Shown one piece after another: positions 1 to 64,000 of a DNA stretch of 64,000 nt; position 1 is the stretch's first letter, and each line of letters begins with the position of its first letter. Origin of the DNA: Datnioides undecimradiatus. Its lineage: Eukaryota; Chordata; Actinopteri; Lobotiformes; Datnioididae. The stretch covers positions 1,578,001-1,642,000 of the forward strand of contig WARS01000031.1 in assembly GCA_008933995.1 (NCBI GenBank), in the 5' to 3' direction. Position numbers and translations under genes: made by a program. Under the pieces are notes generated by a model that was given only the letters and a program-made list of their open reading frames with translations, was not told the origin of the DNA and did no database searches.

Positions 1-3000
1 AAAATCCCAGTTTAATCCTCTTCAATCTAACTGGGCAGACTGCAGAAACCCCGTTCTATGTAAAGGTTATGCTGCTGTGGTTCAAATATTTTTAAGGGGT
101 CTCTTACAGTTTTCATGACTAGAAAACAAATTCGTATTCTCCCCTGACATGCAATATTAATCATTTAATTAATGTTTCTTTTGGGACCAAAAACTATTTT
201 AAATTATTTTATTTTTGGTTTCGGAATTCCACAGTTTTGTATCTGTGTTGAAAAGCCATTATTGAAGATAGGAAGAAAAAGCGCAATATTACAGCTGACT
301 CCAAACCTTTGAGTTGTCGGGTATGTTTTAGCTGTGGTTAATGGAAATTTGAACCCCAAGCAGTTTTCTGAATGATTTAAATTTGGAGATGCTGCTCAGA
401 GGAGCGTGGCTCCTCGTTACTTAATGGTGCTCATGGGACGGAGAGTGCCATTCTGCAGTGAAAAGCACCATGATGAGTTTCTCGCTATGTCTTGTCAGGT
501 TGAATGAACAGAAAAGAGGTTCTGGCATATATTTGTTGCTTCTTAAATGAAAAGCATCATGATAATCATCTTCTATCCAGAATTCATTCAAGGCCTGTCA
601 GTGTGAAAAACTCTTTCACAACTTCCTCAACATGTTCAGCAGCTTCAGTGTCACCTTACGCATCAGCAAATGTGTGTAATCTGCCCACGAGCTATCAAAC
701 TATCTGTAAAGGTAATGATTTTTTTCCTTTACATAAAAACACTCATCATTTAATCGTCTCACAGTCTCTCCTGTGGCGCTGTGCATGGCATCCATGGGTG
801 AACATGTTTCATGCTCCTTCAGCCACATCATGCTGCACATTTTCAACCTGTCAGCTTCCATGAGCTTCCTCTCCACCAGGGACACTGCTGCCTCTGAAAG
901 CAAGAAGCCAGACATGAGGGATCTTCAGGACATGTACTCCATACAACACGTGAGGAAACTACTCAGCTAAAATTAACCAGGAAAACATTGAAATTAATTA
1001 TGTTTTTATTTTCTGCAGTGCAACACTTTTTCTTTTTGGCCTGCAGCCTCGTACCTAAACTTGAATAAAGCGCTGCAGATGAGTGGATGGCCTCATTCTT
1101 AACCTGCAGCAAAATGCAATTTCCCCTCCGGCGTGACATGTATTTAAAATATCTGAGGGAGAATTTAAAAAATGTGTCAAAGATAATTTCATTACTACTT
1201 TCTATAATTGACTTCATTAATAGACCGTGTCCCAGCCAAGTTGAACCACTCCTAACATCTTAAGTAGGGAAACGTACTATCCTAACTATACAGCGAACTA
1301 AACCACTCTGCTTTTACTCCACCAGCTCTTTGATATAACATTTGTGATCACTTTGAACTACTTGTACGTGGCTCTCGTGTGTTGCTACATTGTCAAAAAC
1401 ACAATATAGCACAAATTAGCTTCTGACTCAGAAACACTGCAGAACGTGTTTGCTGTCTGTGCGCATATAGATGTGTGTGTGTGCGTGTGTCTTCCCACCC
1501 CCTCACTTGGAGTGATCCTTGCTCTTGTGAGATGTTTTTGTCCTATGTGAAGCTTCACAGCTGAATGGGCCGTGGTTGGGCGAGGTGAGTTCAGTTGACC
1601 CTGAGGTCACATGAAGACAATGGTGGCCGGGCTTCTATAGGAAGAACAAAAACAGAGACCCCCGGGCTCATGGCCCCTGTCGTGGCAGGGGCTTGGATAT
1701 GGCAGGCCATTTTAGAAAAAAAGGGGAAGAAGTGGTGCTGCATCAGAGGGGATGTTTTGGATCTCAAGTACGAGCTTGAATATCACAAGTGCTGCCAGCA
1801 GGGTGTTTTAAGTTGCCCATTCTACCCAGTGAGTCTTTTCTCTGCTTGGCTTCATTGCGCAAAAATAACAAAATGTTTTCATGCCTGTACGTGCCTCTGT
1901 ATCGTCAATAGACTACTTTTCTTTTATCTCTACCCCATATTATAGAAACTTATATATGTGGAACGTGTCCTAAAATACTTTTGCACCTGCTCTGATCACA
2001 GTGCTCAGATCTTTAACCATCATTCGTGCAGAGGACGTAGAGCTAGAGAAGAGGAGGGGGAGGTCTATCAAGGAGAGCCCTAAGCTTTTATCTGACCCCA
2101 TGGGACGATGTGAAGTCTACAACCTCCCTGCGTCCACCCACCCCCCCACCTCACTTCCATATGCAGAGGAACTAGCCTCACCACTGGCTTTGTGTGGGGG
2201 GTTGGGGGTCGTGACTAAGCGCTCCCACTCCCACAGTGTACCCCAGAGGAGTGGAGAAAAACAGATTTTCTGCTATTAGGGAGAAAAGTTTTCTATTTGT
2301 TGGTCAGTTGGAGGAGACAGCATTTCATTTCAGATCAAACACACCTTTTTATTAAAGTGGACACCACTGTTGTCTGAAGTCTTTCTAACTAAAACTAATT
2401 CACAGCAACATCAACATATAGAAAATAGATTTCACAGTAAAATGATTCAAAATGTTAAAACTATCAATGAGCTGCTGGAAATACACACTTCCCATCTCTT
2501 ATGAAACTCAGTGAGTTGCATAAATATGATTTTTTTAGGACAGCAGAAACTTCACAGATGGGGAAGTTGTGGTATGGTGCTTCCTCTTACAGTTGAAAAG
2601 CAATCATGTCATTATACAGTATTTAGTTTGCTAGTTCCCTCTGCTGGTCACCTCCCATACTGTATCACACTCATCTATTGGTGCCAATACACAGGATCTC
2701 AGCAGATGATAAAGACAAAAGTGAAGGTCAACACCAAGTTGTGAGTACCACATAAGATAAATAAAACAGCTTGGAGCAACACAAATATGTGCAACTTATT
2801 AACACAACTTATTACTCATAACAATGAGTTGTTGTAATTCCACTAGTGTGCAATCAAAGGTGTAACACCCCATGTGCATTTCATCAAACCTCTGTTATAC
2901 TCTTAAGGGTTGTGCTTAATGTGGGAAAAGGTGGTAATGAATTTGGAAGCTTCCAGTGTTGAAGGGGTGATCCCTTGTTTCTTCGTTATTAAACTAGAAG

Positions 3001-5280
3001 GAGAATGCACTGAAGAACTATTCTTTTATCATTTATTTAGCTGTATTTACGTCTTTGTGCAGTGAACAAAAACATCATTGGAAGGATTTTATTTTAGTTG
3101 TTCTCAGAGCAGCTGGGGGGCTAATACCAACAGCTGAAAGATGTGCTCAGAACATTTACTTGAGTAAAAACACCAATGCAACCATGTTAAAAATGATTAA
3201 AAAAATAATAATAAAAATTTTTACCTTGTTGGGCCACAAACAATTGTAGTAAACAAATAAGATCAGAGAAGTTTAGAGGGGAGATCTTTTTTTTTAACAG
3301 CAGTTGCAACTCATGTGAAACATTTCATGGTGAGGGAATTTATATTGGATATTTCTGTGTGTATTTAATGTAAAATCTTTATTTGAAGAGTAACCACAGA
3401 TTGTTTGGTGGAATAAAAAGTACAAAACTCCCCCCCGAACTCAGAGTTTAAGGAGCATGAAATGGAAAAAAGTCATTCACTCACACACATTTGACTCATT
3501 TCACATTAAAAAAATTGACCAGAATCATGCAAACTGCTAAAATGACTTTGAAGATTTGTCTGGTGATAAATTACTGAAACTCCCCGATCAAACTAAAAAT
3601 TTAAAGTCATGTTAACCCAATCACAAAAATGTTAGAAAACACAAAACATGGAGTTTTGGGAGCTTCAGCTCGATACAGACCAAGAAAATGCGTACAAGGC
3701 ATTGTAAAATGCAGAAAAGTCAGTTTTGCAGAGTGCAAAACTGTTTTTTGATCTGTATGTTTAAGTAGAGACATTTTAACAATTCTTTGATTTCCCAAAT
3801 ACAAATTAATCACACGTTAAGGAGTTTGGAGAGATATTACTATTGAGTAGAAGCGTAAAAAGTATGGTGTGCTGAGTCTGGGCCCTACATCCTGTCTGGG
3901 GGCCCCGAATTCGTTGCAGTACTCGACTGCTTGTCTGTTGTGGTCTAATTGCTTGTGCCTTTGGTTGTAAAGTTTCCACAACATCCAGCTGTTTTGTTCT
4001 AAATATAAGAAGAAAGAATGTGGGCACGAGCTGGCTGTGAGCTCTCTGTGAGCATAAAAACAGATACTACAGGATGTTACAGATATTTTGGTTGATTTCA
4101 AAACGGAACTGTGAATAATATGTACAACAGAAATGGCAGTAATAATTACAAACATTTTATATTAATAATTTTTTTAAAAATACTGTTACTTTTCACACTT
4201 CATGAAAACAATATCAGCAGTTTTAATTGGGTTATTGTAAGAAAAGTACTGCTGCATTTTACTATTTGAAGGCAAAATTCAGATATTACCAACAAGCTAA
4301 TAAATGTTTGTTGTTGTTGTTTTTTTTTTTTTTTTTACTAACTAAACAGTTGTTTGACTACATTTAAAAACTCCTTTATCTGTTTCATTTTTATATATTT
4401 GGTCCTTGGATTATTTTTATATTACTTACAAATATTGTAATAATTTGCTGTATCTTATTTTTGTAAAACCCTAATATTTGTATTTGCATGTAATGACGTT
4501 TGAAAAAGTTTTTAAGTTTTAAAAAATAAGTAACTGTCCCAAAACAACTTTGGAGTCCAACCCAAAACTCACTGATATCTCACTATCAATCACTTTTAAA
4601 TGATTAACTTATTAAAAGCTACAGAATAAACTCTAATCTGACATCACTGTGACACTATTTTGATTTAATGAAAAGAAGAACGTTTCTTTACATATTTTTA
4701 ATTTTTTTTTCAAAGACTTAACCAAAGAAAATATTCATTATCCCTGAAAAAACACATTTGATAGACCTTTATCCTCCTGTTAATGAGACACAGACTCTGA
4801 GTTTGTGAAATGTTCTAATTCTTTGGACTTAGTTTGATATTATTTTTATTTAAATAAGTTTATATACTATAGTATAGTAAGTTTAATACACGTGTGCATG
4901 TCTCCTACAGAAAAATGAATAAAATCAACCACCTTAATTGATCACTTGTGTCCTTGCATCTTTAAAGAAACCCTGAATTACAATTTACTCTGTAAAACAA
5001 CACAATTTTGTTTGTTTTGCCGACAAAAAAATGTGAAAATACATGTACGAATTGCACACTTAAGGCTAATTTAATGTGTTGTGGAGCAGCAACAGGTTAA
5101 TTAGGCTTAGATGTTTTATTTTTGCAGTTAAACGAACACACAGGGCATCTAAATAACATGTGGTCAAGGTGTAGGATAGTTTCACTACTCAGCACCGATA
5201 TATTGATCAAAATAAAGATGAGTTAAAATTGTTTATTATTTTATTAGAATATAAAACTTTAATGGCAACAAAACTACACG
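1..5280. other. Intergenic region upstream of the miR-17-92 host gene
   Basis: This is mostly AT-rich, low-complexity DNA with homopolymer runs, for example the T tract after TTG repeats near 4309-4336. No open frame has recognisable protein similarity. The only coding-like patch is near 760-950 and is listed separately. A short interrupted GT tract lies near 1470-1490, and a CTCF-like core (reverse complement of CCCTCTGCTGGTCA) at about 2638-2651. I see no RNA gene here. Confidence 0.6.
763..949. other. Possible orphan coding exon, strand unresolved
   Basis: Both strands are open here and both can be framed by splice-like signals. On the plus strand, a CTCACAG acceptor ends at 764 and a GTGAGG donor starts at 950, giving a 185-nt frame that contains MASMGEHVSCSF and later KKPDMRDLQDMYSIQH. 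On the minus strand, a TTTCAG acceptor precedes position 893 and a GTGAGA donor follows 763, giving a 131-nt frame that contains LVERKLMEADRLKM and KEHETCSPMDAMHS. Third codon positions are fairly GC-rich in both. I do not recognise either peptide. It could be an exon of an unidentified neighbouring gene, a pseudogene fragment, or chance. Confidence 0.25.
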
Positions 5281-5541
5281 ATTAAGCGGGCGGGTTTTCC
5301 GTTTTGCATGCATTTATATTTATGTATATATTTTTCTTATCAAATGGTGTTGAAACTCGCAGTGATCCCTGGCCGTTTCCCTCTCCTTCCTTGGAAGAGG
5401 TGGAGGCTGTTTGGTTGGAGATGTGGGTCGGAAGTACCGTAGTTTATGTATGCTAATAGGGAGAGTTGGGGGTTGTAGCTAGATATTTACGTTCAGTGGG
5501 AGCCGCCCTTCATTCACCCACATGGTTACCAACTGGTCGCC

Positions 5542-5549
5542 TTCGCGCC
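5542..5549 (+). promoter_or_regulatory. E2F-like site (TTCGCGCC)
   Basis: TTCGCGCC matches the E2F core TTTSSCGC/GCGCSAAA class closely. It sits about 45 bp upstream of the TATA box. E2F1-3 are known activators of the mammalian miR-17-92 promoter, and E2F mRNAs are targets of its microRNAs. Function here is inferred from motif and position only. Confidence 0.5.
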
Positions 5550-5592
5550 ACTTTCGTAACCCCGCAATCATTTCTAACCAGCATATCTGGGC

Positions 5593-5598
5593 TATAAA
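5593..5598 (+). promoter_or_regulatory. TATA box (TATAAA)
   Basis: TATAAA lies in the CpG-rich block, preceded by a GC-containing context and followed at about 30 bp by a pyrimidine-rich stretch (around 5620-5640) suited to transcription initiation. I infer a host-gene start near 5620-5630. Two donor-like sites follow, at 5698 (GTAAGA) and 5753 (GTGAGT), which could end a first exon. Confidence 0.5.
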
Positions 5599-7112
5599 TT
5601 CAACCGCGATCGACTCGGATTTCACTTTACGTTTCGCTTTTGTCCTCCAGTTGAAAAGTTTTCGGATTAGTTATGTATTTATTTCTCTCTTTTGTCGGTA
5701 AGAGACTACACGGCAGCCCAAGCAAGTGAGCGAAGATGGTGGATTTCGGCTGGTGAGTGTCTACCGAGCGCATGTTTATCGGCAAGGAAGTCGGGTTTTG
5801 GGTTATTTTCTAATCTCTATTTTGGAGAATGAAACCTTTAACGGCGTGTTTTACGACTGTTTCGCGTGTCTTAACATCATGTTGGTGGCGATATCCAAAC
5901 ATTAACGCCTAAATGATATGCTTGCGATGAAAACAGTGTAACGTGAGGCGCATGGCAGCCCCCTCTGCTCCACCATTGAGGGAATGAGGGAGATTTGAAA
6001 AGCTGTCCGGAGCTCTCTCCGCTGCGCTTTAGCAACTAGTTGGAAAAAATCCGGGCCCCTGATAAAAACACCCGAGTTTGTGTAAACATAAAACTGCAAT
6101 ATGTGAAAAGTAAGTTTGTAAATCTGGTGAATTTGTTGCTCAGTCTCGAGTGCAGTGGTGTGTGAGTTAAAGTGCCCCCCAGAACAAAGCAGCAGCACAT
6201 GGGGCAGTTTTAGGCCGCGCGTTTTAGCTTAGCTAGCCTAGCCTAGCCGCATCAACTTCATGGGAGTTTTGCGTGGTTGTGCACGAACACCTCGCCATTC
6301 AGACAATTGTCACGGATAAATAAAGGCGAAAAGAAGTTAACAAGGCTAATGCAACGGGTCAAATGTACCGTTAGTGTATTTTCAAACGTGTGCTCGTTTG
6401 TTGTTGGCTAACGGCTAATCAGTGTCGTCAAAAGTCCGTTTCAATTTTATTTGCTTACAAACCACACTAAAAAAATGAGCCGACTGTCTTTCTTTTGTTT
6501 GGTTTTTTTTTTTTTTTTTACTGAAACACATCTGCTGCTCCAGTGCAGTCTCCGATGATAGTTGGGGCAGCTGCAGTAACGATAACACGATTTGCCATGT
6601 TTTCGTGAAGCTAACACCAGCCCGCAGGAGCTAAGCTACCTGCCCAACCAGCGCACGGCTGCTGTTTGCTGCTAACCCCTGCTCCTACATGGACCGCAGC
6701 CTTGTTTTTCTACCAAGTCCGAAACCGCAAGCCACGGCATTCCCTGCAAATAAACACGCACTTGCAATTTTCAGTGTATAACGCCACGCTGGCATGTAGC
6801 TTGGTTGGTTTAAAGTCATTTATGCTAAGGTTGGCGCACTTCGAGGCGCCATGTTAAAGACGGTGGGGGAGGGGTGAACAACACCGAACAACCCTGCGCA
6901 CGCGCTCCCGTGTCGCGGGGAACGCGGGCCGCAGGCTGTGCTCCTCATTCATGTTTTCAGTGACCTCGTGCTGCTGTAATAAATCATAACATCTTGTGTC
7001 ACAACAACTAACTCGTGTAATTATCGACTAATAAGTGGTAATGGCGCACGTTTCTGACGTGGGTGGAAGTGCGAATTCCACGTTTTTGTGTTTAATTAGT
7101 AAAATTTGCTCA

Positions 7113-7118
7113 CACGTG
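7113..7118 (+). promoter_or_regulatory. Canonical E-box (CACGTG) upstream of the cluster
   Basis: CACGTG lies about 180 bp before the miR-17 hairpin and about 1.5 kb after the TATA box. Myc is known to activate the human cluster through E-boxes inside the host gene. It is the only canonical CACGTG I noticed between the promoter and the cluster. Another lies at 8920-8925, downstream of the cluster. Binding is inferred. Confidence 0.4.
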
Positions 7119-7296
7119 CGCAGATATCACCCTGCGTATGTAACTTGTTGCGATGCAAAAACGTCATATCCACTGTCTGAATAAGATGAAATGTATCCTT
7201 TTACTTTCAGATCCACCGTGAAGTGCAGGATCCCAAACACAATTGCAGCATGGAGCTGTGTGACCATGGTGCTGGAGGACAGCGACGCTGTAATCG

Positions 7297-7381
7297 GTCT
7301 GTGTATTGTCAAAGTGCTTACAGTGCAGGTAGTACTATGTAATACCTACTGCAGTGGAGGCACTTAAAGCAATACCCTGAC
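7297..7381 (+). ncRNA. mir17: pre-miR-17 hairpin
   Basis: The 5p arm at 7310-7332 starts CAAAGTGCTTACAGTGC and matches the vertebrate miR-17-5p guide along all 23 nt as I recall it. The seed is AAAGTG. The 3p arm at about 7348-7369 starts ACTGCAGTGGAGGCAC and pairs with it across a short loop (TACTATGTAATAC). Flanking GTATTG and CAATAC extend the stem. It is the first member of the polycistron. The guide represses E2F, CDKN1A and PTEN-type targets in mammals. The 3p arm differs from the human passenger strand at several bases, while the 5p arm does not. Confidence 0.97.
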
Positions 7382-7430
7382 ACTGATGTGCAGATCCATT
7401 GATGTTACATGTCATTTGAAGTACTGTCTT

Positions 7431-7501
7431 TGTGCTAAGGTGCATCTAGTGCAGATAGTGAAATAGACTAGCACCTACTGCCCTAAGTGCTCCTTCTGGC
7501 A
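7431..7501 (+). ncRNA. mir18a: pre-miR-18a hairpin
   Basis: The guide at 7436-7458 starts TAAGGTGCATCTAGTGC, the full 23-nt miR-18a-5p. The 3p arm at 7477-7499 starts ACTGCCCTAAGTGCTCC and also matches the vertebrate sequence. The terminal loop contains TAGACTAGCA, where the human loop has TAGATTAGCA, so both UAG motifs reported to bind hnRNP A1 remain. The seed AAGGTG differs from the miR-17/20 seed by one base. It is second in the cluster, 49 bp after the miR-17 hairpin. Confidence 0.97.
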
Positions 7502-7560
7502 TAAGGGGCTGTGATATGCGCCACCAGACCATTTAATTTCTAATTGGGCTCAAATATCTC

Positions 7561-7642
7561 GCAGTTCTCTGCTAGTTTTGCATAGTTGCACTACAAGAAT
7601 AGATGAGTTGTGCAAATCTATGCAAAACTGATGGTGGCCTGC
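7561..7642 (+). ncRNA. mir19a: pre-miR-19a hairpin
   Basis: The guide is on the 3p arm at 7609-7631, starting TGTGCAAATCTATGCAAA, and is identical to vertebrate miR-19a. The 5p passenger at 7574-7595 (AGTTTTGCATAGTTGCAC start) is also conserved. The stem closes with GCAGTTCTCT against GGTGGCCTGC. miR-19 members, seed GTGCAAA, are the main oncogenic component of the cluster in mouse lymphoma through Pten repression. Confidence 0.97.
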
Positions 7643-7798
7643 TTGCTCTCCACCTGTTTAGATTTTTTTTTTTTTTGTATTTTTTTGGTTTGGGGGATGT
7701 CACATCAAACACAATTTGATTGCATCATATTCATGTATTACTGTTTTTTGTTTTTGAAAACAGGACTATTTGCCAGTTTTCATCCAGTGACAGTTTCA

Positions 7799-7871
7799 GC
7801 AGTACTAAAGTGCTTATAGTGCAGGTAGTGTTTTGTCCCATCTACTGCAATGTGAGCACTTGAAGTACTTC
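7799..7871 (+). ncRNA. mir20a: pre-miR-20a hairpin
   Basis: The guide at 7806-7828 starts TAAAGTGCTTATAGTGC, the full miR-20a-5p sequence. It shares the AAAGTG seed with miR-17. The 3p arm at about 7844-7865 starts ACTGCAATGTGAGCAC and differs from the human passenger strand at a few positions. The stem is closed by AGTACT and AGTACTT. It follows a T-rich spacer that separates it from miR-19a by about 155 bp, the second-longest gap in the cluster's first half. Confidence 0.97.
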
Positions 7872-7935
7872 TAACTAACTGCATCTTCCTGAAGCTCATA
7901 TGTTAACAATAGCTTTCAAGACTTCTGTTAATCAG

Positions 7936-8015
7936 CACATGGTCAGTTTTGCTGGTTTGCATTCAGCTTTAACTGTTGTTTGCTGTGCAAATCCATGCAA
8001 AACTGACTACGTGGA
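7936..8015 (+). ncRNA. mir19b: pre-miR-19b hairpin
   Basis: The guide on the 3p arm at 7984-8006 starts TGTGCAAATCCATGCAAA, which is miR-19b, differing from miR-19a by one internal base (CCATG versus CTATG). The 5p passenger at 7945-7967 starts AGTTTTGCTGGTTTGC. Outer pairing is CACATGGTCAG with CTGACTACGTG. The downstream edge is approximate, and an A/T-rich spacer follows. Confidence 0.96.
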
Positions 8016-8136
8016 TGAAATATGTGCAAGTAGAAGTGTTTTTTTTAAAAAAGATTAAAAAAAACAAAACAAAACTGCCTGGTGGGTATTTACACCATTT
8101 AATGTGTATGCTGGTTTAGATATTTGCAGATGTCCC

Positions 8137-8210
8137 TTCCTGTGCAGGTGGGGATTAGTTGCAATGCTGTGTACCTGGAGGTATTGCACTTGTCCCGGCC
8201 TGTGTAGGAA
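8137..8210 (+). ncRNA. mir92a: pre-miR-92a hairpin
   Basis: The guide on the 3p arm at 8182-8203 starts TATTGCACTTGTCCCGG, identical to vertebrate miR-92a. The passenger at 8146-8168 starts AGGTGGGGATTAGTTGC. The outer stem pairs TTCCTGTGCAGG with CCTGTGTAGGAA. It is the last hairpin of the cluster. Only about 1.4 kb separates it from the gpc5 start codon. The seed ATTGCAC marks the miR-25/92 family. Confidence 0.97.
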
Positions 8211-8857
8211 CGAGGAGATGGAGACGGCGGTCCTTTCAACCAAGTGTTGACTCTATGCTCCTGTTCTGTAATGGCCGGTTTGGTCTGTATGACATGTATA
8301 TGATTACTGATGGGGATGAGTTTAAAGTGTGAAATTGTAGTAATGTTTGAAATGTATTAAAATTTGAACAGTTATTTTTCTCTGAATGCTTTATTATACA
8401 AAACTCATAACCGTTTGTAGATGTTAGTCATCAAATACATGTTTTGGTTTGAATTAATTTAAGGTAGTTCCTGTTCGTATACATACAGCTTTGGAAGCGT
8501 TTCAAAATGTTGAAATAATGGTATTTAACCATGGAATTCAACTTATTAAGCAAGCAGTTATTTTTGTAATCTAACATTTGAATGGATGTCATGTTGACAA
8601 ACTCAAGCACATTAAATGAGTCATCACCTATTGGGGCTCTAAAGGCTACAGTATCTTAATCTTTGAACTTCAATTTGAGCGCACAGCAGTGAAGTTTGTA
8701 GTGATCCTAGACTGAAAAAGATAAAATTGGTGCCCTCCTTTACATTCAAGAGCAGTGCAGATGATAGACAAGACAAATGTTGAATGAGGGAATTTAAGAC
8801 ATGCCAAATGAGTTGTACCTCTAAGCTTTAAAACCTTTAAAACTCTACAGCACTGGA

Positions 8858-8873
8858 AATAAAGTTCAATAAA
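8858..8873 (+). terminator. Tandem poly(A) signals, possible 3' end of the miR-17-92 host transcript
   Basis: Two AATAAA hexamers lie at 8858-8863 and 8868-8873, followed by a GTGTGATGCATTGTTTT stretch that resembles a GU-rich downstream element. They are about 650 bp after the last hairpin. Assignment to the host transcript is inferred from position. Confidence 0.4.
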
Positions 8874-9259
8874 AGTGTGATGCATTGTTTTCCTGAAAGG
8901 AATTAAGGATTGCAGCTGACACGTGGTGCATTATAGTTACAATCACACTTATTTTTTTTAATTCAGACTTTTAAAAATTGGTTGAATGATCAAGGTGAAC
9001 AATTTAATTTTAAACTAGCAAATAAAGACAAACTAGACGCTTTAACAGCGCGGTCTTTTCGCAAAACATTACGATGCATTGAAATGAACACGCGTTTTTC
9101 GGTGTTACTAAGCTGGCAGATACTCTGTCAGGCACCCCTTTTACTTTGCCTTAACTCTGCATACATGGCACTTTTAAGAGATCAAACTAACGTGTATGTA
9201 GAAGTGACTACTGTTTTACTTCAACGCAGCAGTTTAAATAATTATGGATAAAAAGAAAT

Positions 9260-9621
9260 GACAGTCTTATGGAACTTGAAGCCCGTCCACTAGGTGGCGG
9301 TGTCTGCCTGCGGCTCGGTTGCACATGCAGCCGAGGAGTGCAGGTAACGCCACGGTACCGCCTCTGCTGTCGGTCCAACCAACTTGGACAACATGCCGCT
9401 CTTAGACAGAGTCACGCCGCAGCAACTTTCTCTCTGTGTCCGGATTTAAATGATTAACCGGGGCGTCTCATCGACACAAACACAAACGCCACATGGTCGA
9501 CGCTGATTCCTGAAACCTGAAATGTAGATGCGTCTCACCTGAGCGGACTTTAGGTTCAGAAGAAACCTCACTTTACAGAGAGGCTGTTTTTGTGGAGAAT
9601 TAACCCGGGATTTTTACTAAA
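9260..9621 (+). promoter_or_regulatory. gpc5 promoter / 5' leader region
   Basis: This stretch is richer in CpG than the DNA on either side, for example around 9305-9365 and 9405-9420. It runs directly into the gpc5 start codon. No clear TATA box is visible. An in-frame TAA at 9601-9603 lies seven codons before the ATG, so translation cannot start further upstream in this frame on the unspliced leader. The exact transcription start cannot be placed. Confidence 0.45.
9287..9302 (+). promoter_or_regulatory. CTCF-like motif between the miRNA cluster and gpc5
   Basis: CCACTAGGTGGCGGTG is a close match to the vertebrate CTCF core (CCASYAGRKGGCR). It lies about 320 bp upstream of the gpc5 start codon, just before the CpG-richer gpc5 leader. 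An insulator or promoter-proximal loop anchor is a reasonable inference; occupancy is unknown. Confidence 0.5.
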
Positions 9622-9772
9622 ATGCCTGTGCTGTGGACGAGCTACATCTTCCTCCTGGCGTGTTGCTCTGGATTAGGGTTTGGAAACCCAAACAGATGCG
9701 ATGAAGTGCGCAAAGTTTTCCAACTCAGGCAAATTGGACCAAATCAATTATTGCCTCTAAGTCCCAGGCCAG
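9622..9772 (+). CDS. gpc5: gpc5 exon 1 (coding part)
   Basis: It encodes residues 1-50 plus the first base of Gly51. A hydrophobic signal peptide (IFLLACCSGLGFG core) is followed by NPNRCDEVRKVFQLRQIG, which matches the glypican N-terminal C-x-E-V-R-x-x-F-Q motif. The start was chosen because it gives the signal peptide and because an in-frame TAA lies just upstream at 9601. The donor is G|GTAAGT, phase 1. Confidence 0.95.
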
Positions 9773-12700
9773 GTAAGTTGAAGCAATAGTGTGTGTTACT
9801 GTCTGGTTAATAGGTCATTCCTGTATTCCCCTGCCACATGACTTGTTGATTAGTTGTATTTTCTTAATTCCCATCTTCATAGCAACCAAACAATCAACAT
9901 GTCAACCGCTGATTGAAAGAAATATGCTGTGTTGGAAAATCACTCAGCAGTCTTACCTTCCTGTAGGGCTCATTAACTGCACTGTAGCTTTTAACCTGTC
10001 ATTTTCTGGCTTCTTGAAGCACTCCTTGTAGTCCCAAAACACACCTTTTTAAACACATTTCAGAGGCGTGTGTGCAGTTATGATAATGATATAGACAGCA
10101 GAGGAGGAGACCTTTGAGCTGTTTAAATGGCATCTTTTTGTGTGACTTTTAAATTAAGATATTTAGAGGAATTTCTGCATGTGCTTCAAATTACTGCATG
10201 AATAAACACTTGACTCACAGAGGTTTCTCTTCTTTTTGAATAAGATGTCATTTTTGGACTAGTTTAGGTTCAGGAGAATGTCACGTTTGTAAAAAAAACA
10301 AACAAAAAACATTATTATATTTGAAATACACTTTCAAACTTCAGCTTGAGGAACAGGAGTGGGTTTTGAGTGTTTGTACATGTGAAAAGACAACATATAA
10401 AATGTATAAATTATTGTTTACATCACATTATTAACAGTAGTACATGGACTAATATAAAATGTGCCATTTTAATCCAAACTGAGGAACTAAAGCCACTGAG
10501 ATTACTTGTTGGTTGTAACAGGAAAAAAACCCCCAACTCTGCTCCCTCCAGCTGACTAAAGCAGATAAGTGGCTTGCAGGGATAAACAGGAATTATTTTG
10601 TGTAAAGTTAGGTAAACTAGGCTTCACTTAACTTTCTGAACACCACCCATAATGTAATTCCACATGCTGCTTCTCCACAAGATTTAGGGGGAATTATGGG
10701 TGTGGATATTTCATGTGGGCTGTCATTGACCGGACGACTTGCTGCTGCTGCTGCTGCTGCTGCTCTCTGTGCTCCTCTTGGAAAAGTAAATCTTAATGGT
10801 GTTGACTGCCATCCTGCCACAAACTGCTCCCTATAAACTTGGCCACCCCTTTCCTCTCCTTTTCACTGCTGCGAGGGAACCGGTTCAATTGACAGAAAAC
10901 CCTCAAATGCCCACTAAACCTCTAAATAACCCTTATAATGCCATCACCACTCCTGCCCCTGAAATGAGCCTGTGTGACTGTTCTCTAGTGTATTTTAATC
11001 TCTGCGCTGTTTCTTTGCACAGTTACAAACTGAAATGTCCTTTTTCTAAGATAAATTGCGTGCAGTGGGTTGTTTCCTGCAGTTAAAGAGACGATAAGCT
11101 CCTGATTCAGTGGCTTCTAACCCTGTAACAACACTTGCTACTGTTTATAACTGCACCTCCTCTGACCCTTATGGCTGCCCCACACAGCTGAAAGGTCTTC
11201 CAAGTCCAAATGCATCTTGACTTTGGAAAGATGTATATCATTTTTCTGATGGATAGAGATTAATGTAGTGAAATAAACCAGATATGGTAATGGGAGATAT
11301 TCCTGCAGTTGATCCTAGAGCACGATTTGAGAAGTTATCTATAATTGAGTGTGGGCTTGTGAAAAATAACCTCCTGAAATTCCAGGAATCCCAGAGTGAG
11401 AGAGAGAGAGAGTTGTTTCCATGTAATAAGACGTGCCAAACAGCCTTTACTTTAGGTCAGAACACAGCAAGCCAGAAGTCTGTCACCTCGGCCAAACAAA
11501 GCTGTTGTCTGCCGGGTTGGAAGGCATTTAAAGAAAAAAAAAAGAAAACAAAACCTGGTGCTGTTTCAAGTCGTCTTATCTGGGAGAGTTTGAATTCCTG
11601 CTCGTGTGCCATCGCCTGCTCTGCTCCCTCCTCACATGGGGAGCTGATAGCGTCTCTGGCAACAACGCAGCCTGCATGCTCTGCCTAGGCACGTCAGAGA
11701 GGCTTTTTTTTTTTTTGCAGAGTTTTGGGTCGCTTTTAAGATGTTTTGATTGTCCCGTATGCGCGTGGATTGCTTACATTCGTCCCTAGTGGAAAAACCT
11801 GAGACACATCACTCGGTGAAGCGATAGCACTTCATCTCAGATCTCCTCTCGGGATCTATGTGTTTTGGTTTTCTTGCTCCGCTAAAGCATGTTTCAGCCT
11901 ATGCACAACTACTGTATGTGCCTCGATCTTTTCTTTCAGGCATGTATGCCAACATTATGGCTTTAAAATAAATCATATTAACTGAATCAACTGCTTATGA
12001 TTCACGCAGACAATATTTCTTGATCACCCAATGATTAGTAAGCTTACTATTCATTCATATTAGCTATCATGTCCTTTTTAAACTTGTAACGACGTTTGAA
12101 AAAGTGTTAATTTAATTGCCCCCGCTTCCTGTCGCTGACACACACTCAGATTTTGCTGCTACATTAGGCAGAAGTAGCTGTTCAGGATTCATCAGCAAAC
12201 ACCCTGACTGATCATTATATCAATGAGAGTGTTTGCTGCTACATTTACAGCTACATTAACAGCTCTGTGCCGATCAGCACACTGCTGTCTTTTCACCATT
12301 AGCTGTAAGCCTGCACACTTCAGCTAAAACAACAGTCAGGACAGCCCCAGTGGCAAAGTCTTTGGCCTTCAACACCACTGCTAACATATTATTCAGTTTT
12401 TAACTGATACTTACCACAGCGTAAGTTTGTTGGCACTCTATTAACCCCACGCTGCTGCCAGTGATGCACTCATACAATAACTCATCCATGATGGCTGTGG
12501 GTTGTCAGGTTTCGGCCTAGAGACGTGATCAGTTTGGTGACTGTATAGTTCTGATATCCCAACCCTACTTGGCTCCTGACGGTTTGTTCAAAGGCAGTTT
12601 CTGAAAACAGACTGCATGCATTCCTCGGTGGACTGAGCTTTTTCTCACTTTCTCAGTATTTATACTGTATAGCACCTGGACCAACTTTATAATAAAGGAA

Positions 12701-15700
12701 GACATGAAAATCTCAGTTTCTATAATATGGGACCTGAATTCTTCCAGTACTCTAATGACTTGATGGATGATGACCTAATAACTACAGAACTAATGACATT
12801 CCTATCAGCCTGATCTATACTTTGTGTTCAGTGCTAACTAAGGTCGTGAACATGGTTGTAATCATAGTTGGTTCACATAAGCATGTTTGATATTGTAAGC
12901 ATGCAAAGCCTCCCAGGGCTGCTAGTTTGGCCATAGTCTTGTTCCCTTGCTGATGAACGCTGCTAAAGGCAGAAAGCTGCTTGTTACTTCAGACAGGTTT
13001 ATCATACAGATAGTACAGAAGATAGTTAGAGGAACTCACTTATTCATACCTTTGGGCAGTTTAGGGTGTCAAATCAACTTGACTTGTATGTCTTTGGAAT
13101 GTGTAAAGAGAGTGGAGCAAGCTAAAGAGAGCGTGCAGCTCCTCTGCCCCAGTTTATCTCTCACATGTAATCATATCTTAATCCAAAGACTTTAGCCACT
13201 ATGATATATGTCTTTTCTCGATTCATACATTCATATAACCATCAATTATATTTCACTATATTGATAATGATTATATTACTAGTATTTTCTAACATATCAT
13301 TGATTGTTAACAAAAATAGCAAACACATTAACTGGATCAGGAAATCCTGTTTTTTAAATTGAGAAAGGGTTGTACAGATGGTTAACCATCTGAGTTTTAA
13401 AAACCCATCAACATAAAAGATGGGGTTTCATTTTGCAGAGAGACAAATGCTTTTCTCCATGACTGGAATGTTATGGTGATACATGAGAGGCACAAACTGG
13501 GAATGTCAAATCCCGAACAGAGATGACAGCAAATGTAGCCTCTCTCACGCTTGGAAAGGGGAATACCGAGCCACTGTACTCACCACAATTTAATCCCCTA
13601 ACTCTTGTCAATAATATTTTAAAACGTTTAATCTGAATGACTTTTAGGTTCAGACCTTCAGGTGTGCATGTCCAAGAACCTGACGTGTTGCACCAAGAAG
13701 ATGGAGGAGAAGTACCAGGTGGCAGCCCGGAGGGACATCCAGAACCTCCTCCAGACATCCAGCTCCAGCCTCAAGTTTCTCCTTTCACGCAATGTGGCTG
13801 CTTTTCAAGGTGAGGCAGTGTGTTTAGGCGCCACTGTTGCAAAGGTTAAACATCATAAACACGTGCTGAGATGAGAGCGCAAATGTTTACGTGGATAATT
13901 GTACGTGTGTAGATGTTTGTGTGTGTTTCCGAGCTGGAGTATACATTTAGGAGTTTGTGTGGGTGCTGTAAAAACAGTGGATGAGTCAGCGTGTGTGTGC
14001 GTGCAGCGAGGCTCCACATCAGAGCAAACAGAGCAGGGTCTGTACTCCTTCCAGATCTACCACTACACTCTGATCTTGAGATTAGATAGGCTGGCTGTTC
14101 CTGTAGGAGGCTGTCTGTAAGGGTGAATGTCTTTACTGGGGTTTTTACTAACAGCCTCTCTTCCTCTGCAAGGTGTGCTACTTTACAGTGTCCTGACAAC
14201 AAAACCAAATCCTCAGAGTCTGTGTCATGGAACGCACTTAGCCATTCACAAACATGCTGCTGTCCATCCCCACATTTGTTTTCAACCCTCTTATTTCTCT
14301 CATTGTTTTTCATTCCTCTCCGTCCTTCACTCAGCAATGACGGTTGACCTGCAGGCAACAACTCGCCTCTCTCTCTCTGCTGTGTGCTCTTCCTGCCCGG
14401 TGTGGGATGTTTCTCCCACCCGAGCTGATAGCTGTCATATGACGGCTGAAACGGGTGGGCAACAAATACAGAGCTTATGACTTGAATGCGCAGACATATC
14501 ATTAGGCCAATTCCCCTTAACGACGTCTCTCAGTTTAAAGACGTGCTGTTATCCACCCCCTGAACTCGAGTGATTTATAGGAGAGTCTCGCATGATCACA
14601 GTGTTTTAGCTGCGGTTTGCAGGGGCAATGCCCGGTTTTTGTCGTCAGATGTGTGATGTGTCTGCTTATGTTCTGAAGCTGAACTAAAATGCTCTGCATT
14701 TATGATAAAGTTTAAGAAGCATGACGCCTTTTAAAAGAGTCTTGTGAAAATTGTTGAAGTGCAGGTTTTTTAAGGTATAAGACTGGCACCAAAATATATA
14801 TTACTTATTGTCAGTCAAAAGAAGGTTCAACTCTCAGTAATTTACTTTACAGGTCACAGCTATTTTGTCTTATAAAAGGCAGGTAGCCATCCAATTATTC
14901 CAAGCAATTATTCCTGCAGTATGGAGTTTTTTTCATTGTGGACCCTTCCCAGCAACGGATTAATTTAGTGCTCCAGTGAATATTTACAGCAGACAGACAT
15001 GTTTGCGGGATTGACTCAAGTGAAGCAACATGTCCCACAGTGCAACAGTGTGGCTCAGTGGTGTGTTTTTAATACCCTTTGGTCAACAATGGAGGACTGT
15101 GGCATAGAGGACTAAGCTAGCAGGCTTTGGTTTCACAGACAGTATTTGTTTGTAGGATCACTTTAGTGTTGCTTAGTGTTGCTAGATTATCACCTTCCTT
15201 ATTCTTTATATACATTAAGCCATAAGCGTCTTGTAACACCAGAAAGGTTTGTTCACACAGGGAAAAGTCACAAAAGGCTGCAGGAGTTGGTAGTTGTTGA
15301 GCAGCGCTCACATGGTTTCATCTGTGGAATGGCAGCCAGTGTGTGCTCCTGCCAAACCAAACAGAGTTCCCTGTCAACATCAACTCTCATCAGTCAACAA
15401 ACATTGGCGGCTGCTTCCAACATCCAGGCTGCATAATACAAGTGGCAACAGACGCTCAGTCATATAAGTCTCATATTGGAGTCAAAGCAGCAGTATAACT
15501 GCCCTGAATATTATATTTGTTAAGTCATTATGTCATGTTCTTAAAGTGTTTTTGTGATTTATTCAATTACAGTCCAAAGTAGGGATGTAGCTACATATTA
15601 GTTTTATTGCTAATCATATAATGATCATTTCTTCATTTATTCAACAGTTGTTTGTGTCTTAAGTTTCAGAAAATGCCCAAAGCCCCAGCCCAAGCTAATC

Positions 15701-17627
15701 AAATAGCTTGTTTAGGTCAACCAGTCCAAAATCCAACCACTTGCTCAAAAAACCCCAGTAAATGCTCACATTTGAGAAGCTTGAAGCAGAGACAATACCA
15801 TGTTGTATATTAGTTTCAAAAATGACTTGGAATTAGAAGTGAGTGAGTTATTAATTACAGGTAGAGTTTTCTTGTAAAATTTATGTTTGAGCTGGCCAAT
15901 ATATTGACATTATATTAATATCATGATATTAGAGGAGAAATCGCCTTAGGTTTTGGGTCTTGGAGTGTTGTGATATGACCCACATGTTGTCTTTCCTGCT
16001 TTTAAAGGCTGCATTACAGCCTAATGATGATATCTATATCTATATATCCATATCTATATCTATATCTACATCTATATCTATATATATAATCTTCACAATC
16101 TCACTTTGTAATTATTTTGTGAAAACCACACAAATAATCCTCCCAATATCTTTGCAATATTTTTTGATATATATGAAGTTTCTCACCAAAACATGACCGA
16201 AGTGTGTTTCCCTCGGGAATAAAACAGTCCTGAATTTTAAATCCTGAGTTGTCTACAGTACATTCTGGCTTGCTCACACCTTTTTCTTCCATTGATTTTT
16301 GTTGAGGCATTACTTTTTTTTTGTTGAAATATGAAACTAGCGCACGTGCATCCTTGATTGCTGCTGATTTGCTTCCATAAAACAGGAACCAACTTGTAAA
16401 AAAGTTGCTCCATAGCACTATTAGTTGTCAAAAACTCCACAGGATACCTTTGCACTGACTAATCCTTTTAGCAGTTATTAGCCGTGATGATTAGATCACA
16501 TATAAGCCATATATTATGGCACATACAAGGAGTGGTTTATATTTATCCACAATTAAATTAAATTATACATGAAAAAAATGTGCTGTATAAACTAAACTTT
16601 TCTTCTCCACCTCTTCTGTGTTGTTTGTCCTTGTACTAAAGTAAATCTGTGCGGATGAAAGCTGACACTCGCTCAAATGGTGATGCAGACTTTTTGACTC
16701 ACAATATCTGTTTACTCACACACACTCACACACACACACACACAACCAGAGAGAGCGACAGAGAGAGGGAGAGAGAGAGCCACCCACGTGGCATTGTTCT
16801 CTTTGGCCGTAGCGGTTTTAAGAGCCTTTGTCACATGGAGAAAACACACTGTGGCACCATATGTATGGGAAGCACGGAGGGACAGAAATGTCTGGCAGGT
16901 TCTTAGATCTTAACAGAGTGGAAAAAGAGCCCTATTTTGCTGTTCATAAGCAGACGTGAAAGAAGCACAAGTCAAGCATTTAATCCGTCTCTCCTGTCTA
17001 GGCAGTGCTCAATGATGCTGAATTAATACGAGTAAATTGTTTGTTACTCATCTTGTGTGACTGTGAGTTTTGTTTTGGTTGTTTTCTGATTATAGTGGAA
17101 ATGAAAAAGAGCCGGCAACTTTGGGGATCATCTTGAAATTTGAATGAAATTTTACACTGCTGTCTTAGTGTTTTATGTGTTTCTTTTTTTCTGTGGAATA
17201 CAGAGAAGAAAATAGACAGGAGGTGGGTGGGATGGGGTTATATGCAGAAAAACAAGTCCCTTAGTTTTTGCCTCCAAATGATTGGCAGCCTGCACTGTAA
17301 TTTGAGAGACAACAGAGTGTATAATGCATTACATCGGCAGACGGGAAGAAGGACAAGTTAAAAGGGGGCAGGCTAATGTGGTCATTTGTTTTGTGCAAAG
17401 CCTTCAATTAGGCATCTTTATATGATGCAGCTGAAGGGGGGGTTGGGGGTGAAGAAAATAGTGGAATGTAGATGGATAACAGTCTGAAACACTCAGGAGA
17501 CACCAAGAAATAACAGCAACCATAAAAGTGCTATTTAAAATGTTTTCTCCTGGGGGATTGATGTTCATGTTTTTGTGCTTGTAATGGGCCACATTTAAAA
17601 ATCTTCAAGGGAATCTTTTATGTAAAA

Positions 17628-17658
<31 letters not shown>

Positions 17659-20600
17659 GCGCACGATACTTTAACATAATGAGAAACACAAATAAATGAA
17701 AACAACTGCTAAAGCTGTTAATTATGAGTAGAGCTTCAAAGCCAGCTCATCCCCCAGTAATGGTTCATTACAGTTTGTGCTTTTCTTCAGAGAAATGTGC
17801 CATCACGTTTCAATACGTTGTCCTTAAATGAACCTGACTGCTGCCTTTCAAATCATCTTACAGCTAAAAGATAGCTGGACAACTGGGGTAGGGAAAAAAA
17901 ATAGAAGAATAAAGACTGAGATGAAGGCGTTCTGTAAAGCAGATGGCCTTGGAGTTTTACATCACTTTTTTTTCCTCCCTTCTTGCTCCTGGTCTGTCAG
18001 TAAGACTCTCAGGATTGTGTGTTTTCATTTGCTGGTTGTGAGGTTCCTGCACGTCGTCCACACAATGCACAAATATGCAGCCTGCTGAGCGGGGCTTCAG
18101 GGGAGATCTTTTTTCATCCTGCGCAGGTTTGTCTTACATCCATGGCAACCAACCTGTGCAATCCCAGCGCCCCGTGAAGCTGGAGTCAAATAAAATGCCG
18201 AAACAGAACCCACTATGAATCAGCTGTCTCAGTGTCTGGGGAGGTTTAGTTCACATCACAGCAAAACGGTCTGAGATCATCGGATCAAAGGAATGCCCTT
18301 GCAATAGGAAATGTTTGCAAAGCAGCTCATGCTGACTGCAAAACTGGAGGATACTCATGCTTCTGAGTTGTAACACAATCAGTGTCATTTATGGGATTAT
18401 GGATTATTTGTAAAACTTGGTCTCCGATGGTGATTCAGTCAGTCATGATCCAACTGAACCCATGAAAATATGAACTTGTAGAACATTTCAGCTTGTGACC
18501 ACTAAAATGAATAGTGCCTTATCTCAAGAGCTAAACTTTCTTAGAGGGAGTTTGTTGAAAAGAGTGAAAGCACACTCGTATCTCTTAAATCCAGTTAGCT
18601 TATGTTAGCACAGCTTCGAGTGTTTATGCTAAGTTAAACTAACTATGTCTTGGCTCTACCTCCATGCATGCAAAGACATTAAAGTGATTTCTCTTTTATT
18701 TAATGAGAACGCAAACTGTGGATAAGAAAGCAAATACATATATTCTGAAAAAAATGTACATATTCCTTTATAAGAAGTAATGTCTACTTGTGTTGTGTTT
18801 CCAGACTCATTTCATGATAAGCCAAGTGGGTCATTACCTTGTGGCTGGCATTGAAGAAGTGGCTTTGGTAGTGGCGTGGGTCAGATTTTGGTTTGCTTGA
18901 TATACTCAAGATCTAAAGAGATCACAAACATTTGTCTGCCCTTCTCACTTCTCCATTATTTCTGTCAGATCTGTGCAACAATAAGAGAAACAGTAGTAGT
19001 TCAAAGGAAGAAAAAAAGTGCAAAACATAAAAAAATGCAAATTAGTTTTTAAAAATACATTAATTGTAAAGCCTCTACAAACATTACATGTCTACTTCTA
19101 CTTAATGAGCAGATATGAACAGGCTGTTATAAATTTAATGCGACCCTTATTTGAATGTCTGTGGCATGAAGCTGTTGGGGCCATTAACACTCTGTGGCTT
19201 GTGGTCTTCCTTCCAGTCAATGTCTCGTTTTGGTTTCTAGCCTGGGAAGAAGAAAGTTCTGGTCGCCATGAGACACAGGAATCCAGCAGCCACACTTACT
19301 CAGCCTTTGCTTTTTTATTTGCCCTGCGTCTAATTGTGAGCTACTGTTTTGTCAGGAACACAAGTGGTGCTGATGAATATAAGATCAAACAGCCAGGACT
19401 GAGTCAGGATTGAGTGTGGGTTTCATTGAAGTGGAAAGCTAGCCTGTTGTGCTCAGGACTTGCTATTTGCACCCATAAATGCTAATTGTGTTTCTGTTTA
19501 CCAGCTTTTAAAGGATCCACTGCCCATCTTTTTACTCTTTGAATTAAAAAAGGAACATTTGAGTGGCAGTGGCCCCCACAGCTTGCCTGAGTGTAGACCA
19601 CAATCAGCCATCAAATTACAACAACTCTCTCTGTGCCAAACACAGCAGACTCAGTGGGGAGGGGCGTAAAGTTGTTTTGATTGCTGCTGATTAGACAGAT
19701 GATGTTTTAAAGGTTTTTTCAGCGCAGTTTCCACTTGGGTGCATACATTTTGGTTGCGTTAAGCTCAAGAAAGTAAGCATTCAGTTTGCTCACACCCATA
19801 CTGTGCAACCACCGCAACATCCTGGGTTTGAACCCTATAAAACATATTTTTGATTTGATTGAAAAGTCAGAAAAAGAAGAGAGCAGTCATGCAACAGACA
19901 GTAAGCAACTTCAGCGCTGACCTTCAAATATGCTGACCTCTGAGGCACATCTGGTGGCATTACAACATGGAGATAAGCTGAAGTTTTATCTGTGACAAAT
20001 TTGACTGGAAATGAGAACTCAGTTTTGTTCAGCCCAGATGTGTATAACGGTACACTATACCCAGGACTTATGATTCACAGCAATCCATGTATTTACACAA
20101 TGTCAACTTTTCTTGCGCTTGGAAAAACAACATTTTTTAAGCATTTCCGAACAAATCCAGTTTTTAAATGGTTTATTTACCTTGAGTAAACCTTAAATAT
20201 TGTTGTGATAGCTGACTGAAGCTATCTGTTTTTTTTAATTTGCTTTTATGAGCTGAAAGCATTGGCTCGGCTCATTATTTTTGTTATTAGTGAGTGTATA
20301 TTTATTATTAACAAACTGATGTAATGTGATTATGCTTTACCTTTCACATGTTGTGAGTTGTTGAAATCCCGGTAAGGGACCATACGCCCTGCTTGAAGGC
20401 CTCAGAGGCAGAGCAAGAACTTTCCAGGGATTTTGGTGGCTCCAAAGGCACCATATTCATTAAGCAGGCTTCCTCCGCAGTATAAAGTTTGCCTTTACAC
20501 GCAGCTCCGATAAGTCATAGTGTAAAGTCATGTGTGGGTTCTCACTTTGTCAGCGGGTAATTAGGTAGCTCAGTGCAATCATGACTTGTCCTTAGAGCAG

Positions 20601-23043
20601 AAGCTGTAAGTTTAAGACCCAGGTGACACTGAATGAACAGGCATTGTGCTGAGTGGATTAAGGGCTTGTAACTTTTTGAACTGAAGACATTTTAAATTAT
20701 TATGTTCAGGCAGATATCTTTGTTGAAATAGATCACTGACAAGATGAAGTACTCATTCTCATGATTTTCTTTTTTCTCTCAACTGAATTTTTGACACTGG
20801 TGCCCTTGTTGCCTAAAATGCAGAATGAACATCTTACACTTACATAAGCATCTCATCCTCAGCCATTGTACTGCGTTAATTAGAGACACATGATTTCAAG
20901 GTTTACTGATAATTTCAGTCTGGACAGTTCTGCGGATAAACACTCATGTATCTCTCAGTTGTTTTCCTCCACATCCTCCTCTTTCTCCCTCCTCAAAATG
21001 CCCAGCACTGACTCACTGCTGGGCAGCAGCTATAATTTCAAATGATACAGGCCTCAAGGTATGTTCTTTACTGATTTTTGATCAACCAGTTGACCACAAA
21101 CCTGATGTTAAGGAGACACCTAATAACCACCAAGCCCCGGCTAGTGGTGAAAACATACAAAAACACAGAGGACAGAATATATCCATACTATACTTACATT
21201 TATAAGAGTTTTTCTTTTTCTTTTTTCTATCTTCACTTTTTTTGTAAAGTAGGTGAAATCAGTGGTCAAACCATTGATAGCAGTGTAATTCAGTGATTGG
21301 AGATGCTATGCAATCAATTACTGAAATGTTAGGCTCGGGTATGCCTGCTTTGCAATCACAACATCATCTAGCTTCATTACTTAAGTAAATAAAATATTTA
21401 TATCCACTTCACCTGATTGTTTGAAAATATTTTTGATTCTTCTACAAGCACATGAATAATTAAATGTAAAATATATGTTGTATTGTTTTATATTAAGTGG
21501 ATCTTTGTGTAAAGTGCCTATTGCAAGCTTAGCCTATTTACTAATGATGTACAAGATATTTTGAGTTGTCTCATTTGATGGTTTTCTGTTGTAGACTAGG
21601 TGCTTCAGAAGTCAGAATTTTGGATAAAGACACTTCTTCGGTGTTTACTTTAATATTGCTGTGTGATTACCAGGCTGCTCTCCAAGGGATTTCATTACGA
21701 AAAGTTGTTCTAAATGCAGTGCTGCTGCAGCCACCACACTTACCTAACTACTCCTTTGCAATCCACATTTCTCCCAGAATTTCAAGTTCAAAACAGTAAT
21801 TTCTTACCAAGGACAGATATTGTGCTGTGACCAGGCCTGAGCAGCACTGCATCACTGACTACAGTAACATAGTGTTCTCTTCCAGTAAACTTTCTATGTT
21901 GGTCACAAATTGGCTGCTCGCCTCAGTCAGGGAAAATATGCAGCTTTTTATAGGACTCTGCATTTTAGGATCTTTTGTCTTGAAAATGAACATTCCTTGT
22001 GTTAAATTTTCCCTCAATGAACAACACACTGCCCCACATAGAGGCTGTTTTTATCTTGACTTGTCAAAAAATAAGTTACTGCTTATGAAAAAAGACACCT
22101 GTTATTATAGTATATGAGGTGTGAGAGTGATTATATCAGTTCTCACAAGTATCTCACAAATATTCCATGGACTGATGTGAAATCTGGTGTAGATGTTTGT
22201 GATGTTGACTCACTTTGGTGATCCTCTGCTATTTCTTCTCGTGCCATCAGCTGGTCAAATTTTAATCATCACATGAAATATCTCAATATCTGGGCAATGG
22301 ACAGAATTTTGCAAAAGTATTAATGGCCCTCTAGATTTTGTTGTAGCTTGGGATCCTTGTTGATCTTCTGATCTTTCCTCAACAGTTACCACTGATGTTT
22401 GTGGATTTGATTGAAATGTCTTTGGATGGATTGTTGTGAAAATCTGCAGACATTCTTGTCGTTATCACGATTTTTTGAAATCACTTAGGTCATTCTTTAC
22501 ATTTTTCATTAGGTCACTATGTCTTATGTCTGATACTTGTGTTAATTACCAAATATCTGCAAAACAGGTTGTTCCTATGAGCCTCAACTGTACTTTGTTC
22601 GATTATAACATTATACCTTCTAAACATCAGTGTGTTAGCATTTTCACAGTGAGCATTTTAAGCATTAGCATGTAATTTGAAGCACTCACAGATCCCGTGG
22701 CTGTGGGCTCTCAGTCTTGCTTGTATATCCCACTAGCAAACCATTAGTCCTTCCATAAAGGATATGTTTATAAAAAGCTATGAGTCTGTGTTCTTTGTAA
22801 AGGAAAATGAAAGATGGGAAGCCTTACATTTTAAATAAGAACACTGAATACTTGCATAAATTGTATATATTGAATGGTTGCTGGATTTGTGGAAGATTTC
22901 ATTGGTTGATTCTTACAGCCGGCCTTCAAATTCTTCTAACCTGCTCTTTACTTCTTTGTGTGGGACCTTTCATTTATCAGAGTCTTTGTCCACCAGGTTC
23001 ACAGCCGTGCCTTCTTTGTTGTCACTTCTACAAGAGGAGAGTG

Positions 23044-23076
<33 letters not shown>

Positions 23077-26000
23077 CCAACCATTGCAGGGGCCTCTCCT
23101 CGAGATTTCCACAGAATTTGGGCTTGGCTTTGTGATTCAAGGCTGGACAGTTGATCCAGGGGAGGACAGAGAGTGAAAAAGAATGCGATGAGGAAGAATG
23201 AGCGACTGACGGAGAGAAAGTTGGGAGGATGCCAGAATCTATTGAAAGTCTTTGCACAGCGTTTGAAGTCAGAGGATGAGGATTTAGAGGGAAGCAGGAT
23301 TATTCAGAGTCAATACCCCTCAACAATCCAGGCATTTGGGCTGCTGCAAAGAAACAACGTAGTCTGACTTACTACAGCCTTTTTCCTGTCTGTCTCCTAT
23401 TGCATCTCCTGTGTCAGACATGGTTAGCTGGTTAGCATAGCGTTTTTCTAATCTTGTCACCAGTCTCTTACAAGAATAGTCCAGCATTCATATTGTTTTA
23501 TGACAAGAAGATTGATACCAGTCTTATAGCTGTAAGATTAATATGAAGCTTCAGCCAATTAGAAGCCAACAAAGACTGGACACAAACTCTGTCAAAAGTA
23601 ACAAAAACCTACTCTTGGTTTCCTAATGCACGCTGCAAGGCAACAGCCATAGTTATGTAGATATTGACCTCATCGCTCATTACTAAGACCAGTAGTAGCT
23701 AAGACTAGGCTTAAGTTTGGATGGTGCAACTAACATAAAGTCTATTCTAAAGCCTGGTCTTAACAAAGACAGACTTGGATCAGTCAGGTGTAGTAACGGC
23801 CAGTTGGTGAACCCCATCCCTGGAGTCTCTGCTCGTTGCTTGGCAACTGGTCCCAGTCAGGAAGTAATCCGTCACATACCCACAAAATTATACTTTTTGT
23901 CCTTTGCATGGCATAAGCAACCAAGATATAATGTGTTAATTAGTGAGCTGTAGAGGTACTGCACAGCCAGGCAAGCTGTGTCTGGACTCAATGCTAAGAT
24001 AACCGGCTGCTGGCTGTAGCTTCATATCCAACAGAAAGACATGGGAGTGGAATTGATGTTCTCATCTAACTCTCTGTGAGAAGGTAAATAACTGTATTTC
24101 CTACATATTGTGTACATTTACAAGTTTCCACAAAGTCTCTGCACTGCATTGTATTGCCTCATGTGCAATGAGGTATTCTTTTTAATCATGCTAAAAGATG
24201 TTATACTATTTTTTTTCCCATTCATTTCATTAATTTTTTTCATTTGGACCGTCACCAAATGGTACAAAGCAATGATCAGCGCAATGCTTGTTGTGGGTGC
24301 ATGCGGCTTCCAGGGTCAGTGTAGCAGCTTCAGTTGATTATACTGCACACAACCTGTGGCAGACGTGTTGGCCACATCTGTGTCCCATGCATTTAGCCAG
24401 AGGACGAGCTGTCTGCATTTGGCTTTTTCCACAAATAACTTTTAATATCCAACAGTCTCGTCTGACATTCCCCAAGAAACCTTTTTACAGTGTCAGGCGA
24501 GTAGTTAATTACTGACTCTCCATAATTCTTTGTCTGTTTGGCCTTTTTTATGATATTTGAGGGGTCTGGAAACCAGGAACCCACTATATTTGTTGTGTTC
24601 AACAACTTTTGTGGGGACCAAAAGTGCTGAAGTTTAAGTGTTTTTTTGAGGGTTAGCGTTATAGTAGGCTTGTGATTACGGATTCAGTTATGGTTATGGG
24701 TTAGGCATTCAGTTCAGATAGCCAAGGTTAGTTTACGGGGCCAGGAAGTGCGTTATGTCAACAGGTCGCCACAGAGATAGATTTACGAGGCTGTGTGTGT
24801 TTCACTGCCTACAGTTTGCTGCTCAGTAGATCCAGTTGAGTTTACACACTGAACTGCTGCTCGGTCTCAGAGGTGAACATCAGCAATCACACACACTTGC
24901 TAACATGAATACACATTGACTCTCTCTGTCTTACATACTGTCTCTGTCTCCTTCACATATACACACACTACACACACTTTCTGCAGTGTAGCCACTCACT
25001 GCATAGAGATGAGTCCTAAAAATACACACACTAGTCAGCACTTTACATTGTTTGTCTCCTGTGTGCCCGTTTGAAATGGAGATTTATGGCTGCTGGCTGT
25101 TGTCTTAGGGCCATTTTCCAGATTAGATGATACAGCACGCTGCTAAACAGGAACTGTATCTTTATGACAGATTTACACTGTTTTTTTCTGCTTTTAGAGA
25201 TTTACATAGTGTTCAACGGTGTGGAGACCAGCAGGGTGATATTCCAGTGTGATATTTGTGCAGGAAAGCTGACTGTGCAGCTAAAAAATTTACAACTGTT
25301 AGCAGAGTACAGCAAATCCCGACACTGACACTCACAGCGTTCCACACAAACCATGTTACTTTGATTTGGTGGTATGTTAAGTGAATGGTTCGTGGCCATA
25401 ATAGGCGCTTTTTCTGGAAGTAGCCTTCAAGTTAAACCAGAAAATTCTTTGAATAATGTACACGTCCAACTTACGGTAAACCAGACACAAATTAGTACTG
25501 CTCTCTGCTACATCACAACAGTTGTCTGAGAAAAATGCCTTTTATATAACTGATACCAAGAGGAAACTGCTCACCACAAACAAACTGGAGTTTATATAAA
25601 AACATCATTGTGATTTTTTTTTTTTTTTTCCAGCTCACTGGAGTACTCTCTGTGTGTGTCTTGGGATTGTACTTCTCTGTTTTGCTGTAGTTGTTTGGAG
25701 AAGACAAATCACTTCTTCTGTCAGTCTGACGGAAGGAAGTATTTCCTAAGTAAGGTAGGAGTCTCCAGGGATTAGTCTGTAGTCGTCTGGGCGATGAAAT
25801 CCTAAACATGGCAATGCACGGCAACACACCAAGACTACTGTCTGCTCCCGCTCTCCCCTCTTCTTTTCCGCTCTTCATCCTGTCCTTCTCCCCAACATGT
25901 CAGATATAATGGCATAATTGTCCCTCTTATCACTGATATCCTGGCCTGAGTGACAAATGAATGTTGTTTTTACTGCTGGGAGTCCAGGGTCTGATGGTGG

Positions 26001-29000
26001 GTTCACTACCACTGATAAGACCGTTTCTCACTCGTCCCTTGGAAATATCTGTTTTTCTCTAGTTAGTATAAACTAGTTAAACAGCACAATTTTAGCGTCA
26101 CTTCAGTTACCACTTTGCTCATTACATTCATGTTGACCTGATTTGACTTGTTTTTAAATGCAGATGTCACAATTTAAGAACTTTTTACAAAAGCTTAGCC
26201 ACAGCCTCTTAGGGTGTTCAAAAGGTAAAGTACTCTTAAACAGAATGGTCTCTGTAGGGATCATTTCAGTGATGTCAAATACTTATAACAGTCAATCTGA
26301 GCCTGTCAGTGACAGATGAGCAGACTTAGTGGACGTACTTTGATGGGTGCTATTTCCCACAAGGATTACACTTATAGGCTATGTTGGAGCAGGCTGCAGC
26401 GCTCTCGCTCACATCTGGACCAATTTCAAAAATTATTGTCCGCATGACTCAGGCACAAACACATAAAATTTTTTAGTACAGGTTGAAAAATAACAAAGTT
26501 CCCCTTTAAGATTGTGCACTTTTGCAGAACTGCCAGCGGACCAGCATGCATTTGTGCAAGTCATACACTTAGTGCGGGGTTATTGTAATTAGGAGTTCAT
26601 CAATAACATAATGGTTGCTCTTTTATAGGCCAGTCAACAAGGTGAAATTACACAGCTTACCAATTTCAGACCCGTAACCTAATGTTCCATATCATCTTTT
26701 TTATAAATGTAATGTAATTATCCAGTTCAATAGAGTAATCACTGGCATGCTGTGTGTATTAGGCCCTCTATTCAGGCTCATGACAGCCCTGTTGGCTCCT
26801 TCGCCGGCATCTAACAGCTCCCTCAGGCCAGCCACAGGAAACCCTCAACAGCCTCACACAGAGCCACCTTTGAAAGCTAATGAAAGCTTTATTATGATAT
26901 TATTATTTTCACTCTGCCTCTTAAACCTGTGGCAGCTCCTTCACTCTCTGTCTGGATGTCTGCGTGTGTGCTCTGAAAATCTTTACGAGTCAACGTGTGC
27001 TAAACTTGACTTGTTTTTCGTCATGTTCAGCATGTATGAAAGGATATTTGACTTATACATACCTTGAATACACACACACCCACGCATGCATGCATGCACA
27101 CACGCACTTGCACGTCGTTCCCGACAAGAAACACTTGTGCCCCACTTTATTGACCCTCTCTGCTTCTTTTCCTGAACGGCATATTAAAGGCTATGTTCAC
27201 AGCGGAGCTCTGTGCTCTTTGAAGTGTTCAAGAGCTGCAATAGATCCTCAAATATTGACTTTTAAGCCTTCTGGAGGAAAGAGAGAGCAGCCTAGAGAGG
27301 GAGATGGGGAAGAAAAAGGTACATGCATGGACAGACAGACAGACAGACAGGCAGAGACAGACAGACAGGGGAAAGACTCTTTTTTTGTAGTTGAGGTGGT
27401 GTTGGCAGATTTCTGACAGAGGGGCTGAATCTGCTCTGACTAAATATGTTTGCCGGTTGTTAATGTATGTAGGGAGGAGTGTGTTTATTGATGTGGAGGA
27501 GGAAGTACACAGAGATAAGGGCTGAAGGTAAGCTGAGTCTGACTCCAGGCATAATAGATTAAAGTGGCTTACGTTCTTAATGTGCCTCCTCTCTCCTCTC
27601 TTTTCCTTTCTTTCCTTGTATCATTTCCTTTCTCTCATTTCCTTCCCCCTTCCATTCCCATCATTCCTTCTTGCCCTTTCTCTCCTTACTCCTCCATGCT
27701 CCTTTCCTTTTCTTTAATGTCCTCTCTTCTCTTTTTCCTTCCCTTGCCAGCCTCTCTTCCTTTCCTTCCTCCTTCTTTCTCTGTCCTCGCCTTTTTCTCA
27801 TCTCCTCTCCTTTCATACATGGTTTTAACTAAATACATCACACTTCGCCCCCCTCCCCTCCACTCTGTTCCTCTCTGAGCCAGAACACACTTCTGTAACA
27901 CCTCTGAGCAGGCGACTGTTTTCAGTTTTAAAACAATGCCCCCTTTATGGGAGCTGAAGACAGAGGGAAAAGAAAACATCCCGGGGCTTTTTAACTTTTC
28001 TCAGGAACCTTTTTTCCCTCCCATATGCGGGTCAGAGTGGTCAGTCTCGGCTGTTGATGCCAAGTTGAAACGGATCGACAATCTGGGAGGTTGAAACTCT
28101 TGTAGACAAACATGTTAAGATGGGACAGTTTGATATGGTCTTTGCCTCTTTTTGTATTTCTCCCCACTCCTCATGCAAACAAGCTTGCACATGCCCTAAC
28201 ACACACAAACATACACAAACACACACACATAAAAGCCCCATTTTTACTCTGTGGTTTGTTTGTAGATCAGAGCCGGCAGGTACACTGAGCTCACTCACGC
28301 ACACTGAGTAACACTTTGTGCTTTGCCTCAATCTCTTGCTAAATCGAGACAGAGTGCCTGTTTATTTGTGTGTGCGATGATGCAGCCTCGATGCAAAGTC
28401 TGATTCATTTGACTTATCTTATTTTCTTGTCACTCTTCAAACCATCGTTTGCTTTCTGAGCAGCCAGCCTGATGTATCCAGGTATGGTTGTCAGGAGCTT
28501 CCTCAGCTTTAAACCCTGGAAAGCTCTGTGTTGTGTTTTGTGATAACAGAGCTCACAAACTAACATGCATGCAAGAAAAGCTAAAATAAGATAATTTAAA
28601 ACTCTTATCAAAACCCTGACAGTGCTGCATTTGGTGGATTTTGGTGAATAAGCGCTTTGCTGGTGTAAATGTGTACTTCTGCTTCTTGCAGAGATTACAG
28701 GCAGGTTTATTTTTACCTTCTATATCCAGCAGCTTAACGGTCTGGTAGTTTGTTAGCATAACTCGGTCAGGTCAGAACAGCTCGAGTGGAAGGCAGGTCA
28801 GGTATGAAAATATATCTGATTTATTGCCAGGTAAATCTAAAGCACATGTTTCTGGGAATAGTTATTTATTCTTGATGTGAGCAAAAATAAAATGTCCTTT
28901 ACAGAAACTTGATGGACGTAATCAGGTAACTTGAGGTGACATAAGGTGACTTATTTTCTGATATTTTCCCAAGATGTTTCCCAGGAAAAATGTTATTTGA

Positions 29001-32000
29001 TGCATAATTTAGGTGAAATGGAGACCCTGTTCAAGTTGTATACCTACAATTAATTGATTAATTCCCGCCAGAGGTCCCTATGGTCAGTGCACAGCAGATC
29101 TGCAGATCACACAAAAGTATAAAACTGTTTATGGGGACAAGCGCACAATTAAAAATTTATAAAATGAAAAAAAAAAAAGCCTGTAGAAAAATGCAAATTT
29201 ATCTAGTTTTGAATTCACATATTTCTTTGTAAATAGCATGAAATGAAAGTTTTATTCTGAGACACCTTTCATGGAAATTTATGAAAAGAAAATCAGAGCT
29301 CTAATATAAATCGCTTGTCAGTTCCTTTGTCGAACATCTTTGAGTTTTACATCTATCAGTGTCAGGACTTTGTTTCTTTTTCTTTAACCACTGAAAACAT
29401 TTGTGTAGAGGACATCGTCATACAACGCCATCCTGGAACAACAAAGCGTGCGGGTGCTTTTTCATCCTCTAATATCCCACAATGAAGACATAGTTTTCTG
29501 TTGACTGTACTGTCCGTGCCACCCTGCAAGTCATTGACTTTCATTGTGTGTCTTTTGCTCTGGGATGAGCTGAACCCGCAGAGCCACTGACTCATCCTCT
29601 CTAGATGGAGAATGGCCTTTTCTGCAGCCTATCAGATGTCACTGGGCTTCTCTGTTGTGGTCACAGCCATTCAGAGAGGATGAATCACATTAATAAAAGC
29701 CGCCCTTGCGTGGCTGAACAGCTCAGCTGAGGTCGGCTGGTGGCATTTGGGTGCCTGAGACCTGGAAACCTGGGAAGCTTCAAACAAAGCAGCTGATAGT
29801 GATGTGATCTGTTTATGCATTACAGAGCACACACAGGGATGTGTTGCCGTGTGATGCTTTTAGTCTATCATCTAAGCTTCTGCTTATTCTGTCTGCGTGT
29901 GTGTGCGTGTGTCTTTAATGGCAAATACTCATTTCTTATCCAACTGACCAGTCTGTTTCCTCAGTGGCATGTCTATGAATACACACACACACACACACAC
30001 ACACACGTAAGCAGAGGCTGGCTGATGCACGATATTAACAGTGCCTTCAAAATTCCTGGTAAGCCATTACAGCTAATCTCCTGAAACTGCAGTCCCACTT
30101 GTAGCTTTTGGAGTTGTAAATAATACAGCAGAGCGTTTGTGCCTTGAAAACCATGCTTGACGGCCATATTCTTGTGTTTTTCAAGGATTGTAAAAGACCT
30201 GCTCACCGTATTTGAGGTGGTAGAGTATTCTTACTGCCAGCTCAGAAAGGCGTGTCTGAAAATCTTGACCTTGATATCAAATAACAGTTTATTTGCTTGA
30301 ATGCTTTGTGGTTAGAATTACTTTTTGCTGATTGTTGGTGTTTTGTTGACACATAAAACAAATCAGAGCTGACTAACAGTGTAAGAGAAAGAGACTACTG
30401 CATTCTTCGGTTAACCAACTCAATCAATGAGTTTCCTGGTCTGTAGTATTGAAGATAAACCTGTGAGTGTGTAGGGAATGTGTTTAACTCTGTCATGCCA
30501 TAATATTTTTTAATATTCTTAGACTCTACTTCATGGTTTTGCCAACGTACACTATAAAAGGGTTGTTTTTGGAGGGAGCAGTTGTAACAGGCTGTTCTGT
30601 TTTCTCCTTTCACACTGATCCAATTTCTTCCATATTAAAATGAAGAATGGCTCCCTCTGGTGGTGAAAGCAACACTGTGCATTTTCTTATCAGTCCACAA
30701 CCTCGACTACCACTAAACACACTAAACCTACGGCCTACTTGTGTGTGTTGTGTTGTTACACTGCATAACAGTTTCCATGGTGATTGCTAATTGTCCCATG
30801 TCTACATCTGATGTCCGATCTGTTGACTTTATGTCACTGTTGCCTCCCAAACCAATCAGATGCAGAGGTGCACACACAGAGATTTAGAGAGAGAGTGAGA
30901 GATGGTATAATGAGGTGAAATAAAATCCCTTTTTTAGTTTAGTGCCAACTGCCAGAAGCCCTGACCTTAAGTGTAACTCATCACTGGGTTAGCTACCGCT
31001 GTCACAGTTAACCAGATCATCCTACATTAAAGAAAACGAGAAGTGCAGCAATTATGGGAGAAAGGAAGAAATGGGATCAAATTTAAAAGCCTTTTAGACA
31101 TGGAGAAAAGCTCAGCTGCTGAGGAATTTAACTGACGGGGCTTTGTCATTGGTATATAATAGCCAATACATCTGGATGATGGCTGGAGGTACCCAAGCTT
31201 TTAAACATTAATTGTTCATATATCAGAATTTGTGTAACATGCCAGCAGGCGAGGGAGAGAGGTTGATGGGTGGCAACTTGTAATGGCTTCACATAGTGAC
31301 ACTAAATGATGCAAGTGATTGAAAGTCCTATTCTTTGGCATCCATGAGAAATGGATACCTATAAAACCAGTTAATTGTTTATAACATCGAAAGAGAACGT
31401 GTTGAAATACATTTTCAAAGTGTGAAACTGAAACCTAATTGGTTTAAGATTCTCTCCTTTGTTCATATACTAAAATGTGGAATAAAATCAAGGATCACCC
31501 CAGAAATGCTTCCTGCTTTTTCCACCTCAGGCACGTATAGAGGGATTTTAATCGTCTGAATCAAAACTGTAACCAACGGGATTCTTTATGCTTTTTATTA
31601 TGAATGAATTCTTAAAATACACATTCAGATGTTTTTTAGTGTTTATATGTGAAGAATGTCCTGTCTGACTTGTTTTATTGTTCCCAGTTTGTCTTGTCTT
31701 CATGCTGTTTTATTGCTTTTTGTCCTCATTGTGTTGAACAGCACGACACCTGCAGTTTTTAGACTGTCGGACCCACAGTTGCAAATGGTTTTTTTTTCCC
31801 CTTAAAAAATAAAAACTGACGAGTTAAATAAGAAATCCAGATATTTCATTAGAAAACATTAACAACCAGACACGCACACACACGCACGCACGCACACACA
31901 CACACACACTTTCCTCCTCTTTAACTCTTCACCTTGCATAAGGCATGAGGCATGATGCCCACCATGTGTCTAGCTGCTAGTTAACTGAAGCAGACCAGAG

Positions 32001-35000
32001 CCTCAGTAGCAGTGTAAGAAGCCACTCCACAGCTTGAGAGTGTTTTCTATCACGCTGGCTCAGCCTCTTTTCGCTGTTCCTCCCGCTGCCAGAAATGCAA
32101 ACATGTCTGCTTTCCTCTTATCAGCCAGGTCATTGGCACTCAGAACACACACACATGCAGAAAGAGCAGACACTTTGTGGTGTCCTCATTAGGCCTGTTC
32201 TTGAAGGAAACACACGCCGAGCTACTCGCAAACATCTTCAAAACGTCCTTGTATAAATATCAGGAACTTGAATGTTAAAAGAAATATGCAGACCCACACC
32301 GAGGCTAATGGCCCTCTCTTCTGTGATGAACGACAAATCTCAATATTAGAATTATGTCAAAATATGGCTGCACCTGGCTCATCTCAGCTGTGTGTTCATC
32401 ATGTGCATCTGAACTGTATATATTTCACTTACTGTACAACATGTTATTGTCATGTAAATACTAAACAATATCAAATGCTTTGACTGAAGTAACGCTTAAG
32501 ATCTTTACGTAAAAAAACTGTAATTTGACAAAGAAGACATCAGTCATCAGTAATCGAACATTTTTGCCTAAGACCTCAGATTTTTTTCATTTTACTTCTT
32601 AAGAATTAACCTCAAGATGTGAAAACCAGTTGAAAAATTGGCATGATGTGTGTGTATCTATGTTTCCATAGCAACCTGTTAATTTGAGGGGAAATGTTGT
32701 TTACAGTTGTGGCGATGTCACAATTCAGTCGGTTCTCTCATGAATCCTGAGCGCTCCATAACGACGGCTCTCCGTATGAAGATTGAGCAGCTACATGTGT
32801 CGAATACCCCGGAGGATCACTGTCAGTTAGGACCACGTTCTACAGTTGGCTGCTTTGTCACTATTGAAAAACAAAACATAAGGTTTATGGCATTTATTTT
32901 GCCAAGGCAAAAATGCCCAGTCTTGCAGTGTTAACAAATATGAACAAAAGTGAAAAATAATTTCAGATCTGTTCTGAAAACCGCCGCTTTGAAAACAAGG
33001 CTGAGGGCGGTGACCGTGAGCTTAAACCTTAAAGTTGCGGGCTGTGAATCTCAAACAACGAGTTGGAGACGGAAACACTTTCTGTGTCTGATACTTTGCT
33101 GAAGGTTTGTCACCTCTTTCCTATCAGACATCTTCATTTTAACCACTGATAGTATAAAGGTATATATTACGGCGGCTTCGGATTGTCACAATATTTCTGT
33201 CTCAGAAAGTTAAAAGATAAATTCCTTTTCATCCTCCTGCTGCTAACTCTGCCACATTAGTCTCTCTTCTCTTTCTTTCTCCTCTCCTTGTGTTACTTCT
33301 GCCCTGAGGATCGCCCAGAGGCCTGGCCGCTGGTCTAGGCCTCCAAGTGAGAGGCGCTGCTTCACACCTCTCTCTTTGGTGAGAATATAATGTGATTAAA
33401 ACTGCCTGGACTGCCAGCAACTTCCGTGTGGGTGTTCTTCTAATACAGCAGACTTGTTTTAGACAGCAGAATTTTGGATTTAGCTCATTATCCATGCCTT
33501 CTTAAGTTTGCCTTTATGGATATATCATGAGGAAATTGTTAAGTGACTTCGCGACAAGATTTACAGCCTGGGTAGCACAGGAAGAAGCCGGTGAGAGAGA
33601 TGTAACACAGACAGATTTGTTTACTACACAGGCATTTGCTCTGTGGTCTGACAGGTGGGATTCATTAACTCCACAATCTAATCTGGTAAACCCCCCCTGA
33701 AGCACGCGCTGTAATCCCTGTGGGACCCTTCATAACTCTGCCTGCTCTGCCTCATACACCCGACGGCTGTAATAATCTCTAACTGTACTCCACAAGCACA
33801 TATTTCTCTCTCTCTGCCTGTCCTCTGTCTGTTTCGCTCACACCGTCACACAGCCGCTCTTGTCTTTGCCATTCTTTACACATTCCCTGGCTGTTTTTCA
33901 TGCTGCTCGCTGACCAGAGCGCTCGATGTGGAGGAGGCCAACTCCTTTCCTCATCCACGCATCTTTGAGTCTCAGGTTTTGTTAGACCTACCACATCCCT
34001 GTGAGATCACTGAAGACCTGCCATCAGAGGCAGTTCCTGGTACCTCTGTGTTTAATGCTGCCTGTTTGAGACGCTGCGCCTGTGGGCATGCCAGACCCCT
34101 CTCTGTTCCCCCTCGCAGTCGCCCTCTCTAGGGGGCTTTCAGTCAATCTTTCCACGTCGGTGCACGTTGTACAGCACTTGAGCGTCTAAGCCCTCATCGC
34201 ACTGGTTACCCCCCCAGCCCTCAGACTCTCAACTCCAGGCCTTCACACTGACTATTGCCTCACAACTCATGACAAGCACATGATGTGAGAATGGCCATGG
34301 CTCAGGTTTAGCTGAGACAAAAATTTAAAAAAAAAAGAAAAAGAAAAAACCCAACAGAGACAAAAGGATAAAGGCAAGCTGGTGAACCGTTTTCTATGTG
34401 CTGAGGTTATTCCTTCATGTTTTTCAGTCAGATCATACTGTATTATTATACTGAGTTATTGCTGAGTTGTAAAAGAAATTCAGATGTATTTAAACACCAA
34501 TAAAGTAATTAAAGAAACATGATATTGGTTCTTATTTTCATCCTTCTCAATGTCATTAATTCAACACATACTGACTTTTCTTTCAACCCGATGACTTCTT
34601 ACCTGATAAATACCTGCCAAGACTAATGTTCAACTCTCTGACACAATGATTAATGTGTCTGCTGACAGTGACGTTAATATAACAAGCCAGTCAAGAGAAA
34701 TACATTTTATGTATTTCTTTATGAGTAACGTGACGTTTTCACAACAGCACATTTAAGAACGTCGTTGTGTGACCACCTTACACCTTACTAACCAACGGAG
34801 ATTCATCTTAGATCTACCTTAGCTAGGCTGCCTATATCCTGACTACAACTTTATATGTAACAGACAGACATTCCTAAAATGTCAAACTCTCTCCCACACG
34901 TCACTCAACATTTAAGCCGAATTTGCTGATTCTCGGTGGAAACGAGCTTCATTTCTGTCCTCAAACGTGTGGACATTTTTCTTTCTTCATATCGAACTGT

Positions 35001-38000
35001 TGGATGCCGTAATGCTGCGTTATCTGTACACTGTAAACCACTCTTGTAATGTGCACGCACACACAAACACACACATGCACACGCATATATACAGGAGCAC
35101 ACTTGTAGGCAAAGCTAAATACTGCTTACAGCACTGGGTACACTGCTGTGACAGACAAACGAGCAGCATGATCTGCTTTTGCCTCCTGATGCAGCGGCCT
35201 GCGCATTAGAGTCCGTCGGACAGAAATATTTTCAGGAGTGGAGCTTAGCAGAATTTGCTTGACATTTACTTTCATGGTGATAAAAAATTCATGGGTGGGG
35301 AAAATCATGTGCTGAGAATAGTGAATACATGTTTTTAGGTTGAAAGTGAGCGTCTTATCCGTGTGAAGCATGGGGTCTGAGGCAGGCATGATGCCAAGTA
35401 CAAGTGTGTTTTATTCCAATGGAACAGACGTTATTATAGTTGTTTATTCTGAGGAATTAATTTTTAAAGTACATGGCGAATAGGATATTCTCCATCCCCC
35501 ATTTCTCTCTTAACCTCTCCTCTCCCTCAGCCCAGTCTCTTAACCCCTGCCTTTCTTCTGTCATGTTACTCCTCCTATCTCCCGTCTCTGTTTTATCCAC
35601 TTGTTCTTGTTCTCACTACAGAACTCCCATGACGCGAGGAGTCTTTCTCTCCTCACCTCTCACTGACACCACTCATGCTGGTTTGGAGAAGAAGTGGTTG
35701 GTTTATCAAAACACTCTATGTGCTGTAGCTCTCCTCATAGTTTAGCATAGCACCTTCCGCACTGATGTGTTGTTACCACTCGCTTTTTCATTTATCTTTG
35801 TCAGCACAGCTCTTGATTAGAGAACATATTGCTTCCCTGAAACTCCCTGTGGTGTGTACAGCCCTAGTCGTAGTATAGCACGGTAGTTTTGGTTACTGCT
35901 TAGGGAGTATTTTTTTTATATTTTATTTCTCTTTGCATGCCTGGCTCTCATTTGGCAACAATGGAAACCTAACTTTGAAACAAAATAAAAATTATCATGT
36001 GTTTAAAACTTGAGTCTTCTTGTCTGTGATCTTTTGTCTTATTACTCTCTCTGCCTTTCCCCTGCTGTCCATCCCACAGACACGTTCGAGGTTCTGATGA
36101 GGCAGGCGGAGAATCACACCAATGTTGTCCTCCAGGAGTCGTACCGCAATATGGCTGATCAGGCCGTGGGCCCTGTGCGGGAGCTCTTCACTGATATTGG
36201 TCTCTTCCTTCTCGGGTCCGAGCTCAATGTTGATGACATGGTACAGCGATTCTTTGATGCCCTCTTCCCGCTGGTCTACAATCACCTCATCAACCCAGGC
36301 CTCAGCGACTTATCAGCAGGCTATGCAGAGTGTGTGAGGTCCTCCAGCCGTGATGTGAGACCATTTGGTGGGACACCTGGCCTCCTGGCTGATCAGATCT
36401 CTCGCTCAGGCGTCTCCGGGAAGCTTCTTCTTCAAGCGTTGCACCTTGGCATCGAGGTCATCAATACCACAGACCACTTACAGCTGAGTCGTGAGTGCAA
36501 ACGGGCTCTGCTCAAGATGCACTACTGTCCTCACTGCCAGGTACGGATACATGTCTCTGAAGTGAGTCTATCGATTGGAAGTAATGAAAGTCTTTTCTAG
36601 CATCACTGATCCCAAAGTAATTTGCTCCGCAGGGCTTAACCCAGTCCAAGCCCTGCATGGGTTACTGCCTCAACGTGATGCGGGGCTGTTTGGCGAGCAT
36701 GGCAGAGATTGACACCCACTGGAGGGAGTTTGTTCGCTCACTGGAGGGCCTGTCAGCACGGATGCATGGACTACAGGATTTAGAGCAAGTGCTTCTGGGA
36801 GTTCACACGCTGCTTCACGATGCTGTCGGACATGCTCAGAAAAATGGACCCCGCCTATCAGCACAGGTCAGAGCATTTTGAGGAGAGATTCGTTGTGCAG
36901 GATATTATACATGGAACTGTACTGGGGCTGTGTGTGTGTCGGGGAAGCCAGTATCACCAGTGAATCTGACTGAATGGGAGATGAGTATATTAAGGGAAAA
37001 GCATTACAGAAGAGATTTCCATTCAGAGTTGTGCTGCCGTTCCAGCTGTTGGCACCATGTCAGATAGGTATGTGGTGTGGAAACCAAAGATAAATTGCTT
37101 GAAATTGCTCAGACCGCACACAACAGGTTGGTCAGACCAGTGCAGGCCAAAACTGTCCAGAAATACATCTATGTGGGCCGCTCCCAGGCGGACGGAAACA
37201 TAATAGTTTAACTGCAAGGCAGAGAAGAATTCAGGCCAATTGCTCTGTGTCAGCAGCCACTCCTCAGGCTTCAACTCAGTTTCTCAAATCAGGAAGTCTT
37301 TATCCATAAAAAATAAAAGTCCAGTCACAATGTATTAACATGCAACTTTATTTTCTTTTCCGTCTACATTTATGTTATTATGTTATTAACTCCCCAGTGT
37401 GTTCCTGAACTCTTTTTGTTCTGATGGAGACGTCACAACACCATCTAGTGGTTACAGAGCGTCACTGCTGCTTTACAGGCTGCACATGCAGTACACTCAG
37501 AAATTGGAGATGATAGGCTTGGCTGCACTAATGGCCTTAGTATAAACAGCTGTCACTCAGCCATCTAAAATAAGGCTTATTTGTCACGCACCAGTACAGT
37601 TTAACAAGATTTAAAATGCATGTTTCTCTCTCGCTGTTTAGACTTAAATTTATGTCTGTCTCATTGGATAATAGGTGCACAAACTGTGTGGCCCACCAAG
37701 CAGGAAGCCTGCGCAGTCAGTCAACATCCAGCACAGCAGCAGCAGCAGCAGAGAATCCATCCCTCTTAAAGCTCATGTTAGAGTGTCAGGGGACTCGCTC
37801 GCTGTCAGGAGAAGGTAAGTGGGTGAAAGATGACAGATGTGTTTTGTAGAAAGAAGTGTCATTTTCTGATTGTTAGTTCATTGAATCGTCAGTTGACATG
37901 CAAAACACTTTATTAAACAAGTTAATTATCTGTGTGCCTGCATGTTGCTGCTTTTTCAGGGACTTTCTCAACAGCTTACGTCTCTACCGCACATACTATG

Positions 38001-38085
38001 GTGGCCTGGCGGATCAGCTGTGTGTGAGTGAGCTGGCCGCTGGTGACGGGCCGTCCTGCTGGAATGGAACAGACATCGTAAAAAG
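9622..38085 (+). CDS. gpc5: Glypican-5 (gpc5), exons 1-6, 3' end beyond the window
   Basis: This is a GPI-anchored heparan sulfate proteoglycan core protein of the glypican-3/5 subfamily, which modulates Hedgehog, Wnt and FGF signals at the cell surface. Six exons (listed separately) give 424 complete codons with matching splice phases. A signal peptide covers about residues 1-21. Outside it there are 14 cysteines, at 26, 57, 64, 65, 189, 244, 254, 257, 266, 270, 277, 341, 404 and 416; fourteen conserved cysteines are the family hallmark. Diagnostic blocks are LFPLVYNHLINPG (166-178), LGIEVINTTDHL (227-238), KMHYCPHCQ (250-258), CMGYCLNVMRGC (266-277) and RLYRTYYGGLADQLC (390-404). These fit GPC5 better than GPC3. 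Possible N-glycosylation sequons are N61, N116, N233 and N418. The human protein is 572 residues, so roughly 150 are missing, including the Ser-Gly glycan sites and GPI signal. The fish paralogue (a, b or c) is undetermined. Confidence 0.96.
10741..10764. repeat. (GCT)8 trinucleotide repeat
   Basis: Eight uninterrupted GCT units lie in gpc5 intron 1. The repeat is not in a coding exon. Confidence 0.95.
12750..12940 (+). repeat. Interspersed repeat fragment, same family as 22175-22735
   Basis: The block contains ACTAATGACATTCCTATCAG, then CTTTGTGTTCAGTGCTAACT, then GTGAACATGGTTGTAATCAT and a final GCTGCTAGTTTGGCCATAG stretch. The same ordered landmarks occur in the longer copy at 22175-22735 (ATGAGCCTCAACTGTACTTTG and TACCTTCTAAACATCAG). 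This resembles a widespread non-coding teleost repeat with many GCTAAC/TTAGCA words. I do not know its formal name, and it carries no protein frame. Confidence 0.55.
13648..13809 (+). CDS. gpc5: gpc5 exon 2
   Basis: 162 nt, phase 1 to phase 1, residues 51-104 plus the first base of Asp105. It encodes SDLQVCMSKNLTCCTKKMEE and the helix that ends SSSLKFLLSRNVAAFQ. The CTKKMEEKYQVAAR block is characteristic of glypicans. Acceptor TTTTAG at 13642-13647, donor G|GTGAGG at 13810. It contains sequon N61-L-T and cysteines 57, 64 and 65. Confidence 0.96.
16031..16088. repeat. (ATCTAT)n-like microsatellite
   Basis: TATCTATATCTATATATCCA-type units repeat with small variations over about 58 bp and end in a TATATATA run. 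It lies within gpc5 intron 2. Confidence 0.9.
16717..16779. repeat. Compound (CA)n-(GA)n microsatellite
   Basis: A CA tract with one CT interruption covers 16717-16744. A GAGA-rich tract with a few C interruptions follows to 16779. Confidence 0.9.
17624..17658. repeat. Poly(A) tract with two G interruptions
   Basis: About 35 bp are A apart from single G bases. No adjacent retroposon body or target-site duplication was recognised. Confidence 0.9.
18530..18715. repeat. Diverged GCTAAC-type interspersed repeat
   Basis: TAGCTTATGTTAGCACAGCTTCGAG is followed by TTATGCTAAGTTAAACTAAC and a TTAATGAGAACGCAAAC stretch. The word content and order resemble the better-preserved copies at 23400-23560 and 23985-24110. 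It is more diverged, so family membership is tentative. Confidence 0.4.
22175..22735 (+). repeat. Long interspersed teleost-type repeat (non-coding)
   Basis: Landmarks in order are TTGACTCACTTTGGTGATCC, TGCCATCAGCTGGTCAAA, ATATCTCAATATCTGGGC, GGATGGATTGTTGTGAAAA, GCCTCAACTGTACTTTG, ACCTTCTAAACATCAGTGTG, TTAGCATTTTCACAGTGAGC and a terminal GGCTGTGGGCTCTCAGTCTTG. From general familiarity this is a very common non-coding repeat of ray-finned fish. A fragment of its second half lies at 12750-12940 in the same orientation. No protein is encoded. It may be a non-autonomous DNA transposon derivative. Confidence 0.6.
23044..23077. repeat. (GT)n microsatellite
   Basis: An uninterrupted GT run of about 24 bp is followed by ATGTGTATG. 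It lies in gpc5 intron 2 and creates spurious VCVCV frames. Confidence 0.95.
23400..23560 (-). repeat. Interspersed repeat, inverted copy paired with 23985-24110
   Basis: Read on the minus strand it contains CTGAAGCTTCATATTAATC, then GACTGGTATCAATCTTCTTG. The plus-strand copy at 23985-24110 has CTGTAGCTTCATATCCAAC and GAGTGGAATTGATGTTCTC at the matching spots. A TTAGCTGGTTAGCATAGCG stretch lies at the far end. The two copies face opposite ways about 430 bp apart. Non-coding. Confidence 0.55.
23985..24110 (+). repeat. Interspersed repeat, direct copy of the same family
   Basis: ATGCTAAGATAACCGGCTGC, TGGCTGTAGCTTCATAT, AGACATGGGAGTGG and TTCTCATCTAACTCTCTGTG are the landmarks. They match a repeat that I associate with many teleost genomes. 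Its partner at 23400-23560 is inverted. Family name unknown. Confidence 0.6.
24600..24795 (+). repeat. GTGGGGACC-type interspersed repeat, copy 1
   Basis: It begins TTTTGTGGGGACCAAAAG, passes through GAGGGTTAGCGTTATAG and ATGGTTATGGGTTAGGC, then GTGCGTTATGTCAAC, CCACAGAGATAGATTTAC and GAGGCTGTGTGTGTTTC. The same elements occur in reverse order and strand at 42640-42840. It is a common fish repeat class by memory; it has no coding frame. Confidence 0.6.
27069..27112. repeat. CA/CATG simple repeat
   Basis: ACACACACACCCACGCATGC is followed by GCATGCATGCACACACGCAC. It is mixed CA and GCAT units. Confidence 0.85.
27330..27372. repeat. (GACA)n microsatellite
   Basis: About ten ACAG/GACA units lie here with one GCAG interruption. 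Confidence 0.9.
27585..27878. repeat. Long polypyrimidine tract
   Basis: The plus strand is almost only C and T for about 230 bp, to 27815, with a shorter extension at 27845-27878. Imperfect TTTCC and CTCCT units make it up. It creates a Ser/Leu/Phe-rich false frame on plus and a Lys/Arg/Glu-rich false frame on minus. Confidence 0.9.
28198..28231. repeat. (CA)n microsatellite, interrupted
   Basis: AACACACACAAACATACACA and further CA units lie in gpc5 intron 2. Confidence 0.85.
29980..30006. repeat. (AC)n microsatellite
   Basis: About 13 uninterrupted AC units lie in gpc5 intron 2. Confidence 0.95.
31870..31909. repeat. (CA)n/(CACG)n microsatellite
   Basis: CACGCACA units pass into a pure CA tract of about 18 bp. 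Confidence 0.9.
35050..35093. repeat. (CA)n microsatellite, interrupted
   Basis: GCACGCACACACAAACACAC with further imperfect units lies in the last kilobase of gpc5 intron 2. Confidence 0.85.
36080..36540 (+). CDS. gpc5: gpc5 exon 3
   Basis: 461 nt, entered at phase 1 and left at phase 0, residues 105-258. It encodes most of the N-lobe and central lobe helices: TFEVLMRQAENHTNVVL, ELFTDIGLFLLGSELNVDDM, FFDALFPLVYNHLINPG, YAECVRSSSRDVRPFG, LLLQALHLGIEVINTTD and RALLKMHYCPHCQ. The NHLINPG and YCPHCQ blocks point to GPC5. The acceptor is CCCACAG and the donor CAG|GTACGG. N116 and N233 are sequons. Confidence 0.97.
36541..36632 (+). other. gpc5: gpc5 intron 3 (92 bp)
   Basis: It runs from GTACGG to CTCCGCAG. 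Its tiny size contrasts with the long introns on both sides of the exon 3-6 block. Confidence 0.93.
36633..36866 (+). CDS. gpc5: gpc5 exon 4
   Basis: 234 nt, phase 0 on both sides, residues 259-336. It starts GLTQSKPCMGYCLNVMRGC with cysteines 266, 270 and 277, then SMAEIDTHWREFVRSLEGLS and a helix ending AQKNGPRLSAQ. The KPCMGYCLNVMRGCLA block is nearly invariant in the GPC3/GPC5 group. Donor CAG|GTCAGA. Confidence 0.97.
36867..37674 (+). other. gpc5: gpc5 intron 4 (808 bp)
   Basis: It runs from GTCAGA to GATAATAG; the acceptor has a weak pyrimidine tract. A minus-strand open frame of 83 codons at 37023-37274 has no recognised similarity. A CTCF-like half core (CCATCTAGTGGT) is at about 37441-37452. 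Confidence 0.88.
37675..37814 (+). CDS. gpc5: gpc5 exon 5, with poly-serine run
   Basis: 140 nt, phase 0 to phase 2, residues 337-382 plus two bases of Arg383. It encodes VHKLCGPPSRKPAQS, then a low-complexity linker with five serines (357-361) made by pure AGC repeats, and ends DSLAVRR. In glypicans this segment is the variable loop next to the convertase-processed region. An exon of this size and phase at this place fits GPC5. The donor is AG|GTAAGT. Confidence 0.9.
37815..37959 (+). other. gpc5: gpc5 intron 5 (145 bp)
   Basis: It runs from GTAAGT to CTTTTTCAG with a good pyrimidine tract. The joined codon is AG|G, Arg383. Confidence 0.92.
37960..38085 (+). CDS. gpc5: gpc5 exon 6
   Basis: 126 nt, phase 2 to phase 2, residues 383-424. 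It encodes RDFLNSLRLYRTYYGGLADQ, then LCVSELAAGDGPSCWNGTDI and VK. The SLRLYR-YGGLADQLC and CWNG-DIVK blocks match GPC5. It contains cysteines 404 and 416 and sequon N418. Donor AAAAG|GTTTGT; the next codon begins with AG. The open frame continues into the intron to a TGA at 38240-38242 if the donor is not used. Confidence 0.95.
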
Positions 38086-41000
38086 GTTTGTTTTAAAGGG
38101 TTCAATAACACACATGGGTGACGAGCTCAATAAAAACAACATCCAGTGTTCTAGCGAGGTTAAGAGCCACTGGCAACCTCCAGAAGAGCCTCAGTGTATC
38201 TTTACAAAGCTTCTCAAGGCCTCTGAAACTCTACTGGAGTGATAAAAAGCATTCTGCTGAAAGATGTCCCCCTATAAGACCAAACACATTCAAACTCTCC
38301 CACGGGTCAGTTTGATGAGATCGGGAGACTTCAAAAGCCACAGTGAATGGTTTGAATGGCTTTTGTCAGCGACTCCTCATGCTATATATGGTTGCATCTA
38401 CATCTGTTTCTGTTTCTTCCATCTGTTCAGACAGACTCTGTGTCAATATTCACTTCACTCATGCCATTGTGCTGCCACTCATTCATATTGTTAGAACAAC
38501 ATGCAGATGCACGCGTACACGCGAGCACTCCATGATAAAACCACTTGCCTTACCTCTTCATTGTTAAGAGATCAAGATATTTTATTTTGCAGATAGGGTC
38601 AACAAAGCAGCGCTGAGTCGATTCAATCATCAGTTCCACACTGCAGACAATATTGCACATATTACATCTCTCCGAATTATACTTAAACTGCCAAGATGAT
38701 CTTGCTTTCCTTTTGTAATGTCATGAAAATACTTAGAGCTTGAGAGAAAGTAGTCCTTTCACCTAATGTTTCGCTTAATGTTTTGCTGATTGTTACTTCA
38801 CTTGAATGTTTGACCTTCGCTGTGCAGACTGATGCACATGCAGTTTGCGAGTAGGAGGTTGTTTTCACTGTCATCTGGGAGATAACAACTACTCTTGATG
38901 CCAGTGGTGGTCCATTATGTAACTTATGCAACACGTCAACTCTGACATGATATCTTGGGTCCTGCATTTAACCTTTTTATTTACAGAAAACATGTGATTA
39001 GGAAACAAAATTAAGCCTCAGTCTCTGTTAGTTATTTCTGGTTCACTATCAATGTCAACCCTGATTCTTTAGCCAAAGATCTGTCAGACCTGCTCACCTT
39101 CTCGTATTTTGCTGCCAGAATGACAAACAATTAAATTAGCTAATGGGTAAAAAGAAAAACCCTGGCAGAGCACCTTGTAACATTAGCATAACTCTTCAAA
39201 CACAAGTCTGAATTGAATCCCTTCAGAATGACATAAAGGCTGCAACAGCACAAGGTTAAACATGAGAGAGGAGAGAGGGGCGCATTTAGAAATGCCAAAG
39301 ATCACTGTCATAAATGGATTATCTCAAACATCATCTCCACTGCACAAAAGCAGTTTAACAAACACTTTGAAACAACCTATGTTAAGTTGTTGAGGAGATC
39401 AGATCAGTCTGCAAACCCCCCCCCAAAAAAAACCAAAACAATCCAAACATAAAATGTATCAAAGTGCATCCTCATGAGCCTCATGATGGTCATTTACTAT
39501 GGCATCAATGGGGAAAAAAATCTTTGTATAAATCCAGCACTGATGCTGCCTGTGTGAGGACAGAAAACAGTCTTATTCCTTTAAATCACAGTATTTTTAA
39601 CTCGCCGCTGTCTTGTGCGTGTTTCCAAACATTGTGAGCAGCAACAAGCTGTCACTTTGACAAAAGGTTGAAGCCTGCAATATTATGTCTTCCACATCTG
39701 AAAAGGGCTTTAGTTTACATGAAGTTACATATATACAAGCTATTATACTATTAACTGTTAGTGGTCACAGACATAGATCTTTGATATGAATGGCTTTGGA
39801 CTGGAGCAGACAAACTGGCCTCTTTCATCGTATCAGTCAGCGGCCTTGTCTCCATTACATCACAGCTCTCCATCTTACCCGTGCTGTCATCACTCAAGGA
39901 CCCCCTCATATATTCTCAGTCTGCGGTTGTTCCTCTTAACTGTCAGCTGTTGTCAGCACTGTAGAAATGGCAAGTGGGTCCGTATTTCAAACTACGGTGA
40001 GGTTGGAGTTGCCAGTTTGGGTTAGACGGTCCATTGTAAAGGATGACAGCCTTGTTGAGATTGTTTCACAGCAGCTGTGTGAAGGTAAGGAAGGAGGAGT
40101 TGAGGTGTGTGGGAAGGGAAAGAAGGTCTTTCACAGCCTTCTTAACATCCCGGAGTATCAAGGTTAAGGTTTATTCTGGCATTGACAATTTACCTGTTTC
40201 ATCTTTTGTTATTTTCCAACATAACACCTCAAGTTTCCATTACAAAGGAGCCAGCCATCTCTGAGAATAGAGATGTTTCTTATGTGCTTGAGACAGAGGC
40301 AGGCCAGCAGGCTGCAGACTGTCTATCATCTCCGCCAGCAGCCTGCAGGAAATGTTTACGGTCTGTGGGGCCTCTCTCACCTCTTTCCTTCCTCATTTCC
40401 TCATTCGCCCTAACGCTTATTGGTAGGGACTCATTCACCTCAGGTTCTCTCACACGTTTTCATTTTGATCCAGTCATTATTAAAAAAAAATAGAAGAAGA
40501 AAGCTGAGGAATTGAGAGACCTCAAGAATCTGGGAAGATGAGGGTCTGAGAAGACTATCAAGCTGAGTCCCTGCAGCTGAGCGGGCTTCCTGCAGATCTA
40601 CAACCCTGTGCTGCTTTCTATTAGCCTAGAACCATAGATGAGTGGCTGGGAGTCAACACAAGCTGAGACAGAAGCAATAAATAACCTCCTGCCTACGGGT
40701 CATAACCCAACATCCACTGAGAGAGAGAGGGGAATAAAACTCACTGCCGGATGGTGGCTGATTTACAGAAGCTTATCGAGGCCTCAGAGACCTTAAACGA
40801 TTGGTTCAGTTGCTGTGTATGTGTGTGTGCGCGCTTGTGTGAAACTGCACATTTGAATGTGTGTGGATGTCTTTTATAACGGCTCTTTGTGTGTGCTGGT
40901 GCAGATTGTTTTATGGTCTTAAAGAGATGGCGAGTTGCACCAGAGCTTTGTCTTATTAAATAAAATGGGACGAGCGCAAAAAAATAAAATAAATAAAAAA

Positions 41001-41839
41001 AAACATGACGCAGGAGCCAGAGATTTAAGGGAGATTTAATGCACGTCCTCATCTGGGTCCCTGGTAAACAAAAAGATAAAGAACAATCAGATAAGATCAC
41101 AGAGGAAGAACACAAGCAGCTTTCATCTCAATGTCTGTGTGAATGTAGATGATGGGGTCTCGCTTCAGGGGAGAATTGGTAAATACCTTCTTTCTCTCTG
41201 TTTGTCTCTCTCCTTCTCCTGGATTTATCCCTCCCTGGCACACTCATACTGGGAGGAAGGGGAAGTAAAGATTGGACATGAGATTTTCTGATTGGTATTA
41301 CAGGTTATTAACAGTTTTGTCATCTTTTGTGACAGCTAATTTTAGCTGAAATAATCCTGTTGAGTCTCTGAGGCGATGTGCGGGTTGGTGAGGTGTTATT
41401 TTGCACTCAGCCAGAAGGCAAAATGATATATACTAAGTACTATAAAGCACATTAATAAGATTCAATACCTGCAGAACAAACCATATCAGATATTTTGGCT
41501 GTTTTCCTCCAGGATTCATAAAAAGTTGAGAATATTTGTACATGGCAAGGCTTTATCACACCGCAACACTGTTTTGATATCATCAGAAATGTGTCCGTTT
41601 TAGTAAATACCAAAAGCTGTATTCTGTTGCTCTGTATTGTTTGCAGTCTTGTTTATATCCTCTCATTAATTAACTTATTAAAGCTACATTTTGTAAATGT
41701 TAGACTTGAAAATGTCTTCCTGCATGGCTGCTTATGTTGAGACAGCAGTTTGGACTGCATTTTCTGATTGCTGCTGTTGGACATTTTATTAAGGCCACAA
41801 TTATTCATTTTTTGGGAGGGCTACAAAGACAACAATGGA

Positions 41840-42125
41840 AATCATATGTTTTTGTTTCGTCTCTTCTAACTCTTGAGGGAAATATCCGGCTCTTTAGCTG
41901 CTAAATGTTCCACTATGTACGCCAGGTAGTCGCTAACTGTGTCTGTCTGCTGCTTTGTATTGAGCAGGTAGCGTACTGTAGTTGTTTAGAGCTTTTTATG
42001 CTTTTATGCTTAAAAACAGCACTGATGAGACGAGAGTGAGCCAAAACATTACAGCTGCACACCTGAAAACCATTTAGCTTAAAGCTGTAGTGCAGGACGT
42101 GTGTCTCCCCCTTCTGGCAGTGAGA
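41840..42125 (+). repeat. CTCTTTAGCTGCTAAATG-type interspersed repeat, copy 1
   Basis: The core GGCTCTTTAGCTGCTAAATG lies at about 41889. It is preceded by CTTGAGGGAAATATC and followed by a GCCAGGTAGTCGC block and GAGACGAGAGTGAGCC. A clearly related copy lies inverted at 61340-61640. The end near 42090-42120 has a TCTCCCCCTTCTGGCAGTGA stretch. It has no coding frame and is probably a non-autonomous mobile element common in teleosts. Confidence 0.6.
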
Positions 42126-42624
42126 GTAACTACATGAACACTGTTAACGTGCTTAGGCTCTGCCATGCTTTTAGTGGCTTTAGCGCACTCTGTAGCTACA
42201 GTTGCTCCTCCCTTCAGCTCTGGCAAACCAATCATTGCCGGATGACGTTAAACACACCACTACCAGTGCTCCACCACTGTAATGTCACACCAGACACCAG
42301 ATTTAAAAGCTCTGTATATTGTGAAATACTGAAAGATATATCTGGTAATGATTTAATCAGTGTTGCGTTCAGGTCGGTGCCAGGCCTCAAGACTGATTAA
42401 AAAGTTCCTGTGATTTATGTCACTGGACAGCAAGAGATAAAAAATAAAACGGTGAAACATTCCTCAAACGGTGGAAGTGACGGTGATCTCCTTTGGCTGC
42501 AGACTCTAGCCCAGTCGGGGCAGAAAGGTTAACGCATTCCCACATGCTTCCTCCATCCGTCATGGATACACACACGCTGAAGGAATGGCAAGTTGCCATG
42601 AGCTGCCCCCTCTTTACAAGCAAG

Positions 42625-42662
42625 CGTGCACACGCCCACACACACACAAACACACAGACACA
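42625..42662. repeat. (CA)n microsatellite, interrupted
   Basis: GTGCACACGCCCACACACAC is followed by AAACACACAGACACATG, at the edge of the repeat copy at 42640-42840. Confidence 0.85.
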
Positions 42663-42840
42663 TGTACATCTATCTTTGTGGGGACAGTTCGTTGACATAA
42701 TGCACAGTCCCTCCCTCTAACCTTAGCCATTATAACAAAAAGCTGAATCTTAACCTTCACATAACCCTAAAACCAATCCAACAAAGCTGTTGGAGCCCAC
42801 ATGTACAGTTGGCTCCTGGTTTTTGGACCACATTAAATAG
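42640..42840 (-). repeat. GTGGGGACC-type interspersed repeat, copy 2 (inverted)
   Basis: On the plus strand it reads CATCTATCTTTGTGGGGAC, then TTGACATAATGCAC, CTAACCTTAGCC and AACCCTAAAACCAATCC-like words. This is the reverse complement layout of copy 1 at 24600-24795. A CA tract (42625-42660) abuts it. Confidence 0.6.
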
Positions 42841-43274
42841 TCAAACAAGCCCCGCCTTTCCCATACCTACAGGTATCCTCACTCCTTTTCAGTTTGTACA
42901 CATTTACTCTCTAACTAAGTTTGACACATGATCTTCCAATAGATATGACCATGTGCAAGGCACTAAATCAGTTTTTGATTGTATTATTATTAAACAATAT
43001 TGGGTGGAGAGGACAACACTCAGCAATTATTGCAATGTTTAAAAGCTACAGCCTCAACAAGTACAAAAATGTGATGTTTTATTCATGATTAGCTCCAGTC
43101 TAGACTCACTTTAATTCATCTCCACCTGCAGTCTGTTTCATGGCTGCCAACACGCACCAGGTGTGAGGTGGTGTGTTTATATTTTCAAAGAGCTTTTTTT
43201 CTAATTGAGTACATCAGTTTTTTATTTTTACGATAATAAGGCAGCTGACCTTGCATGCTGTTGAAATTTAACAC

Positions 43275-43286
43275 GGGGGGGGGGGG
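43275..43286. repeat. Poly(G) run
   Basis: Twelve G bases in a row lie in gpc5 intron 6. Confidence 0.9.
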
Positions 43287-43349
43287 CATTGCGGGATGAA
43301 TGCTGCAGTATGCATAGAAAAGATGCTTGAAGACAGGCATCCAGATATG

Positions 43350-43379
43350 AGGGTGGCCTTTTGTGTAATAGGCCACCCT
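43350..43379. repeat. Perfect 10-bp inverted repeat (hairpin)
   Basis: AGGGTGGCCT at 43350-43359 is the exact reverse complement of AGGCCACCCT at 43370-43379, with a 10-nt spacer. It is GC-rich in a moderate-AT setting, so it could form a stable cruciform or RNA hairpin. It is too short for a typical microRNA precursor. Confidence 0.8.
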
Positions 43380-45910
43380 TCATGCTGGAGTGGCTGTCTG
43401 AGCACCGACCTTTAACCTCTGCTGTGTCTCTTCGCTGCCCGATTAATCCTGAAGAGGTTAATCACATGGTAATAAGAGCCCTGGAGTTGTAGTGCTGGCC
43501 TGTCCTCAATGTGTGGTCAATGAGCAGATGAAAGGACTGATTCTGTAAACACAGATCTATGCTGCCCTATTCATATCTGTTTGACTCTCTTCTGCTCTTT
43601 TTCTATTCCTCACACGCCTGTTTTGTCATTTGCCTATGTCATCATTTGTCTCCTTTTTACCTCCATCCCCCCCGCTAGACGGGAAGCTCAGGTGATTTGC
43701 CTTGGCTTAACTGAAATGACAGCTTTTAAGCTCTGCTAATAGGAATCCACTGAAGGAGCATCAAGAGCTTAGGTTATCCCAGCCTGCTCGGGGAATATAC
43801 TTCTTCATTTGAGGGTTGTCTGAGTCTCACTGCAAAATCCACATGGTGTTCCCATCAGGGCACAGCATGAGTTGAATAATGAAATATGTCTTCGCTCTTC
43901 AACTTTTTTTTCCACTTGTGACCCTTTTAAAATGGAGACACCACCATTCATGGGCCATCACAGGTTCATCACAGGTCAGTCACGATCTGTGTTCTTAGCC
44001 AACGCCTTTTTTTTTTTCTTGATTGGTTGATTTATATCAATAATATTTCGATAAAAACATAGATTCAGCCAAATTCAAGTAAAAGCATACTCATATTACA
44101 GAAATCTGCTTCCCTGTGCAGCAAACCATCTCATCAGATCCACTATATGACACCTTCCTGTTGGTAACCACTTATGCACAGTTCATGCAACATATAAACT
44201 ATTAAGTAATTCCATCAGTGATATAACGACGGTTATTTCTGCAGTTTGTCTCAATTGAGTGTCTACGCTTGTGTAATCAAATCAGTACACACATATTTAA
44301 ATGTAAAAAATCACAACTGGGGTCTGTGGGATCACAAGCAATGAGGTATTAAAGCCAGTTTCAACCAAAGACAAGGGTTAAGAGTAATAACTTTATTTCA
44401 AACTCATGTATATATAGTGGAGAACTTTCCATATAATGCCTCAGATAAACATGATATCACAGCTGGTTATCTTTGTTCAGTACACGTATAAACGCCCACT
44501 CTACGTCCATTAATAAAAGTGCTGGCAAAGCGATGGGGTCCCATTCAGTAAAATGACTGTGGTCATTGCAGTAATAAATCCAAATGTTTGTACTTCAGGC
44601 TTGTTTTGGCGCTGCTGTGGCTCTCTGTGACCAGCAGGTGGAGCTCTGGACTTTGGGTTACACACACGCACACGCGCAGCAGAAACAAGCCATATTTCTG
44701 ATGGCTGCCTCCCTGCATCTGTTTAGATGATGTACACCGTGGTGTGAAGTGGTGGTTCTTCTAGATGTTGTCCCCGACAGTGACAGACAGAGAACAAAAT
44801 TTAAGTGATAAACAGACACAGTGCAGAACATCAAATCTCTCCGCCCCCCCGCATTCGTTTGCAGTGATGAACTGACCTAATTTTGAAAGGGAAGGAATAA
44901 CCTTTTTAACATGCACTGTCAAATATATTATGCATAGCTGTCCTCTTAGTCACTCTCATGCGAGAAAGTAAGAGAGTTGTCTCCCTCCATCCCGTGGAAA
45001 AGAAAAAAATAGCTTGAAATAAATGTGGTATAGAATCCCCAGTATCTCAAAAACTACCAACGCTTTATACAGTTAAATACAAATATAGCTGAGGTTTTTC
45101 TTCTCTCCTGCTGGGGAACCAACTGGGTAATTTAGTGTCTTGTCTTAAGACTCAGGCTCGTAACACCAACCATAATAGTTTTGTTTTGACTCATTCTAGG
45201 TCCTAATCTTCTGGGGAGAAAAAAAAAAAACACCAAAAAGTAGCAACAAACAATAATTTACAAACTGTACACGTCCTAAAATTAAACAAAAGAGAGAAGG
45301 ACAGAGATTGGTGGGCTGATTGGACAGTTTTGATTGAGAGAGAGAGAGAGGAGGAAAGATGAGAAGAAGAAGAGAGGGGACGTTCTTGAAGAGCTCCTCT
45401 GTATTGCGACAGCTGGCTACTGCAGATAACCACAAAACCACTGGAGCACTTGAGGTCTGGGTGCTGCATGGCTAGAGTTCCACTCCAACATGACCTTATA
45501 TCCTGCCTGGGTTTAGACGCAGGGACTCGGTCAGAGTACCACATCCTGACGATTATCCCAAGTGACAGAATCAAGAACTCTGTCTGGCTGACTAAATTGA
45601 GTTCATAAGTCCCTCTCGTATGCTCGTATGGATGTGTGCGTGTGTCTGTAAGCTTTAACCCCCCCGCCCTCCCACCCCTCCACTATTCTCGAATTATGCG
45701 TGATTGCTCTGAACAGATAAATTTTCAATCTAGCTTTCTGGAAAAGAGAGATTTCATTTATTTGTGCTCAGATATTATCCCCCGATGTTGCTACAGTAAC
45801 TGTCAGTGAGACCGCTGTGCAGAAGAGACAGTGAATTCTGAGTCGGCTGGTTGCAGGTGGTGCATGTATGTGCGTGTCTATCCAGTCCCATTCATTTTTC
45901 AGTGAGTCCA

Positions 45911-45930
45911 CTCCCCCCCCCCCACCCCCC
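45911..45930. repeat. Poly(C)-rich run
   Basis: A run of C bases with a single A interruption lies in gpc5 intron 6. Confidence 0.85.
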
Positions 45931-47091
45931 TCCACAAGTTGGATGTCTGCCTCCAGCATCTGGAGCAGATTGTGACCCTGCAGTGTGCCAGGTAGCAGGA
46001 CATTAACAGCCAAGGCCTTATTGTCCACTGATGAGCTGTCAGAGCACACACCCTCACCCTTGTGTGTGATATCAGCCTGCCTCCATCCACACACTGCTCT
46101 CGGTCCCCGCGGAGCACTCTTCCTCTTTACCTCAGATATAAATCAGAGGGTGCAGTATAAAAAAACGTGGAACAAAGAGTTGGAAAGAATGTGAAGTTAA
46201 TGCTCGTAAAGAGGCAGCAGAGGTAGCACGTCTTTGGTGAGAAAACCCTCCGTGTGAGCGGGACCTATTTGTTTCGTCATAAAAGACTTAAAGAAATGCA
46301 GGTGCTGACAAAAAAAGGTCCCATTTTATGATTGAATCACAAGGACACAGCAATATTGTTTTGATAACAAAAGCAGTTTCTCACAGTTCTTAGGAGGAAT
46401 AGTTCTGCACTACAGACCGGTAAACAATAGACTGATAGAGCAATTTCAGTAATGGACATCTACAATAAAGCTCCTGATGTTTCTTTTCTTGTTTTGTTTT
46501 GTGCATGGAGAGTTGGTTGTGCGTTCCCTAAGTATTTTTCTCTGTTACTGAGACGATCATAACGTTGGAATGAATACAGAATAAAAGCTCAGTACCTGAT
46601 GTTGAATTCAACACTTTCCTGCAGTACCTCTAAGCATGTCTGCACATGAATTAGAGTTGTGTGCCGTCTTATCAAGGGCGCCTTATTTCATATCGACTTT
46701 ATGACTACACGTGGACCATATCCATGTTGAGTTCTGCTCCAGAAGAGACTTAATTTCTCTCTCTCGCAGGAGTGTGGCTGGAAACAAAGACTTTCATATC
46801 TTTGTATCATTGTCTTGGTTTATCTCACGGCTGCAGGCTTTTGACAATGCGTGTGGTACCTTCTGTTCCTTTGATTTTGCGCTCATTTGTTAACTAAACA
46901 TGCTTCCCATTTACCGCCACAAAGTGAAAAATGTAGTAGTCATTAAGTATTCATTACCTGTGCAATTTGTTTCTTCTTTATGCATTTGTAGCCTGGAGAA
47001 TATTCTGAATGCGTAGGTAGCTCACATTTGGAATATTGACAGTTTTGGAAAGCAACCTTTATGCTGTTCTGTGCTCTTAGTATTTATAACT

Positions 47092-47118
47092 TCACACACA
47101 CACACACACACACACACA
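47092..47118. repeat. (CA)n microsatellite
   Basis: About 13 uninterrupted CA units lie in gpc5 intron 6. Confidence 0.95.
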
Positions 47119-47924
47119 ATGTATCTTATCTTAAAAATATTCTTTAAATACTATACATCCTGGAGTATCCTTATCAAAACCTGCATGACAGTCATTTGAG
47201 GTTTGTTTTGTCTTTATCGGGGAGTTTGTACCCACAGAAGACTCAGCACCTCTTTTATAAGTGGAAACCTACCTTTTAGCTCCTGACCTAAACTGAAAGC
47301 TAGGTGTGAATATGCTCTCATTAATCTCACCTCCCACAGTAAAAGGTCTGAGTCTGGAGGCTCCCTGAGAATTAATCTAAATAGCTCTTTCATTTCTCTG
47401 ACGTAAACACAAATGTCTCCAACAACAATGTGGCACACTGCGGGATGCCCTGAGACCAGACTTTGCTATCTTATCATTGTCCCTGTAATGTTGTCCTGCA
47501 GTTTCTATGGAAACCAAGCCGGCCTTATTAAAAAAAAAGGAAAAAAAAAGTTTCACCTTCTCTGAGTCTGCCCTTTACCTGACAGCCAAGATAAACGAGC
47601 AGGGTCCTGGGAGGAAGGCAACACAAACATGCATCTCTGCTCAGTGGCCCGTGCTCATTGGCTCTCTGCTGGAAGCCCTTATTTACCTTAATGCTGGGAG
47701 GTGGTGGGAATGGGGGGGGCTTGAGGAGGAGTAGCCAGTGGAAGGTGTGTGTGTGTGGTGACAAAAGGGGGGAGCGGAGTGGTGTGATTACTCACAATAC
47801 CTCCCATCAACAACCTTGAACCATGCGGCAATAAAAAGGAAGAAAAGGAAGCAAACAACTCTTTCTGGCCTCCATAATGCACGGGAGCCGGATGATGTCA
47901 TATGTCACCTTCAGCTAATGAAGG

Positions 47925-48180
47925 TGATGATGACATGCATGAGCGCCGCATACGTTCACCATCTGCTCGGTTCCACCACGCTGGAGCTGCTCCCCACAAT
48001 GCTGCAGAGAGGAGTCGAGGCACGTCTGTACCACAGTACGAGTGTCCCTCGACGCGTGTGAAAGACCGCCACCTGCATCCCGATGACTCGCCACAAGTTT
48101 AATCATACCTTCACTCCGCGAGCTACTGAAGTCTCTGAGGCCACTTATTTTATATCGCCTGAGCAGCCAGGACGAGTCTG
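47925..48180. promoter_or_regulatory. CpG-rich patch inside gpc5 intron 6
   Basis: CpG density rises locally (for example GAGCGCCGCATACG, CCCTCGACGCGTGTG and CTCCGCGAGC) in a stretch flanked by AT-rich DNA on the 3' side. Both strands happen to be open over parts of it, but neither peptide is recognisable. An unmethylated regulatory element or alternative promoter is possible; so is a decayed repeat. Confidence 0.3.
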
Positions 48181-51100
48181 CAGACATGGCAGTGATCATC
48201 AGAAGAAAAATCATGTTATTTTCCTACAACACGTGCTAATGTTGATGTTGTAAAGTTGTCTACTTAGTTCTATTTATATGCTACGAAAGATTTCCATGAT
48301 TTTAGTTAAAAGAGGGGATAATGGCCAATATGTCAGAATGAAAGCCTTTTCTAGAGGATGCAAATATAATTTAGTCTCCATTTTAATAAGAGACAGTAAA
48401 GAGAAACGGTAATGCTAGAAATTAGTCTTCATTTGTATCTATACCGTAAATTTTAAAGATATATATTTATTTTCTAGCATTTATGTATTTCAGTTCATCT
48501 CCACTGGGAATTTGGGTTGTTGCAGTAACAGCAGACCGAAATTTTAATAATTTATGTCGTGACATAATTAAAGAAATATGAGTCAGATTCAAGTCAGAAG
48601 ACCTGGGTTTCAGACTAACAGACCAGATTGAAGCTGGATGTGAAACAGGGCAATTACTCTTATTATCGATTAATGTGCAGATTGTGTTCTTTATTGACTG
48701 CACACGCACAGCGCACATCATACGATGCAGCTGTCTGATGTGAATTATTCAAATTGTTTTGTTCATCAAACAGCCCAGAACCCCAATATTTTTAGTTTAC
48801 ACTAAAATAAAGCTCAAAAAGAAGCAACTCTTCACATTTTAAAAGCTGGAACAGTTGGAAACGAAATTATCCTTGGCGTTTTTGCTTAATGAATGATAAT
48901 GAATTGATTACAGTTACAGAATTCTTGTTTTCTGACACAGTGCAGAACATCAAATCTTGTTTTCTGTTGACTGACTTGTCAATTACGCTGCTAATTATTT
49001 TGGCTTCAATGTGAAATGTAAATTCAAACATCAGTGTATCATAGATTTTCATAATTATTGGAAAACACTAAATCATGTCACATTAACCTTCGGTATTTCA
49101 TCACAGTTAATTAGGTGGACTTTAAATAGCCGTTTTAAAAAATGTAACTTTTAATTGCAGTGGGTTTTCAGAATGGTGTGGCATTTTACACCCTGTACAT
49201 GTGTTCCCATCTCTAATTTGTCACATACACCTTTCAGTCACGTAAAATTAATCTACAACTATTTCAGCCTCTCAAATGTGAACATTTAAATTTTCTCAGA
49301 CTTACATTGTATTTAGCTGAATATTTTAGTTTTTGGTTGGACAAAGCAGGCTCTGCTGTAAATTGTTCCATGCATCCCAATGTACTATGTGATATCAGAC
49401 AGTATTTTGTAAACGTTAAATTGCCTTAAATGCATTAATTTAAATAGAAGTTAGTCACAGAAAAAATACTGAGCACCTCTTCTTACAAACTGATTGATTG
49501 GTTTTATTTAAATCTTTACTTTTCTCGGATGTTAAATACTTTATACGATGAACATCAGCACATTTTGACTCATTCCTTTGTCCTACAGTCCGGGAAAGAG
49601 AAATGACAAAGGAAACGTTTTGCAAACTCCTGCAGGTGACGTTTGGTCTTTATTCTTTCAGCCTTTTTATTCAGTACTTGTGTTGATACTCGGGTGAGAA
49701 TTGCCTTTCAGATTGATTACATTGGGAAGAGAAAGCTACTTTGTTGTAGCTGCAGGTTATGAAAGTTTTGATTGACAGGCTTTTGATTGACGCTTGACTC
49801 CAGCTGTTGAGTAGAGTGTAAAAACGGGTGCGTTGGTGACTGAAGATGATCTTTAGATAACACCAGATGACCTTTGAGAGCAGCTGAAACTATCAGTCTC
49901 CACGGGGCTACTCTCCGCCTCTTGTCATGTCTTGACACTTTTTTTTTCCCCTCTTCACTCTCTCTCTCTCCTTCTTTCTTATCTCCTTCTCTGTTTCTCT
50001 CTCTGTGTCTGGTGAGTGGAGTTTTTGCGAGTTGGCAGCCTGTATCTGATCCTGAAGTAATTTACTGGTAGCGATAAGGAAGTGGTGCGCGCAGACTTTC
50101 GTTATAGTCCTTTCTGACAGGGCAATCTGAAGCCCATAGAGACCAAATTGGAAGAAAATTTTTGACTCCAGATAGAAGAGAAACATGCGAGGTTATTATT
50201 ATACAAATTCAACAAACTGAGATTGAGTGGGGAAACAATCACTGGTGACTGCTGGTTTAATTTTTAGTGACGTGCTTATTCAGTTGACTTTGGGAGTGGA
50301 AATAACAGCAAAGTAATGGCAGCAGCAGGGAAACGAAGGGTAGAGTGCTCTGCTTCCTCGTTTGTTAATGGCTCGGCTGAGACCTTGGCTGGATTAAAGA
50401 AATGGTGCTTATTTGCACAGTTTTTGCCGTCCACTTAATCCTGACGTATCATTTTGTTGTTTCTTGCACATTTTGGGTTGGTGGGACAAAGACACTTCGA
50501 CTTGGTTGCCTTTGCCCAGACAAGCTTGTGTTAGTGCATATGTGCATAGTATGTGCAGTTCGTGTGTGTGTGCGTGATAGGTCCAGTTTTGCCCAGCAGC
50601 GCTATTTTTTTTCCCCTCTCTGGCAGGCGGACAGGCCAGGCAGACCAGGGTCACTGCCTCAGGGGTATCTTAGAGAAATGCTTCTCTGCTGTGGGCGAGA
50701 AGAAATATGAAAGAGACCCTAAATCAAGACACAGAGCCCCATGAATCATGTCAGCAGCAGAGCTGAAGAAGAGGGATGAGACCATCTGTAGCAGCATATG
50801 AATGGCTAACTGACTCACAGTGCTGTTGACACAAGCTGAAGAAGTGTGAAGAGGTTGTGAAGATTAGCGCGCCCGCTCGCTGCATAGCCTGGAAACCTGC
50901 TTCAGTCAAAGATGAGCAAACCCAAATACGCTGCGTGCTCCATTCGTCACTCTGACGTTTTACAGAATTGCATGGGCGGGAGGAACGTTTTTTTGTTATA
51001 AAATAAGATAGATTTTCATTACAACACATCTGTAACACCTAAATTCTTGCTGTGGGAATTGCTTGCTAGCTTTTTCCTGAAGTTGTTTTCCTCTGTTAAA

Positions 51101-52181
51101 GGCGTTTTCAGTGTGTTGAGTGAGTGGATACAGAGCGGGACGCTGCACAGAGTGATTTATAAAGTCTTTTCTGCCCACAGCTGCGATGTTATTGACATCA
51201 TATTGACAGTTGCTTGTTTTTCTGGAATATAGGATGCTATTTTCATTACTTTACTTTTAAAGCAAAAATGCCCCAAATTCCCTGGTTTCAGCATCTCAAT
51301 GGTGCAAATTTATTGTTTTTGCATAACTGATAGTGATTTTGTTAAAAGTGTCACCGTGGATTCTGGGAAATTACAGTGTGCATTTTTTACAGTTTTCTGA
51401 AATTTCATTGAAATGAAATATTAAATGATTGATTATATTTTATTTAGTATATTGTTGTGTTTCTGAGCTGGAATATGCTGTGTGTTGTGGTGGCAGCGTG
51501 TCTTTTAGATGGCATGTTGTATGTCTGCAGTGTCCTCTCTGACTCTTGTCTCCTTTGTTTGTCATTGTGCATCGGTGACCAGGCTGGTTTCCCTGTGGGA
51601 ATTAGAAACCTTACCTAATATAATCTGATATTTCCTTATCTGAAACAAGGGTCAAAGGCCCGAGACATATGTATGTTGTAGAGATTGCAAAGCCCTGAGA
51701 GAAGGATATTATTTATGTGGCTAAAAAAATGACTTGACAATGAATTTGTGACTCTTCCTCTGAGAAACTTTGACTCTTAATACCTGCACAGAAAGAGAAA
51801 TGTAGTAAAACTGCTAATTAGACAAGTATATGTTAACTCCACCAATAAAAAAATTAATTAATATACTTGATCATGAAATAATTTATAAATCCATACTTTG
51901 TTGACATACCGCAGCATAGTAGTGTCACTCTCTCCTGTTAACTAACAATTAATAACATTGTAAATGTTGCGTTATACTCAAATTTACAATTATGGTCTGG
52001 CTTCAACAATGAAAATTAATTGTAGCTCTGGAGCAAATGATTTTTTCTCTCCAAAGTGAAATAACAGTCAAGGCATTGTTTTGACATTTAAATTACGCTG
52101 ACACCACACTGTCGTAAAAGAACCTTGTGGCAGCGGTAAATTAGTCTCTTTGAGGAAGGACTGAATCTTAATCGCTGTGCC

Positions 52182-52226
52182 CGGCGGTGAGGGCATGTTG
52201 TTAACAGGACAGAAACTTCACCGCCG
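52182..52226. repeat. 9-bp inverted repeat with 27-nt spacer
   Basis: CGGCGGTGA at 52182-52190 and TCACCGCCG at 52218-52226 are exact reverse complements. It lies just before an A tract (about 52245-52260). Confidence 0.75.
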
Positions 52227-52449
52227 ACCTTAGGGCTTGTTATTTAAAAAAAAAAAAAAAGACTAAATAAATGAACCCATCAAACCATTTGCATACAATC
52301 CACGCCGAGGGCATGTAGTGATATTTATGAACGTGTAGGTGGATTTGAGCTCATAAACCAGCTTCGTGTAGTGTAACTGAAAAGTTGATCTACACAGAGT
52401 GTGCAGAGTAGGCCTATTTGTACAAGGCTGACAGTTGGAAGACAAATTA

Positions 52450-52466
52450 CCCCCCCCCCCCCCCCC
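52450..52466. repeat. Poly(C) run
   Basis: About 17 consecutive C bases are present. Length is probably variable and prone to sequencing error. Confidence 0.9.
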
Positions 52467-53339
52467 AAGTCTATAGTCAACAAGGAAGCACATCATAGTT
52501 TGTGGTAATGAGGATCAGCCCAGTTTGTGCTCTTTAAACGAACAAACACGTAACTTGTAATCTTGCTTTATAAAATGGTGCGATCCAGCACAGGCTGCTG
52601 TTTTGCAACCGCGCTTGTATGTTGTTTGTTTACCACTCACGCGCATCTCTTTTTGTCTCGCTTTCAAATGAGTAAACGTGTTGTTTAAAGCCTTTTGTGG
52701 GAAAATGAATGCACTGCAGCTGTGAGCGCAGAATGCAGAAGCTGCTTTTTCTTGAATATATCCTAAAGTATAAAAGCAAGTTAAACAGTGAGCCGTGCCT
52801 GAGGGGCAAAACACACACATTGACTTATTTAGCATCAAATAGAGAGAGATTGAGAGACAGGTGTAATTGTGATGGACCTTGGGGGAAAAGGAGTAGTAGT
52901 CTGAGGAGCCATTCTAGCTGGTAAAGGGTGCAGTTTCGCTGTTGTATTATTTTCCTGTGATTGGCCATACACTGGTGAGCGTGGGGAGATACCGTGTGGA
53001 AACATAAACACAGATAAGCCCATCAGAGGATGAAAGGAGAGACTCTACAGTATGTGATCAGTCAACTATAAAATTGACTTAGACCAAGCAGTTTTACTGT
53101 CTCTCAAGAAAGATTGGTGATATGACATGAAAGGAAAATGTTAAACAATCCCACTATGGTTTATCTCTTTCACTCTCAGCTCTCCCCTCCACTTTGTTTT
53201 TTAGTTCGTTGTTTATTAGCTACAACTGAAACTAATGCAATGGCGCTGCGATAAATCCTGCCTCCCTGAAGGTTATAATGAGGGCTGTTGTGGTAAATAA
53301 AACCCACCTCATCTGCTCTATCACAGCTACGAGGGCGGT

Positions 53340-53373
53340 GATGGATGGATGAACAAATGGATGGATGGACGGA
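53340..53373. repeat. (GGAT)n microsatellite
   Basis: GATGGATGGATGAACAAATG is followed by GATGGATGGACGGATC. The tetranucleotide repeat is interrupted once. Confidence 0.9.
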
Positions 53374-54097
53374 TCCTCTCAGTCAGTATGTAAATATATA
53401 AAAACAAGTCAAACCATCTTCAGCATCTTGATTTTAGCTGTTTAGAATAAAGGACAAGAGCAAGAACTGAGAAAAGTCAGTTTTAAATTGTCTAGACTCA
53501 AAGCTAAATGAACAGTTTGCCGTCTAATCAGCATTTAGTGAGGGTTTTTTTTTTTATCATAACTGAAACTACAATTTTACAACAGTCACTGTTTATGAAC
53601 AACCTGTTCATGCCACGAGAGAGCAACACGTTATTGTGTGGTGTCAGTCCACGTATTAAAACATCTGTCAGACATTTTATAGCAGCTTTCAACAAAGCGT
53701 TTTCAATTCTGTCATTTCCTCTGTCCGTCTGTTGTGTTTGGATTACAGACTGTGCTCTAAACAATATTTACGTCAACAGTAATTCATCTAAATCCAGCTT
53801 GGACAGTTTTCCCTGTCTCCCCCCTTGAAATTATACAAGTGTCAGCATCACCAGACTCCCAGGCTGCTTGTCAATTTTTGTCTTTCGTTCCCCTCCTTTG
53901 AACTGTTTTGTTAAAGGACAGACATGTCACACTGACAGAATGTTGAGTTTCTTATATTAAGATTGACGCAGGTTTGCCAGATTGAGGATGCTGAACATAC
54001 ACAACACAAACACAACCTTATATAAGTGATGACATTGTCACACATTCATCATCATTACAGGTGATAAGCTGATGTACATATTTGCAATTTATTTGCA

Positions 54098-54129
54098 TAT
54101 ATATATGTGTGTGTGTGTGTGTGTGTATA
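54098..54129. repeat. (AT)n-(GT)n microsatellite
   Basis: A short ATATATAT run passes into about 11 GT units. Confidence 0.95.
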
Positions 54130-56107
54130 CACTACCCCCCAGACTCAGTTAACATATAGCTCAATTGAACAGATGAATGTATAAACTATAATGTAAATGC
54201 TAACATCCTGAAGGAAGACTTTTCATTTCAGCTGATGTTTACATTTGGCAGTTCTTCTATGAAGATGGTGATAACAGGGAATGCTGCCTGTCAGCACATC
54301 TATGCAAATTTCATTACATATGAGTTCATTAAATCAAAGTTTTGCTCAGTGAAACAAGATGCCAGACATATCAGAGGTGCTGAATGAAAACGTCTGTAAA
54401 ATGTAAGTGCCTGTTTGATTAGTTCATTTACATTTTAAATAAGTAGTAGTCAACTGTTTTGAGGAGAAGTTATACAGTTGTACATGTTAGCGCTCATGTA
54501 AGCAATGTGAGCTGAACAGTGGTTAAGTATGTTTACCTGGTTATAAATGTCGGTTTTTAACATTATATATAAATTCAACTGCTGTTTAATGGTGTTACGT
54601 TACACAGTAAAGGTTCCTGATAATTTTGTCAGCCCTCTTCACATCACTGAGGTATTCAGGATACTTTTCTTTTTGTATTTTCTATTTTTCAGCATGCATA
54701 TTAATAAACAAACAGTTTAAAATTCATCCAGCAGTGATATTTGTGCAACAACATTTCCACCCACACTTTCCATTGAGGCCGCTTCTCTGCAGCTGCACTC
54801 GTTTACCTTCCGCTGATGACTGCCATTCCTTTACATTTGGGTGAATACAACTCAAATAACTCTGACTGGTGTTTTGCAGCTGTCATTCAAGTCGTGGCTT
54901 TGGAAAGCCTGCAGCAGGTTTATGAGCTTCTTTACCATCGGCAGCAGTTTTTTTTCTTTGGCCCATTCAGCCCCTGTTTCTGTGAGTGAAAAGAAGAATG
55001 GGGGCTGAGAGCAAATATCCACAAGCAGTTTCACTGGGGTGATTAGACTGTTAGTATTTTGGTCCCCTCTGCCAAAGTGGTGTTTACTGCTGCGGGTCTA
55101 CATTGTTCTCTCACAGGTGTAGTGACAGCGTGGTGGATCTTGGTGTCTGTGGCCAGAGAAACAGCAGATGTGGGTACTTGTTCATCCCAGCTGTGGTAAA
55201 GTAATCAAAGATGTGAGGGTGAAAGCCTCGATACACACTTTACAAGCTGGAGCCTTAAACTGGGCCTCAATGGTGTCTCTGCGGAACTGTGCGTATGGCA
55301 TCACGTACTGTTTGCTGAGCAATGTTCATGTCATACATCTCTTATATCAAATTTCATTTATTGAAATTGATCTGCTTTTGGTCATGGTGCATGGTGTTTG
55401 GACAACTGCAGTTTTTTTTGAAGTGGGGATGTGTGAGATTGTCCATAGTCAGTGTATTACCTACAGTAAATGGTTTGGAGGTATACCGGTGTGCTACTCA
55501 CTGTCAGACAGCTGTTTCCAATGAGAAACTGAAGCCATTATGTCGCTCTCATTGGTGACGCTAAGCTAAAATTTTAAAACTCAGAAGTTGCACAATAATG
55601 CAAACTATCTGATGGAGGCAGCGGTGGACCAACATCCCCTCTATTCTCTACGTAATATGTAAAAGTACTGTTTTTGTCAATAGAAGAGATGGTTTTATTG
55701 GTAGTACACTGATTATGGATAAGAGCCTTGTGGTACCTGCTTGCTGGGCAGGTGTGGTACAATGGATTTTTGTTTTATTTGTTTGTTTTATTGGTCACAA
55801 AGCTGCTTGCTGTCATCAAAAATAACTGTGATTGAAAGTCAGAGTCAAAACAAAGACGTTTTAAAGTGTTAAAATGTTATAAAGTCAAGGGGAGCTGCAG
55901 GTTTCAGCAACGACTCTCGGTGGTTCATCACTGTCACACAACACTTTTCGCGTTGGCACATCATTTTCACTTTACATTTACAGAGATACATTGTTATAAT
56001 ATGCTGATTCCAGCGTCTCGTACCTTAACTGCATTATCGATTTGTCCGATATAGTCATATTACCAATAGATCACTTCGTGGACAGTATCGAGAGCTTTTA
56101 TTACTGC

Positions 56108-56130
56108 TAATACTAATACTAATACTAATC
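56108..56130. repeat. (TAATAC)n short tandem repeat
   Basis: Nearly four copies of a TAATAC unit are in tandem. Confidence 0.9.
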
Positions 56131-59100
56131 ATGATGATCAGTCAAAATCAGCATTAAAATGTAATTTACCCATAACACACAACAACGATATACACAGATA
56201 TACACAGCAAAATAAATAAGTACTGCTTCCATGTTGCTGAACGTTATTTAACACTTCAGTCTTTACGGCACAGATGCAAATATATAGAACTTAACTATTT
56301 TTAAAAAACTGTTGAAAATGATCACATAAAGTCCCGTCATGGGTTTCAGTGTACACACTTACTCTTCCAGTCTGAGATTAAAAAAGGGTACAGATGTATC
56401 AGGGCTCACCTCGGTGTATCTTAAATGGCTGTGGAAATTGTGAGCTTCCTGCTGCTCATACCTGGATGTGAAGGACTGATAATTGGCAGACAGTGAGAGC
56501 TGCAGCACCGCTGAGCATAGCATCGACAAATTACATGTTAATATCCTGCTTAAATATCACAGTGTGATATCTCAAATAACAAAAGAGAGGTGCATTCTTC
56601 CTCAAGCCTTATTACAATCTATTTGTCCTTCTTTGGCTCCACTCCTGGCTGGGTGGATATCTTGTTATAAAACGGTGCCACTGTGAGAGGAAGTCCAATC
56701 ATTGCAAGTGTTTACTTTAAACCTGACATCCTCGCTGTCTCGACTGTTTGATAGCCTGGGAATAAGGCTGTTGCTCAAGGCTTGTTGATTTGTTTACGCA
56801 TGCTTACAGAACTCCTCATAAATTCCTAATCATCCTCTCTGTGTTTTTTTTTTTTCTTCTCTGCAGCAGGTGTTAAAATTTGGACAAGCTCGGTCAATAG
56901 ATGAAGATGGCAAAGACGACTAAGCCTCTTAAGTTTTGTGCCAGGGAGGGAAAATGTTTTTCATCAGAGTGATGATTTCGATAATCTGCATTGGCTTGAG
57001 ACCAAGAAATCAGCGCATGAAATTCTGCAGGATATTCATTTGTGTTGTGCAGTCAGATAAAACTTTCAGACGGATGGAAAAGATATAGTATCTATACAGT
57101 GTGAGGAAAATACAGCACAACATTATTTTCAATGTGAGCATGTTGATCACTGATATCATAAAAGCCCTGATGAGTCTTTTATTGTCTGCCCTGCTCTTAC
57201 CACATCTGTTTAATCCTGAACGTTATCGCCCTTATGGGGCATTAAGATCTTTAAAAATTCCCTGTTTCGGTGACCATCTGCTTTTATGAGGCCATTGTAC
57301 CTCCTAGATAGCCAACTTTTCCATTTGTCCTTATTACCTTCCATAAAACTCAAATATTTAAGAGGTGTTATAAAAGTTCCATTGCCATTTGAGGACTTCT
57401 GATATCTATTTGGCATTAACGGGGTGCATGATGCAGTAGCTCATATGCACACAGAGCCACTTAGCTTCGCAGGGAAATTATCGGTACAATATAACACGCT
57501 TTTTACAACCCTAATAATGGATTTCTGTGAATGGGAGAAGGGTGTCATTTTGGTCATCAGTGTTAAGAGAGGCACGGCGCCATATGGAAGCACTTGTAAA
57601 TGTAAATGTGTTTAAAACGTCATTGCAAGGCTGTTTAGTTATAGTTTGCTCTGGACGTGTAGGAAGAGTTTAGTCGAGGCCATCAAGGTGAAAGTGGCGC
57701 ATGAGGGACATTGTAGCAACAGCAGCAGTGTCAGAAACGATAAAGCAAGGAGCAGTCAGTTTTCATTCAACGACTGATGGATATTAGCTTTGTTTTTTCA
57801 CACTTGCCCTATTTAATATGCAGTTATTGAAAATTGTCATTGACTTTGAAATCACCACCTGTTAACACCAGAAGATTGCTCAGGGCACACTGTAGTGATG
57901 TTACTGAGGGAGCTGCTGGGAGAGAAAATATAATAAATTCATGTATTGATTTGACCCCTGTAGTTTGAGCATACTGTCTGTTTCAGCAGCTCACACTGAG
58001 CTCCTCTTGTGCAGGGATCTTGGGGCCCTGTGCCATTTAAAGAGCGTGTGTTGTAATTTCCCCAAGCACTGCAAAACATGAATGAATAAACAAGCAGCAA
58101 GCGAACAAAGTGCCCCTCTTAACCTGTTGTGTCATTGTTAAAAAGATCAAATGGACACATAAACCTGAAGGCAGGGCATCGGTTGTGCAATCAAGTGAAC
58201 AGCTAAGTCCAACCCTGTCTCTTCCTTGGAGGAAGCATATTGCTGCCTGCAAGGACACACTGGCATCATGCATCCCAATCCAGGAAGTTTCAAGATCAAG
58301 ATAAGTATGGACTTAATGTGTCCACCCAAGTATATTTGTTTACATCATAATATACTTTAGAAGACGTGTTTTGATTTATGGGGTTGAGAAGGCATAAAAA
58401 TGAGCAACAGTTTTACACCAGGCAGTTTTAGGCAACTGGTTGACTATTTTATAAAATAAAGTTCAAGAGGCATTGTAGTTTTGGTTAAATGTATCATTTT
58501 TCTGGCTTTGATTTTCTTTTTCTTTTTAAATGGTTTAGCATAGATCCAGTGCATCAACACAACAAAACATATATAAAAATCCAATCATCCTTTAGTCGCC
58601 ATGAGTAGATATTGTGGGGAAAACAAAAGAAATGCTCTTTTATCAGTGAGACACACTCCAACCATACCTCACTCAGAAATCAAGTGATTTTAGTCTTTAG
58701 TCTGAAGTTGCCTGACTGTGTGTTCGTGGCTCTCTGACAATATTGTTTGTAAGTATTAATATTAAACACTTTCCAAAAACGTTTAATTCAGTAGTTTCTC
58801 TCTGAAACAACAAAATACATGTGACATTATGTTTTGTCATTGGTGCTCAGATCATCTGAGACATCATATTTACCAACAGGACCACAGCCACTTTAAATCT
58901 GTTAAAATAGACCAGAAAAAAAGTTGAAATACAGAATTTTGTCAAAGAAACCTAAACTTTAGTGAAATATTTTTGGTTATATAAGACCAAAGTTCCATTA
59001 AAAAAAAAGCAGAAAAAATGTTTTCTGGAACTTTTAAAACCTAAAAACAAACAAAACAAACAAAAATCCCACAAACATGTAGCTCAGACGAAGTCAGTGA

Positions 59101-59166
59101 CTTGATTCACTTGGTTAAAGGGCGCATACTAGAATCAAAATCCTATTCAACATAAACATATGTATT

Positions 59167-59262
59167 TATTTTAAGTCAAGTCAAGTTTATTTATATATAG
59201 CGCATTTCATGTCACAAGCACAGACTGTGTGAGCAATTTACTTAAACACATTAAACAAAACA
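59167..59262. repeat. Teleost-type interspersed repeat fragment (TCAAGTTTATTTATA)
   Basis: AAGTCAAGTCAAGTTTATTT is followed by ATATATAGCGCATTTCATG. This TCAAG-repeat plus TTTATTTATATAGCGC block is very common in fish genomes by memory. Only a short piece is present, with no coding frame; its class is not certain. Confidence 0.6.
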
Positions 59263-61339
59263 CATTTAATACAGAGTATATAGTTGTTATGTACCCATCA
59301 GGACAATGTAAATAGACATGTATGATCAACAGTGTCATTATCGTGCTTCCATTACACAGTCTACTTAGTTTTTGACATTGACAATCTTTCTTCCTTCATT
59401 CCCTAAAAACAGCTTTTGCTTCACTGCTTTTGGACTGTCCTCACACTGTCTTTTATGTTTCTCATTTTGTGTTTATGAGTCTGTAATTAATCCGTCCCCA
59501 CGAAGGAGCGAGTCCCAACATCTCACTGCAACAGTGTCAGTGCAGATTCCTGACACAAAATGTCCATTACTCACCGACCAACTACCAGACCATATTAATT
59601 ACCGCTGCCACCTTGCTCAAACAGCTCTGTCTGGCTAATTCCATAGTGTCTTCCTGGCACAAGTCAATACAACTTCAAGGCTCAGGGCTTCCCAGTAATT
59701 GGAACAAATGTGGCAGTAGTGATGTTTGCAGCTAAATCTTTGCCAGAGGCACCGTTGACTGCTGTTGTATTATCCTCTTTGTCACAGCTCTCAGTAAAGG
59801 TACACAGTTCTAGGCTCACATACTGGCAAACCTTGTAATCCTGATTTTAATAATCCTTTATGAAAATATCCTATTACAACCTGTCTGTAAGAGTTTTGTC
59901 AGTCATTTATTGTATCTGATTCAGATACTGTGCACAAATAAAAATGCCACTCCTATAGATATCTCTTGACTTAGTTAACATATTGTGGAATATAAACATC
60001 CACTTATTAACTGCATGGGGTATGGAAAGTGTGATGCATTATTTAATTACAGTGTTGCAGAGTTAATTTCCTTATTGCCATATTAACTCTGGGTTATTGT
60101 ACCAAACAGATGTTTGTTTGAAGCATGGCCCTCGTGTTGATTTTACACATTAAACTGCATATGTTCCATTGTCTTGCCTCAAGTGTTCCCTGTCCTTCTG
60201 AGCTTTAAATGAACATACTCCTTTGAAGTGGCGGACTCTCCCAGATCCTCTCTGCACTCGGCAATGAGCCAGAAGGACTTTTGTTTCCTCAGTGACAACT
60301 TGAAGGCAGGTATTGCCTTCTAGCCTACTAACCGCAGGCTTGCTTTGTTTCTCACTCAGCCAACCATGAACAGTGTGCATGGTCTACCTCCTTCATCTCC
60401 TGAGCTGCTGAACTCCATAACATTTTGATGAAGGTGCTCTCAGGAAAAATACATTTCTGCATTTACACAGCCACCTGTTTTTTTAACACCACTAGAAAAA
60501 GAAAATCACACATCAGCTTGATCTGACATAGATTTTTAGATTTTGAATGAATATAACTGGTTCTAGCGTGGTTGTTGCGTTTATCCTCCTCTAACAGTTT
60601 TTAAATGCCTGACTTCACACATTAAACGGGGAAAAAACTGGAAAAACTGACAGTCTCTGTTTAAATGAGCACCGTCTTATTTATCACCATAGTAATTATA
60701 CATGTGAACTCACAATTGAAAGACAGATGGTGTGACTGCCAAAAATGAGCCGCCGCAACTCATGATTGATGCCTCGATGGCAGCAGAAGCATACTAATAG
60801 ATCTGAAACAGTAGCAGCAGTCTGTTACCTGCTAGTTACATGATGTTCTGAATGTTCACCAGTGAACCGTGTGTTCAAATCACAACGATTGGATAAAACC
60901 ACTGCATCTATGTTTGTGACTATTGCTTTTTGGTTTTTTAAGCAAAGTCTGCGTAAAAAAGGAAATATGAATTGCATTATTTTGTTTTTTTTCCACATAG
61001 TGAATTTGAGCTACAATTTATTTAAAACTAAGGTGAGGCTGAACGTGTTAAACCACATGCAAATAGACACACCAGAAGCAAAGGCAGAAAACATTTTGAC
61101 AATTTGCCATTATATGGCAGTATAACAGATGTAGAAAACACAACCAAATACAGACACAGACAGAAAATAACATTGGTGTTTACCACTGCAGTGTTTAGTA
61201 CAGTTAAAGTGGCTGTAATTGCTTTTTTTTCCAAAGGTGTCTCTTGTAGTGATGAACCTGATTCTGCAAGTCCCTGCGGCTTTACTGGTTTCATAGTGAA
61301 TTTCAGCTCATTCCTGTTTAGCCGGCCAGCTCACAACTG

Positions 61340-61640
61340 AACTGTTTCTTATCACTTTCACTGGTCTCATGGTGCTGTGGAGGGCAGCTGTTTTCAGTGA
61401 AAAACCTAAAAATCTACTCTAGACAACCTGTTCAGAGAAACAGAGTTTGAGATCTGCTGGTGAACGCTGTGGCGCATTTAGCAGCTAAAGAGCCAGATAG
61501 TTCCCTCAGGAGGTGGTGAAGATCAAAAACAGAGCTAAAAGAGAGCGAGCATTAAACAAACACTCATCAGATGGATACAAACTCTAAATGAATAATCATT
61601 TTGCTATGTAACTGCTACGACTGTTTGCCATATCATCTTA
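61340..61640 (-). repeat. CTCTTTAGCTGCTAAATG-type interspersed repeat, copy 2 (inverted)
   Basis: On the minus strand it reads CTGAGGGAACTATCTGGC, then CTCTTTAGCTGCTAAATGCG and CGTTCACCAGCAG. Copy 1 at 41840-42125 has the same landmarks on plus. The GAGACCAGTGAAAGTG block near its far end corresponds to GAGACGAGAGTGAGCC of copy 1. Confidence 0.6.
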
Positions 61641-61646
61641 ATGTTG

Positions 61647-61667
61647 GTGATGATGATGATGATGATT
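61647..61667. repeat. (GAT)n trinucleotide repeat
   Basis: Six to seven GAT units lie directly next to the repeat copy at 61340-61640. Confidence 0.9.
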
Positions 61668-62765
61668 TCAGAGGTGTGTTTACAACTTGTTTCCAATTCT
61701 GCCAAATGGTGAGAAATAATGAATGTACGCATAGGTTTATTTTATTATTATAGCCTGTTTCGGATATAATTGCAGGTATCTGCTGTACACCCAGTACTTC
61801 AAAAAGGCTATAGTGTGTACAGGCTATTCTTCATATTACTATAATTATCAGCTACATATGAGACACGTCCATAGCAGCAGCTCAGACCTGTTTAGGAGTT
61901 TTTAGGATTCACTAGAAACTTAATGTTATGTTATATGTGTGTTGCCAGAAAGGATGTTTCCTTGTTGCGTTGTTTCCATCAGTTAGTTGTCATGTGATGT
62001 GTTACAGTCAAATTTGGACCTAATTTTCAGCCATCCCTCGTCATAGTCTTAATCAAATGATTACAGGCAGGATGATGCAGCGAAGAGAGAAATAGTAGGA
62101 ACAGAAATCCTCAAATTCTTCACAGTAGCTTGCATCCTTTTTTTATGCATGACCACAGTACACTGGATCAAGTATGCCTGGAGAACAGTCGTGCTAATCA
62201 GAGTAAATTATTTTGACATATCAATCCCACTCTGTCCTGAAGTCAAGGAATAAGGCAAAGAAGGCCTCAGATTTCTCTGTTCCAGACGTGACGGGTTTGC
62301 ACTCACAGACAAATATAGTTGAATGAGATAGGGATAAGAGCCAAGAGTAAAATGATTGAAATTTTCAATCTAGTGCTGAACAGCAGTGCGAGCAGAGATG
62401 AGATGCAAACCAAGCGCCCCTTTGGGAAGAAGGATATGGATTATAAGATCCTGCTGCTGGTCTACAGGGACACAGGCAATCACTCAGCTGTTTGATATCC
62501 TGTTGTAAGTTGTGCCTGATGCTACTGTATGCTTTTTACTCACTGAAGAATATATGATGAATATGATCAGTGTTTTTTTTTTTTTTAGCTGTGACACCTT
62601 TTAAGGCGCAGACCCTTATTTTCTGGTGTTGCAACCCTGGGAGAGTCTTTGTGTTGCATTGCCAGTCCTGCAGCATATTACACAAGATTGTATGTGTTTC
62701 AGGTTATGGATCCCAGTGGCATAATGAAACACAGTTCTCATTGAATGCAAGCAGAGCTCCCTGCA

Positions 62766-62767
<2 letters not shown>

Positions 62768-62807
<40 letters not shown>

Positions 62808-62812
62808 GGTAT
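62768..62812. repeat. (GT)n microsatellite
   Basis: A GT run of about 30 bp is followed by ATGTGTGGGT. It lies near the 3' end of the window, within intron 6. Confidence 0.95.
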
Positions 62813-64000
62813 TTACTGTGATATTTTATGTGTTGCTTAACATTTAACTGCACTAAGATCATGCACATCTGTGTTTTTCACAATATGGAGAAGTTTTTGG
62901 TAATAACGAGCATTTGCTTTTTTTCTCATGAAGATGTGTGGCTGTACATATTTTCATTGAAACTGGGCACAGATGGCTCTGATGTAATCTCTTCAATCTG
63001 CTATTAATCACACTGTACAGAAAGGAAGAAAAAAATGCAGTAAAGGTCATGAAGGGGTGGATTTTGCACTATTTATTACATAGGATGGCGTCTCATGATA
63101 ACTATAAACAATATATGAGATTATCAAGGGCTTCAAGTCTGACCGGGCATGGTAATCTGCCTTTAATATCGATTTTTTTTATTTTTTTTGAACAGGTATC
63201 CTCTTAACAATTTATAGTAGCTGCAGACCCAACAAGGACTATCTTCATTCCAGCTCTTACACATACAATCACCATCTCAGCAGGTGTGTCCAGGGATTAA
63301 ACAGAGCTGGAGGCATCAGGATCACAGCCCCAGTATGCACGGTTCAGGTGCATTTAAGTCCCAACACATCAGCCTCCAGCCGCAGGGGCCTACTGCAGCA
63401 AGCAAAAGGGCGTTCACTTTTCACATTAACATTTTTTGGTCGGTTGGTATGTTTAGTTGCACGCAAGAAAACGAAGTATTCAGAGAAACGTTGCAGCAGG
63501 AAACCTCAGAACTTGCTGACATGAACTGCAGTGACCTGGTTGCTGTGCAACACAACATGCATCTGGTCAACCCACACAAGGTCTCCAAACTCTCTCAGCC
63601 AGACTAATTCTCATATGAACAGAAAGTAATTCATGAGATATGCAGCGTGAATCACAGTATGTTTGTCTATAAGTGTATAATATGTGGGATGCTTGATGCC
63701 TGCTAAGAGTTTAAGTTAAATTTAAGTTGCACATTAATCTACATTGCAATGCAAAAATGGCAGTGTTACCCAATATTTGGGAAGTATTTATGCAGTCACC
63801 TACCAGAATGTTAAAATGACCCAGCTTACAAAAGTGCCTCGGCATATGTGGTAAATCTCCATGTGCCCATTGTACAAGAGTGAAGGCAAAATGTCCTGGA
63901 TATGTGCGCTGCCATTGTGCACCTCATTTGGCAAACTGAGGCCTGGTGCCACATCGTCAAGGTTCCACCAATGCACCCGTTTCACTCAACTGTGACCAAA

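Follow-up and report, generated by a model that had tools for sequence, protein, structure and literature searches.

The window (the whole 64-kb stretch of DNA analyzed, C479:1578001–1642000 of a 581-Mb assembly in 497 contigs) contains a canonical miR-17-92 cluster, and we are all but certain of this reading. Most likely, the teleost genome duplication gave rise to two complete copies that have both been retained, of which this is one. At the Rfam gathering threshold the window gave six matches in total, all on the + strand and all within positions 7300–8212, with E-values from 4.7e-10 to 1.3e-19. Their order on the + strand is 17, 18a, 19a, 20a, 19b, 92a, and the span is 913 bases (Table 1); the first-pass annotation had described all six members in canonical order within about 0.9 kb, and this was confirmed. 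A permissive search (E up to 1) of window positions 6500–9500 returned 18 matches, which were the six known hairpins, antisense shadows, and weak sub-threshold matches to other families, with no extra or decayed member. The cluster is real but ordinary: a textbook miR-17-92 of an already known kind.

Table 1 Features of the window (positions are those of the window; z, precursor fold score; "= human", identical to the human sequence)
Feature	Position	Strand	Details
mir-17 hairpin	7300–7378	+	RF00051, 71.8 bits; guide miR-17-5p 7310–7332 = human; z −3.44
mir-18a hairpin	7426–7507	+	RF00051, 63.9 bits; guide 18a-5p 7436–7458 and passenger 7477–7499 both = human; z −3.00
mir-19a hairpin	7564–7639	+	RF00245, 63.2 bits; guide 19a-3p 7609–7631 and passenger 7574–7595 both = human; z −3.04
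mir-20a hairpin	7796–7874	+	RF00051, 75.8 bits; guide 20a-5p 7806–7828 = human; z −5.59
mir-19b hairpin	7935–8014	+	RF00245, 78.6 bits; guide 19b-3p 7984–8006 = human; z −6.22
mir-92a hairpin	8136–8212	+	RF00464, 78.5 bits; guide 92a-3p 8182–8203 = human; z −6.30
Putative promoter stretch	5439–6229	+	CpG-rich; four collinear pieces also conserved at the C468 copy; both CACATG (5519, 6196) have an aligned counterpart there
gpc5-type glypican gene	9622–64000, past window end	+	Pfam PF01153; exons given in the text

Guide and passenger arms were compared with human sequences only. All six guides matched the human mature sequences listed in Table 1 of PMC11045601 with 0 mismatches, so that the guide-strand conservation asserted in the annotation held throughout; by chance, any particular 22-mer would be expected to match exactly ~7e-9 times (64 kb, both strands, uniform bases). 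The passenger arms differed from human by 3 (17), 0 (18a), 0 (19a), 3 (20a), 2 (19b), and 3 (92a) bases. When the six passenger-arm strings of the window were looked for in the literature, two (18a and 19a) were found, both of them common to human, and no fish reference was gained.

When the precursors were cut at the Rfam borders, all six folded as hairpins, with z from −3.00 to −6.30 (200 shuffles). In 101-nt segments the z values for 17, 18a, 19a, 20a, 19b, and 92a were −2.82, −1.95, −3.23, −4.68, −6.09, and −5.09, respectively, and the canonical hairpin of 18a was not formed. By minimum free energy, 18a likewise ranks weakest among the six human precursors in that same table of PMC11045601. 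A CNNC motif starting 16–24 nt downstream of the 3' arm was present in four of the six hairpins (18a, 19a, 20a, and 92a), and in the same four of the second copy on C468 described below; none was found in this interval for 17 and 19b in either copy. At a CNNC background of 0.31 per position, these motifs give weak support to the canonical reading. The basal UG was seen in none of the 12 hairpins of the two copies at the single basal position inspected.

Searches of the whole genome located related clusters. The mir-17 family had at least 10 matches in four places (three each on C479 and C468, two each on C482 and C467), and among the matches listed for the mir-92 family were those on C479 and on C468, as well as an antisense shadow that fell short of the cut-off. 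Because only the best 57 of 91341 first-look candidates were scored for mir-17, and the best 57 of 51114 for mir-92, these counts are lower bounds. Rfam searches of 10 kb around the places on C468, C482, and C467 gave 14 matches. A second cluster with all six members, arranged as on C479, occupies C468:8488466–8489584, and its six guides are also exact to human. The clusters on C482 (two mir-17, mir-19, and mir-25) and C467 (18-like, 17-like, mir-19, and mir-363) have four members each. More than one cluster copy in a fish genome, as the annotation had anticipated, is what we found. No remnant cluster was detected at the Rfam threshold in ten 10-kb stretches, comprising the 20 kb upstream of the first glypican on C476 and on C312, C468:8494001–8534000 and 8474001–8484000, and C479:1568001–1578000. 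Separately, 39 bases of the window (4301–4339) are 87% identical to C467:5988880–5988918, near the miR-363 type cluster, and are perhaps a dispersed repeat.

Among the 20 hairpins of the four clusters, the reciprocal best match of each C479 hairpin was the C468 hairpin in the same position, with 78.2–95.1% identity. The two copies thus share members, order, and guides, but their inter-hairpin spacings differ (47, 56, 156, 60, and 121 bases on C479; 419, 74, 84, 45, and 27 bases on C468). The same-position best matches and differing spacings are consistent with duplication of the cluster as a unit, after which the copies diverged for the most part in sequence other than the guides. The long mir-17/mir-18 spacer on C468 (L009 4543–4961) has no Rfam match up to E 1 inside it; a permissive search (E up to 1) of the C468 copy (L009 4300–5800) also gave 18 matches: the six established hairpins and their antisense shadows, the rest being weak hits of other families below threshold.

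Because all these clusters draw on shared families, we considered whether the C479 cluster could be another paralog, of the miR-106a-363 or miR-106b/93-25 type, such as those on C467 and C482. The exact 18a, 19a, 20a, and 92a guides in canonical order on C479 refute that assignment, and we regard it as exceedingly improbable. All six human miR-17-92 guides are exact and in order on C479, whereas none of the six is exact in the 10 kb around either the C467 or the C482 cluster; mir-363 and mir-25, which have matches on those two contigs, have none at the Rfam threshold in the 64-kb window. The nearest glypican on C479 is most like Glypican-3 among solved structures, yet it is only 42% identical to the gpc3-type exon on C467. 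A different concern arises from the sequence redundancy of two copies that carry the same guides: the C479 cluster might be an old copy, now silent, with C468 having taken over its function. We consider this very unlikely. Divergence to the extent given above has affected the hairpins elsewhere but none of the six guides, as selection acting on the guides of both copies would produce; pieces upstream of the cluster have also been kept between C479 and C468. The C479 cluster is best read as a canonical miR-17-92 copy maintained alongside that on C468.

The teleost genome duplication as the cause of the two copies is what we infer from copy number and published patterns. All five fish examined in PMC5584509 (killifish, zebrafish, medaka, stickleback, and fugu; for zebrafish also PMC4421800) are described, in the excerpts of these sources, as having two perfectly conserved, complete miR-17-92 clusters and up to two smaller, less conserved ones. 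With two complete and two four-member clusters, the present genome shows a zebrafish-like cluster set. The annotation had proposed that a complete copy is informative for assigning paralogy. This proposal was not supported: completeness and guide identity cannot separate the copies, because the C468 copy is also complete with all six guides exact, and the excerpt of PMC5584509 reports two conserved copies. Its further statement that copies often lose members stood in part; partial copies do exist, as in the swamp eel, for which that excerpt describes a two-member miR-17a/18a copy and notes that duplicated members could be lost, but both miR-17-92 copies are complete here and in the five fish. 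On the sequences compared, passenger arms, loops, spacing, the upstream block, and the glypican neighbors would tell the paralogs apart better.

The neighboring gene downstream is a glypican on the same strand, with its ATG 1.4 kb from the cluster and a GTAAGT donor after the first exon. Its further exons lie at 13653–13808, at 36079–36540, from 36633 to ~36878, and within 37877–38239, where the PF01153 match of 24.8 bits is below the 26.4-bit cut-off; the last match is at C479:1644458–1644583. Compared with solved structures, the large exon fitted Glypican-3 best (165.6 bits) and Glypican-1 with 55 bits; because it is nearer Glypican-3 than Glypican-1, the neighbor is of the GPC3/5 type, a grouping that we assume. 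The name gpc5 is likewise our assumption, made partly from the position of the gene beside miR-17-92. We take human miR-17-92 to be linked to GPC5, and a matching glypican neighbor was found here. Positions 36541–36632 form a predicted 92-base GT-AG intron of phase 0 that splits this large exon; neither the gpc3-type gene on C467 nor a related gene on C476 has an intron in the corresponding exon. The predicted intron looks like a gain.

Four gpc5 peptide pieces, all of which matched themselves in the window, found nothing better than E 0.1 in C468:8474001–8534000, and when the large gpc5 exon was searched against the whole genome, its sole match on C468 was a distant gpc6-type exon, 24% identical. 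Because neither the peptide nor the exon search found one, the C468 copy seems to be without gpc5, having apparently lost it. A second glypican on C479 (1725955–1848408), on the opposite strand, is nearer Glypican-1 and -2, and a gene like it lies on the + strand after the C468 cluster; we call both gpc6-type on the basis of presumed synteny. The gpc6-type exons are on the strand opposite to gpc5 on C479 but on the same strand as the cluster on C468, an arrangement that points to a local inversion on C479. Two more sets of glypican exons, at C476:4444598–4600336 and C312:20325318–20407724, are possibly another glypican paralogon in two copies; the 20 kb upstream of each gave no match at the Rfam threshold. 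The glypican on C482 was considered as gpc2, from presumed human synteny; its exon fitted Glypican-1 (60.4 bits) better than Glypican-2 (51.5), and the name is unsupported by that exon alone.

The two copies also share a CpG-rich stretch 1.1–1.9 kb upstream of the cluster. When window positions 1–12000 were compared by blastn with C468:8474001–8504000, collinear matches besides the hairpins were obtained at 5439–5559, 5723–5746, 5928–6003, and 6152–6229, with 59.9, 40.1, 60.8, and 59.9 bits, respectively. The best values in ten other 10-kb stretches, used as the null, were 28.3–39.2 bits in nine and 49.1 bits in one (L011). Three of the pieces exceed all ten; the 40.1-bit piece counts only through its collinear place, because alone it is within the null range. 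A 131-base piece (5430–5560) was found genome-wide only at the C479 and C468 miR-17-92 loci, in a search that skips simple repeats and very common words. The CpG observed/expected ratio was 0.87–1.17 in 500-base bins from 5501 to 7000. The two CACATG motifs of the stretch, 1.8 and 1.1 kb upstream of the miR-17 guide, align with CACATG at C468 positions 8485905 and 8486584; because the hexamer is common (15 occurrences of CATGTG or CACATG in window positions 1–12000), they count only through this conservation. The strict E2F pattern TTTSSCGC was absent from window positions 1–12000 and from C468:8474001–8504000. A GGCGCGA core, which we take to be E2F-like, is present in the upstream alignment of the two copies. 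We give even odds to the reading that 5439–6229, with its two conserved CACATG E-boxes and the putative E2F-like core, is an ancient promoter of miR-17-92 that both teleost copies have retained from the genome duplication onward.

The human cluster (MIR17HG, C13orf25) resembles that on C479 in its six members and six identical guides, and presumably also in member order. It differs by the 0–3 bases in each passenger arm and in the distance to the glypican, which is only 1.4 kb on C479 and, we assume, tens of kb in human. According to the excerpt of PMC3709785, the human host-gene promoter lies within a CpG island, and ~1.5 kb upstream of miR-17 there is a functional and conserved CATGTG E-box that is a MYC site. 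The likeness of the C479 stretch to this MYC-responsive region suggests that the promoter may be shared.

From established knowledge of such clusters, the C479 copy would probably be transcribed rightward as one primary transcript from the putative CpG-rich promoter, possibly under MYC/E2F control. Drosha and Dicer would cut this transcript into six pre-miRNAs. Guides of four seed families (17/20, 18, 19, and 92), chosen as is usual for the cluster, would then be loaded and would repress mRNAs for cell-cycle, apoptosis, and growth-control functions.

For fish the findings carry a caution: completeness and guide identity do not name the duplicate, but glypican neighbors, passenger arms, spacing, and the upstream stretch can. 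The cluster adds another well-conserved example of a microRNA cluster famous for its role in growth control. If the reading of the upstream stretch as an ancient promoter is true, both copies would remain under MYC/E2F control, and selection would have kept dosage rather than sequence.
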